NCBI GenBank assembly: GCA_964030475.1
Contig: CAXIPT010000008.1
Location: forward strand, 182,148-246,147
Reading direction: 5' to 3'
DNA length: 64,000 nt
Origin: Tethya wilhelma
Taxonomy: Eukaryota; Porifera; Demospongiae; Tethyida; Tethyidae
Shown here: positions 1 through 64,000 of the stretch, piece after piece
Position numbering within the stretch: the stretch's first letter is position 1
How the letters are laid out: each line of letters starts with the position of its first letter
Position numbers and translations under genes: made by a program
The notes under the pieces: generated by a model
Database searches by the model: none
Seen by the model: only the letters and a program-made list of their open reading frames with translations
Told to the model about the DNA's origin: nothing

Positions 1-2
1 CA

Positions 3-683
3 TTCCAAGAAGAATCCACGCCAATCACAGTTGGAACTGGAATCAGAATTATTGATCCGGACACATTCCCGCTATTACGTGCCACTGTAAACCTATATTT
101 GGGATCCGGTACAACACAGCCACCATCTACAGACTTCATTCAACTGGACAGAGCTTTTAGTGAAAGCCAGGGACTGAATCAGTCTGCTTCTACTAGGACC
201 ATCATTATCACTGGTAGTGCATCCTTGAGCACTTACCAAGCTATTTTGTCTCGTTTGGAGTTTGGTAGCACAGCTAGTGAGCCAATCAGTGCAACTAGAC
301 AGATACGAGTCCAAGTTTTTGATGACGACTTTAGCAGCAATGAAGGCATCATCTCGGTTGGAGTGCAACTCGTAAATGACAATCCTCCTGAGTTGGACTT
401 AAGTGCCAGTCAAGATGGCCTCGATTTTCAGACCACATTTGTAGAAGAAGGTTCCTCCATCTTCATAACTGCCCAAGATGTCAGCCTCTTTGATCTCGAT
501 GGTGATGAAATTGTCTCAGTTTCTGTAAATCTCACAAACAGCTTTGATGGCTCGCTCGAGCTAATCACTGCTCTTCAGTTCGGTCAGGTTAACGTAGACA
601 CCACTGACTATGGCATTGAGTTGACAGGCCCGGCTACTTCTGAGGAGTTTGAACTTGTGCTGATGACGGCCACCTATGAAAAT
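3..683 (+). pseudogene. Duplicate fragment of the giant cadherin coding sequence
   Basis: Positions 1-683 are base-for-base the same as 5166-5848, and the reading frame (open from position 3) encodes the same cadherin-like repeats. The copy stops at the N at 684, and the sequence after the N is unrelated and non-coding. An exact copy ending at a gap is most simply a contig end that the assembler failed to merge, not a second gene. It is therefore best treated as a redundant piece of the cadherin exon that starts near 2837. Confidence 0.8.
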
Positions 684-684
684 N

Positions 685-2140
685 AATAATAAATACAGTC
701 ATAATACTTGTAGCAAAATTTTAAGCAGTATAAGAATAGGCGGTGCTGTTCAAAGTAATAAAACAAGCAATTTTGTCTCATGCTCTTACTGCTGAGCCAC
801 TAGAACTCACTGGCATTGGAGCAAACTTCACTTTTTGATTCCAAAACTGTGCACAGATACCATGTCAGACATTAGTCTTAGTTTGCAAGCCAGTACTGCC
901 CATTCCTACACTGATTGTTTTTATGAAATCTAGAATATAGCCTCTTAGAGATTTAATTTCTTGCTCATGCTTATACATGCACTTACAAAATTAATACATT
1001 TAGAGACATACTCGCCATTGATTTAATAGCTTTATACTGAACAAATTTTGTTAGTTTTGCATGTAGAGAGTCTGCAGTTCTTACAAAACTCAAACACTTT
1101 CCTGCTAACAAAATTTTGATAGATTTTTGTCTTAATTAGGCAAGCGTAAGCGAGCCCCATATATACGTAACATGATATACATGGCATTCGACAAAATGTT
1201 TTGTACAACGTATGGCGTCACATACTGTAGTTGTAGCTCACTCAAGCTCCCGAACTCGAGTACATTCGGAGCTCGTATTCACAGGGCAGTGCAGTTTACT
1301 TGACTCTGAACTAAATTCAGAGAGACCAGAGATCTAGACAAAAAGGTTAGAAAGACAAAGATAGAGAAGAAACACCACAGTGTGGTAAGCAATGAATTAT
1401 TAACTTGGGTAATAGAATACTCATGCATGCATGCTCATAGCTAGATAGATGAATGGCAATGAACACTAGGCAGAGAGAAAGGAGAGCAGCACAGGTAGAA
1501 TCAATGGGGCAAATCAGACAAGAAAGGAATGCTCAACAGCAGAGTGAAAAAAAGGCAAAGAGAGAGAAAGATTGGCAAGAGACTAGCACAATCACCAGCT
1601 AACCACACAGCATGTAGCCTGACTTGCAGCATCATTTGAAACAGTACACGTTATAATATGCAACCCACTAAACAATAATTGATGATAAATCTGTCCTTTT
1701 TATTTGAAATGAACAAGGACAAATACCATCTCATCATCAACTGTCATGCATGCAATCAGAAACAAATGATCAATCTGAATATTCACCCAATCTTGTATAC
1801 AACCACTGTAACAGACAAAATAAATGACATCACACATGTCACATTTGTACCTCAGTACAGTGCAGCTGATGCAAATACAATACATACTTATAGTATGGAA
1901 AACGCGTGCACAAACACGTGCTCATGCTCGCCCCCAAATGTCGTAGGCATTTGCTAGTAATTATGCGTATAGTATAGAACACAAAATCATCTACTTGTAT
2001 ACTTGGCAAGTTATAAGTTGTAAATTAACAGGGAAACTTGGCAATGTGTAAACTTATCATGTAATTAAAATCGTTTCACTCCTATCACATTCATACAAAA
2101 TGCATGCACTCAATAGATGTAAAACTATAGCAATGTCAGT
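685..2140. other. Non-coding stretch, no gene seen
   Basis: AT-rich sequence with short ORFs only and no splice-consistent coding pattern. No tRNA, rRNA or long repeat was recognised. It lies between the gap at 684 and the Thr-rich minus-strand ORF. Confidence 0.5.
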
Positions 2141-2144
2141 GTAT

Positions 2145-2858
2145 TTATACAATTATAGTATACAGTGGATCAGAGGTTGTAGTCTTATCGGTTGTAGTCT
2201 CATAAGTTGTCTCATCGGTTGTAGTCTTATCGGTTGTAGTCTCATAAGTTGTAGTCTCATAAGTTGTAGTCACATCGGTTGTAGTCTCATAAGTTGTAGT
2301 TTCATCGGTTGTAGTCTCATAAGTTGTTTTTTTTTGTTTGTTTTTTTTGTTTTTTTTTCGTTTTCTTTTTGGAGTCTCATAAGTTGTAGTCTCATCAGTT
2401 GTAGTCTCATAAGTTGTAGTCTCATCGGTTGTAGGCGCATCGGTTGTAGTCTCAGAAGTTGTAGGCACTTGAATGCAGTCTGGGGTTGTTGCAGTAGTGG
2501 AAGCTGTAGTAACAGTTTCTGTGCTGTGTAGTGTTAGCAGTTGGTCTAAGTAATTTTGTATATTGACAATGTGTCTTGTGAGTAGCTGTACTTCACTCCT
2601 TACAACTAATTCCACCTCTTCTCTAATGACAGCTCTCACCTCATCTTTCATATCACTGTTGAGAATTGTAGCATTTTTTATTAGTTCTTGTGTTGCTACA
2701 ATTTGTGAGAGAGTTAGCTCATTTCCAGTAGCAACACTGAAATTGAGCAAATTCACAACTTGACGGATGTTTGTGGCTTCATTTTTAGTTGTGTTCTTGA
2801 TAGCAACTATTGTGTCCATAATGGCTTGACTCTTCACTTGATTTCGAAACCCAGACAA
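2145..2858 (-). CDS. Possible exon of a Thr-rich (mucin-like) protein, unrecognised
   Basis: An open frame of about 237 codons on the minus strand. Its first 110 residues are ordinary mixed sequence (hydrophobic/charged, with several N-glycosylation sequons). The remainder is an imperfect 10-residue repeat of the type TTTYETTTDE, encoded by a 30-bp DNA repeat and interrupted by a Lys/Arg-rich stretch read from a poly-T tract at about 2325-2362. Thr-rich stalks of this kind are typical of O-glycosylated cell-surface or secreted proteins. The upstream part faintly recalls the helical region before GAIN domains of adhesion GPCRs, but I cannot support that. It abuts the cadherin exon head-to-head within a few bases, which is odd for two real genes and suggests an assembly join near 2820-2840. 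It could also be non-coding repeat that happens to stay open. Confidence 0.35.
   Translation of the reverse strand: MSGFRNQVKSQAIMDTIVAIKNTTKNEATNIRQVVNLLNFSVATGNELTLSQIVATQELIKNATILNSDMKDEVRAVIREEVELVVRSEVQLLTRHIVNIQNYLDQLLTLHSTETVTTASTTATTPDCIQVPTTSETTTDAPTTDETTTYETTTDETTTYETPKRKRKKNKKNKQKKTTYETTTDETTTYETTTDVTTTYETTTYETTTDKTTTDETTYETTTDKTTTSDPLYTIIV
2164..2465. repeat. Degenerate 30-bp tandem repeat (minisatellite)
   Basis: Repeated 15- and 30-bp units of the form GGTTGTAGTCTCAT alternate with AAGTTGTAGTCTCAT on the plus strand, interrupted by a T-rich run at about 2325-2362. On the minus strand the units read as Thr-Tyr-Glu / Thr-Asp-Glu repeats, so the array may be coding. Confidence 0.8.
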
Positions 2859-5146
2859 CGTACTTCATGACACTCACAGCTGTTGATGGAGGCACTCCTC
2901 CTCTAACCAGTTCAGCTTCTTTAGAAGTAAACGTCCTTGATGTTGACGACCAAGACGTCAGGTTCACACCAAGCACCTACTCAGCTGGTGTCTTTGAGAA
3001 CAGTCCAATTGGCACTCCGGTCCTGACTGTCGTGGCTCAAGACCCAGATAGTGGCAACCCAATCACTTACTCATTGGATCAAGATCGAGATCAAGAGAGT
3101 TCCTTCAATCGTCTACCTTTCTCTATCGATAGCCAGAGTGGTATAATTTCAGTGGCTGGTCTGCTCGATAGGGAGTTCATTGATGTGTATACCTTCTTTG
3201 TCTTTGCTAGTAATACACCTGGAGTCAGTGCCATGGCAACAGTCACAGTTATGATAATGGATACTAATGACAATATTCCTTCATTTCCCGATGCTCCATT
3301 CCAGTTCCAAGTGTTGGAATCGGATATAGTTTCTACTGTGTTAGGTCAACTTACAGCTGTTGATGGAGACTTGGAAGCAGCTGGGACTATTGTAGCTTAC
3401 AATCTGGTCGGTGATGAGTCAGCAGATTTCACAATTGCTTCACCAAGTGGCCTGCTTTCAGTGGCAAACACTTTGGACTATGAAAGCACTCAGGTCTACA
3501 GTTTCAATGTGACTGCAGTGGATGGTGGGTCTCCTTCACTGACAGGTACTGCGGAGGTGGTGGTGGAGGTGTTAGATGTGAACGATAATCCACCCATTTT
3601 TGATCAAGACGTCTTCAACAGATTTGTATCTGAGAATGCAACCATCGGTACCGTCTTCTTCACAGCCATGGCTGTTGATATTGACTCAGGAATAAATGCC
3701 CAGTTCAATTACTCTCTCAGTCCCCTACAATCTGAATTTGCAATCAACCCCCAAACTGGTGATGTTATCGTTGCATCCACACTTGCCCTACAGACCTACT
3801 CCATCACCATTGTGGCAACAGATTCTGGGATCCCCTCACTCAGCTCTAATACAACTCTTATCATTACTGTCACAGATACTAATGAAGCACCCACCTTTTC
3901 ACAGGCAGTTTACTCCATAGATGTTCCAGAGAATCACGAGGTGGGGTCACCAGTCACATTTGTTGTATCGGCAACTGATCGGGACCAAGGGAGCAATGCT
4001 ATCATCCAGTACTTCATCCAACCTCAAGATGTCTTTGGGATTAACGGCACTGGAGTTGTTAGTCTCTTACAACCGTTGGATTTTGAAGTTCAACAGTCGT
4101 ATGTCCTAACTTTGTTGGCTGTTGATGCTGGAAGTCCACCCCTGACAGCCTTCAGCACACTCATGGTGACTGTGGTAGATGTCAATGATAATGCTCCAAT
4201 GTTTTCCGAGAGCATGTACACCACTTTAATTTCAGAGGACAGTGATGTTGGTACAACTTTTCTTCTCACTTTCGCCATGGATGCAGACAGTCTCTCCAAT
4301 GCAGCTGTCACCTACTCCCTCATAGAGGAAGACAATGAAGGCTTGTTTGCTATTGATTCTCTCTTGGGTACCATCTTCACTCTGCGAGCATTGGACTATG
4401 AGCTTGTTCAGCAAGTAAATCTTGTTGTTCAGGCTCGAGATGGCGGCCAACCAATCCAATCGACATCAGTCCCTGTAACAGTCTTGATTCTTGATGTCAA
4501 TGACAATCATCCAGTCTTTACTCAGAGCCTGTATCAAGCAGCTGTTCGTGAGGACTCCAGCATTGGTAGCACTGTTGTGACGGTGCAGGCCAATGATTCT
4601 GACACAGGTTCCAATGCAGCTGTGTCTTACATGCTCACAAATGGTACCCAGCTGCCGTTTGATGTTGTACCTGAAACAGGTGAAGTCTACATTGTGTTGC
4701 CTGGGCTGGATCGGGAAATGGTTGACCTGTACAGCTTTGATGTGGAAGCTTTTAACCCTTTCTTCCCCGATTTTATCACAACTACTACTGTTCGGGTTAC
4801 TGTACTTGATGCAAATGACAACCAGCCTGTTTTTGATACTAATTCCCTAGCCTTCTCCATTTCAGAAGCATCTTCTATTGATACCATTATTGGCCGTGTT
4901 ACTGCTTTGGATGATGATATAGGCTCAAATGCTGTTGTTGTGTATGTAATAGAACCAGCCTCAGAGTTGGTGTCAATAGACAATGAAACTGGTGTATTGT
5001 CTGTAGAAGGTGAGCTTGATTTTGAGAGGGAGAGAGTTATTGAAGTGACTGTGGTTGCTAGGGATTCAGGAACTCCCCAGCAGTCGGTAAATGCAACAGT
5101 AAGAGTTATGCTAGAAGATGTTAATGATGTGGCTCCAACTATTTCC
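2837..5146 (+). other. EC cadherin repeats, block A (about 8)
   Basis: The first repeat is partial and starts at a typical LDFETQ...AVDGG end. Seven full repeats follow, each about 105 residues and each ending in a linker such as VLDVNDNPPIF or VVDVNDNAPMF. Acidic calcium-ligand motifs (DxD, LDRE/LDFE, DxNDN) are largely kept, so rigid calcium-bound EC rods are expected. One repeat ends in TDTNEAPTF and another in EDVNDVAPTI, both slightly degenerate linkers. Confidence 0.9.
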
Positions 5147-8100
5147 ATCTCTCCTTCCCAATTTACATTCCAAGAAGAATCCACGCCAATCACAGTTGGA
5201 ACTGGAATCAGAATTATTGATCCGGACACATTCCCGCTATTACGTGCCACTGTAAACCTATATTTGGGATCCGGTACAACACAGCCACCATCTACAGACT
5301 TCATTCAACTGGACAGAGCTTTTAGTGAAAGCCAGGGACTGAATCAGTCTGCTTCTACTAGGACCATCATTATCACTGGTAGTGCATCCTTGAGCACTTA
5401 CCAAGCTATTTTGTCTCGTTTGGAGTTTGGTAGCACAGCTAGTGAGCCAATCAGTGCAACTAGACAGATACGAGTCCAAGTTTTTGATGACGACTTTAGC
5501 AGCAATGAAGGCATCATCTCGGTTGGAGTGCAACTCGTAAATGACAATCCTCCTGAGTTGGACTTAAGTGCCAGTCAAGATGGCCTCGATTTTCAGACCA
5601 CATTTGTAGAAGAAGGTTCCTCCATCTTCATAACTGCCCAAGATGTCAGCCTCTTTGATCTCGATGGTGATGAAATTGTCTCAGTTTCTGTAAATCTCAC
5701 AAACAGCTTTGATGGCTCGCTCGAGCTAATCACTGCTCTTCAGTTCGGTCAGGTTAACGTAGACACCACTGACTATGGCATTGAGTTGACAGGCCCGGCT
5801 ACTTCTGAGGAGTTTGAACTTGTGCTGATGACGGCCACCTATGAAAATCTTGCCGATGAGCCAAGCGAGAGTCAGATTCCTCGTAGGATTGAGTTTGTCG
5901 TCAGTGATGGAGCATTTCTTAGTCAACCGGTAGTAACTTCTGTGATGATTCAGTTGGTGAATGATGCCCCTCTTGTAGCTCTTGGAGAAGCTACTCTTGA
6001 TGTGTTACTCACCTATGCCGAGACTGCTCCATCTCTCTCCATACCTGCATCTGTTTCTGACTCAGATTCAGAAATCCTGTCCTTTGTGAATGTAACGATT
6101 GTTAACTTTCAGCCAGGTGTCGATCAACTCCTCACTAGCAGCCAGAATACAAATATCACAGTTGAGTTTCTATCAGGTACCCTGCTTCTGCGTGGACCAG
6201 CAAGTATTGAAGATTTCAACACCATTCTTCAAAACGTCACCTACATAAATTCCTTTGTCACAAACCTTCAGAGCAACCAGCTCCTTGGCGGAAGAAGGAT
6301 TGAATTCTCCGTCAATGATGGTTCACGTACCAGCCAAATTGCAACAGCTTTCGTAAGCTTCACAGCTGTGAACGATCCACCAATAGTGGATTTGAATGGT
6401 CCCGGTCCTGGTAGAGATTATACTGCAACTTTCAATGAAGGGGATGGTGCTGTCCCAATTGTGTCATCTCAACTTACAGTCATGGATGTAGACTCTCTGT
6501 TGCTGCAATCGGTGAGGCTAATGCTTGGAAATGTCCTCGACCAGTTTAGCGAGATACTCTTCACATCTATCTCTCGAGAAAACATATCATCCTCTTTCAC
6601 TGTCTCTACTGGCGTACTCTTGCTAACTGGACCAGCTTCAGTTGGTGACTTTCAGGTAGTCCTTCGATCTATTGTCTACCAGAACACTGCTCCTGAACCT
6701 ACCCAAGGAACACGTGTAGTTTCCATCACTGTTAATGATGGAGAGGTTGAAAGTGCTCCAGCAACTTCAAACATTGTCGTATCGAATCTCAATGACCCTC
6801 CTGAACTTGTCCTTGTGCCAAGAGATCAGCCATTTATAGAAGGAGCCGGGAGTGTACTGCTGTTTGCTACTGATGGAGTGACTCTATCCGATTCTGACAG
6901 TCAGACACTCAGTACCTTGGAAGTCATTGTGGAAAATGCCTTAGATGGTTCTCTGGAGACAATCTCTACAACTGCCTTTTTGGGTGGTCTCCAAGTGAGT
7001 ACCCTACCAAGTGGACAGAGTGTGAGGTATTTGTTCTCCTTCACTTCAGCATCAATGGGGACCATAAGCAATTTTGTATCACTGATTGAGGGGCTCTCGT
7101 ACAATAATTTAGCCTCTGAACCCCAGCGAGAAACCAGGAACCTCAGTATTACAATTTCAGACGGCCTGGATGAGAGTATAACTAGGAGACTGGGTCTTAG
7201 CATTCAGCTTGTGAATGACAATCCACCGTTGTTTGACGAAGCCTCTCCCATAGTAGCTGTCTCTGAAGACACAGTTGTTGGGGAGGTGGTCTTCAATTCT
7301 TCAGCCAGTGATCTAGATGGTGACTCTGTACTCACATTCACATTGATAGGAGGGTCTTTGAACTTCAATGTATCTTCTGAATCTGGCTCAATCTCTCTAG
7401 CAAGTAGTCTTGATCGAGAAACACAGTCCAACCATTCACTCACAATTCAGGTATCTGATGGAGCCAACACTGCTCAGCAAGTCCTCACAGTAGTTGTACA
7501 AGATACCAACGATAATGCACCAATGTTTAGTGCAACTCTGTACCCAGCTACCATCACTGAGAGTGCAGAGATTGGTAGTGATGTTGCCCAAGTAGTGGCC
7601 ACTGATCAGGATGTTGGTAGCAATGCCGAATTGAGATATGCAATCACAGGAGGAAACCAGGAGAGGGTGTTCTCTATCAATGAGGATAACGGGACAATTG
7701 TTACTTCAGGACGACTGGACTATGAGAGGACTATGACATACAGCCTCATTGTGACAGCTCAAGATGCAGGCACTCCCAGATTGACAGGGACTACGTTTAT
7801 TTTGGTCACAGTAGCTGATGTCAACGATAACCCACCAACGTTTTCTCCCGACACTGCTACCGTACAATGGAATGAGAACACACCATTGCAGACCCTGCTC
7901 TACACTGCTAGTGCCTCTGATCCTGACAGTACACAACTGAGCTACAGTTTTGCTAATGAAACTCTAACACAATTCAGCATCAATTCTACCACAGGAGAGA
8001 TATTTCTCGAAAATGAACTTGACTATGAACAAGAAACTAGTTACCTTCTTGTAGTAGAAGCCACTGACGGTTTATCTGTAGGTTCCCTAGAACTTGCTAT

Positions 8101-11100
8101 AGAGGTGTTGGACATTGATGACAATCCACCTGTATTTGTCCAAGATTCCTATACAGTGAGTTTGTTTGAGAATGCCAGCATTGGAGTCAATGTGTTGGAA
8201 GGAGAGTTGCCATTGCAAGTCATTGATTTAGATGTAGGCTCGAATGCTGTTGTTCAGTTCACAATTGAAGCCGGTGATCCTCAAGGTCGGTTCAGCGTGA
8301 ATCTCATAAGCTCTGACACAGCTCGGCTTATCTTAGCCGGAGCACTAGACAGAGAGATAGTAGATGAGTATGTTCTCACCATACTAGCTAGACACCCCTC
8401 AAACCCACTTCAGAATGACACTGCTTATGTAACAGTTGTTGTGGAAGACGTCAACGACTCTCCCCCTGTGTTTGACTCCAGTGTCTACAGGTTCTCTATA
8501 CCAGAGGACTCCATTACCAATACCCTCGTGGGGCCTGTGACAGTCACTGATGCAGATATTGGTCCTAACAACGTGAGCATTTACAGTATCCTGTCAGGAG
8601 ACACCAGCAACAATTTTGCTATCACTAATACGGGAGATATTCTTGTCACAGCTCAGAGCCTTGATAGAGAAGACATCAGTCAATACACCTTGCAAGTTAT
8701 GGCAACAAATGTAGAAGCTCCAATGCCAAGTGCCATTGCTACAGTCATCATTAGCATATCTGACGTGAACGACAATGCTCCAGAATTCTTACAATCTTTC
8801 TTCTCACTCTCCTTACCTGAAAATACTCCTCTAGGCCAGCTGGTTACTTTGCAAGCCACAGATGATGATGCACTCTCTAATGGTGAGATACTCTATTCTG
8901 TGCATCCTGATAATGCCACGCTCTTTGTTGTGGAGTCTGTCACTGGTGTGCTGAGTACAAGAAGAGCGTTCAACTTTGAAAATGATCCGTTGGAGTACCT
9001 AGTTCTTGTCTTTGCAACTGATGGTGGTTCTCCAGCACTCTCTTCAGAGGCACAAGTTACCATAGCGCTGATAGATGTGGATGAATTTGCACCTGAGTTT
9101 GAAGCTGAGACTTATTCTTTTGAAATTGCTGAGAATTTTACAACTTCCATGTTTGTAGGAAGTGTAACAGCTTCCGATATGGATGGAGGTGTAACTGGAC
9201 TTGTTGAATATCGGTTCTTCAATGTATCTGGATTCTTGCCGTTCAATCTTGATAACCAAACGGGAGATATTTTCACCTCGGCTCCACTAGATAGAGAGAA
9301 TATTGAATCCTATCAATTTTCTATCGAAGCTTTCAATCCATTTGGAACAGCTGGCCTATCATCGACAGCTGTCGTGTCCATTCTCATACTGGATGTCAAT
9401 GACAATGCTCCAGTATTCACTGAACAGGAATACACAGCAGCCATCACCACCAGCGTAGCTGCAATGATGTCGATTTTAACAGTTTCTGCAAGTGATGCTG
9501 ATGATGGTTTGAACGGGCAGGTAGGATACTCCTTGCTCGATCCCAGTGGCTTCTTCACCATTTCTGAGACAACAGGCACCATTTCTTCAGCCTCCCAGCT
9601 CCAGTCTACTGGCACGTACAACATGGTTGTCACTGCCAGCGATCTTGGATCTCCATCTCTCTCCAGCACTGCAGCTGTCCTTGTCAATGTAGTCCAGCCT
9701 CTACAGATTGACTATCAACAAGAAGGGGCTGGTTTTATCCTGGAACAGACTTCGGCTAGCATGCAAGATTTCGGCTTCTTTGTCAATACTCCACCAGGAG
9801 GTTCTGGTACGATAGCTGCATCTCTGTCAGATGCGTCAGTTCGATCAATGTATTCTAGTGAGCTCTCTGAAGCTACACAAATGAGAGGTGTGGTCCTTAA
9901 TGAAGAGGTGTGGCATGACCAGAGGCAGGTGCAAGTGGTGATCCAAGTGTCTGATGATATTGGAGATGTGCACTGTATGGAAGCAACTGTTGCTGTCAGG
10001 CTTGTGCCTGATTCAACCCTTAGAGCACTCAGGAATACTGTACCACTGGTAAGTCTTAATACTATTACTTACAAATGATACCTTAGCTACAGTGAAGAGT
10101 ACACCTTTTATTTCACTCAACTATTACTATAGCTAATGTTAATGATTTTTCACTTTGTTTCGTAGGATCTTTGTACCACATCTTCTGACAATGGAATATG
10201 TGTTGTTACAATCCCTGTACCGTTCGAATGGTTCTCGCACAACCAACCTTCGGCAGAGATTAGTGTCGAGGCAAGATTTCAAGATTCCTTCAGTCTACCT
10301 CTCCCTATCAGCACCGTCGCAGTGAGAGCACAACCTCTACTGAATCTCAGGAACGGTGTGGCTATAGTGACACCTGGAAGACCTGTGCGTGTCTCAGAGC
10401 TCTTTGAGGTACCCATCTATGCTCACGCCACTTACTCAATAGCAGCTCTTGGTATCACTTGTGAGGTAAGCCAACAGTTGGCCATTGAAGGTGTGAATGT
10501 TGATCAGAGCATGTGGATATCTGAAATACGTCCACTAAACTACCAACAAGGTACGCCAGAAATTGGTATTGCTGCTGTCTTGCGTAGTCCTGAATCTGTT
10601 GATGAAGGATTGATAAATCAGCCACAGTTGGTTTTTACTCTCCAAGTTAGAGTCCTTCGCTCTGCACTTGAAGGCAGTAGAGCCAATGTCAGTTGTACCA
10701 CTGCGTATCTTAGCAACATCTACAATGAAAGGATCCAGCCACGAGGTTTAGCTACTCCAGTTGCTTCACTCGCAATAGACTCAAATCCTGACAATGATCA
10801 AACCATAGGTGATGTACAAATAGCACAGACAGTACCTAGAGGACTCTTCTCATTTGCCAACCAGGCACAAATCGTGAACATGGCTGTTTTTAATGATGTC
10901 CCCATTGAAGTTTGGCTAACGCATCTAGTAGCTATGTCCTCTGGTGCACTAGTCACTGTCACTTCAGTAGCTTGCCAGACATCTTCGTCGTCCTTCTACA
11001 TCAGTCATACTTGCGATCGTATCTTTGTGAATGGCTCTGAGTCAGAGGGAGCTGATAGTGATCTCGTGATCGCACAATACCAAGATTTTGTGACCACCAT

Positions 11101-14100
11101 TCCAGTGCGTGTGTGGTTCCCTACTTCTGAAACAATGATTGAAAGTGCTCCTTCTACTCTTTATGCGATTCAAGACTGGGTTGTACCAAATGGTTCTGGC
11201 CAATGTGTGCAGCAATTCCAACAAGCCAAATTGAGTGCTTTTGCTACTTTTGCCTACAGTTCTTCCTCACCGGTATTCACAGTGTCTATCCTTCCACATA
11301 TTGTACACTTCCTTGCTCCATCAAACCCGGATGTAGTTGCCATCTCTGGAGACGGGACAGTGTTTGGATCGATGCCAGGAAGTAGCTTAATCTCTGCACC
11401 AAGCAGTCTGATTTCCCCGGTGAATGTAACCATTCTTGAAAATCCAGTTCAAGTGACTTCTCTCGATTTGACGCTCTTTAGTGGCCTTGCTCTCAATGTG
11501 CCAACATCTCCTTACCCCCGCTTCTCCACTCAAGTGGCGTCAGTTAGTGTTGAACGTTCCTTCACATCCATTGCTACTCAAGTATTCTCTGCTGTACTGG
11601 CTGTCACTTCTGATGGTGGTGTATTCCCAGTCCGACCAGAATTTGGTTTGATATTGCGATCCCTAGACAGTACTGTCATTGAAGTTGATAATGGAACTGT
11701 TTCTCTTGTTGGTAGGGGTTCTGGTGAACTGGTCGAGGTTAGCTGGGTCTCGCCGTGTACTAGTGACGTGTTGGCCACCAGTACTGGATACATTGATGTG
11801 CTCATTCCTGATCCATCTTCACTCAGTGTGGACTTGTCGTCTTCACGGATCACTTACGCCGGTGATACTGCAAGCTCAAGTGGTGTGCCACTATCTGCAA
11901 GATTCTCCATCACCATTAGCTTCCCAGATGGTCTAACCAGAGATGTCACATCTGACGAAACAACAAGTTACACCATCTTACAGGGAGATAGCCTCATCTC
12001 ACTCTCAGTGTTGCAGTCCCAAGCTGTCGTTGCTCCTGTTGATGTGACAGAAAGAGCTGTAGGAAATGTTGTGATAATGGTTGCTTTCGATAATTTGCTC
12101 TTTGCTAACATCTCCTTGTCTGTCGTGAAGTACCAAGGTGTACGAATGTTCTCCACACCACTTCCAGCCTATCCAGGATCTGAATTCGTTTCGAAGACTA
12201 CACTGTTTTCATTTCAGAATTCCAACCAGTTTCAAAGAGTTGCACTCGAGCTTGATGCTGTCTTGACTGATGGCTCAACCATCTCTGTCACTCAGTCTCT
12301 GTTTACACTCTTCCAGTCCTTGTCTCCAGGGTTGATACTAAATGGAAACACAGTCCAGGCCTTCTCTGTGGGAGATCATCAAGTTCGAGGTCAGTTTGGA
12401 CCTGATTCTACCACGCTTACTATTACTGCCTCAAATGATCCAGTTTCAATCACCTCTTTTGTAAATATTTCGCTTGAAAATGTTGACGACACTTTGAGCG
12501 GTGTAGCTGGTCTCCAATCTGTTCCAATTGTCATTGATGCTGAGTTTAACGACAGCACCATCTATCCGAGACTTGCTCCTGATGCAGTTGGTCTCATTCC
12601 CAGTCTATTAGTGCTCTCAAGTGATGGGCAAGACACAGTATCAATCGATCCATCCACAGCTAGTGTCACTCTACGGGCCAATAATCATTTGTTGGTGACC
12701 ATCACTGCTGCGAGTAGATCTGATCGACAAATCACTAGTGAAGTTACTTTTGCCTGTAATTTGCAACCAGCAATAGGTGACATTGACATTGGCTTTGATT
12801 CTGGAGTTCCGATTCCATCAGCTCAAGTTGGAGACCGATTCTCAGTACCTCTATATGTAAACGCGGGAACACAGTTGCTATCATCTATTGAAATGGACAT
12901 TTTGTACAATTCTGATATCCTTAGCTATTCTTCTTTTATTCGTGGTCCATCTTTGCCTGAAAACATACTGAGTATCACTTCACCTAGACCAGGGGTCTTG
13001 GTACTTACTGGAAGTGGGCTGACTGGTATGTCTGGCTTAATTCAACTTGCTTCTCTTGAATTTAGCTCTACTGCCACCGGAGTTGCTTCAATCAGTGGCC
13101 GTATCCTCCAGATACTGGATACGAATGGAACTCCAATTGGAAATGGCTTGGTGAGAGATTTTGTAGCTGGTGATGTGAGTGTTGAAATCACATCTAGTAG
13201 TAGCAGAAGAAGAAGAGAGGCTGATCCCCAGCTAGTTAGAGTACGAAGAAATGTCCAATGTCCTTCCACACCACCTTGCAGTACTTGTCCAAGTGCTAGA
13301 GAGATTGGAGATGTAAATGGTGACTGCATTTTTGATGTTAGTGATCCCTTCTTCTTGCTTCAGTATCACACTGAAAGTCTCTTTGGTTTTGGCCTAACCT
13401 CAGGTATGACTCTTCTTGCCGATCTCATCGATAGTCAGAGAGAACAGCTAGATGTCGACATGAACACTGTGCTAGACCTTCAAGATGTCTTCTTCTCATT
13501 TCAAGCCAATTCTAACCTCTTGAACTTCATTACCAATGTGAATATCTTGCCCGTTGAACAAAACCCATCTTGTTTGCTTGCCATCAATGCTACTGTGCTA
13601 GGACGTGGCAACGTACCACCAAGTCCACAAAACACTGAAGTATACTTTGATTTAGCTTTGCCTTTCGATCGTACCTTCACAACACAGCAACTCTTTGATG
13701 AATCAGTTGTCGTCTTGGGAACAGCTTCTCCAGCTGTCAGTAAGGGGTCGAGTTTACAAGGTGGTGTGTTACAAGCTGCTCACATTGAGTCAGGTGTGTT
13801 TGGCATTGAGATACTAACAAACTTGACTCTCAATGATATTGGATTGAGCGTGATTCAAATCACATCCTCAAATGGACAAACCACCAATCAAGCTCGAACC
13901 AAAGCCTTCTTTGGCCATCCCAATCCTCCCTATGTTTATTCTAGCCAACTGAATATTGAGGTCCCAGCTTTTGCTGGTTCTACAACTGTCCGTGCTACAA
14001 GTGGTTACAATCCTTTCACTGTGTTCAACAATACACTATCATCTGGTGTGTGTCTTATCCCTCCTGGGCCTCCCATACTGAACCAGTCTCAGTATCTTGT

Positions 14101-17100
14101 GGAGCTACCAGAGAATACACTTCTTGGTACGACAGTTCTTACAATTACAGCTGTGAGTCAAAGTGAGATGGAACCAGTATACACTATTTCAGCTGGCAAT
14201 GACGGCAGAGTATTTTCTCTGGATCCAAATACTGGTGTGTTGAGTTTGAGAAACTCTCTTGACTTTGAGATGCAAACTTACTACCAGCTTGAACTTGTAG
14301 CTACTGATCCAGTCACATCCTTTTCATCGGTTGCCAATGCCGACATATCTGTGACTGACATCAACGACAATAATCCAGTTTTCACTTCATTCGAAGCAAA
14401 CATAACCATCCCAGCAAACACTCCTATTGGTGGACTCATCACTAGTGTATCTGCCAATGACTCAGACAGTGGTGTGAATGCCGATGTGGAGTACAGCATC
14501 GAAAGTGATGGAGACACGTTTGCAATTGACCCCACATTTGGGGTGATCACTCTTCAGCAACGACTAGATTTTGATGTACAGAATTTATACTTTGTCACAG
14601 TGAATGCTAGTGACATGGGTGCACCTCGATTGACCTCATCCATCACCATAACCATCAACATTGATCCACCCGATCCCACAGTTCTTCAGTTCTCACAGGC
14701 TGTCTATTCTGAGGATGTCGAAGAGAATGTACCAAATGGTACCCCTCTGTTGGTGCGAATCCTAGCCTTCCCAGTGTCAAGTACCAACTCCGAAGATAGT
14801 GGGAACAGCCAGATAGAGTACTCAATAACTTCACCCGAGAATGTGCCATTTGTCCTCAACTCAAGGTCAGGACAATTGCTAGTGGATGGTCAAGTCGATA
14901 GAGAAGCAACATCATCGTACAGTCTCCTTATCTCTGCTACTCTTGCCAATGTCACTCGTGCCATACCAGCCATGGCGGTGGTGAGGATTACAGTCCTGGA
15001 TGTCAATGATAATCCACCTGCGTTCTCTCAGGACGAATACACCGGAATCTTGATTGAAGGAACCCCACCAGGAACCCTCTCATTGGTGGTGTTTGCTGGC
15101 GATCCTGACCTAGGTCTCAATGGGTCTGTACAGTACTCACTGTTAGTTGACTCCACCCTCCTCTCCATAGAGAGCACGACTGGCCGGCTGACTAACACAG
15201 CTGAGATTGACTTTGAGACTAACACGACTCTCGCAGCTGTGGTTGTTGCATCTGATATAGGCACCCCGCCTCTATCAAGTACTGTAAATGTGACAATCAC
15301 TATTGTAGATATCAATGATAATGAACCAGAGTTATTTGTCTCCCCTGTGAATGTGACCTTGGCGGAAGGAGCACCCATAGGTACGTTTGTTGCACAAGCT
15401 AGTGCATTTGATCTAGATTCACCCAGCACCAATGGCAACTTGCTATTCAGTCTTGATTTTGTTCTGTATCCATTCACGATCAATCCCTCCACTGGTGAGA
15501 TTTTAACATCATCGCCACTTGATTTTGAAATCGTTTTATCGTACCAAGTGATCATCATGGTTCAAGACAGTGGCAGTCCACCTCTCTCTTCTTCTGCCAG
15601 CCTCTCCGTTGCCATTAGCGATGAAAATGACAACCAGCCTTTCTTCGTACAAGAGGAGTATGACATCACTGTTAGTGAAGAAGTGGGCATTGGGGTACTA
15701 CTCCTTCAATTGGATGCTACTGATGAAGACTCTGGCTCCAATGCAGAAGTAACTTTCTCTCTTGTTGACAATTCTCCCATCTTCAATGTAACTGCTGATG
15801 GAGCTGTTCTTCTAGCTGCTCCTCTCGATTTCGAAGTTGATTCGCTCTATGTTTTGAACGTGTCTGTGTCCAATCTCGTTCCTGGTACTTTGTCCGATTT
15901 TGCAACTGTCGTGGTGGAAGTTACTGACTTCAATGAGTTTGCACCCATCTTCTCTGCAGATGTCTACAATGTTACAGTTGTAGAAGAATCCTCGAATGTC
16001 TTTGTCGTACAAGTTTCAGCAGTAGACTTGGATGGAACTGCCAATGTGTCATACACTCTGGATCAACCTGGCAGGTTTACGATTGATATTGATGGAAATG
16101 TGTACATAACTCAACCCCTTGACAGAGAAACCACCCCACAGCTGCAAGTGGTTGTAGTAGCCAGTGACAACAGCTCTCCTGCGATGTCCTCCAGTGCTGT
16201 TATTTCAGTGAGTGTGACAGACATTAATGACAATAGACCTGAGTTTGGAGCATTTGAGAATCTCACCATCTCTGAAGCTACCCCTGTTGGAACTCCCTTG
16301 TTGACTTTCACAGCCACTGATAGAGATGCTGGTAGCAATGGAGAAATTGGTGGATTCATTTTGGTGAATTCCAGCCAGGACTTCAACTTGACAGCAAATG
16401 GAGAGCTCTCAGTTGCCGAGCAACTCAGCTCTGATGTAATGCCACAATATGTGCTGATTATTGAAGTCCAAGACAGGGGCGCTCCCCCATTGTCATTGGC
16501 AGCTGTCTTGGTCATCACTGTCCAACCCTCAGCTGCTCCCGAGTTTGAACGTCAAATGTATACCATTTCTGTCGAAGAGAACAACTTTCCAAATATCAAT
16601 TTGGTACAAGTCAGAGCTACTTTGAGGAACCCTATGACAGTTATCACTCAATACTCTCTTTCTCTAGAATCAAATTCCTCTCTTGGAAATGTGTTCGCAG
16701 TGGAACCAAACTCTGGGAATGTGACAGCTCTGATCAGTTTTGACCGAGAAGAAGTAGATCAATACACACTCACCGTTGAAGTGGAAGCAGAGTTCAATGC
16801 CACCATCTTCTCAGCCACCACCACTGTTGTTGTGACAGTATTAGACCAGAATGACAACCCACCAGTGTTTGCACTTGAAATCCAATCCGTTTTGATTCCA
16901 GAATCCACAGAAGTTGGAACCATAATAGCCAATTTCGAAGCATCAGATCCCGACATAGTCAATAGCATGATCGAATACTCCATTACAAATGGAAATACTG
17001 ACTCGCTGTTTGCTATTGATGGGAATGGAAATGTCTCCACATTGCAGTCACTCTTTGCTCGAGTTGGCACCTACAATCTCACTATACAAGCTTCCAATCC

Positions 17101-20100
17101 TCCCGATTCTGTGGGTACTTTATCCTCAACAGCCCAGCTTGAGATAAGCATTGAACCTGTCAATAACTTCTCTCCTGAGTTTGACATGGACCAGTACTTT
17201 GTTGAAGTAAATGAGAATGCCACAGTCAATTCTGTGCTGGTGACTGTAGCAGCCAATGATTCTGATATTGGGTCTGCCGGTCAGATTGTGTATGACATAG
17301 CAGCTGGCAATGATGATGGGACATTCAGTATTGACGCCACAACTGGTGTGCTCACATTAGAATCATCTTTGGACTACGAATTGAGAACAGGCTACGACTT
17401 GATCATTAGTGCTAGTGATAGGGGCTCACCCATCCGTAGTTCAGAGGTAAATGTCACAATTCTAGTCCTTGATGATAATGACAATCCACCAGTGTTCACA
17501 GAAAGGCTCTACAATGGAACCATATTGGAAAACCTTCCATCTGGTCAGTCCATCTTAACAGTGAATACTACTGATGTAGATTCACAAATAAACTCACTAG
17601 TCAGGTTTGAAATTGATTCCAGTGCTGTGTTTGAAATCACATCAACTGGTGTGATACAAAATACAATAGCCTTCGATCGGGAATCACGTGTCAGTTACAT
17701 CGTCACAGTAACAGCCATCAATGAGGGAGCAGGAGTGGTACTAACAGCTACTGCCATGGTTCAGATTGATGTGGCCGATGTCAATGACAATGCACCTCAG
17801 TTCAGTGAGCCTCAATATAGGCGCACCCTCCAAGCTCCTGTCCCAGAGAATACCACCGTCATTCAGGTCCAAGCCAATGATTTAGATGATGTTGGTCCTA
17901 ATTCCCAGTTGCAGTTTAGCATTGACAATGCAAACGGTACATTCACAATCGACCCACAATCTGGAATAGTTTCTGTTGCTACTGAAATTAGAGTTGAAGC
18001 TAACTTCACCCTCGTAGTGACTGTATCTGACCTTGGAACACCACCCCTCTCCAACGAATCCTTGATACTAGTGTTTGTCCTCCCAGCTGATGATCTGACT
18101 GTCGGCCGAGAGAGAGATGTCACGTTTACAACTACTCGTGGCGTTCATCTCATCAACACACCACTTGAAATAGCAGAAGACACTTACCAACAACAATATG
18201 GCTTTGTAGTTGGTAGAGACGTTCGTGAAACACGTACCATCACTGCTTCTTTGGGCTCTTTGTCGGACACTTTGATGAACATCTCTCCACTGGATCTCCC
18301 AGCTGCCAGTGTGAAGGCTGTTCTCATTACTAGTGAAGTATGGCACGATAGTCCACAAGTATTAGTCACAGTGCAAGTAAGGGATCAAGCTTTCAATGTG
18401 CACTTACAGCAGACCGTGATGGCTGTTGTCACCCATCCAGTATTGGGTAGTGTTGAAGCCAGCTGCCTGACTCAATCCTCTCATGGCATCTGTACAGTAT
18501 CTGTGACCATTCCTGATAATTGGTTCTTGAGTCAGACATCTGTAGTTGTTGAATATGGACTTTCGATGATTTCCCTTCAAACTTTAGGTTCAGTTAGCAT
18601 ACAAGCAAGGCCTGTGTTTGTAACTGGAAGCAACATATATGTCTTCATGGAAATGCCACTACGAAATCTTTTCAGAAATAATCTCTTTACTGTCTCAGTT
18701 TATGGAGAAGCTGGTACAAAGGCCGTTGGATCGTACACCATCACAGTCAGCACAGCTAGTGATATCACACTAGTAAGGTTGAATGCTGACAGCAGTGTTT
18801 GGCAGGCTGTGACTCGGACAGGCTCTGGCGGGTCCCAAACCATCACAGCTGTCAGAGCAGACCAAAGTACCACTCCACCTGCTGTGAGGGACCTTCTCTT
18901 CACTATAACTGCACAAGTATCTTCCACAAGCTCTGTAGATACTCTTATAACAGATGCCATCGTAGCCGACATTGTAGATTTTGGTGACTTTGACAGGATG
19001 CGACTTTTGCCTTCACCTGGAGTCCAGTCTGTTCCCTCACAGGCCTTGTCACGCAATGGCATCACAACTTCTGGTGCAGTATTTGTTGCTGATGATGCTA
19101 CTGTCGGAATTCTTCCTTTTGTAAACCACGCTGAACTTGTGAACACTGCCATTCTAGATGGGGTAACAGTTTCAACTCCTATTAATATCCAAGAAGTACA
19201 TCTCTCAGGAAATATTTTATCTGTTATGAATAGAGTTAATCCAGCTTGCAATTCAAGTAGCACAGGTGTGATTTCTGTGTCCCCTGATTGCTCAAATCTC
19301 CTCCTGACAACAGCTCAGACCCAACCATCAGTGGAGACCACCATCTTCACAACACACGATGGACAATCTTCATCATTTCAATTCCAGAATCCACAGAAGT
19401 TGGTACCATAATAGCCAATTTCGAAGCTTCAGATCCCGACATAGTCAATAGCATGATCGAATACTCCATTACAAATGGAAATACTGACTCACTGTTTGCT
19501 ATTGATGGGAATGGAAATGTCTCCACATTGCAGTCACTCTTTGCTCGAGTTGGCACCTACAATCTCACCATACAAGCTGCCAATCCTCCCGATTCTGTGG
19601 GTACTTTGTCCTCAACAGCCCAGCTTGAGATAAGCATTGAGCCTGTCAATAACTTCTCTCCCGAGTTTGACATGGACCAGTACTCTGTTGAAGTAAATGA
19701 GAACACTACAGTCAACTCTGTGCTGGTTACTGTAGCAGCCAATGATTCTGATATTGGGTCTGCTGGTCAGATAGTGTATGGCATAGCAGCTGGCAATGAT
19801 GATGGGACATTCAGTATTGACACCACAACTGGTGTGCTCACATTAGAATCATCTTTGGACTACGAATTGAGAACAGGCTACGACTTGATCATTAGTGCTA
19901 GTGATAGGGGCTCACCCATCCGTAGTTCAGAGGTAAATGTCACAATTCTAGTCCTTGATGATAATGACAATCCACCAGTGTTCACGGAGAGGCTTTACAA
20001 TGGAACCATACTGGAAAACCTTCCACCTGGTCAGTCCATCTTGACAGTCAATACTACAGATGCCGATTCACAGATAAACTCACTAGTTAGGTTTGAAATT

Positions 20101-23100
20101 GATTCCAGCGCTGTGTTTGAAATCACATCAACTGGTGTGATACAAAATACCATATCCTTCGATCGGGAATCACGTGTCAGTTACATTGCCACGGTAACGG
20201 CCATCAATGAGGGAGCAGGAGTGGTACTAACAGCTACTGCCATGGTTCAGATTGACGTGGCCGATGTCAATGACAATGCACCTCAGTTCAGTGAGCCTCA
20301 ATATAGGCGCACCCTCCAAGCTCCTGTCCCAGAGAATACCACCATCATTCAGGTCCAAGCCAACGATTTAGATGATGTTGAGCCTAATTCCCAGTTGCAG
20401 TTTAGCATTGACAATGCAAATGGCACATTCACAATCGACCCACTGTCTGGAATAGTTTCTGTTGCTACTGAAATTAGAGTTGAAGCTAACTTCACCCTCG
20501 TAGTGACTGTATCTGACCTTGGAACACCACCCCTCTCCAACCAGTCCTTGATACTAGTGTTTGTCCTCCCAGCTGATGATCTGACTGTCGGCCGAGAGAG
20601 AGATGTCACGTTTACAACTACTCGTGGTGTTCATCTCATCAGCACACCGCTTGAAATAGCAGAAGACACTTACCAACAACAATATGGCTTTGTAGTTGGT
20701 AGAGACGTTCGTGAAACACGTACCATCACAGCTTCTTTGGGCTCTTTGTCAGACACTTTGATGAACATCTCTCCAATGGATCTTCCAGCTGCCAGTGTGA
20801 AGGCTGTTCTCATTACTAGTGAAGTATGGCACGATAGTCCTCAAGTATTAGTCACAGTGCAAGTAAGGGATCAAGCTTTCAATGTGCACCTACAGCAGAC
20901 AGTGATGGCTGTTGTCACTCATCCAGTATTAGGTAGTGTTGAAGCTAGCTGCCTGACTCAATCCTCTCATGGCATCTGTACAGTATCTGTGACCATTCCC
21001 GATAATTGGTTCTTGAGTCAGACATCTGTGGTTGTTGAATATGCACTTTCGATGATTTCTCTTCAAACGTTAGGTTCAGTCAGCATACAAGCAAGACCTG
21101 TGTTTGTAACTGGAAGCAACATATACGTGTTCATAGAGATGCCACTGCGAAATCTTTTCAGAAATGATCTCTTTACCATTTCAGTTTATGGAGAAGCTGG
21201 TACAAAGGCTGTTGGATCGTACACCATCACAGTCAGCACAGCTAGTGATATCACACTAGTAAGGTTGAATGCTGACAGCAATGTTTGGCAGGCTGTGACT
21301 CGGACAGGCTCTGGTGGGTCCCAAACCATCACAGCTGTCAGAGCAGACCAAAGTACCACTCCACCAGCCGTGAGGGACCTTCTCTTCACTATAACTGCAC
21401 AAGTATCTTCCACAAGCTCCGTAGATACTCTTATAACAAATGCCGTTGTAGCCGACATAGTAGATTTTGGTGACTTTGACAGGATGCGACTTTTGCCTTC
21501 ACCTGGAGTCCAGTCTGTTCGCTCACAGGCCTTGTCACGCAATGGGATCACCACTTCTGGTGCAGTATTTGTTGCAGATGATGTTACTGTTGGAATTCTT
21601 CCTTTTGTAAACCACGCTGAACTTGTGAACACTGCCATTCTAGACGGGGTAACAGTTTCGACTCCCATTAATATCCAAGAAGTACATCTCTCTGGAAGTA
21701 TTGTGTCTGTTACAAACAGAGTGGCTCCAGCTTGTAATTCAAGTGGCACAGACGTGATTTCCGTATCCCCTGATTGCTTAAATCTCCTCCTAACAACAGC
21801 TCAGACCCAACCATCAATAGAGACCACCATCTTCATAACACATGATGGACAATCTTCATCATTTCCTGTGAGTGTGTGGACACCAGTAGTGCCTGTTCAA
21901 CTGGTAGCCACTGACAGTGTATTAAATACCATTCCAATTTTGAGTCCAAATGCCAATTGTTCAACAATTTTCCAAACAAGTACGTTTGATGCCTTTGTGG
22001 AATTTACCAACTCCAGAGATGTAGTCCAAAATGTCGATGTGACCTCCATGGTGAGCTCACAACTTAGCAGCTCAGACTCTTCAATCCTGACCATCAATGG
22101 AGATGAAGTTAGTGGTGTAGGCCTTGGATCTGCTCAGATTGTTGTATCACCATTGAGCTCCTTCCTCAGCATGCTTCCAATAGAGTTCAACATCACTGGA
22201 GAACCAGTTGAGCTTCTTGGCTTGGATGTGAGAGTGCTGACTCAACTTGGAGTATCAGGTATGCAGAACATAGGTCGATTGAGTGTGACACCACTTACTG
22301 TGAGTACAGAGCAAGTGTTGGACTTTGAAGGTGATTCAGGTTTGGTAGTAACTACAGCAGTTTTTGCCGATGGATCGAGAATTGTACTGAATGAACAAGA
22401 CTTGAATTACACATCACTTAATCCCAACGTTGTCCAAGTCACTGGCAGCTCTGTGACTGCAGTTGGTAGTGGAGAAGGAGATCTTGTTGAAGTCACATGG
22501 AACCCCGCATCTGATTGTCTCAATGGACCAATAGCCACAGGACTTGGGTTTGTTTCAGTGAATATACCTCTACCAGACAACATAGTTGTCTCTGTGACAG
22601 ATCCTATCCTAGCTAGACCTGGTAGCAATGCTGAATTTATTGGAATTCAAACTAGCACTTTGATTGAAGTCACTGCCTTGTATGCAAACGGTAGGCCACA
22701 AGACCTCACAAATGATGACAGAACTGTCTATAATGCTTCTCAAGGTATTACCATCTCAAATGGACAGCTGTCCATCTCAAGCTCAGTCCAGGTTGGAAGT
22801 TACCTGATTGAAGTCTCATTCACCCAGTTTCCAGGTTTGGAACGGAACGTGAGCATCACTGTGGTGGAAATAGAAGACCTTGTCCTCTCTGCAACTCCAT
22901 TCCCCACATATCGAGGTTCCAGTTCCAACAGAATCACACAGCTGAATGTTATAGGCACTACCAGAACCAGACAACGGGCCTTGCTGGCTACTACTGCTGT
23001 ACTGAGCAACCAAGACCGTAGAGACATTTCCAGCTTCCGTTCTCAGCTCGAATTTGATGTAGCTGGATCACGACCAGAATTAGGAACAATCTCTTCAGTA

Positions 23101-26100
23101 TCTCAACAAAATGTGCTCAGCTTTAGTGATGCTGCCTTTTCAGGTCATGTGGATATTTCTGTAACTTTTCAAATGTCTGTGTCCTCTAGCAGTTCACTGA
23201 GACTGACAATATCGTCGAGAGCTGTTCAGGTCAGTAACATAATCATCTCTCCATTTCCTGAAGGAAATACCTTCAGAGGAATTGTCGATGTTGCAACACG
23301 GCAGGTTGTCTTCAGTGCCACATTCGATGATGGCACACAATATGTCAATCTCTTCCAAGATACCATGTTGTCGAACCTTGTCAGCTTTAGTGCCTCCCCA
23401 TCAACTGCTCTGACCATCAACTCAGTCTCAGGTGTGGCTACGTTGAGAGGCAACTCACATCTTCCAGCCACCATTACAGTCTCCTCTTTGGGAAGTCCAC
23501 CAATATCTCGATCCCTTCCAGTCTTGTGCAATCTTGATCCTGATGTGGGAGATGTAGATCTGGGATCACGTACCGGTGTTGCCGTTCCATCACAGTCTGT
23601 TGGTTCCACCTTTACAGTTGCCTTGCGTGTGAATTCCGGTTCATCGATATTAGATTCTCTAGAACTGGATATCACTTTCGATCCCACCATTTTCCGAGCA
23701 CTATCGGCAACACGAGGTGTAGACTGGCCGTCAACTGGTCAGTTTGTCTCAAGTATTGATGATCCAGTGGATATCGTCACCCTCGGAGGAACTCTCGTTG
23801 GTTCCAGTCCTGTGCGAGGCAACGTACACCTTGCCAATATCGTATTTGAAGTTGTGAGCTCTGGACTCTCCAACATGTCCGGGATTGTACGCACACTAGC
23901 CCAGCAGGGTCAGTCCGGTTCACCGGCTACCAATATCGGCTCTGTTCCCAGAGATTTTGTAGCTGGAGCTATACAAATTGAGGCCACTGGCTCGAGAAGG
24001 AGACGTTCGACTGATGCCATCAAGGATGAGCCCGTGAGACGAGTGAGGAGGCAGTCCTCTTGTCCTTCTCCTCCTTGTGCTAGCTGTGCTCCATCTAGAG
24101 AGACGGGTGATGTGGATGGCAATTGTGTGTTTGACGTACGAGATGCATCCTTCTTACAACTCTACATCCTGGAGACAGTAACGACAGGGACTGCCCCCTC
24201 ATTACCAGCCAATAGGCAAGTGTATCTCGATATTGATATGAATGGAGCGGTGGATCCAAATGATGTCATCTTCATGCTCAGAGTAAACTTCCGACTGCTT
24301 CGTTTCCTATTAATGCCCACCCTCGTCTCAGTAGAGGATTCAACAGACATCAGTTGTACCATGAACATCAACATGACGCTGCTAAATCGACAAGACATTC
24401 CAGCTGACAATTCATCCACCTCACTTGTAGTTGATTTTGCTCACGAAAATAATGCCTTCCAGCAGATGTTTGACAACTCAAACTTTACTGTTGGTTCTCT
24501 ACTTCTAAACAACAAAGGTTCTGGCTTGTATGGAGGTCTGGTAGAAGCTGCTTACTTGGGAGATGGAGTGTATGGCATTGCATTGGAATCAGCCATCACT
24601 CTAAGTCCCTTTGGTCTTTCACCAGTTCAAGTTACATTTGATGCTTTGGGCAGTACGTCCACGATTCGTACTGCTGCCATGTTTTCCCAGAGTGTTCCTC
24701 TCTATGGTAACTTGGACCTCAGCTTCCCACTCCGTGGAGAGACCATTTCAGTGAGCACACAAGGGGGTTACTCTCCTCTCATTTTGGCCGAGAGCTCTCT
24801 CACAACTCCTGCTTGCGTCTTACAAAGATCACCACTCGACTTTGAGAACCAAACCTACAGTGATAGTGTCGTTGAAACTACAAATGCAGGAGCGTTCATC
24901 CTTCAAGTGAGAGCCATTTCCAACAGACCCTCTCCCATCATAGCATATTCTATAATCGGAACTGTTCCTTTTGCTATTGACTCCACCTCTGGTGACATCA
25001 CTGTCACAGCTATGTTAGACTTTGAAGTTGATCCGTCATCCTACTCTTTCAGTGTGACAGCTCTTGAGACTGTTGGAGTCAACTCATTCACAGCATCGAC
25101 ACAGATCACGATAACATTGGAGAACATCAATGATATAGAACCAGTGGTTACCCCTCTTGGTGTGATCCAAGTGCTGGCCAACCAGGAAGTGGGTGTTGAA
25201 GTAGCTCGTGTTGTAGGCAGTGATCCCGATCTCTTGGATGCACTGCAGTATTCTATCCAATCGAGTACAGCTGCTGGATTGTTTGCTATTAATCGTTCGA
25301 CTGGTGTATTGACGATTGCAAGTTCATTGCTAAGCAGTGCAAATACTCTTGTGGAATTAAATGTGTCTGTGTCTGATAGCTTGTTTAGTACGTACACATC
25401 TGTTTCAATGGACGTTTATCTCCCAAGTTTTACTCAACCCCTCTACAGTGCTGTCATATCCGAACTGGCTCCAGTGGGCTCTTTCGTGCTGTCTCTTCAG
25501 ATTGAGAATACAAGAGCAGAAGTTTTTGTGTTTGAGTCACAGTCTTCAATGTTTGGAGTGAATGCATCAGGTGTACTGTTTGTCCAAGGCCAGCTGGACC
25601 ATGAAACACAGAGCTCCTTCAGTTTCACTGTGACTGCCAACTCAACAGGCATCCTCCTTCAAACAGAGGTTCTCATCACGCTGTCAGATGTCAATGAGCA
25701 TGCTCCAGTTTTCTCTCAAGATTTGTACAATCTCACCTTTCCTTCAAGCACACCCATCGGAGCACTGATTGTTCGAGTTTCTGCCAATGACAGCGACTCA
25801 CCTGGACCAAGCTCAGATATTGCCTACACCCTAGTACCCAGCTCCTTCTCCACTCTTTTTAGAATCAACAGTTCTACCGGTGAAATATTTCTAGCTCAAA
25901 CCCTCCTCGGTCAGCCTTCTCCAATCGAGCTGAATGTCTCAGCCACTGATTCTGGTGTGCCTGCTCTGTTGAGCTTTGCATCTGTGCTATTGGAGATCAC
26001 TGCACCACCTCTCACTTCATTCCCCATCCCTCCAACTGTTAGTGTCACTGGTAGTGGATTTCTAATTCAAGCAACACCTCAGAGATCCTCTCAGACTTCA

Positions 26101-29100
26101 AGCTTTGTCACTTTCCAACAAGATCAAGGGAAATTCTCCAGCTCCGTTGCAAGCCAGCTGACAGCTAGTTATCGTGAAACTGACATATCAGCTTCTGTTG
26201 ATATAACCACTGAACTCCAGCCTGCTACTAATGCATCAGTGTTTTTGCTTCATCCATCAAATGTAGTCTATCACGATGGACCAGAATTGAGTCTAGCATT
26301 GCAGGTAAGAGATGCTCATCATCGTGCAGCTACGTTACCTTCAACCACTGTCCAGTTTGAAGCAAATCTCATTGGCGGCTCTCCAAATATGAGGTCTTCT
26401 CCTTGTTCACCGAACTCACAAGGCGTTTGCATTACTTCTCTTTCGCTACCTTCCAGCTGGTTTGCTCAATCAAGTAGTGTTATTTTAGTCCCAATACTCA
26501 ATGGAGAAGCTGCTGGTATTGATATTCCCATGTTTGTGTTGAATCTTCAACCACCTGCTGTTGTCAATCCTGCCTTTGTGAATCACATTATCGTTGAAGT
26601 ACCATCAAGAGACATTATAGCTGGAGAAACGTTCAATCTTGATGTGTACGGCAACTCCACGTTCCCAATCTCTGGATTTTCAGTTTCATTCCAGTTAGAT
26701 CCTGCCCTCATAGCTCACAGTATTGTCATTGATCGTAACCAGTGGAGCGTGGAGAGTGTGAATGCCACCAACTCCTTTGGTGTCACTGCCATCTTGACAA
26801 CACCTGTCAGTCAGGTTATGCCTGGTAGCGATTCTCGTACAAGCCTCTTCTCACTTCAACTCTTAGCTAGAGCAAGCACCAGCACACCTTTGACTGCAAT
26901 CATAACGGCACAGGTACAATCTTTGAGTAATGTAGTGGAAGGCAGTGTGATTCTTGGCTCTACAACCTCCACATCGGGACCTGCACAGTTTGTTGATCGA
27001 AATGGTTTAGGCGTTAGTGGTAGTGTCTTCATCGTACCCAATGCTGTGGTTGGTCTCTTTCCATCTGTCCAACAAACTGAGATACTCAACACAGCTGTTT
27101 TGAATGGCATTCCAGTCTCCCTTCAGATCGACCTCTTTGCTGTGTATACCTCTGGACAAGTACTACCAGTTGGTTTAAGCCCTTCTCTAACCTGTTCATC
27201 CAGTCAAACTGGTATTATTAGTATTGACCAAAGCTGCCTCATTTTGACACTGTTTGGCAGAGAAACAAGTGGAAGTGATGATGTTCGGATAACATTCAAC
27301 ATGGGCACTGCATCGGGGATGCTACCACTGAGGGTGTATTACCCCACTTTGCCTGTGAGATACACTGTTCCCGACATCATTCTGAATCGCATCCATTACA
27401 GCGAGGCCTCCACCTGTCAGGTCTACCAGAACACCACCGTTTCTGTAACAACAGACTTCACTGCTGGCACTCGAACACTGACCGATGTGTCTGTCACTGA
27501 TATAGTAGTGCCCTTGTTGAATAGCAATGACTCTACTGTAGCTACAATCACCTCTAGTGGTACTATCATCAGCCTGAGAAATGGAGGAGCCCAATTTTGC
27601 CACCTTTTCTTGACTAACCTCGGCTGTGTGGAAATAACAGTTTTTGACCAACCAGTGAGTGTTGCTGGTATTGTTGGCTCCTTGCTTGTTGGAATAAGCC
27701 TGAACGCTAATTCCTCTTTAGCTCCCGCTACTATTGCAACCGTTGACATTGACTTGAGATCTCAGCTTCAGTTTGAGCGAGAGAGGGGAACCCTTGTCCT
27801 TGCTGTGATGTATTCTGATGGTAGCGCCTCATCCGTTAGTCCAAGCGATTTTGTATTGCAGCCATCTTTAGACAGCTCTATTTATGAGGTTCAAAGTAGT
27901 GAAATAGTTGCTCTTGGTTCTGGTGAGAGTCAAGGAGAGTATATTTGGACTCCTCAAAATGGACAATGTGGTCTTAGAGTCATGAATTCTTTCGATGTTT
28001 CCATTGTTCTTCCCTCACCTACAGCGATAAGAACATCTCTTCTTCCTTCTCCTCAAGTCCACAACATCACAACCTCTGGCAGTTCAGCATCTCTTGTCGG
28101 AATACCAACATCCCTAGCTCTTCAAGTGAGTCTCGAATATCCAAATGGTCGTACACTTGATGTTACATCTGATCCAAGAGTGACCTACACACCTTCAACT
28201 GATCTCATATCAGTTGCCAGCAATGGAGATATAACAGTTACAGGTCAAGGTTCGGGAATGGTCCAACTAAACATCACATTTGCCACAGGCAGTGATAGCT
28301 TAAGCACCCTCCTTCTAATTGATGTCGTACAATCAACAGCTCTTCGACTTCTAGCTCTTCCTTACCCATCATACCCAGGCTCTGATATGACACATCTTAC
28401 TCTTCTCAATCTTGTTGACAACACCCAAGTGTGGCAAAAAGTAACTCTTAGACTACAACTTAGTCTCTCCAACAACCTGATTGTGGATGTTACAAGCTTT
28501 ACTCAAACAACCCTCACATCTCGAGCAGCAGCAGGTATCGTCACACATCAGATTTCGAGTGGCAACATTCTTACCGTATCTGGAAATGGTTTGGTAATTG
28601 TTGAGGCTACTTTTGGTTCAGAGATTCCAACTGTGGTAACATTGCAAGTCAGTTCATTATCACCAGTCAGAGCTACTTCTGTGTCTGTTGACCCATTACC
28701 ACAAAGTACACTCCAAGGAGTGAGGGGTACATTCAATACACAACTGACTATCGACATCACATTCTCTGACGGTACTCAATTCCTAAATTTCCCACTGAAT
28801 CCTCCATTTACCGATGCCTATCCGGGCCTGGTTACCTACACCACCACGAGCGAGGCCTTCAATGTCAGCGAGCAAGGTCTACTACAACCTTTGCTGAATA
28901 GAATATCGCAAGAAGAGGTCCGAGTGAATGTTGGACAGAATTCTATCCCATCTTCGACGAGTTTTGTCGTGAATCTAGAACCAGATGTTGGAGATATTGA
29001 TCTTGGTGTCCAAGGAGGTGTACCCATCCCCACGTCATCAGTGGGTAGTGAGATCATAGTCCCAGTGCTTGTGAACACTGGAGATAGAGCTTTGGGATCC

Positions 29101-31445
29101 ATCGATATTGAAGTGACGTACGACCCCCTCGTTCTCCGACCACTCAGAGTTGATGCTGGTCCAGATTGGGGTTCAGGAATATATGAGTCCTCTTTGAATG
29201 ATCCTTCTGGCCTCATTCGGCTGGGCGGAGCACAGAGTAGTGGCGGCATTATTGGTACGAGACTGCATATTTTCAACATCAGACTTCGTGTACTCAGTGC
29301 CCCTTCATCCGGTGAGACGTCCCTCAGTGGCAATGTTGTGAGGATTGCTGAAGGGGATATCGTGGGTACTCCTATTGGTCCACCGACCCCACGTCCCATT
29401 GTAGCTGGGGCAGTGACATTCATGATCTCCTCCTCAAAACGATCAGCTCACCAACCTAAACCTTTCCTTCCTTCTTCAACTCATGAACAGCACACACGCA
29501 GTCGAAGACAAGCTGTTCAATGTATGATCCCTCCTTGTCCCTGTTCTGGACAGGCACTAGGAGATACTGATGGGAATTGTGTCTTTGACATAACAGATGT
29601 CTACTACACGCTTGTTTACATCACTGAGTCATCGCTAGGCTTCACTCAACCTCGTGGTCAAGACATCCTAAACAGGACTACACCAAAACAGCTGCACCAG
29701 CTCGACCCAAATCAAGATGGCTTTGTGGACACCAGCGATGCTTATTTCCTTCTACGAGCTCTTTTTAGGCTTGTCTACTTCTTGGAGAATGTTCAGGTCA
29801 CACCTGTTCAAGATCTTAGCTCTGGCTGTCTCCTTACTGTGGAGGTACAACTGAGAGCTAGTGAGAATTCAACAGTAGGTGAGGCTGAGGTGTTTGTAGA
29901 TATAGCTTTCATTGACTCTTCTCTGCAAGATGGTTTTGATTCCAGTTTAGTTGAAAGAGGTAGTTTGATAACATCAAACAAAGGGTCCCAGCTTTATGGA
30001 GGAATCATATCTGCCCAGAGATTGTCAGAAGAGATGTTTGTTGTTCAACTCCAAGCCAACTTTGTCTCAACTGATGTTGGTGTTTTAGTAATCACAGCTA
30101 CTTTCGATTCACAGAACAACACAAGCACCTCACGAACCACCCAGTTCTTTGGCCCTCCTCCTCCTCTCTATACCTCTCCCCTCAATCTTCCTCTCAGCAC
30201 TCGTGGCACTTCCATTCTTGTTGGCACCTCGACCGGTTACTCACCATTTCTCACAGCTTCCAATACCATTCCATCATTCGATTGTACTGATGCTCCACTC
30301 CTGGCTCTAGAGCTCAGTGTCAACTTCACATCCCCATTCCAGGCAGTTTTGGAATGGAATCTTACAAACATTAGAATGGGACTCAATTTCACAACTTTGC
30401 TACAAATCATCATAACCAATTGTAGCATCAACCAAAGTGGTGTGACTGACAACAGCACATGTACCACCTACAATGTTACCACTGTTGATGCTAACACGAC
30501 TCACACTCTCCCAACTCTTCCATTCATGGATTACACCTTTCAAGTGCAAGCTCCCACAACTTCCACGAATCCAGTCCAAGCCCAGTCTCCCGAGGCACCA
30601 CCCAACAGAGTCCAAATCCCAACCTTTACACATGCACCAGGACAGGTTCTATTCACGTGGGAACTGCCCCTGTCTCCTAATGGCATCATTACTCATTACA
30701 CTCTGAATCTCCGTTCAGAAGTCGTCTACAATTCAACCCAAATGTCATTCACGCTCATTCGTAACATCACCCAGCCTGTGAACTACACTCTTGAGGCTCA
30801 CAACTCGGCGGGCTCTGCCACTAGCAGTGCAGGTCTTCTCACAGTTTCACCCTTCATTGTTGGTGGGCCCGGCGGTCGAGATGGCATCAGTTTGGGAATC
30901 ATTGAGGCAATTGTGGTGTGTGTGGTTGTTACCGTAGTGATACTGTTGGTGCTGTTGTCCATACTGACAGCCGGGATGTGCAGGCATCGGTTGAGTTTGA
31001 AGAAAAAGGAGCCAACATTTTCGTTTCTCTCAACTGACTTCTCCAATGAAAACACTGCAGTGGTAAGTTTTATCCATTACATCATTATTACATCATTTTA
31101 AGAATCTTACCACCACTTAGTCTATCAAGCCAGACCCTTTTCTTTTATTGCAATGGCCACAGGCCATGAGCAGGGTCATGGTTTGATGGGCTACCTTTTA
31201 AATTATGTAATAATGACATCATCATTATGTAATCAGGATAACATAAAATTCCCGACAATTTAATAATTATGCAGGAAAAGATGCCTCTCCCTGATGACAG
31301 TGTGTACGTTCTTCTTCCTCTGGGAGCTCAGAGAGGCAAGCACTTTGCCGAGAAGTTCAACACCGAAGATCCAAACATGTTTTGGTACAAAGACGAAAAA
31401 CAAATCGTAAGCCAAATAAAGACTTTCTCGTAAGCCATTAATCTG

Positions 31446-31479
<34 letters not shown>

Positions 31480-32530
31480 CAGGAGCTGTTCCCTCACCAG
31501 TACGACTCTTCCGATGATGAGTCGAGTGCTGGGGAGGACTATTTTGATGGGGTCTACGAGGATGAGTGGGCACTGGGAGAGACAGGAAGCAGAGACGTTA
31601 GTGATCTCTGGGTCACCGATGATATCATGCCACTGACTGACTCGAAAGCTAGAAGATACTCTTTCACTCCCAAGCCAAAGTAAGTATCTGTCTTGTTGCA
31701 AAATATGCTTAACGCAGACGGAGCAATATGTTGTAAGCAACCTGTTTCAGGCAGCAATGTTGCTTCGTGTATACTGGACTGTGATCAAAGATGATGTGAA
31801 CAAAAGAATTATCAATAATCTGTAGAAATGTTTCATACCACTGGATTAATGGAGCATATTAAATACCTTAAGGTTACTATTAATTGCGGCAATTATTAAT
31901 TTTAGCAATTTTTAATATTTTTGTTCTAATTAAGTGAAATTCTATTACGGTATAAAATATTGCGCATACTTAATTTAGCGATTTTCAAGCTTCTCGCTAA
32001 AATCGCTAAAATTAGTTGCCGCAATTAATAGTAACCTTAAGGTACTAGGCAGCTATTCACTGGCTTATCTACGTTGTAGTTACGAATGATTTGATGTTGA
32101 ATTATAAATGTACTGAATGCTTGTTAGCTTGCAACCCATTGATCAACACACATGTGTTGTCTGTGAGATGCTATCTCAATATAACAGAACATGGTGATAC
32201 ATGCACAAGCATTCGTTTGATAATGCATTTAATGTTCACTCGCATAGAGCAACAACTACACCCCATCGTGACAAGTCTGTCCGAGAGTCAAGAAGACGCT
32301 CAAGTAGCAATAGCAGAGTTTTGAGAAGGCTTTCCTCTTTGAGAAGAGGAACCAATGAAGATGAAATAGCATTGATTGAAACTGGAGAGCCGGGTGTAGA
32401 ACTTGAAGTTCTTTCGGAGGATGAAGTGACTGGATTTGGTGGACAAGCCTCAGATATGCGCCAAGAACACAAGAGAAGAAGTGCTGCTGTTGAAATGAGA
32501 AGAAAACGGGTAAGCCCCTGTGATTATTAG
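2837..32530 (+). CDS. Giant coherin-type cadherin (cadherin + TMEM132-like + cohesin + dockerin), 5' partial
   Basis: Exons seen: about 2837-10048, 10166-31062, 31275-31406, 31483-31679 and 32248-32509, with matching phases and GT-AG borders. The tail ends at the stop at 32528 if the last donor is unused, or in a small exon at 32609-32632 (TAG). The extracellular part holds about 33 EC repeats with the calcium motifs DxNDNxPxF, LDRE/LDFE and DxGxP, 5 other cadherin-like repeats, three TMEM132-like/cohesin/dockerin super-modules, and two FN3 domains. One TM helix (about 30890-30975) and a cytoplasmic tail follow. Coherins are a cadherin family with cohesin domains reported from choanoflagellates and sponges. 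The role is presumably calcium-dependent cell adhesion at the surface. The N-terminus and signal peptide are absent. The stop at 19409 comes from a 2,486-bp duplication; removing one copy leaves 18,411 nt (6,137 codons) in the second exon, exactly in frame. The coding total is about 8.7 kaa. Confidence 0.9.
5147..7228 (+). other. Five non-classical cadherin-like repeats
   Basis: Five repeats of about 140 residues separate EC blocks A and B. Each ends in VNDxPP or LNDPP, and each contains a conserved core of the type LTGPAS...F..VL..V.Y.N followed by R.I...VNDG. They lack the LDRE motif of EC repeats. They resemble cadherin-like domains found in large extracellular matrix and adhesion proteins. 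Positions 5166-5848 are the segment duplicated at the window start. Confidence 0.7.
7229..9705 (+). other. EC cadherin repeats, block B (about 8)
   Basis: Eight EC repeats with linkers such as VQDTNDNAPMF, VADVNDNPPTF, VLDIDDNPPVF and ILDVNDNAPVF. The last repeat ends in VVQPLQID without a DxNDN linker, marking the change to the first TMEM132-like module. Confidence 0.9.
9706..12773 (+). other. TMEM132-like ectodomain module 1
   Basis: Non-cadherin sequence with features of the TMEM132 extracellular region: an N-terminal beta domain with a motif EVWHD, a first cohesin-like beta domain starting near PGRPVRVSELFEVPIYA, and then Ig-like (BIG2-type) domains. The latter contain the pattern IVNMAVFNDVPIEV, a Cys pair followed by FVNGSE, a VWFP strand, GSGQCVQQFQQA and GRGSGELVEVSW, at the spacing seen in TMEM132 proteins. 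TMEM132 family proteins are membrane adhesion molecules combining a cohesin and Ig-like domains. A 117-bp intron (10049-10165) splits the module in phase 0. The assignment is by motif order read by eye, not by profile search. Confidence 0.7.
12774..14060 (+). other. Cohesin-like domain, furin-type sites, dockerin 1 and post-dockerin domain
   Basis: The cohesin-like fold (12774-13190) begins GDIDIGFDSG and has the hallmark SSIEMDILYNSDIL strand. Basic sites follow: RRRR at 13205-13216 and RVRR at 13238-13249, then a Cys motif (CPSTPPCSTC). The dockerin (about 13300-13520) has two calcium loops, DVNGDCIFDVSD and DVDMNTVLDLQD, with acidic or Asn ligands at positions 1, 3, 5, 9 and 12. A beta-rich domain of about 180 residues ends with a Gly-Tyr-Asn-Pro motif before the next EC block. 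Confidence 0.8.
14061..18078 (+). other. EC cadherin repeats, block C (about 13)
   Basis: Thirteen EC repeats with linkers such as VTDINDNNPVF, VLDVNDNPPAF, IVDINDNEPEL, VLDDNDNPPVF and VADVNDNAPQF. Several linkers are degenerate (for example IDPPDPTVLQF and VQPSAAPEF), suggesting flexible joints. The last three-and-a-half repeats lie inside the duplicated segment that starts at 16895. Confidence 0.9.
16895..19380 (+). repeat. Tandem duplication inside the cadherin, copy 1
   Basis: 2,486 bp that match 19381-21866 at constant offset with only scattered substitutions, many of them synonymous. The length is not a multiple of three, so the junction at 19380/19381 shifts the frame and creates the stop at 19409. 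The segment covers the last EC repeats of block C and the first part of TMEM132-like module 2. Probably the two alleles of a heterozygous animal joined in the assembly. Confidence 0.9.
19381..21866 (+). repeat. Tandem duplication inside the cadherin, copy 2
   Basis: The second copy continues in frame into the rest of TMEM132-like module 2 (SSSFPVSVWTP...), while copy 1 breaks at SSSF. An intact reading frame needs one copy only. Differences between the copies are single-base changes with no indels noticed by eye, which fits allelic variation. Confidence 0.9.
20570..23545 (+). other. TMEM132-like ectodomain module 2
   Basis: Same order of motifs as module 1: EVWHDSPQVLVTVQV, a Cys-loop segment ending HGICTVSVTIP, a cohesin-like segment (about 21100-21440), LVNTAILDGVTV, a Cys pair, a VSVWTPVVPVQL strand, NANCSTIFQTSTF and GSGEGDLVEVTW. 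The match to TMEM132-type VWxP...LPL and NTAxL motifs is clearest in this copy. Its first part also appears in the duplicated segment ending at 19380. Confidence 0.75.
23546..24820 (+). other. Cohesin-like domain, furin-type sites, dockerin 2 and post-dockerin domain
   Basis: The cohesin-like domain (23546-23985) has SLELDITFDPTIF and LANIVFEVVSS strands. Basic sites are RRRR at 23995-24006 and RVRR at 24040-24051, followed by CPSPPCASC. The dockerin (about 24097-24310) has loops DVDGNCVFDVRD and DIDMNGAVDPND, both with all ligand positions kept. The post-dockerin beta domain ends near GGYSPLILAES. Confidence 0.8.
24821..26018 (+). other. EC cadherin repeats, block D (4)
   Basis: Four EC repeats more diverged than the others. 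Linkers are LENINDIEPVV, a lost linker at VYLPSF, LSDVNEHAPVF and ITAPPLT. Calcium ligands are incomplete at two of the junctions. Confidence 0.85.
26019..28983 (+). other. TMEM132-like ectodomain module 3
   Basis: Third copy of the module: VVYHDGPELSLALQVRDAHH, SQGVCITSLSLP, a cohesin-like segment with AGETFNLDVYGN and FSVSFQLDPALI (about 26575-26930), ILNTAVLNGIPVSL, a Cys pair, a VYYPTLPV strand, a Cys plus VYQNTT segment, and GSGESQGEYIW. The three modules are diverged from one another, so the triplication is old, unlike the recent 2,486-bp repeat. Confidence 0.7.
28984..30291 (+). other. Cohesin-like domain, furin-type site, dockerin 3 and post-dockerin domain
   Basis: The cohesin-like domain (28984-29425) has GSIDIEVTYDPLVL. 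The basic site is RSRR at 29497-29508, followed by CMIPPCPC. The dockerin (about 29551-29790) has loops DTDGNCVFDITD and DPNQDGFVDTSD, both complete. The post-dockerin domain again ends in a Gly-Tyr-Ser-Pro motif. Confidence 0.8.
30292..30855 (+). other. Two FN3 domains of the cadherin
   Basis: Two tandem fibronectin type III-like domains. The first has AVLEWNLTN...YTFQVQAP. The second has QVLFTWELPLSPNGIITHYTL and YTLEAHNSAGSA, the usual W...PNG..Y.L...N..G pattern. They lie immediately outside the TM helix and carry several N-glycosylation sequons. Confidence 0.8.
31449..31479. repeat. (CA)n microsatellite
   Basis: Dinucleotide run at the end of the intron before the exon at 31483; the acceptor CAG directly follows it. 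Confidence 0.9.
31864..32044. mobile_element. MITE-like inverted-repeat element
   Basis: About 181 bp with near-perfect terminal inverted repeats of about 29 bp (left end TACCTTAAGGTTACTATTAA; the right end is its complement) and an AT-rich core. It sits in the intron between the cadherin tail exons at 31679 and 32248. It has no coding capacity, so it is a non-autonomous DNA-transposon-type element. Confidence 0.75.
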
Positions 32531-33600
32531 GTAATGGGTAAGTCCCTATGATGATTGGGTCTCTCGATAAGTCAGTCTATTGATGAGTGTGTCTTGCAAT
32601 GCATGCAGTTAGTGGTAATGAACAGTAATTAGTTTTGAGAAACTGTTTGTACTTTTTATTTATGCAAACAGTTTGTTGACACAACCGTTGGATAAAAGCA
32701 TTCCAGTTTACACAACACTTAACTGGATCGGTTTTGATGCACACTCGCTGTGTTGACCATAATAATTATCCAGAAGAGCCAACAATTTATCACCCCAAAA
32801 GCTTTCAATTTCCGTTTTAATGTTAGATTATTTTATTTATTCTTNTAACTGGACAGATCTCACACCAGATGACCTGAAGTGAACATATTGCACTCTTACT
32901 ACATCAGTTCATGATTGGTCATGACCAACCTACCTCATGATACACGTCCGTCTCCTTCATAACTCCAAAATCAGTGTGTGCATGTTGAGTGTTTGAACAA
33001 GACTGTGAGCAACTTGAAAAGAACTTTTACCTTAATTAGCCAGGATGAACTGAATACAACACCTGTTAACTCAAAAGAATGTGTGTGTGTATTGTAGAGA
33101 GAGCATTAACTTTAATAAGAATGAGTCAAAAATCATTATCAAATCCTTCCCTTTTAATGACATGTGCAGTTGCACCAGATCACATGTTGTAGCTGTAAGC
33201 AATTGATAATACCTTAGGAGATGATGAAGACACACAAGATGACCTCCATAACTCAATGGTAGTGTGTGCAAGTTGTACAGTACTTATTAAACAAGACAGT
33301 TGCGAGTAATTTGGATCCTTACTTATTAGAAGCTGACTTTCCAGTTTCCAGGGAATCTCCCAAGTCAACTCATGAGTTGTGAGCATAGGGTGCGAGGGGG
33401 CAGGTGTCAATTTTACAGGGGTCAAAATGAAATAGCAAGTTACCAGTGAGTCTCCTACTTTGGCTAATTTGCTTGATTTGCTGCCTGAAAAATCAATACA
33501 TGGCAAAATGAAACGAGAACTTGAACTTACAAAGAGAACATATGACTTAGGTTCATATCCATTCGATGTTAGACCGGTCTTATGATTAGCTTGTAGACTG
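32531..33600. other. Non-coding stretch with assembly gap at 32845
   Basis: A possible small terminal cadherin exon (32609-32632, acceptor CAG, phase 0, stop TAG) lies at the start. The rest, around the N at 32845, shows no coding pattern. Confidence 0.5.
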
Positions 33601-34560
33601 CTTCAGTTGGCTTAGTAACCAGCTTTGAAAAAAAAAATATATGGCAAAATAAAAAACACTACAAACTTAAAGCTAGAGAAGTGAATTCGAATCCATTTCA
33701 AGACAAAGATAGCCTTCAACTGCTTCAATTGGCTAAGAAGCTAGCTTGAAAGGAAAAATACATGGCAAAATGAAACACGCAAAAAACTTACAGCTAGAGA
33801 AGTGAGTTCACATCCATTTCAAAACAAAGATAGTCTTCAACTGCTTGCGTTGGTTTGGTAGCTGGCTTGGAAGAAAAAATATATGGAAAAATGAAACACA
33901 TGAAAAACTTACAGCTAGAGAAGCGAGTTCATATCCACTTCAAAACAAAGATAGTCTTCAACTGCTTCCGTTGGCTTGGTAGCTAGCTTGGAAGAAAAAA
34001 TATATGGCAAAATAAACACATGAAAAACTTACAGCTAGAGAAACGAGTTCACATCNGAAGACTATCTTTGTTTTGAAATGGATATGAACTCGCTTCTCTA
34101 GCTGTAAGTTTTTCATTTGTTTCATTTTTCCATTATTTTTCCTTTCAAGCCAGCTACCAAGCCAACGGAAGCAGTTGAAGACTATCTTTGTTTTGAAATG
34201 GATATGAACTTGCTTCTCTAGCTGTAAGTTTTTCATGTGTTTCATTTTTCCATATATTTTTCCTTTTAAGCCAGCTACCAAACCAACGCAAGCAGTTGAA
34301 GACCTATCTTTGTTTTGAAATGGATGTGAACTCACTTCTCTAGCTGTAAGTTTTTCATGTGTTTCATTTTGCCATATATTTTTTCTTCCAAGCTAGCTAC
34401 CAAGCCAACGGAAGCAGTTGAAGACTATCTTTGTTTTGAAATGGATATGAACTCGCTTCTCTAGCTGTAAGTTTTTCATGTGTTTCATTTTTCCATGTTT
34501 TTTTCCTTTCAAGCCAGCTACCAAGCCAACGGAAGCAGATGAAGACTATCTTTTCCAAGG
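33601..34560. repeat. 121-bp satellite, direct then inverted around a gap
   Basis: The motif AGCTAGAGAA recurs at 33671, 33792, 33913 and 34033 (period 120-121 bp). After the N at 34056 the same unit appears on the opposite strand, with TCTCTAGCTG at about 34095, 34215, 34337 and 34458. The units are highly alike. The head-to-head change of direction falls exactly on the gap, so the inversion may be an assembly artefact. Confidence 0.9.
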
Positions 34561-36481
34561 TCAGGTTGCTTTATAATAACTTCTAATCATCACACAATAA
34601 TATTGTAAGACGTCTTGTATGTTGTAGTGGTCTGAGTCTGGGAAGACTAAACTGATCAGACTAATTAAGTTGTTAAATGAAGCAATAGCACATCCACATA
34701 GAACAAACATTTATTGTTGAATTTGTCCTAGATTTGATCTTGAACTTATTGGTAAAATTATTGTGGACTTTGTATCACTAAGTATAGTCGTGCAGATAAA
34801 ATCATAATATTATGTTTATTGTGTCATGGCTTAAATTTCTTACTACACATTCATGTGTGATTATGATTGATAGAATAGTTATAACTAAAATTTAATATGA
34901 TAATTATTATGATGGAATTGTGTAAGAGATTGGCCTTGAACAATAGAACTGGACGGTGCATGTCAACTCAGGATAGTGGTACGTACCTCATTGAAATGTA
35001 CTTTATCTTCTTGATATTTGGGTATGGTTTGTGTATACTGCTGAAAGTGACTAACTTGGACTATCCAAGTTAACCATTGAATTTTATTGTTGGTTTGTTG
35101 CAATTATTGGTTTCGGAGTCACCATGTTTTGGTTGACTTGTTTCAAGAGTAGGTGCAGGCTTCCTGAACCTACATGATGATTATGTTGTTCAATATGAAT
35201 GTGGACATCATGTCAATAATTATACTTGAGTATTAACAATTATAGCTGCTTGGAGGTCTTCAGTGTTTTCCAGCTGGCTGGGTGGTGACTATTGATTCTC
35301 TAGTGCTACTAGTAAAATTTACATATATTTTCTGCATGGTACGTGCATACCAAGCTTGGGTATAATTATTATGGTTTCAATGCACAATAATAATACAAGA
35401 ACATAACATAATTATTGGATGATCAATATGTTGACTGCCTTTCTTTATTGACAACGAGCCATTTTAGTCCCTATACAAATCAGTTTGATCATGTTATCAA
35501 TGAATGTTATAATGTAGCTGTTCAATTTGGTTACATTGTATGACTATTTGCAGTTTTCACTCAGATGGTATACAGAAAGAATGTCAAGTGTTTGCTCACT
35601 TTATTGTATTTGTCTTAGTCTGCTGTATAGTGTTTATGGATTTTAAATGTGTCCCCTGCATGCTTCCTCACTCACAGTGCAGTAGAGTCTACTTTTTACA
35701 GTAACACTCTGAGTCTTTGCGGAGAATTAAGATGCCAAAACAAATTATCGTATAGTGTTTTTTTTGGGGGGGGTGGTGGTAAAATTTTATGATTTTCATG
35801 ATTGAATGGCAAACTACAAAATATCTACGTACCCAATAAGGCTGGGTTGTGCCGGTTAAGTTGTTAAGACTGTACGTGACCATGAAAATTCTTCCACCAA
35901 TCAGTGAAATTTTAATGACTATATAAAAATTTCTCTCCCTACCCCAAAAACCCACTATAATTATCATATTATTTTATTAATCTAAGCTCCGTTTCCACTT
36001 TTGCCATTAATATTCTGATGGTAGTGAAATGGGGACTTATGGGCTGCTCTAGTTAATTGTTATAGCCATTGACACCACAATAAACAGCTTCTGAGAGAAA
36101 TGAACAACAACATAAATACATGGTGCACATAAAAAAGATTTTTATGTCAAAGTTCTGCCACATTATATCCAAACAATTTTATTGCTGTATTATAGAGCAA
36201 GACTTAGTCTGTATTTGTGAGTACACTGGACGTCAGTGATTATTAGTGAGCCTATGGTAATTGTGTGACATGTATATACAATCTTGTTCTTGCAGAGCCT
36301 CCCTTTGTGCATGAAATCGTGTTTAGTGAAAGTTGTTTTAATGCCCAATATACACACAACTTTGTACTAATGACTGTATTGTATGCACACACCCGGTGTG
36401 GAGCTACTTAGGGTGCTGCAACTGCTGGAAAAATAATTATTGTTCTAATATTGTGGGTAGTTTTAAAGACATTAAGCCGTG
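34561..36481. other. Intergenic AT-rich DNA, no gene seen
   Basis: No long ORF with coding character, no RNA gene and no long repeat was recognised. A T/G-rich homopolymer tract lies at about 35757-35780. Confidence 0.5.
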
Positions 36482-36566
36482 ATGGCTGCACAGCAACTAG
36501 TTTTTCCAACTATTGTACTACTGCTGTCCTCCTTTCATAGCCTGAGTGTTGGAGAGGGAGATCAGA
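36482..36566 (+). CDS. Candidate first coding exon with signal peptide (partial gene)
   Basis: An ATG opens 28 codons reading MAAQQLVFPTIVLLLSSFHS and then a short polar segment, followed by a GTGAGT splice donor at 36567. A hydrophobic core of about 12 residues after a short polar start is a typical secretory signal peptide. No following exon was found before the gap at 36936. It could be the first exon of a secreted or membrane protein whose remainder was lost in the gap. It cannot be the cadherin start, being downstream of it, unless the contigs are misplaced. Confidence 0.35.
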
Positions 36567-36936
36567 GTGAGTCATTTTAATATATATTTTGTGATACATT
36601 TGTAGACAACTACTATAGATTATTGAAAATTGTACTGGTTATTAAAAACACACATTTTACCCCAATAAATGATAATGTTAACTATCTCTATATATTTACA
36701 GTCCCAGTTCAGCTGATATTCCGAGGTGTCTGCTGACTTGCGCTTACTAGGAATTCCTCGTTGATGATCAATAATTTCAATAATCAATCCCCAGCACGAC
36801 GAAGTTTCACAAGATTCCCCGCACCTATCGGCGTAGGACATGCTCGCTGACTTCGTCAGTGTAGCGCGCGTGCGGCCCAGAACATCTAAGGGCATCACAG
36901 ACCTGTTATTGCCTCAAACTTCCACTGGTTTCGGAN

Positions 36937-37165
36937 GAAACACATGAAAAACTTACAGCTAGAGAAGCGAGTTCATATCCATTTCAAAACAAAGATAGTC
37001 TTCAACTGCTTGCGTTGGCTTGGTAGCTAGCTTGGAAGGAAAAATACATGGCAAAATGAAACACACGACAAACTTACAGCTAGAGAAGCGAGTCCACATC
37101 TAGTTTAAGACAAAGATAGTCTTCAACTGCTTCCGTTGGCTTGGTAGCTGGCTTGGATAGTAAAT
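36937..37165. repeat. Two more copies of the 121-bp satellite
   Basis: The same unit as at 33601-34056, in the same orientation (AGCTAGAGAAGCG at 36959 and 37080), begins immediately after the N at 36936. It suggests the two gaps flank one satellite array whose true order and length are unknown. Confidence 0.85.
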
Positions 37166-37482
37166 ACATGGCAAATTGAATGACTTACAAATTGCCAGAG
37201 GTCAATTCAGTTCCATTTTCTATTCGAGTGAAATTAACCGTGTTCAATTTCTTACATAGGGAGAATATTCTAACACCACAACTGGTGACATATACTCACT
37301 CAATCTACCTATGTAAGAGACAAAGTAGTTGCAAAATGAACAGAGAAACTTATAAATATGTTATAATACAGAGACTTAGACAGCTGCCATTCAGTTTCAT
37401 TCCAAGACAAAGATGTTGAACCTATATAAACCTGCAATGTACAAGATAGACCTTGTATTACTACAGGATGTTAACTTTACTG

Positions 37483-37562
<80 letters not shown>

Positions 37563-37740
37563 TCATGCTTAGTGCCATGAGGCTAAGAGTGAGTGTGTGC
37601 ATCAACTAGGACCAAGCTTCTTGTGGGTAGAGTCTTCAATCCTTCAGACTAAGACATCACAAGCTATAGGGAGAGAGAGAGAGAAAAGAGCAATAAATAA
37701 ATATATCACACAATATAGACATTCATACAAAATAGCCATG
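37166..37740. repeat. Intergenic DNA with (CT)n(CA)n microsatellite
   Basis: A long (CT)n run at about 37487-37530 passes directly into a (CA)n run to about 37560. The remainder shows no coding pattern. Confidence 0.8.
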
Positions 37741-37746
37741 TGTTTT

Positions 37747-37951
37747 CCAAGGGGGTACACCTTGGAAGGGGACCGGTATAAAAATTGTGGGGACCGGTTG
37801 GTTAGTGCATTGTGTTCCAAGGGGGTACACCTTGGGGGGAGAGTGGTGGTTGAAATGTGTTCCGAGGGGGCACACCTTGGAAGGGGGCCGGTATAAAATA
37901 ATGTGGGGACCGGTTTGTAAGTGCATTGTGTTCCAAGGGGGCACACCTTGG
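37747..37951. repeat. Tandem 116-bp unit with short palindromes
   Basis: Four copies of the palindrome CCAAGGGGGTACACCTTGG or a one- or two-base variant stand at 37747, 37817, 37862 and 37933, each with CCAAGG/CCTTGG arms. They are carried on two copies of a 115-116 bp unit that also holds GACCGGT boxes. No gene is associated. Confidence 0.85.
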
Positions 37952-37960
37952 GGGGAGACA

Positions 37961-38313
37961 AATTGTGTTGAATTGGCATACAGTATTATTGTTGTACATG
38001 CATACAATTGATTGGTGCATCACATACATACATACATACACACGGTGACTTGACATATCTAACTCAGATGCAAACCATTGTCTTTCAGAGTAGTATACAT
38101 ATTCCAGACACTGGTTCAGTTGAAACGATATCATAGTTACACTTTGGGAGCTCAGCTCAGACAAGGTAGTAACTTTAGAAATGGCTTCAGACACAGTTCC
38201 GTTTACGTCACTTCAGCTCTTATACCTGACTACTAGCATTTTCGCCCGGCATTGGGAGCTATGCGAAGCTAGACAGTATACTAGTGAAGACAATAGTCGA
38301 CTTCCTAATCAGA

Positions 38314-38351
<38 letters not shown>

Positions 38352-38619
38352 ATATACATATATCAGGGCCGGCAGAACCAGTCCGGTTGGTCCGGCGAAA
38401 ACCGGAACACTTTTTTACATGAAATCGGTTATGGTTGTCAACGTTTACTGGTAATGATCGTCAACGTTAGAAATTAGCTTCTGGAAATCGTGGCAGAGTC
38501 AGCAGCAAGAGCGTTCAAGTTATTATACGAGTAGTATACATTCCAGACACTGGTTGAAACAAAATCATAGTTACACTTTGGGAGCTCAGCTCAGACAAGG
38601 TAGTAACTTTAGAAATGGC
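37961..38619. other. Intergenic DNA with duplicated flank and microsatellite
   Basis: A (CA)n run lies at about 38316-38348. The last 93 bases before the N at 38620 repeat 38090-38182 with a few changes, so this edge of the gap is probably a redundant contig end. Confidence 0.6.
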
Positions 38620-38620
38620 N

Positions 38621-40280
38621 ATCTCCTGGAGAGGTACTAGCGGGGTGTTGAAGCTGATGGGGGTGGCCATTCTGTTGGTTGTGATGATGATGGTGGTGGT
38701 GGTTTTGCTGGTGTTGTTGCTGTTCGAATTGAAAGTCCAAATCTCCGTTCGAATACTGCATTTCGTTTCGAATGATACCTTCCATATCGCACTCAAAGTT
38801 TTGTCCACCTTGAAATAAATCCATGTCGATATCTTGCGGAAATCTTCCTCGCAAGTTGCCCGTCGCAGGCTCGGATCCCGATCTTGGTCGGGTGTCGGCT
38901 GACAGAGTGATGTGCAGAGGGTGCTGGCTTCTTGTTGGAGTGAAACAAGATGGTCTCGGCTGGTGTACGAGATATTCGTCATAGGCCGGTGGTGGGGGCA
39001 GTGATTCTGCCACATCTGTGTTCGAGAAGTACGTACTGCTCGAGTAGCCCGAAGAGTCGATGGGACCGTTGAACGTGAATACGGGGTGCGGGCTTTTTGT
39101 TAGCGGGGGAGGTCGAGGGGAGTTGAGAGAGGATAGGGACGAGGAGCTGCCCATGTGGTCTCGAGAGGAACGAAGGTTCAACTGAGCGAGCATGTCCACA
39201 CAGGTGCCTGGATCTCCGATGTCAGGGTAGTGCGTGTCGCTGTCGAGCAACGAAGAGTTAGAGCCACTGAAAACGTTGGCACCTTGTTGATCGAGACCTG
39301 GTGGAGAGATGAGGGGAGACACGGGAGTTACATTTCGGCTGTTTCTTTGTAAGATGGGCGACTGCATCGCCGGTGAGTAACATGGGGAGAGGTCCGAGCC
39401 CGTAGGAGAGGGACACGAGGGATTGGGACTCCACGGAGGCTGGAGAAGTGGGGGAGGGGTCATTGTCGGACTGGCACATGGACTGGCGAGTAAATTGTCC
39501 TGCGAAGAAGATCCCTTGACCTTCTTGATCTTTCCTTTGCTCTTCTTGCGATTTTTAGGCGACGGAGCGTTGGTATTGTCTACTGAATGTGACCGACTTC
39601 GGCGGCTCGTCTTGCCTGACTTGGCATCGAGATTCACTGTCCACCAACTACTTTTCCCCGACGTGTCATTTTGTACCTTTACAAACCGACTGTGTAGGGA
39701 TAGGTTGTGCCTGACAGAGTTCTGTGTGATGTGTGCGTTGTGAGATGACGCATACAAGTTAATGAAGATACAGAATTTAAATTAGTAACTCATTACAGCT
39801 TAATTTGCACTACCAGTGGTCAAGTTTGTCTTTCTGATGACACACCTACAAACAAAACTTGACTTGACACAGTCACACACTCACCTTCCAACCAGCAGTT
39901 GAGGGGCTGTTGGCTTTGTCAGAGAAGTAAGGCACATTCTTCACAATCCACTCGTAGATTTCTGCTAGTGTAAGCCTTTTTTCAGGCGAGGACAAAATGG
40001 CCTGCGTGATTAGCTCAGCATACGACATATTGCCCCAGGCATTTCTCATCTTCTGTTTGCTTGGCTCCGATTTAGGCTGTGGAGGTAGAGGAGACTCGCA
40101 TTCTGGCGTCTCTGGCTTGATGACAGCGGGGCCTTGTTGGTCAGAGCCTTCTATGCCCATTTGCGCTGGGTCTGGTAGCGGCCATGTACTTGACCTTGAA
40201 CGAGCGCTCTCTCTGTCCAGTCTCTCGAAGTGATATTCCATCAGAGGATTGGGGAGTATTTTCGTGCCATCCATCTCCAT
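38621..40280 (-). CDS. FOXO: FOXO forkhead transcription factor (3' end lost in gap)
   Basis: Two exons: 40280-39885 (from ATG) and 39721-38621, joined in phase 0 at the conserved [16 protein letters not shown] position of the forkhead. The 499 residues seen include an N-terminal AKT/14-3-3 site ([10 protein letters not shown], Thr32), the forkhead domain (about 80-175), and a second AKT site with adjoining NLS ([10 protein letters not shown], Ser178). A Ser/Pro-rich region follows, then a C-terminal acidic element ([13 protein letters not shown]...LDFQF) like the FOXO CR3 activation motif. FOXO proteins bind target promoters in the nucleus and are exported after AKT phosphorylation downstream of insulin/PI3K. 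No third AKT site is evident. A frame with GTG lies upstream at 40304 behind a TAA, and TTTTCAG there could be an acceptor for a 5' exon. The frame runs into the N at 38620 without a stop, after a Gln/His-rich run. Confidence 0.9.
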
Positions 40281-40839
40281 AACGACTTGCTCTGGAATCC
40301 TCACTCTCTGAAAAGTTTACTATACTTTCTTGTGAGTGTTTGGGGTTTACAACCGTAGCAGAGCTTCAGCACTTTTATATACTAGTAGATACAGCTCAGA
40401 TCTTCCCAAAAGAGTGTTAAATGGCGACTACTTCAATATTTCTACTTCTTTGGCTTGTTAAGAGATTCTTGTCCTGTCACCAAGGAGTGTCTTGCACACA
40501 GTGTTGCTACACCCTCGCATAAACTAGCTCCAATAGTCAACACTATAAATTCTTGTGAGAGTGTCGCATCAGCAGAAAATGAAAAGTAGACGTTTTTTAG
40601 CGAGTCCACTCACACAAAAGTCGACTTTACTTAGTAACTGGGCCTTTTTCTAGTGTCACACTACTTGCATCAGTAAGAAAAGGGTCATTAAACACTTCAG
40701 AGACCACACTAAAACTTCTTTTCCTGTATGTAGTCTATAGTAATGACGTCATTTGTCTAAGTGGGCTGATATTAAAATTGACGAAATTAGTTAGTCTGCT
40801 ATAATTAGCAGGAGCGTCCTCTTTTTGTGTGTGTCAAGG
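40281..40839. promoter_or_regulatory. Putative bidirectional promoter between FOXO and PARP
   Basis: The first recognised FOXO codon (minus) and the PARP start codon (plus) are about 560 bp apart and point away from each other. No TATA box or known operator was identified with confidence. A shared promoter is an inference from geometry and would be wrong if FOXO has an upstream exon. Confidence 0.4.
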
Positions 40840-42176
40840 ATGTCCCGAAGGTCCACGAGGAAGAGGGGTGAGTCCTAAGAAAGATTTGAGCTCCTCTGTA
40901 CGCATACACTGTCCTGCAGCTTGTGCAGCGCTGTCATTTCAATCACTAATATTTTCATGAGTTCTAAACATAAACATGGTCCATTTATATTTATAGTTAG
41001 CCTCAATTGATACCGGATGTACTCTATTAATATTTTTTAGGTGAGTTCCCAACAGGAACTCACATGTAGTGGCCCAACAATGGTAATTGCTTTGTTTGTA
41101 TACATCACCTAGGAGATATATTTATAGCTTCATAACAATCTGAACGGTGGAAAATACACGCATACAACCCCCATTTGACTAACCGCCCCCCTAATTTTAA
41201 TACAATAACCAGGTCCCCCTGCAGCTGCTTCATTGGAGAGTGTCGAGGATGAATCGTCCTCAAGTAGCAGTCGGCCGAAACGTTCTCGCAAGTCCCCTCG
41301 TTCTTCGGTGGTGTGGGAGTGGGAGGGTGACGGGGGAACGTGGAACACGTATGATGCCTCTCTCTCGCAGAAGCTCACCGATGCTCTTGTTAAAGGAGAT
41401 AAAGACATCGCCTTACAAGTGGCTAGTGGAGTTAAGATGAACGTACGCTTTAGCAGCATGACGCAGATGAACGTTCGCACAGGTTGGCAAAGAAACGTGA
41501 GATGCGTTCCTGGAAGTGGGTCATCACGCAGCTCGGCCAGTGGTGTTTGGGAGTGGGAAGACGAGCATAATAAATGGAATGCCTACTCTCCAACCATTCA
41601 GAGACTTTTGGAAGCCTGTGAATTGTGTAGCGTTAAAGAGATAGAGATTGAGGCAGCTGGTAGGAACTATAAGATTGAACTGAGCAACAAGAAACAGGTA
41701 AACGTTGATACGAACGTCGAGAGGAAAGTTCGTCAGAGTAAGGGTGGAGGAGAAGATGAAGAGGTGGAGCTCGATAATGGTGATGATGTCGCTAGTGATA
41801 CTAAAAATAGCTCAAGTAAGTTGCAGACTGTACTTTCTATCACTAACATTTGGTTATATGATGTACAAGCATGTATACCCCCTTGTGCTTATAGAGTTCA
41901 ATTAATCTTTCGACATAAGCCTTGACACTTATTGCCATGGCAACTGTATTTTTTGCTTAACCCCTGCTTTGTAAACAAAGTTTCTACACGAATCTACTTG
42001 TAGAGTAAATACTGCCACTAAACAGGGTGTCTTTCTCTAGTTTCTTTAGCTCTGAACTCCCCTTCAAGTGTTTCTATGTTTGTATTACTTGATGTAGCTT
42101 AGCACAAACATTATGTTTGGGCTAAACTCTTCCATAATGTGTGTGTGTGGGCTTAAGTGCATGCATGTGTGTGCAC

Positions 42177-42224
<48 letters not shown>

Positions 42225-45200
42225 TGTATTGAATCCAGGAAGTTGTAATACTAAGTGTGTAACGCACTCAACTAACAGTTTGTCTCTGTGAAAACTAAAC
42301 AGAGTGGGATGAGTACTTACGTTCCAGTGAATCATTGTTCGTTTGAATGTTAGTACATGTACATTGTGCGTGCTTGAGTGTGCATGCATGTGTGCGTGTG
42401 TATGTGTGTGTATGTGAGAGTGTGTGTGTGTGTTACTCACAGCTCACATTGTAGTTAAACAATCTATGTCCATTTGATGCTCACCTTAAAGCGTATTAGT
42501 TAATTACGAACGACCATGTATCTGCGTACTTTACACATGGGTGGTCCACAGATCTAACCATAATATTATGTAGTTTAAATTACCCACATCAAAGGGAAAT
42601 CAGAGGAGTGGGGAAGCCAGAGACACTTAATCCTTCTTTCTGGGCGTTTTGACTGCATAGTAATACTTGCACAATAACCGCTACCATTTGTGGCGTATGT
42701 ACTGATTCGTGTATTGTGCTCGGTGAGAATTTCGAACTCAAAAATCAAATGTTAACCAGTTTATAATGAAGCTATTTCATATTTTTATGATTGACAAAGC
42801 ATTCTGGGCTATAGCTCAGATATTGTACAATTAATTGCTACTGAATGTGCTAATACCGTACAAGTGTGCACGTGGTTATAATACTATTATAATTATATGC
42901 ACCATTGTAATAAAACTATCTGCCTATTTGATGAATGTTTTGCATATTGCATGATATTTATATGTCAGATTAGGAATATTGGTCGTATTGCAACCATCTC
43001 GGCTCGTGTTCTCTAACTCCCACTCATACCATGCCTGTGTGAAGCCATAACAATGTCTCCGACCACAATAATTAGTTACATACGCTCATCAATAATTCCA
43101 CCTCCTACAAATATGCCTATATAATAGTATACTTCTTTTGTTCACTCAAAGCTAATACATTGTAAAACCTTTTTTTCGTCTTTTTGACGTATCATGTATG
43201 TCTGGAGCCCTCCTTGCTTAAGTGCATCTACATGTAACCTGACTCCTTTATTGAGGGCATACTGTGAATGTGCCAGGGTATTCCCACCCAGCCCCTTGAC
43301 TGACTGGGGGTTAAAGGTCACGTGACAATGTGTGAGATAAGACAATGTCATGGTATGATGATGTCAGCTTGCTTCCATGTATTCTCTGATCTAATTAGCT
43401 ATCAGAGATTAGCAGGTAAAACCTTGCAGGAGTTGGTCAAGCATTTCCCAATCAGAGACTCACAAATACTTTGGTGTGGTGATTATGTCATGATGTAATG
43501 CTCTGCTCCATGCCAACAAGACAACATTTCACCCGGATGTGCGCCTGCTCACTTTCAAAATGTGCCCCACCAAATCCTAATCCCAGACCACCTCCCTGAG
43601 TTAGTCTCTCTTTCTGTGCGTGTGTTAAACTGCGAGGCTCTATGACCTAGCTAAAAGGACATTCCTCATAAATTGTGCTGCCCTTTGTATTAAGTATCAC
43701 ATGTTGCATGCTCTATGTACTCTTGTATTGTGCTGCACTGTGATGTGTGTTCATTGGGAGATACCATACATGGTAATGTTTGCAGTGGAAGTGTGTGTGT
43801 TGGCATTTTTTCACCCTTCATTGAGTTTTGTGCATTGGAGTGTGTATGTGAGGCATATGGTGCAATGATTTTTTTGAAGTGTTTGCTTATTTGCATACTT
43901 TGGTATAAAACTGGTGTCACTTCTATCAGCACACAATGGTTCCACACACCCACACATAACTGCACTCCATGTGGCGGCCACGATAATGTATTCCAACATT
44001 TATTACCCCCCGTTGTGAATCCATATTTGAGTCTAAAGACCAATGGGCCAAAATGGAAGCAATGAACTGCAGTTGTCTGTATTGAGATGAGAAAGTATTG
44101 ATTTTATACACCACTGAGAGTATGTTATTGTACATGCTACAGTGAGTGTGTGTGTACGTTAGCTAACTGGTTGTATAATGTTACCATGGCAACATAAGCT
44201 GCAGGTGGTATGAACTTCAGGTGTCTTCCTAGTGAGGAAATGTGCACCTTTAACCACTCATCCACTGAAACCAGTTTTCTTTCCTTTAACAGATAAAATA
44301 GTTGAGAGTTTCCTTAAGATTTTTTTTTTGTCCAGCTTATCTTGAAAGATTTAGCTACTATACTAGCTACAAATGGCCTGATCACATTTTATCCTCGTTC
44401 CCAGGCTCCTCCTTCGCAAATATTCTCTTTGAAAATAAATTTGGAATCTCTAGCTACGAAGCTAACTGCATTTCTCATTACGAGACCTTTTGATATTAAA
44501 TAATATCCTAGTTTAGTTTTCCTGGATTTGCCCAGCTCTCTTTGATACTGAAGCCACAATCTAATTTGGTAGCCACTGTTGGCAACGTTCGCCTCAACAC
44601 TTGAAACGTTTCCCAGGTTCCTCTTAATTTCCTAGCCAGTGGCGTGGACCTAATGCAGTCTCTAGTTGGCAACTGAAGTGGCTTGAAGTCAGCGGATAGG
44701 TATTTTGAGTGTATGGTACATGTGACAGGGGATGATGTCATTTTGAAATGAGATATGGTGTGTTAGCACATGGTGTGGGTGAGTTCAGCACTGGTGTCTT
44801 GGTGTGGGTGTGCTTGGGGTTAAAGTTCAAATTTATGACATCATACTATTATACAGATGAGCATAACTATAATATGTGGTCTAGCCTACTGGGTCAATGC
44901 CTGTGTACTCAAGGGATTAAGAGTATCTCCTGTATACTTGTCTCCGTGCTTATCTTTGTGCACAAATGTACTATAAAGTATAGCACATGCAGCCGTGCAT
45001 GCATGACCACCTGTTCTATTCTAAACTTATATATCCTTCATACCACCTGCAATGTTCTGAACTTCTTGAACTGTGTGATCTTCGCGGTTGAATGCTTCAT
45101 AATCAGACTGGTCAGGTCAAGCAGTGATGTCACATTCTGCTACTCTCACCTCTAGTTAATAATATAATTGTCCCACACTACACAGAATATTGTGTGTGCT

Positions 45201-47195
45201 ACAGCCTCATCGTTCTACAGGCTCTAATCATTACAGAGATCGATCGATTTTGAGTTACCATACCTTCATTACAGATGACTGTAAGATTCTCCGTAGCAAC
45301 CAAGGATGCAAATTAAAAAAAATCTTTCTCCCTTTTTTGTTCCTCTTTGATCCCATTTGTTTCGCCAATCAACTACACACTCTGAAACTAACTTCTACTA
45401 CTGTTACCATGGTTACACACTCCTGGAATTGAAACTTTGGAGTTTGATTCAGGAATTTGTGTAGTTTCATTTATGAGCCGACATAATTTATAGGTACATA
45501 TGTTTATACATACACCTTAGTGTATATTCCACTAGTATACTACATAGCTTGCATGGACACACGCACGCACGCACGCACGCACGCACACACATACATACGC
45601 ATGCACGTACACATGTACACATGCACACACACACACATGCACACACATACGTACGTCAATCAGTGAAGAGAGAAATGTAGGGTCCCTGGGACCGCGTATG
45701 GAGTATTATCAGCCTAAGTGTCAAATTGTAATAATTACTTGTGATTGTACGACAGTTGTGCCACACAAAGCAAAACACGCATAATTCACAGGCATCATTC
45801 CTGGAATTGTGTTTAGATTTGCGAGGTTGTTTGTGAAACAGTGCTAAGTGGGACATTTGCTAGCCAAGACATCCATCGCTCCTTTCTCTTCCCAACGTGT
45901 ACGTGTGTGTGTGTCCCGCGTTTTCAGTTTTGAGTATCAGTCTACAGTATTAAGCCTTGGTCATTCTAGCTAACTCGATTTCATTTTGCACTTTTTCCAT
46001 CTTGTATGTATAGTTTTTATCATTGTATTCAGAGTTAGATCTAGAGGGATTTTAGGAGACATATGTCTCTCTGGATAGACCATATAGCTCCATTGAAGTT
46101 CATTTTCTTGTGTACATAATATAAATGAAGGGACCTCCCAACTTTAATGTGCTAGATCTAACACTGGTTCTATTGTTTACATAATGATTGTGAACTACTT
46201 TGGATGTAACAATTACACTATACACTGGTGCGCTGTTGACTAGTGTTTGCTCTATTGTTATGCTAATGCTAATGGCCCTGATTGTGTTCTTACACACATG
46301 CACACACATACGTACGTCAATCAGTGAAGAGAGAAATGTAGGGTCCCTGGGACCGCGTATGGAGTATTATCAGCCTAAGTGTCAAATTGTAATAATTACT
46401 TGTGATTGTACGACAGTTGTGCCACACAAAGCAAAACACGCATAATTCACAGGCATCATTCCTGGAATTGTGTTTAGATTTGCGAGGTTGTTTGTGAAAC
46501 AGTGCTAAGTGGGACATTTGCTAGCCAAGACATCCATCGCTCCTTTCTCTTCCCAACGTGTACGTGTGTGTGTGTCCCGCGTTTTCAGTTTTGAGTATCA
46601 GTCTACAGTATTAAGCCTTGGTCATTCTAGCTAACTCGATTTCATTTTGCACTTTTTCCATCTTGTATGTATAGTTTTTATCATTGTATTCAGAGTTAGA
46701 TCTAGAGGGATTTTAGGAGACATATGTCTCTCTGGATAGACCATATAGCTCCATTGAAGTTCATTTTCTTGTGTACATAATATAAATGAAGGGACCTCCC
46801 AACTTTAATGTGCTAGATCTAACACTGGTTCTATTGTTTACATAATGATTGTGAACTACTTTGGATGTAACAATTACACTATACACTGGTGCGCTGTTGA
46901 CTAGTGTTTGCTCTATTGTTATGCTAATGCTAATGGCCCTGATTGTGTTCTCTTGTCAAGGCTTATCCCTGTTTCTTGTACAGGGAATCCTTTCTCTAAC
47001 CTATCAACTCCACGTATATAGTTGTGAGTACTGAGCAGTTGATTCAGTTGCAAAATCTTAGCTATGTAGGAGAGAATGTGGATAGCTAGCTGACAGCTGT
47101 TTTAGATGTATGTACAAAGTGCCAGACTTGTTTTTACCAAAAATTGAACAAGAATTGCCAAGCAACCGAGAGCTATAGGTCCATGAATTTGTGAA

Positions 47196-47254
<59 letters not shown>

Positions 47255-50200
47255 ACAGCAGTTCCAGCTACCACCAAAAGGAGCAGCTCGACAGCTAAAA
47301 CAAGAAAGAAGAAGAAGGCAGCTGCATCAGCTTCTGTTGCTGAAGAAGAAGAGGATGATCCTTTGGAAGGAACCAGCAGCTCATCAGGGCCAATTGAGAC
47401 AACTGACAGTAAGATAAATTTGTTCTAAATTGATATTAAGTGGCTTTTGTTGTATATTAATTGACATCTCCATTAAAATTTTATTCCTAGAGCAACTTCA
47501 GCCTGTAGTCTCCCTTATGTAGCATAATCTTAAGTGCCTGATTCTGTATATGGGCACACTGAGGCTTGTGTTTCTTGTGCATTGTGGCATCTGTACAAAT
47601 CGATTTGTACGTGATTTTCTAAACGAGGGGAGAGTCTTCTCTCCTCCACTGTTCGGTGCACGGTTCAACGTATGTACCGTGTATACTCGTGATGGTATTT
47701 CTTGGGTCGGACAAAGGGTGTGTCCGTGTAGCTGCTTGTAGTTGAGCAAGCCCACTAGCAAACCGACATCATTTTGTGCTACGTATATACATCATATTTA
47801 TCTAACTATTTATGCGCACATCCCATAATCGAATTGAACCCAGCTGCTGGTGCACGTGGACTCTATGTACCGAGTGTCCCCACCCTTTGTCATACTCTCC
47901 TTTGCTGTACTACCATGTACACAGTATAGTAAGCCTCGACCATTATTATCCATTGATCTATTTAAAGGAAAACTTTTGAATTTTTATCAGGCTGATAGAT
48001 AAACTAATGCATCGAATTTATCCTCCCAACAAGTTATATTATGAATTTTCTTTTTTTCCTGGGGAGTTTTTTTTCTTTTACCCAAAGCACGTCAGATTTC
48101 CTTCCATTTGGGTTGGTTGTTTACTACTTTCTAAAGGTGACATGCTGAAGTCAAAACAAGACATTAAATATGCTTATGTGTCACCCAGGATTTGGTTTGT
48201 AATGTTATTCATTGACCTCCACTACCTGCTTTAGACCCTGTTCTCTTCAATCCCATAACATTTGTTTGTTTTGTTTCACTCTGTCATGTGCAGGTCACGT
48301 GATTGTCACAAATAAGGGGAAAGTCCCTGTTGATTATGAGTGCACTCAGAAGATTGGTAAAGTAAGAAGAAAAAAAAATAATGCAAAGCAAGTTTTTCCC
48401 CTGTATTGAAATATTACCATATAGCGGGAAAGTTTTGCGAGGTTTAACTTTCGGGGTTTTCATGGATTACGATCCATCGGCAAAAGTTTTTATCTGCAAA
48501 ATTCTGCATAATGTAAATATGTATGGGCATCACAACGCTCATCCATAAAAGTTAAAACAAATAAACCTTTGATGAGAGATATCAGCATTCAGTTGACATA
48601 TCTGCAAAAGTTAAGACGCTGTAAAACTTCCCCACTATACGGTAGTTTATATCAGCTAGCACAATGATCTTGACCTTTTTACCCCCTCTAGGCACATGTG
48701 TATTGTGAGAGTGGTGAATACTGGGATGCTATGCTCAACCAGACAAACCTGAAGAACAACAATAACAAGTTTTACATCCTCCAACTCTTGGAGGATAACT
48801 CCTCGTCCAAATACAGCGTCTGGTTCAGATGGGGGCGGGGTAAGTGTATGCATGTGGCCACACCCACTTAACCATACAAATGTTAATTAAAAAATCCTAT
48901 ATATGTCATTTTTTAATGGTCATAAGCATTTTAATAGACCATAAGTATTATCAAGATAATAATAATACTTATGACTATTAAAAAATTGATATATTTATAT
49001 TATAACCTCTTGGTATTTTAATAAGTCAGTTACAAATGTTTGAGTTTATTGTGCAAACTTATCTAAATGTAGCCATGTGTTCCATTGTGTACCTTGCACT
49101 CTTAGGGTACAGCACCGTTTTCCTTGTCTAGAAGTATAAGCATTGCTGCACGTAAGTAAGTAACGTGGGTTTCATAGAACATATGATGATGCCAGAATAA
49201 TCGTCTAGGCTCGAGTCATATAAGAACTGTTTGTATTATAGAAATCATCACTTCACGTGTCGAACTTTGCAAGCTTTGTCTTGTGTGTTGAGTTATGACT
49301 TTGACTTATCCTTTTTGTCGTGACGTATATAGCTCCTAGCTAAACCACACTCTCCTGAATCTATCCTAAGCTGTTTGAATCAACGATTCTCGCTAACGCT
49401 GTCGTCGTGTGTCCATGGCAAAGTGTTCCTGTGTGTGCTGTCTGTGGTTTGAGATCATTAGCTGGTTTATCAACATCCTTATCATTCCACGGCGTGTTAT
49501 ACGCAAACACTGCATACCTGTATATTCAGTGCCAGCTGTTATTGATTAACGTTAACGAGTGTTGCCCCCAGTTATATAGTTTGTTTATTTAATCCTAGCA
49601 CTTGTGTGCGATTTACAGTAGATCGGGATATTTTTTTGCAATTGAAAATTATTATTGAAGTTTTATTCATATTTGTGGTTGGACATGATTTATTTACAAC
49701 AGATTCGTGTCAAATATTTGCGTGTTTATAATTGTCATAAACAAAACTTCACTTGAGAATTTCCCAAGGATAAAAATATTTTGTGATGTATATTTTTATA
49801 GTTGAGCACAAGACGTGTGTATAATATTATAAAAAATAAAGATATACTTGTATATGAGGTATATGGCAATGATAGTTGTCATAGCGATATTGTGAGTGTG
49901 TGTGTGTGTCTTCAGTTTGTGGTATATCACCACTGCTTTCACTATGGTAACACTTGTAGTCGGCAAGACTGGTCAGCATATGTTCACCTCGTGCGGTTCA
50001 GACTTGGAGCAAGCCAAACAACTCTTTAAAAAGAAGTAAAAAAAAATTCTACTCTCTCTCATTCTCTAACCTCTATTCTCTCTACAATATTCTTAAATGC
50101 AAATATTGCTGAGTCGTTTATTTTTTGATTGATTGTCTGTTTGTTTTTTGTTCTTTCAGGTTTTACGATAAGACGGTCAATGATTGGGATGATAGAGATT

Positions 50201-50395
50201 CATTTGTGAAACACGCTGGAAAGTATGACCTCCTTGCTATGGACTACGAACCCAAAGTATGTTCATACATAGTTGCATTTTATACTCTGTGTGTGTGTGG
50301 CTTTGTAATACTAGTAAGTTATTATAGACTGAGAGGAACTGAGTAGGTAGAACCAAAAAGAAGGCAGCCAATATTCTTGTGTGTGTGTGTGTGGT

Positions 50396-50451
<56 letters not shown>

Positions 50452-53400
50452 TTTGTGTATATGTGCGTGTGTATATGCTTGCGCACGTGTATGTATATAT
50501 AATAATGTATCTATGTGTGTGTGATGCCTATAGCTCTTTTCTTGTACCCATAATTCGTGTGGGAGAGCCACGATAATCTGCTCCAGAGACTAATAGTTGT
50601 GCCCAAGCCTACACAGTATCAGTGCCACAAATCCAATAAGCATACTCATAATGGTTAATTAAACAGAGCAGCTGCACATCAGCTTTGAAGCAGCTTCCAA
50701 ACTTATAGCTCGTCGGTTAGTGATTTGTTCGTTCAAATCTGATGGATAGTGATTTGTACCGGTTTTAACTGTCTTGACGAATGAATTGGAACTCCTGTTA
50801 TTTAGTTGCAATGATCTAATTGATGTCTTCCGCTGCCATGATTTCATCGATGCGTGAAATTGTAGCCAGACTCCTGTAGTGTATACGTGTAGCAGCCAAC
50901 GTTCTACACCTCTTCCCTTATTTAGAGCACAGTGAAAACATTTCTTTGTAGAGAAATCTTCCCCTGTGCAAAGAATGCACAACACTTCTCAGAGAAACAC
51001 ATTCTTGTCAGAGCTGTTGTGGCCACCAAGAGTGACCTCATCGTACATCCTGACTGAGAGACATTGAGGGAGAAAATTGATCCTGACCGAGAGACAGCTT
51101 GGGAGAAAATTGATCGTTGTTTGTGGATCCATATTTTTTGTGGTTACCAACATCAAAGGGAGATCGGTTACAAATGTGTGCATATACACACAACCGTAGT
51201 AATTGGCCTGCTCATTCAAGCGTACATTTTTGTCGCCGGTTCCCTTGAAGAGTGGGTGGGGACAGTGGTGACATTGTGAGTAATTAGATCGCCATAGCAA
51301 CTTCTGTTGGAACCCATTCAACCTTGTAGTTTGAATGCTCTCTTGATTGCATTTAGTGCAATTATCGGAGGAGAGAGGTTAATGGCTATAATTGTGGTGT
51401 GGAGACACTTTTTATGTAGAGCGAGATAGCTTTAGTCTCGTACGTTCCCATGCTTATCTTGCAGGCTAGTCTTGCTGGTCTTGAGGTTGACTAGTATAAT
51501 AATGTATCTATGTGTGTGTGATGCCTATAGCTCTTTTCTTGTACCCATAATTCGTGTGGGAGAGCCACGATAATCTGCTCCAGAGACTAATAGTTGTGCC
51601 CAAGCCTACACAGTATCAGTGCCACAAATCCAATAAGCATACTCATAATGGTTAATTAAACAGAGCAGCTGCACATCAGCTTTGAAGCAGCTTCCAAACT
51701 TATAGCTCGTCGGTTAGTGATTTGTTCGTTCAAATCTGATGGATAGTGATTTGTACCGGTTTTAACTGTCTTGACGAATGAATTGGAACTCCTGTTATTT
51801 AGTTGCAATGATCTAATTGATGTCTTCCGCTGCCATGATTTCATCGATGCGTGAAATTGTAGCCAGACTCCTGTAGTGTATACGTGTAGCAGCCAACGTT
51901 CTACACCTCTTCCCTTATTTAGAACACAGTGAAAACATTTCTTTGTAGAGAAATCTTCCCCTGTGCAAAGAATGCACAACACTTCTCAGAGAAACACATT
52001 CTTGTCAGAGCTGTTGTGGCCACCAAGAGTGACCTCATCGTACATCCTGACTGAGAGACATTGAGGGAGAAAATTGATCCTGACTGAGAGACAGCTAGGG
52101 AGAAAATTGATCGCTGTTTGTGGATATTTTTTGTGGTTACCGACATCAAAGGGAGATCGGTTACAAATGTGTGCATATACACACAACCATAGTAATTGGC
52201 CCGCTCATTCAAGCGTACATTTTTGTTGCCGGTTCCTTGAAGAGTGGGTGGGGACAGTGGTGACATTGTGAGTAATTGGATCGCCATGGCAACTTCTGTT
52301 GGAACCCATTCAACCTTGTAGTTTGAATGCTCTCTTGATTGCATTTAGTGCAATTATCGTAGGAGAGAGGTTAATGGCTATAATTGTGGTGTGGAGACAC
52401 TTTTTATGTAGAGCGAGATAGCTTTAGTCTCGTACGTTCCCATGCTTATCTTGCACGCTTGTCTTGCTGGTCTTGAGGTTGACTAGTGTCTATGAATAGT
52501 AGTGTGTACTGCTATTCCTTGCTCCAATGTCTGTGAGTTTTAGTAGCTAAGTGGTTAGAGCATTCGACTAGAATTTGAAAGACCTTGGTTCGAATCCCAG
52601 CTAGATCTCAAGTTTTTTGCCAATGATGTTTTTTTATGTATTTCAAATTTTGAAAGTTTCTACTAGAAGCTAAGTTTGTTTGGCAAAATAGTTTTAGCAA
52701 TGGACAATGAAGTTGATCTAGCCTCCTTTACAGCAGCCAACATATATGTGGTCATAGAGTGTCATTAACATAATAGCAATGTATAGTAATTATCAAGCTG
52801 GCTTTTATTATCTATTTTTAGAAGGATTATATATTTGTGATGATGTAATCGCCACTCCAAACCAGGATGTATTCTACTAATCTTACCCTCAGGAAGAAGA
52901 ACAAGTATTCTTGACACAATAGTGGCATTTATTCATTGTTACTCTTTGCTTGTAAACAACCTGCTCTCTTCCTGTGTGTCAAGAGGTACCTGGTAGTTGG
53001 GAAGTCTCCTCTCAGTAGTAAAAGCCACCTAACAGCTGCCTGGCTCTCAGACCTTAAATGTCTCTTCCCTTTTTTAGACATGGCCTCTCAACCACACAGG
53101 ATGTGATTCCAAGCACATGCAGGGCAGGTGAAATTCACCAGTGGGTCCACTTGCTATCAGTGTTATTGTAGGCTACCTGTGGTTTGGATGAATCCTGTAC
53201 TTGTATAGCTATATTGTGGAGGTTTTTTTGATTCATGGTGTATTTTCCTGCTCATCGGGTGTAAAGGTTGTCACTTGTACATGTTCCCAGAGGCTTCCTT
53301 TGTATATGTGTGTGTGCGGTTTGTAAATGTGACAGTTAACCTTCAGTTCCAGTTCCTGCTCGTGTTGTATACATGTGCACCTACGCATGTTATCGTGTGA

Positions 53401-53540
53401 ATACATGCACATATGTACGTATGTATGTATGTATTGATGTCTAATTGAATGCTTGCTGAGTGTGCAGCTGTATTTGATTATTAGTCACAGCTGTTAGAAT
53501 TCCTGCGATCGACTGACCAAACTTCCACCCCTTATCTTAT

Positions 53541-53589
<49 letters not shown>

Positions 53590-55766
53590 CACACCTGATT
53601 CTAGCTAACGCAATATAGTTTTGAAACTGACATAATCCCACTTTCTTTTTGTCAAGATTTGAACTCTTCTAAGAGCAGATTACTTAAAACATCGGATGAT
53701 GCTCATATACAGCCATTATTCTTGAGCAGCCAGTGTATCTTTCCCCCATACCTGGTGTGTGCTTGAATTACCCCTTCAAAGTGACTGTGTGCACTTTGAT
53801 GGGTGTCTCATAAGTGCCAGTAGGCTTGAATATTCATTACCACTGGCTCTCGTAACCTGAGAAACCCGTTTGAATGGGTTCATTCAACTTCAAACCAATC
53901 TTTAGAGTACTAGTGATATTAGGTTATCCTCAATCCATACCATAGTACAATTATGCTGCAGTGGAGGTCATTTGTGGGTGCATGACAAAGAGCATTTTAT
54001 TTCGTTGTCAATTATGCGATATTTCTTTTTTGAAGCCTTTTGATGATAACTTACAAATTCACCATGTAGCTAGCTACTCAGTGTAATTATGGTTAGGTGC
54101 TTCTATTAGCCTGGAGGTGAAAAGGTTGCGTTGCTTTGCAGCTGTGATTGGCATCAGTTAGTAAGCCGATTCAATTTCTACATCTGCTAACCATCAAACA
54201 GTGCAAGATCTTTAGCTTGAAACGTCACGATTGTAAACAGACGTATGGCCCTCAGACTGGCAGCTGCTTGCTAGGAAGCCGTTCTTTGATATGCAAGTGC
54301 TCACATGGGTGCAGGCCATGCTATGTGTAGTGGGGACTTTTTCTTCGTTCAAGGGTGATTTTTTGAAGCACAACCTTGCTGTCTCAGTTGCTTGTATTCT
54401 TCCTGTGTGGTAGTTAAACGCTAGTACTTGTATGTTCCCTAACTACAGGGTGTACATCTTGTGTTAGGTTTGAGGTTTTCCGTTGCAATGTGAATTACAC
54501 AATGAGTATTGTTGCGATTAAGAATCAAAGTATTGTTAGTTTCATTCCTCAGCTAAGCTCCTTTTTTAGCCTTGACACACTTAATATCTTTCTTGCTATC
54601 CACCCTCCACATAAAGCTAGGAAAGAGATTTATGAGCAAATTTGTGTTACTTTCTATAATACAGTATGACTTGTGTGTATGTTGCCCTCTTGATCTAGCC
54701 TCGTTTCCCAGGCCTTCCGTGGCGCGTATTTTATATTTCGCGAGTGCAAAGTTAAGCTTTTGGGGGGAGGGAAGGCCTGGGTACGAGGCTACTCTTGATC
54801 TGTGTATATAGAGGAGAGTGAGAATGAGAAAAGATTTACATAGTTGTAGTTGAGATTTCCAAAATTTTTATCTCTTTGCTTTCCTCTCACTTGTAGGAAG
54901 AAGATGAAGAAGAAACGGACCTAGGAGCTGAGGGAGAAGATGATGTGGATGTTGCAAAACCCGAGACAAAACAACCGCTGGTCTCAAAACTAGACAAACG
55001 ACTGCAGGTATGATGTGTCACATGATATTTAGATGTTCATGTGACTAGTCACATGACCAATCATGTGACAGGTGACTATCTACCATACGTTGATGGCTCT
55101 TGTTGAAATCTAACTGTTTGCACAAATTGGAGACATAGAAATTAATGTGCATCCACTTAACTACTTAGTGTTGCTATGACAACTTGTGAGATGGCTTTGA
55201 GATTGGTCAATGGGCACACATTTGTACGATAATGCAATTAACCTCTATTCTGGGATAGAGTGCACGTTTTACTCACGATACACGAGCTGATATTTGTTGG
55301 AGACTGAAATACTGGTCCAGGAGTTAGTTATTGACCATCAAACCTATAGCTATAGCACTAGAGAAATTGTTTGAAATTTTTACCATTAATTTTTGTTGCT
55401 ATGAACGTTTGTTTGTAATGCATGTGGATCCAGATACTCTATATATGACCATAAGTTTTTTTGCTTACTCTATATAGTTCACTCTGAGCTGGTGAGTGTC
55501 GTTCTGACTGCCCATTATGCTGGCTTGTATAAACTTTCCCACAGCCAAATTGTTGCTGAGGTTTATTGTTGCTAGGTGATGTAATCCCTAGCAACCTCTG
55601 AGTTGGTTTGGTCCCATTGTGTGTGTCTGCTGGTAGCACATAGATATGATTTGCATAATTATCAATAGAGAGGGGTGGTGCTGTGGATATCTATGGATAA
55701 GCAGCTTGAATTTTGATAAAAATTTCTTGTGGTTAGGGCTGTAGTGAATAGATCTGCAGCAAATGC

Positions 55767-55821
<55 letters not shown>

Positions 55822-55953
55822 NGCACATAGATATGATTTGCATAATTATCAATAGAGAGGGGTGGTGCTGTGGATATCTATGGATAAGCAGCTTGAATTT
55901 TGATAAAAATTTCTTGTGGTTAGGGCTGTAGTGAATAGATCTGCAGCAAATGC

Positions 55954-56005
<52 letters not shown>

Positions 56006-58001
56006 GCACCTGTACGTTCTCCTACTGCCCCTCTCTTCACACACTTGTGTACAGGAGCTCATTGAACTGATCTGTAATGTGAAAGAGATGGAGGACACTG
56101 TGGTTGAGATGAAGTTTGATGTCAAAAAAGCACCTCTAGGTACTTCGTGAAAGTTATTATTTGTAATAATAATAACTATATTCACAGTAGCCTTGTTCCC
56201 AGGCTCCTTCCTTGCATGAGGGAAGAGGAAAGAAATATACGTGAAGGAGGAGCCTGGGAACGAGGCTATATTCACAGGTAGTCTTTCTCAATCTCACCAG
56301 GCAAACTAACCAAGGACCAAATTCTTCTCGGCTACCAAGCTCTGAAGAAGATTGAACAGTGCATTGACAAGAACCAGTTTGGAGATCCGCTGGTCCAAGC
56401 ATGTGACGCCTTCTACACCAGGATTCCCCACTCCTTTGGGTAGGTCATGACCCCTTGGCAGGAGGTCCAACCTTGTTGTGCTTCTTTTATTCACAAGCAA
56501 TTTAATCCTAGGAGTAGGGGACGGTACCTAGCTTGCTGTGCACTAAAGTCTATCTGGTTTGAGACTGCCGGTAGAATAACTTTCTTAATATCCACAACAG
56601 ATTTCAAAATTTCAAGCACTATCGGAAAGCGCTCATTCTCCCTGTTCTTTTGGTTGCTTTTCCAGCTTCCTACACCTTATCAGTCAAAAGTTAGCTATTT
56701 TGTCCCATATGAAAATTATTGCATGAATCTCATTATTTCACTTCCGGCGGCATTCTCAAACCAGATGGACTTTAGTTAATGTCACTGGTTGGCTCCATTA
56801 GCTGACGGCTGTATGCATGAAGATGCATGTCTACATTTCACACGATAATCTCTCTTCTATACGATACAAATTCTTATTAATTCCCATTGCCGTACATGTA
56901 CATGTATGTATGTATGCGTGTGTGTATCGATACTTGTGTGTGTTTGCGAACTCGCAAAGTGTTCGTATCGTGTGTTCCACGTGAAAATATTTTGCTTGTA
57001 GAATGTGGAAAAGAATGGTGTTCATTTCCTGTTTGGGCTGCCCACTCTTCCCTTGTGGCTGGCTCATTGGAAGTCATTAAGAGCACATGTCCAAGTTTGT
57101 CTGTCCATTTGGCTGTGAAGATGACATTCTTGTCAATCTTGTGTGTCTTTGTGTCCAACCATCTTTGTTTCCAGGATGCAACGCCCTCCTTTGATCAGGA
57201 CGAGAGAACAGGTCAAAGAGAAGATAGCCTTATTAGAGGTAGGTGTGGTCAGTTTATATTGTAATTCAAATCACATCTGCTGTAACAGAGGAGATTGCAA
57301 TTGCTGAGTCAGCGAACTTTTCTGCTGATCCAGCAACATTTACGGAAGTATGCACACGGTACACAGAGAAAATTGCTGATTAGGCAGAAAAAGATCACTC
57401 CCTCTGCATTTTTAAGCAATCAATGTTATCTGCTGATCTCTAAATGCGAGCTTGCAACCTCCTCTGCTGCTGTAGTATATGTGGTCAATGACATCATAGA
57501 TTTTAGCCTTGTGGTCAGGCCCTTTGTGTGCTGCTGTATATTACCCAAACTGATTTGATCTGGCCTCATTCCCAGGCTCTCACCTTTGACCTTACACTCA
57601 CAGTAATTAGTGTAAGGTCATGAAAGGGGAGAGCCTGGGAACATGGAATCCCAGCTAAATCTCAAGATTTTTTTCCATTGAACTTTCATGATCTGTGTTG
57701 TGACCTTAACCCTGTGTGCATGTACGTGGTTATAGGCGCTAGGCGATATCCAGATAGCCATGAAGGTTCTCTCTGGAGGGAAGAAGGAAAAAGATGAACA
57801 CCCAGTGGACAGGCACTACAGAGGCCTCGAGTGCCAGCTGTCCCCCGTGGAGAAAGAGGAGGAGGTCTTCTCCATGATAGAGAAGTATGTCCAACAAACC
57901 CACGCTCCAACCCACAAGCAGTATCGCATGGAGGTGAGAGAAGTGTTTGCAGTGGATAAGGATGGAGAGGGAGCAAACTTCAAGGATGTCGGAAACAGGT
58001 G

Positions 58002-58042
<41 letters not shown>

Positions 58043-59262
58043 TGTGTGTGTATGTACGCGTACCCCTAAGGGAATTAAATTGTGTCTTGTGTAAGAGGAT
58101 ATGAGCTTCCTTCTCTTCCTGTTTTGTTGCAATCTAGCTAAAGGAAAGTTTATTCTCTTCCCTTCTTTATTTTACCTACAGGCAGCTGCTATGGCATGGA
58201 TCAAGGTTGACCAACTGGGTGGGTATTTTGAGTCAGGGACTGAGGATTGCACCCCCTGAAGCCCCTGTCACTGGATACATGGTAAGATGGTTGAGTTCTT
58301 GATTTATGGACATTGGTGTGTGGAATTAAGTGGCTTATGATAATGCTGCATGATCAACTTTTTCATTTTGTAGTTTGGAAAGGGAGTGTATTTTGCAGAC
58401 ATGTCCTCAAAAAGTGCAAACTACTGTTTTGCTACAAAGGTTAAGAATGAAGGCATCTTGGTCCTATGTGAAGTAAGTAAAAAAATCCAAAACGCTCAGT
58501 ACTATTCTACATAATAATTGGTAAAGGGTTGATGTTTTACCTAGCTATATTTGCACACAGGTTGCCTTGGGAACCACACACGATCTCTTAGCAGCTGATT
58601 ACAATGCTGATGAACTACCGAGAGGAAAACACAGCACAAAAGGTTTAGGAAAAATTGCTCCTGATCCCTCACAAACAGTCACACTGTGAGTTTAGGTTGA
58701 ACATCTTTACATGCTGACCCTTTACCAACCATTTTGTTTGCTGTTTTGTCTCCTCTTTAGGCCGGATGGTTGCGTTGTTCCTCTTGGCAGCTGTGTGGAC
58801 ACTGGTGTGGTCAACCGTTCAGGTTATACACTCAACTATAATGGTGAGCTTATATTGTATAACACATGTGTAGCAGAGCTATTGTTTGGTACAGGATGTT
58901 TTCTGTAACAAAACAGCAACTGTTTGTTGTAGGAAACTTAGACTTGTACCATTTGGTTCAGTGTAGAAAGAGCTTTCCAATGGTATCCAATTTCTTAGAA
59001 TTTGAGTCAGACATTTTGGGTAAAAATCAAACCTTGAAAAAACTGGACACTTTTTTGAAACCTTGTCATGCTGATCACAATGGTATGAAACTGAGCTTCA
59101 TATGACCTTCTTATACTGAAATATGGCTCATAATGTCAAGACTATAGCATTCGCCAAGTTTGCATATAATTTTGGTGTTTCCACATAACAGAGTATGTTG
59201 TCTATGATACCAAGCAGCTTAAGATGAAGTATTTGGTGAGATTGAAATTTAATTTTAAGTAA
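40840..59262 (+). CDS. Poly(ADP-ribose) polymerase with WWE-WWE-WGR-PRD-catalytic architecture
   Basis: Seventeen exons: 40840-40867, 41213-41815, 47259-47408, 48294-48361, 48692-48839, 49960-50035, 50160-50256, 54897-55007, 56055-56139, 56301-56439, 57175-57238, 57736-57998, 58182-58281, 58374-58472, 58561-58685, 58761-58843, 59192-59262. They total 2,310 nt (769 aa), and all phases match. Domains: WWE 1 (about 42-112), WWE 2 (about 121-190), a Lys-rich probable NLS (RKKKK) with acidic linker, WGR (about 261-390, containing VWFRWGRVGKTGQ), PARP regulatory helical domain (about 428-523), and the catalytic domain with His616 (LLWHGSR), Tyr650 ([15 protein letters not shown]) and Glu747 (NEYVVYD). 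The intact H-Y-E triad predicts poly-ADP-ribosylation. WGR plus regulatory domain place it with DNA-break-activated PARP1/2/3; human members of that group lack WWE domains, which bind poly-ADP-ribose-type ligands. Confidence 0.93.
41816..47258 (+). other. PARP intron 2 (5.4 kb), repeat-rich
   Basis: Contains a (GT)n run (42181-42219), a half-copy of the CTCGTTCCCAGGCTC hairpin family at about 44395-44420, ACGC/CA-rich microsatellite sequence (45555-45650), a 660-bp tandem duplication (45631-46951) and a (CT)n run (47199-47250) next to the acceptor. Short ORFs here have no support as genes. Confidence 0.7.
45631..46951. repeat. 660-bp tandem duplication in PARP intron 2
   Basis: 45631-46290 recurs at 46292-46951 with an offset of 661, and no differences were noticed. 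The identity and head-to-tail arrangement imply a very recent duplication or an assembly repeat. Confidence 0.9.
48415..48644. mobile_element. MITE-like element in PARP intron 4
   Basis: About 230 bp with inverted ends: TACCATATAGCGGGAAAGTT at the left, and at the right the complement of TACCGTATAGTGGGGAAGTT. Subterminal GTTTAACTTT/CTTAACTTTT segments also pair. It fills most of the 330-bp intron and carries no ORF. Confidence 0.7.
48840..49959 (+). other. PARP intron 5
   Basis: 1.1 kb of AT-rich DNA. An imperfect hairpin lies at about 48903-48985 (ATAAGTATTATC facing GATAATAATAATACTTAT). No gene is seen. Confidence 0.6.
50500..52490. repeat. 997-bp tandem duplication in PARP intron 7
   Basis: The block beginning ATAATAATGTATCTATGTG at 50500 recurs at 51497 and ends with CTTGAGGTTGACTAG in both copies. 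The copies differ by several substitutions and small indels (for example near 51085-51140 against 52080-52130). That fits two alleles placed in tandem or a slightly older duplication. Confidence 0.9.
52537..52607 (+). repeat. tRNA-like sequence, probably head of a tRNA-derived SINE
   Basis: A-box-like TAGCTAAGTGGTTAGAGC and B-box GGTTCGAATCC stand at tRNA spacing. A cloverleaf can be drawn with a 7-bp acceptor having one mismatch, a TTCGA/TTGAA anticodon stem, loop CTAGAAT and a T stem with one mismatch. The mismatches and the lack of a Ser-type long variable arm for an AGA anticodon argue against a working tRNA. A matching tail (AATCCCAGCTAAATCTCAAG) occurs alone at 57647. Confidence 0.6.
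54696..54791. mobile_element. Hairpin element, GCCTCGTTCCCAGGC family, copy 1
   Basis: Inverted ends TAGCCTCGTTTCCCAGGCCT and the complement of GTAGCCTCGTACCCAGGCCT, with a short loop. The ends are shared with 56188-56268 and 57561-57646. Confidence 0.75.
55008..56054 (+). other. PARP intron 8 with gap and duplicated flank
   Basis: 55636-55821 and 55823-56003 are the same sequence, each ending in a (CA)n run, separated by the N at 55822. The duplication is most simply an assembly artefact at a microsatellite. Confidence 0.8.
56188..56268. mobile_element. Hairpin element, GCCTCGTTCCCAGGC family, copy 2
   Basis: Left arm TAGCCTTGTTCCCAGGCTCC pairs with right arm GGAGCCTGGGAACGAGGCTA over about 20 bp. 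It lies in PARP intron 9, between the exons ending at 56139 and starting at 56301. Confidence 0.8.
56440..57174 (+). other. PARP intron 10
   Basis: 735 bp of non-coding DNA with a short TGTA-rich stretch at about 56893-56930. No gene or element was recognised. Confidence 0.6.
57561..57680. mobile_element. Hairpin element copy 3 followed by SINE tail
   Basis: The left arm GGCCTCATTCCCAGGCTCTC pairs with GAGAGCCTGGGAACATGG. An inner hairpin, TGACCTTACACT facing AGTGTAAGGTCA, is near perfect. From about 57646 the sequence AATCCCAGCTAAATCTCAAG matches the 3' part of the tRNA-like unit at 52593-52612. Both lie in PARP intron 11. Confidence 0.7.
58003..58042. repeat. (GA)n microsatellite after a splice donor
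   Basis: GA/AG run starting three bases after the donor GTGGAG at 57999 in PARP intron 12, passing into GT repeats. Confidence 0.85.
58844..59191 (+). other. PARP intron 16
   Basis: 348 bp separating the two last coding exons. No element was recognised. The short ORF across it is a chance reading. Confidence 0.6.
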
Positions 59263-59623
59263 TGATTAAAGAAAATATAATTACTTGCACCATATATTTG
59301 CTAGCTTGAGTTGGAATTTCATTATATTATTTGATTCTGTTTCTTTTTGTTTTGTTTTGAGGCTTTCATTTCTATATATACTTTTTCATGACATTTCAAT
59401 CTAATATGCACACATTAATTGCTGTTTAAATAATTCTGCTTTATTTGGGTATAGCCTCAATAATTACATGTAGCATGAGCAAAAATATAAAGTATGAGCA
59501 ACAGTACTCCTAGAAAACTAGATTTGTACCATACACAAAGACTGTCAAAAAAAAAAAAAACAACTTAACAACGTCAAGTTACAACAATATGGAACAAATG
59601 TGTAGTCAGGACAAAATCTCTTG
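59263..59623. other. Convergent 3' regions of PARP and the Ig-kinase-KEN gene
   Basis: The two genes end tail-to-tail 361 bp apart. An AATAAA polyadenylation signal for the minus-strand gene lies at 59440-59445 (read as TTTATT on the plus strand). A poly-A run is at 59548-59561. No other gene is seen. Confidence 0.6.
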
Positions 59624-62600
59624 CTAACAAACAGACTCTTCAACTATAAGGTTGACTTGATCTTCAGCTAGAATACTTTCAGTAGTCAAACTGAAGCTTC
59701 GATCTGGCCCACTAGGGCTCGAGGGAAGAGGACCAAATCGATCAACTTGAGACTCCAGCCGGCATTTTGTCTCAACCACTTTAATGAGTAGCAACGGAAA
59801 CTTCTTTTGAATGTACCTTAAAAACTGAGCAAGGTCTGTCATGCCATAGTTCTTCCTAATGTAGTCACCCTGTTGGTCACCGACAATCTTCTTCTGTATA
59901 ATTGATCACCATTTCAGTGAATATGTTCACTTTAAACTATAGTAATGTTTGACTCACAATTTCAATATTGAGTGCTTGCACCAGACCGCCCAGATTTTTT
60001 GCACAATGTTCAGCTAATGCTACACAAAGAAACGAAATACGTAGTTGGATCAAGATTGCTGATTCAGCATCCCCAATTATTCTCTCACTATAATACCTCG
60101 AACCACACTTACCTTCTCTAACTGGTTCTGGGAACGAGTCCATCCAGTTTCCATCTGGCCACCTTTCATCTCTCAAATCATCATAGTTGGCAGCTGTTCT
60201 GAGCTCATCATGCAGCTCTGCCTCACCCCAGAATAGACAATGACTGGCCACCTCTTCAGTTGTGGGCCTGGACCAATGAATAATATGATGGGATGATGCA
60301 GCTTGACAAGGAATACAGATTCACCCAACTTCATGCTCACCTATCTCTGTATCCAGATGCTGTCATCTTGTTTACAAGCTCTTGGGCCAGTGGTTTTTCT
60401 ATCAACAATGATTTTAATGCATATTAAACTTTGTAACGCGGCATGTAGAACTTGAGACAAATGCAAACCAGTACCTTTAAGCTCGTGCAATTTACTCTCT
60501 TTTTCGCGGCATTGAGCCACCATCTCCTCATCTCTGACTCTCGTGTGGTCATAGCCAAACAAGTGAATTCCATCCGTCAACACATAAAAGATCAGACACC
60601 CCACTGAGAAGACATCCAATGCAGGAGTCTATATGTATGGCATGTGATTGTTTAGATTTTAAGGATTACAGTGTCATATGTTAGTTCAAGTTTATAATAA
60701 ATGGCTTACAAAGCAAAGCTAAAAACAAACATACCACATCATGGTGATCCATTTCTGACAATTTTCTGCAGTGGCCAAATCCAGACAGCTTTGGTATCCC
60801 CTTGTCACTGATGAGAACATTAGTGAGGCAGATGTCACGGTGAACTGAATATTGTATAGAGGTAGAGTAGGATAATCTCGTAAAAATTGTTTGATACACT
60901 GTAATACATGGACAGTTCATCTTTGCATACATGAACATTTTTCACACACACAAAAAAATAAAACTAACTTACCAAAGCCACATGAATGGAGATATTTGAG
61001 GCCCTGCACTAGCTGATGTAGCAACTTGACAGCTCCTAAATAGTTTTCCTCAATGTAGATGGGCCCTGTACTCTCAACATACTGTGTGTGCATGAATATA
61101 GTGGTAACCTATCTACCATTCTACAATTTCATCATGAATAATCATTTGTCCACTAACATATTCCATACCGTAGCCATAGAACGGGGACAGTATTCGAGGG
61201 CAATGTATGCAGTATGGTTGTCCATTTCCTGGGGGGAAAATGATATAATAAAAATTTTAATAAATCATAATTATAGTGAAACTGCTGGCAACAACAGTTA
61301 ACCACTTACATTAGCAAACATGGTTACCACCTCTGTACGAGATGAATCTTGAGAGTTGAGCTCACGTAGAGCTTCCAGCTGCATATACGTACACACATTG
61401 CACATAATCAGTATGTAAGCCATTATTTTTATAACTTAACTTACTTCGTGTTCATATACTTTCTCTTTTTTTATCACTCTAACAGCTATCTTATTTATCC
61501 TTTCACCATTGTCTGCTTGACAGCACCCTCTGTGGTAAATGATAATGGCTTATAGATCATTGTTACAAAAATAAGTCTTCATTATACTCTGTGTCTCACG
61601 TGTATACTGTGGAGTATGTTCCTCTGGCAATGGGATTTGAAGGGTAGTAAGTTATCTTGCCAATAGTTTTAACAACTATATATATAAATATATAATAGAA
61701 AATAGAATTAGAACCTAGTAATAGATATGACAGTAATAAACTTTTGAAACACAAACAACAAAACATTTGCACTTACTCTTTTCCACAGGTAGAAGTTCAA
61801 GTTGATAAGTACCTATGTAAGTACGTATGGAAGTATCCCTTTTGAATTTCACTTGGCAGCTGTAGACTCCAGCGTCAGAGTGAAGTAGAGTCTTGAAAGG
61901 AATGGTGGCTTTCTTTTCAGGGAGGAGTTTTCCATCTTTGAACCATTTGTACGTAGTGTCATTATAGCTGGCCAAGGTGAGAGATGTAGATGTATCTGCT
62001 GCATCTTTGCTATCAAAGTAGCAAAAGAGACTGAAGTCTTGTGTCCCAACCTGCGGTTGTCCAAGTGGTTTGATGCTAATGCTTGGATAGAAGTTGTAAT
62101 CTGAAACAAGAAGAGAAAATCAGTGGCAAAATATCCACGTATATTTGATCATGTATGTTCTCAGGTGTTGACTGTTCATACTGTAAATGCAAAAATTTAA
62201 TATAGGTGAGCATACTGGTTCTAAATTTGGTGATTTTTTTCCTATGCATATTTCCACATTAATTTTATCACATGATAACCATTAAACGCTAAGAGATCTA
62301 GAGCACACTTGTTTCAACCATTTCTTTTTTATTACTTAATCTGTTCCATACCTAGTCATGTAACACCATGGGTATAGTTTGGAACCATATATAATCAGTG
62401 CTATCATACACAGTGAGTGATTGACCTACCGATGGGACTGATAGTTGTATTTCTTATAAGCTGTAATGTTATAGTCTTCTTTTTGGAAAAACTCTTGATG
62501 GCTGAGGCAGATGGGTGGTCACGACGAACACTAATAGTGACCTTGCAGGTGTACTTTGGTTCATTCCTTCGAGGAGTTTTGGGTCGCTTTTTGACGATGG

Positions 62601-63646
62601 CTTTGCTGATCATCGTCTTATGATTTCGAAGAGAGTGACTGAAGACGGCATGGGTATCTGATTCTTTCATGTCTGGACCATCCCACTTTGTTGAAACAAT
62701 TATGTCACCTTCCTGACAAGAAAAGAGGGATTGACTTAGATTGATTCCACACATCAATGTCATGAGAGGTTTTTCTTCGCCTGATGTAGCAGAGATGTAC
62801 ATGCCGTATGGTTCTTCAACTGTACAAAAAACAAACAGTACCTCACAATTATGCATACAAATATAGCACTGCAAATTCTTACTTTGAAGAGTAACTTTGT
62901 GGCTTTCCCTAAGGACCTTGAAGGTTTCACTGAAGGTGACTTCACACTTATATTTTCCAGCATCAGACAAGTGTAACACTTGAAACTTAAGTTCTGACAG
63001 GATTTCACGAGGTATGAGTTGGTCATTCTTGTACCACCTGTAGCTCTTCACATGTCCATTGGCTCCTTCAACGTCACACTTGAGATAAAATTCCTCCTTG
63101 AGTTTTGGTCCACCAGATGATTGTTTTATAGAAAGATGAGATTCTGAGAAGGGGGGAGGGGAAAAGAGATTTGAATTAGTCTTTATTCAAAACCTTTAAA
63201 GTATTATTTTACCAATAGGCTTCAATTCATAGGCCTTGGTGTGTTTAATAACTTGGTCATCGGCAATGATTTTACAATAGTATATTCCTTTGTCAGCCAA
63301 TTTCAGAGGTAAAAAGTCAAGAGTTTTTCCTGCCTTCTCAACAGCCTTATCTTCACATCCTTCCACACCTTTCGTGATATACCATTCGTAGCTGTACCTA
63401 TCTTCATACATTGGAGGGATAGTACATCTTAGTGAGTAGTTCAAGCCAACAGTGGGATCCTTTTGTGGGTCATCAGGACCAATACTAGCTTCAAACATTT
63501 CAGGAGGAACAGGGGAGGCTGTAATAGAACATACCAGGGTGAATCAAAATAGTTTTATACTAGTAAATTTTATTTTCTGTAGAAAAAAATTAACTTGAAA
63601 TGATGTGACCTACCAGGTTTTTGCCCAGAATGAGTTCTCTTATAGA

Positions 63647-63692
<46 letters not shown>

Positions 63693-63842
63693 CACTGTGC
63701 GATATGTTACCGTTAACTTACATTATGATAAGTATACTCAAAGTCATTGCTATTATTAGTCCCACTACTAATACTACTATCACTGCGATTACAGTGATGA
63801 TAGCTGTGCTTAGACCACCATCATTACTTGGTGGAGACAAGC
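59624..63842 (-). CDS. TM - four Ig domains - IRE1/RNase L-like pseudokinase - KEN domain protein, 5' partial
   Basis: Seventeen exons on the minus strand: 63842-63722, 63648-63614, 63528-63213, 63143-62883, 62819-62430, 62100-61777, 61675-61600, 61529-61445, 61378-61310, 61228-61169, 61081-60973, 60844-60735, 60628-60475, 60398-60341, 60267-60113, 60019-59958, 59893-59624. They give 885 codons with every phase consistent. Order: a TM helix (AVIVVLVVGLIIAMTLSILI), four Ig-like domains with the Cys...Trp...YxC pattern, a kinase-like domain, then RPTTEEVASHCLFW leading into a KEN-type domain and a Ser-rich tail ending in TAG. RPTxEEVxxHxxFW plus KEN is the hallmark of IRE1 and RNase L. In the kinase the ATP lysine is Arg (IAVRVIK), the catalytic loop is HRDICLTN, DFG is GFG and the APE loop is missing, so it is probably a pseudokinase. 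The part upstream of the TM exon lies outside the window. Confidence 0.85.
59893..61675 (-). other. IRE1/RNase L-type kinase-like domain and start of KEN domain
   Basis: The kinase N-lobe starts at ARGTYSTVYT (61675-61600). The C-lobe contains VHRDICLTNVLIS, SGFGHCRKL and DVFSVGCLIFYVLTDGIHLFG, the last closely matching the IRE1/RNase L helix-F region. The KEN part includes NLGGLVQALNIEIKK, aligning with the catalytic-loop helix of KEN domains, and MTDLAQFLRYIQKKFPLLL near the end. The usual R-N-x-x-x-H catalytic set is not seen: an Asn is kept, but Leu and Lys stand where Arg and His are expected. Confidence 0.75.
61777..63528 (-). other. Four Ig-like domains, one per exon
   Basis: Ig1 (exon 63528-63213): NYSLRCTIPP, YEWYITKG, DKGIYYCKI. 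Ig2 (63143-62883): EEFYLKCDVEG, YRWYKNDQLIP, DAGKYKCEVTF. Ig3 (62819-62430): LMTLMCGINL, TKWDGPD, PKYTCKVTI. Ig4 (62100-61777): DFSLFCYFDS, YKWFKDGKLLP, DAGVYSCQVKF. All introns between them are phase 1, the typical arrangement for exchangeable Ig exons. Confidence 0.85.
63649..63692. repeat. (GT)n microsatellite
   Basis: GT run directly upstream (in the minus gene's sense) of the exon at 63648, serving as its acceptor tract. Confidence 0.9.
63722..63842 (-). other. Transmembrane exon of the Ig-kinase-KEN gene
   Basis: Encodes a short Ser/Pro/Asn/Gly linker, then about 25 hydrophobic residues. The next exon (63648-63614) continues IIYKRTHSGQKP. The positive charges after the helix predict that the downstream side is cytoplasmic. 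Both splice borders are canonical (TTTTGTAG acceptor, GTAAGT donor). Confidence 0.75.
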
Positions 63843-63904
63843 CTACAAAAGGAAAAGTAAAGAAAAATATTGTTAGTACAGGATCTAGCTCTAGATTATT
63901 GGTA

Positions 63905-63906
<2 letters not shown>

Positions 63907-64000
<94 letters not shown>
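63907..64000. repeat. (CA)n microsatellite at window end
   Basis: Uninterrupted dinucleotide run to the last base, inside the intron before the TM exon of the minus-strand gene. Confidence 0.95.

What the first reader, a model, noticed from the sequence alone, without database searches (positions are those of the whole stretch)
12774..29790. Three cohesin - furin site - dockerin cassettes inside one cadherin
Seen directly: in each of three places a cohesin-like domain is followed by a basic R-x-R-R site (13238, 24040, 29497; the first two also have RRRR), a Cys motif with PPC, and a dockerin with two complete 12-residue calcium loops. All six loops keep their ligand positions. Known: cohesin and dockerin bind each other tightly in bacterial cellulosomes, and coherins with cohesin domains are reported in choanoflagellates and sponges. 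Inference: the giant ectodomain is cut by furin-type proteases between cohesin and dockerin, and the pieces stay joined by calcium-dependent cohesin-dockerin pairing, in cis or between cells. That would be a cleavable, reversible adhesion lock.
Basis: partly seen in the sequence, partly recalled or inferred. Interest (0 to 1): 0.88.

Follow-up and report, generated by a model that had tools for sequence, protein, structure and literature searches.

The report
Protease-cut calcium clasps in sponge cadherin
A giant cell-surface protein, probably from a sponge, carries three times over a cohesin and a dockerin domain (two domains that grip each other in bacteria) with a protease-cutting motif between them, a layout also present in a choanoflagellate; it is likely cut there and predicted to stay clasped by the domain pair, which would make a breakable calcium-dependent joint that may be as old as the ancestor of animals.

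Summary
At window 12749-14053, 23524-24819 and 28963-30288 a cohesin domain is followed by furin-type basic sites, a Cys/PPC motif, a dockerin with two complete calcium loops and a further beta domain. It is neither chance nor local: I found 143 cohesin-to-dockerin cassettes in 60 proteins (7 in this genome, three genes), including two Salpingoeca rosetta proteins. Of 143 linkers, 124 hold a strict R-x-[KR]-R, 79 hold two separated ones, 141 a dibasic site; in the first 140, strict motifs occur at 29 per 1000 residues against 0.045 elsewhere in the same proteins. The gene is a coherin/TMEM132-type cadherin. AlphaFold2 leaves the basic linker disordered yet gives pTM 0.88 for cassette 2 and 0.83 for its cohesin plus dockerin alone, as expected if the two domains pack across the cut. 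Best reading: proprotein convertases nick the linker, often twice, and cohesin-dockerin pairing likely keeps the pieces joined. Cleavage and binding are untested. In this assembly a 2.5-kb tandem duplication breaks the reading frame between cassettes 1 and 2; relatives have all three cassettes in one open frame. I found no description of cohesin-furin-dockerin in the papers I could search; two key older papers were not held.

The parts
2822..10078 (+). open frame with cadherin repeats, upstream part of the same gene (joined to the next by a short inferred intron inside the TMEM132-type conserved region)
   Evidence: frame; PF00028, 16 stretches; the intron is inferred from the split domain, not shown
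10166..19411 (+). open frame holding cassette 1, cadherins and one TMEM132 unit; ends early because of the duplication
19288..31101 (+). open frame holding cassettes 2 and 3, cadherins, TMEM132 units, membrane helix
10844..11125 (+). TMEM132 fourth (BIG-type Ig) domain, unit 1
   Evidence: PF16070
12749..13189 (+). cassette 1 cohesin
   Evidence: own HMM (built with it, so by construction); Pfam 20.2 bits, below cut-off; aligned with 35% identity to cassette 2
13205..13216 (+). cassette 1 basic site 1, RRRR
13238..13249 (+). cassette 1 basic site 2, RVRR
13298..13525 (+). cassette 1 dockerin; calcium loops 13310-13345 and 13451-13486
13526..14053 (+). cassette 1 post-dockerin domain (two conserved Cys)
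21592..21885 (+). TMEM132 fourth domain, unit 2
   Evidence: PF16070
23524..23982 (+). cassette 2 cohesin
23995..24006 (+). cassette 2 basic site 1, RRRR
24040..24051 (+). cassette 2 basic site 2, RVRR
24097..24300 (+). cassette 2 dockerin; calcium loops 24109-24144 and 24229-24264; loop-1 Cys 24124
24304..24819 (+). cassette 2 post-dockerin beta domain
27052..27351 (+). TMEM132 fourth domain, unit 3
   Evidence: PF16070
28963..29427 (+). cassette 3 cohesin
   Evidence: PF00963 36.5 bits
29437..29442 (+). cassette 3 dibasic site, KR
29497..29508 (+). cassette 3 basic site, RSRR
29554..29778 (+). cassette 3 dockerin; calcium loops 29563-29598 and 29704-29739
   Evidence: phmmer against PDB found no dockerin for it alone
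29779..30288 (+). cassette 3 post-dockerin domain
30898..30978 (+). predicted membrane helix, so that all three linkers lie on its N-terminal (outer) side
   Evidence: one search gives the coordinates; call by eye from the hydrophobic run
16895..21865 (+). tandem duplication 16895-19379 / 19381-21865, 95.25% identical without gaps, shifts the frame
   Evidence: single copy in the ortholog P0002

Best explanation
Each cassette is a clasp whose cohesin and dockerin are joined by a linker carrying furin-type motifs, and proprotein convertases likely cut that linker in the secretory pathway while the cohesin is predicted to hold the dockerin so that the giant ectodomain would stay together through non-covalent, calcium-dependent joints. 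Shown: the domain order, the calcium ligands, the position and conservation of the motifs, a membrane helix downstream. Predicted by model: the linker is disordered while cohesin and dockerin hold a fixed arrangement. Inferred: cutting (often at two sites, releasing a short peptide); that no disulphide bridges the cut, because the linker Cys cluster and the Cys in calcium loop 1 lie on the dockerin side of the sites; that after cutting each inner fragment starts with a dockerin and ends with a cohesin, so the fragments form a head-to-tail chain that can break and re-form with calcium or force, as a mechanical fuse in adhesion.
For: Domain identities. Motif conservation: 143 cassettes in 60 proteins, 124 with a strict site, 79 with two separated ones, 141 with a dibasic site; enrichment and two controls on the first 140; in 38 cassettes that are under 50% identical to each other, 30 have a strict site, 16 two, 36 a dibasic one. 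Residues after the strict sites are Q, N, E, S, A, D in 193 of 204 (that this suits furin is recalled). No linker Cys lies before the last basic site in 134 of 141 linkers with one; in 7 of 141 three do. Calcium positions kept: loop-1 D1 and D12 in 140 of 140, loop-2 D12 in 138 of 140; both loops present by a relaxed ligand set in 139 of 143, by the strict set in 108 of 143. Every cohesin hit at 1e-6 or better (140 of 140) is followed by a dockerin within 150 residues. AlphaFold2: pTM 0.88 and mean pLDDT 89.2 for the 441-residue cassette, stretches under 50 only at 1-3 and 161-176; pTM 0.83 for cohesin plus dockerin without the post domain. A rough bound gives 0.62-0.65 and 0.64-0.70 if the cohesin floated, 0.80 and 0.87 if docked. 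Proprotein-convertase P domains are present in this genome, 10 matches over the cut-off. Choanoflagellate members.
Against: No cleavage or binding data exist here. The tool gave no coordinates or PAE, so the packing rests on pTM and on assumed domain sizes and errors, and the contact surface was not seen; both models share nearly the same alignment. Strict sites are absent in 19 of 143 linkers and any dibasic site in 2 (cassettes 1 and 2 of the upstream gene), so cleavage is not required in every copy. The cassette of the C1 gene has a degenerate second calcium loop (sequence) and no Pfam hit. The homologs were collected by similarity to the cassette region, so they are not a random sample, and related sequences are not independent.
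Confidence: 0.57

Rival explanations
1. The linkers are cut by convertases, but to release fragments: the cuts would shed the N-terminal pieces into the matrix, and cohesins and dockerins would bind partners on other molecules or cells rather than their own neighbour.
For: Same motif conservation; Cys cluster on the dockerin side means no disulphide is seen across the cut; cohesin-dockerin pairing in cellulosomes is between separate chains (recalled; also PMC6030884).
Against: Every cohesin hit at 1e-6 or better is next to a dockerin (140 of 140) and PF00404 and PF00963 searches of the whole genome found no free-standing dockerin or cohesin elsewhere except a calmodulin-like false hit (a capped, sensitivity-limited search); the models predict fixed packing within one chain.
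Confidence: 0.22
2. The clasp works uncut: cohesin and dockerin close a loop in cis as a structural or mechanical element, and the basic linker is a charged spacer, for example a glycosaminoglycan-binding patch.
For: Two cassettes of the upstream gene keep both domains without any dibasic site.
Against: The linker letters shuffled give a strict site in only 14.9 of 140 against 121 seen, and two separated sites in 0.2 against 77: the pattern, not just the charge, is kept. Residues after the sites are not basic.
Confidence: 0.16
3. The domains are decayed relics of a bacterial gene transfer with no present binding, and the linker motifs are incidental.
For: Dockerin scores below the Pfam cut-off when the cassettes are scanned alone; cassette 3 alone finds no solved dockerin.
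Against: Ligand positions kept in 140 aligned dockerins at 27-75% typical divergence, motif enrichment, high-confidence fold.
Confidence: 0.05

Closest known systems
Coherins (cadherins with cohesin domains of choanoflagellates and sponges)
   Same: Cadherin repeats plus cohesin domains; PMC6030884 (parts 1 and 2 of 3 of the text seen) says coherins, lefftyrins and hedglings hold the five TMEM132 domains in order
   Different: The dockerin beside the cohesin and the convertase sites between them are not mentioned in the text I saw; the defining paper (Nichols et al. 2012) is not held
TMEM132 family
   Same: TMEM132 second, fourth, fifth and sixth domains are found in each kind of unit
   Different: Human TMEM132 proteins have no cadherins, and PMC6030884 says dockerin homologues are not detectable in vertebrates
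Bacterial cellulosome cohesin-dockerin pairs
   Different: Here both domains sit on one chain, separated by a cuttable linker, in an animal-type adhesion protein, with a Cys at loop-1 position 6 in 139 of 140
Non-cellulosomal archaeal cohesins such as Archaeoglobus fulgidus (2xdh)
   Different: No furin-type linker is expected in archaea; not examined here
Notch S1 and other nicked, non-covalently held receptors (recalled)
   Same: Convertase cut in the ectodomain with pieces predicted to stay joined
   Different: A different clasp (cohesin-dockerin instead of the Notch heterodimerisation domain, GAIN or SEA) and up to three joints in one chain

Membership tests
Cohesin domain (PF00963) | profile score over the curated cut-off | tested here: met
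   36.2 and 36.5 bits for cassettes 2 and 3 against 24.1; cassette 1 20.2 is below
Cohesin domain (PF00963) | cohesin fold | tested here: met
Type I dockerin (PF00404) | two calcium loops D-x-D/N-x-D/N-x3-D/N-x2-D | tested here: met
   six of six loops in the window
Type I dockerin (PF00404) | profile score over the curated cut-off | tested here: inconclusive
   whole ORF3 24.0 vs 22.9, but 17.1 for cassette 2 alone and no hit for cassettes 1 and 3; profile of 21 cassettes to solved dockerins 4.3e-7
Cohesin-dockerin pair | calcium-dependent tight binding | not testable with these tools
   only indirect: pTM 0.88 and 0.83
Coherin | cadherin repeats together with cohesin domain | tested here: met
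   PF00028 in all three frames, PF00963; original definition not read
TMEM132 | TMEM132 Ig-type domains in order | tested here: met
   PF16070 over the cut-off in each unit, PF23486 over the cut-off in ORF3; PF23481 and PF23487 hits are below their cut-offs
TMEM132 | compact five-domain ectodomain with RVxF and WIRS tail motifs | not tested
   cytoplasmic exons were not assembled; the ectodomain is clearly larger and holds cadherins
Proprotein-convertase substrate | R-x-[KR]-R in an accessible, disordered, lumenal stretch | tested here: met
   sites in three of three window linkers; model stretch 161-176 under pLDDT 50; membrane helix downstream
Proprotein-convertase substrate | observed cleavage | not testable with these tools
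   needs protein data

The most novel reading that the evidence does not exclude
Before animals arose, cells built giant adhesion receptors as chains of separately cut links: convertases cut the precursor into fragments with a dockerin at one end and a cohesin at the other, which snap head-to-tail within and between cells through calcium-dependent cohesin-dockerin joints, giving a reversible adhesion polymer that tears and heals; vertebrate TMEM132 proteins are the remnant of one link that lost its clasp.
Probability: 0.2. Interest if true: 0.95.

Novelty: new variant of a known kind. Interest (0 to 1): 0.8.

Why it matters
If true, a protein clasp known from bacterial cellulosomes works as a convertase-cut joint in adhesion proteins shared by sponges and a choanoflagellate, which gives a concrete, testable mechanism for calcium-dependent, breakable cell adhesion near the origin of animals. 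It also offers a possible partner for the orphan cohesin domain of the TMEM132 family, whose human members are linked to hearing loss and panic disorder (PMC6030884). Salpingoeca rosetta carries the cassette and is a laboratory organism (recalled), so cleavage and pairing can be tested directly.

Tried and rejected
Dockerin hit on C12:1154738: calmodulin-like EF hands (sequence), rejected. First PDB search of cassette 1 failed for a wrong frame; cassette 1 was then covered only through the profile of 21 cassettes. PDB search of cassette 3 alone found only a WASP chain at E 0.55. The profile search with the seven own cassettes found one protein only (P0001, 1 of 7999 scored candidates) because of the length limits; the search with the whole ORF found 53 (1803 scored) and the one with the S. 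rosetta protein 4, two of them new (7986 scored). A scan of 84,980 bacterial and archaeal genomes for the cassette found 105 stretches with the dockerin motif and one relative, matching dockerin residues 193-219 only (FCB-group MAG), so no prokaryotic cassette with this linker was seen at that sensitivity; a cohesin-dockerin protein of another sequence type is not excluded. Identity of the post-dockerin domain: no Pfam hit; the structure search was filled by the cohesin and barely tested this part, so its fold is left open. Papers: searches; for most papers I saw only the listing. The one paper holding furin, dockerin and cohesin together is on SARS-CoV-2 spike force measurements (listing only). 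Nichols 2012 and Peer 2009 are not held and may already describe dockerins in coherins.

The own-genome HMM hits of the seven cassettes are by construction (they built the HMM); the counts are carried by the other proteins.
Full report
What is there. The window lies in a 124.6-Mb, 204-contig genome and holds one large gene on the + strand whose coding parts are open frames 2822-10078, 10166-19411 and 19288-31101. They encode cadherin repeats, TMEM132-family domains and three cassettes of cohesin, basic linker, dockerin and a further domain, ending in a membrane helix at 30898-30978.

It is part of a family. In the same genome a second giant gene about 84-100 kb upstream (frame C8:77335-101280, 7982 residues) has three more cassettes, and a mucin-like gene on C1 without cadherin hits in the frame read has one (one search failed and was redone). 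Of the seven, five have a strict basic site; cassettes 1 and 2 of the upstream gene have none. A search with ORF3 found 53 further proteins and one with S. rosetta PTSG_01972 added two. Together 143 cassettes in 60 proteins: 34 proteins have three, 15 two, 11 one; proteins with fewer include cut-off frames. In P0002 and others one open frame of about 6100 residues holds all three cassettes. S. rosetta PTSG_01972 and PTSG_07261 have one each, with RRRR, RARR, a PPC motif and a dockerin in the same order; PTSG_01972 has a hydrophobic start and a strong membrane helix near residue 2110.

The linker is under selection for convertase-type sites. On 140 cassettes of 58 proteins the strict motif is about 650 times denser in linkers than in the rest of the same proteins; 121 of 140 linkers have it (random windows 0.2 on average, shuffled linkers 14.9); 77 have two separated sites (shuffled 0.2). 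On all 143: 124, 79, and 141 dibasic. With one cassette per 50%-identity cluster: 30 of 38 strict, 16 of 38 two, 36 of 38 dibasic. In the linkers listed the first site typically follows the last cohesin strand and the second precedes the Cys motif, while the stretch between varies in length and letters. Where two strict sites exist they are 6 to 36 residues apart, median 15, so a double cut would release a short peptide (inference). In 134 of 141 linkers no Cys precedes the last basic site; in 7 three do.

The calcium loops are kept. Loop 1: D1 140, D/N3 139, D/N5 139, D/N9 132, D12 140 of 140; loop 2: D1 136, D/N3 132, D/N5 130, D/N9 132, D12 138 of 140. Both loops pass the strict pattern in 108 and a relaxed one in 139 of 143. 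The C1 cassette has lost ligands in loop 2 (sequence).

Do the pieces stay together? For the 441-residue cassette 2 AlphaFold2 gives pLDDT 89.2 and pTM 0.88, with confidence under 50 only at the tip and at 161-176, the basic linker. With the last domain left out, pTM is 0.83. A simple estimate with assumed errors gives 0.62-0.70 for a floating cohesin and 0.80-0.87 for a docked one. I read this as predicted packing of cohesin on dockerin in the same chain. The limits: no coordinates or PAE were returned, the two models share nearly the same alignment, and calcium is not modelled.

Mechanism. I commit to a convertase-nicked clasp: cut in the secretory pathway, held by cohesin-dockerin pairing, so each inner fragment begins with a dockerin and ends with a cohesin. 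Convertase P domains exist in the genome (10 matches over the cut-off; not all need be convertases). Release of fragments and an uncut clasp are the main rivals; the two site-less cassettes of the upstream gene favour the uncut clasp for that gene.

Assembly caution. 16895-19379 and 19381-21865 are 95.25% identical without gaps and shift the frame; 73 of 106 differing codons are synonymous, and ortholog P0002 has one copy. Other back-to-back copies (45631-46290 with 46292-46951 at 100%, 50498-51495 with 51495-52487 at 98.2%, and 1-683 with 5166-5848 at 100% continued upstream at 94.9%) suggest that the assembly has joined alternative haplotypes (inference).

Known or new. Coherins, TMEM132 cohesins and the shared domain order are in print (PMC6030884, parts 1 and 2 of 3 seen). 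That text does not mention a dockerin beside the cohesin in coherins or furin sites, and my ten searches of the library listed no paper that does; Nichols 2012 and Peer 2009 could not be read. Hence: new variant of a known kind.

Noticed in passing
16895-19379 and 19381-21865: Gap-free 95.25% identical tandem copies that break the reading frame; single copy in the ortholog P0002, so probably joined haplotypes.
   Followed up: partly
45631-46290 / 46292-46951; 50498-51495 / 51495-52487; 1-683 / 5166-5848: Further long near-identical copies, two of them back to back, of the same assembly-error look; the last continues upstream of the window (L021 7665-10000 matches 2830-5165 at 94.9%).
   Followed up: partly
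L017-L019 (C8:77335-101280): A second giant cadherin/TMEM132-type gene upstream with three cohesin-dockerin cassettes, two of which have lost every basic site in the linker: a natural uncut comparison.
   Followed up: partly
L027:4636-5844 (C1:17405635-17406843): A mucin-like gene, without cadherins in the frame read, carries the same TMEM132 unit and one cohesin-basic linker-dockerin cassette; its second calcium loop is degenerate.
   Followed up: partly
window 12749-14053, 23524-24819, 28963-30288: A Cys sits at position 6 of the first calcium loop of the dockerin in 139 of 140 aligned cassettes, after three Cys in most linkers: a likely disulphide cap of the new N-terminus.
   Followed up: partly
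P0005 2684-2785, P0037 929-1023, P0056 138-227: Weak matches of the cohesin HMM before the TMEM132 Ig domains suggest that each unit also has the TMEM132-type cohesin, a second possible dockerin partner.
   Followed up: no
L007 (C12:1154738-1154872): Dockerin profile hit that is a calmodulin-like EF-hand protein.
   Followed up: yes
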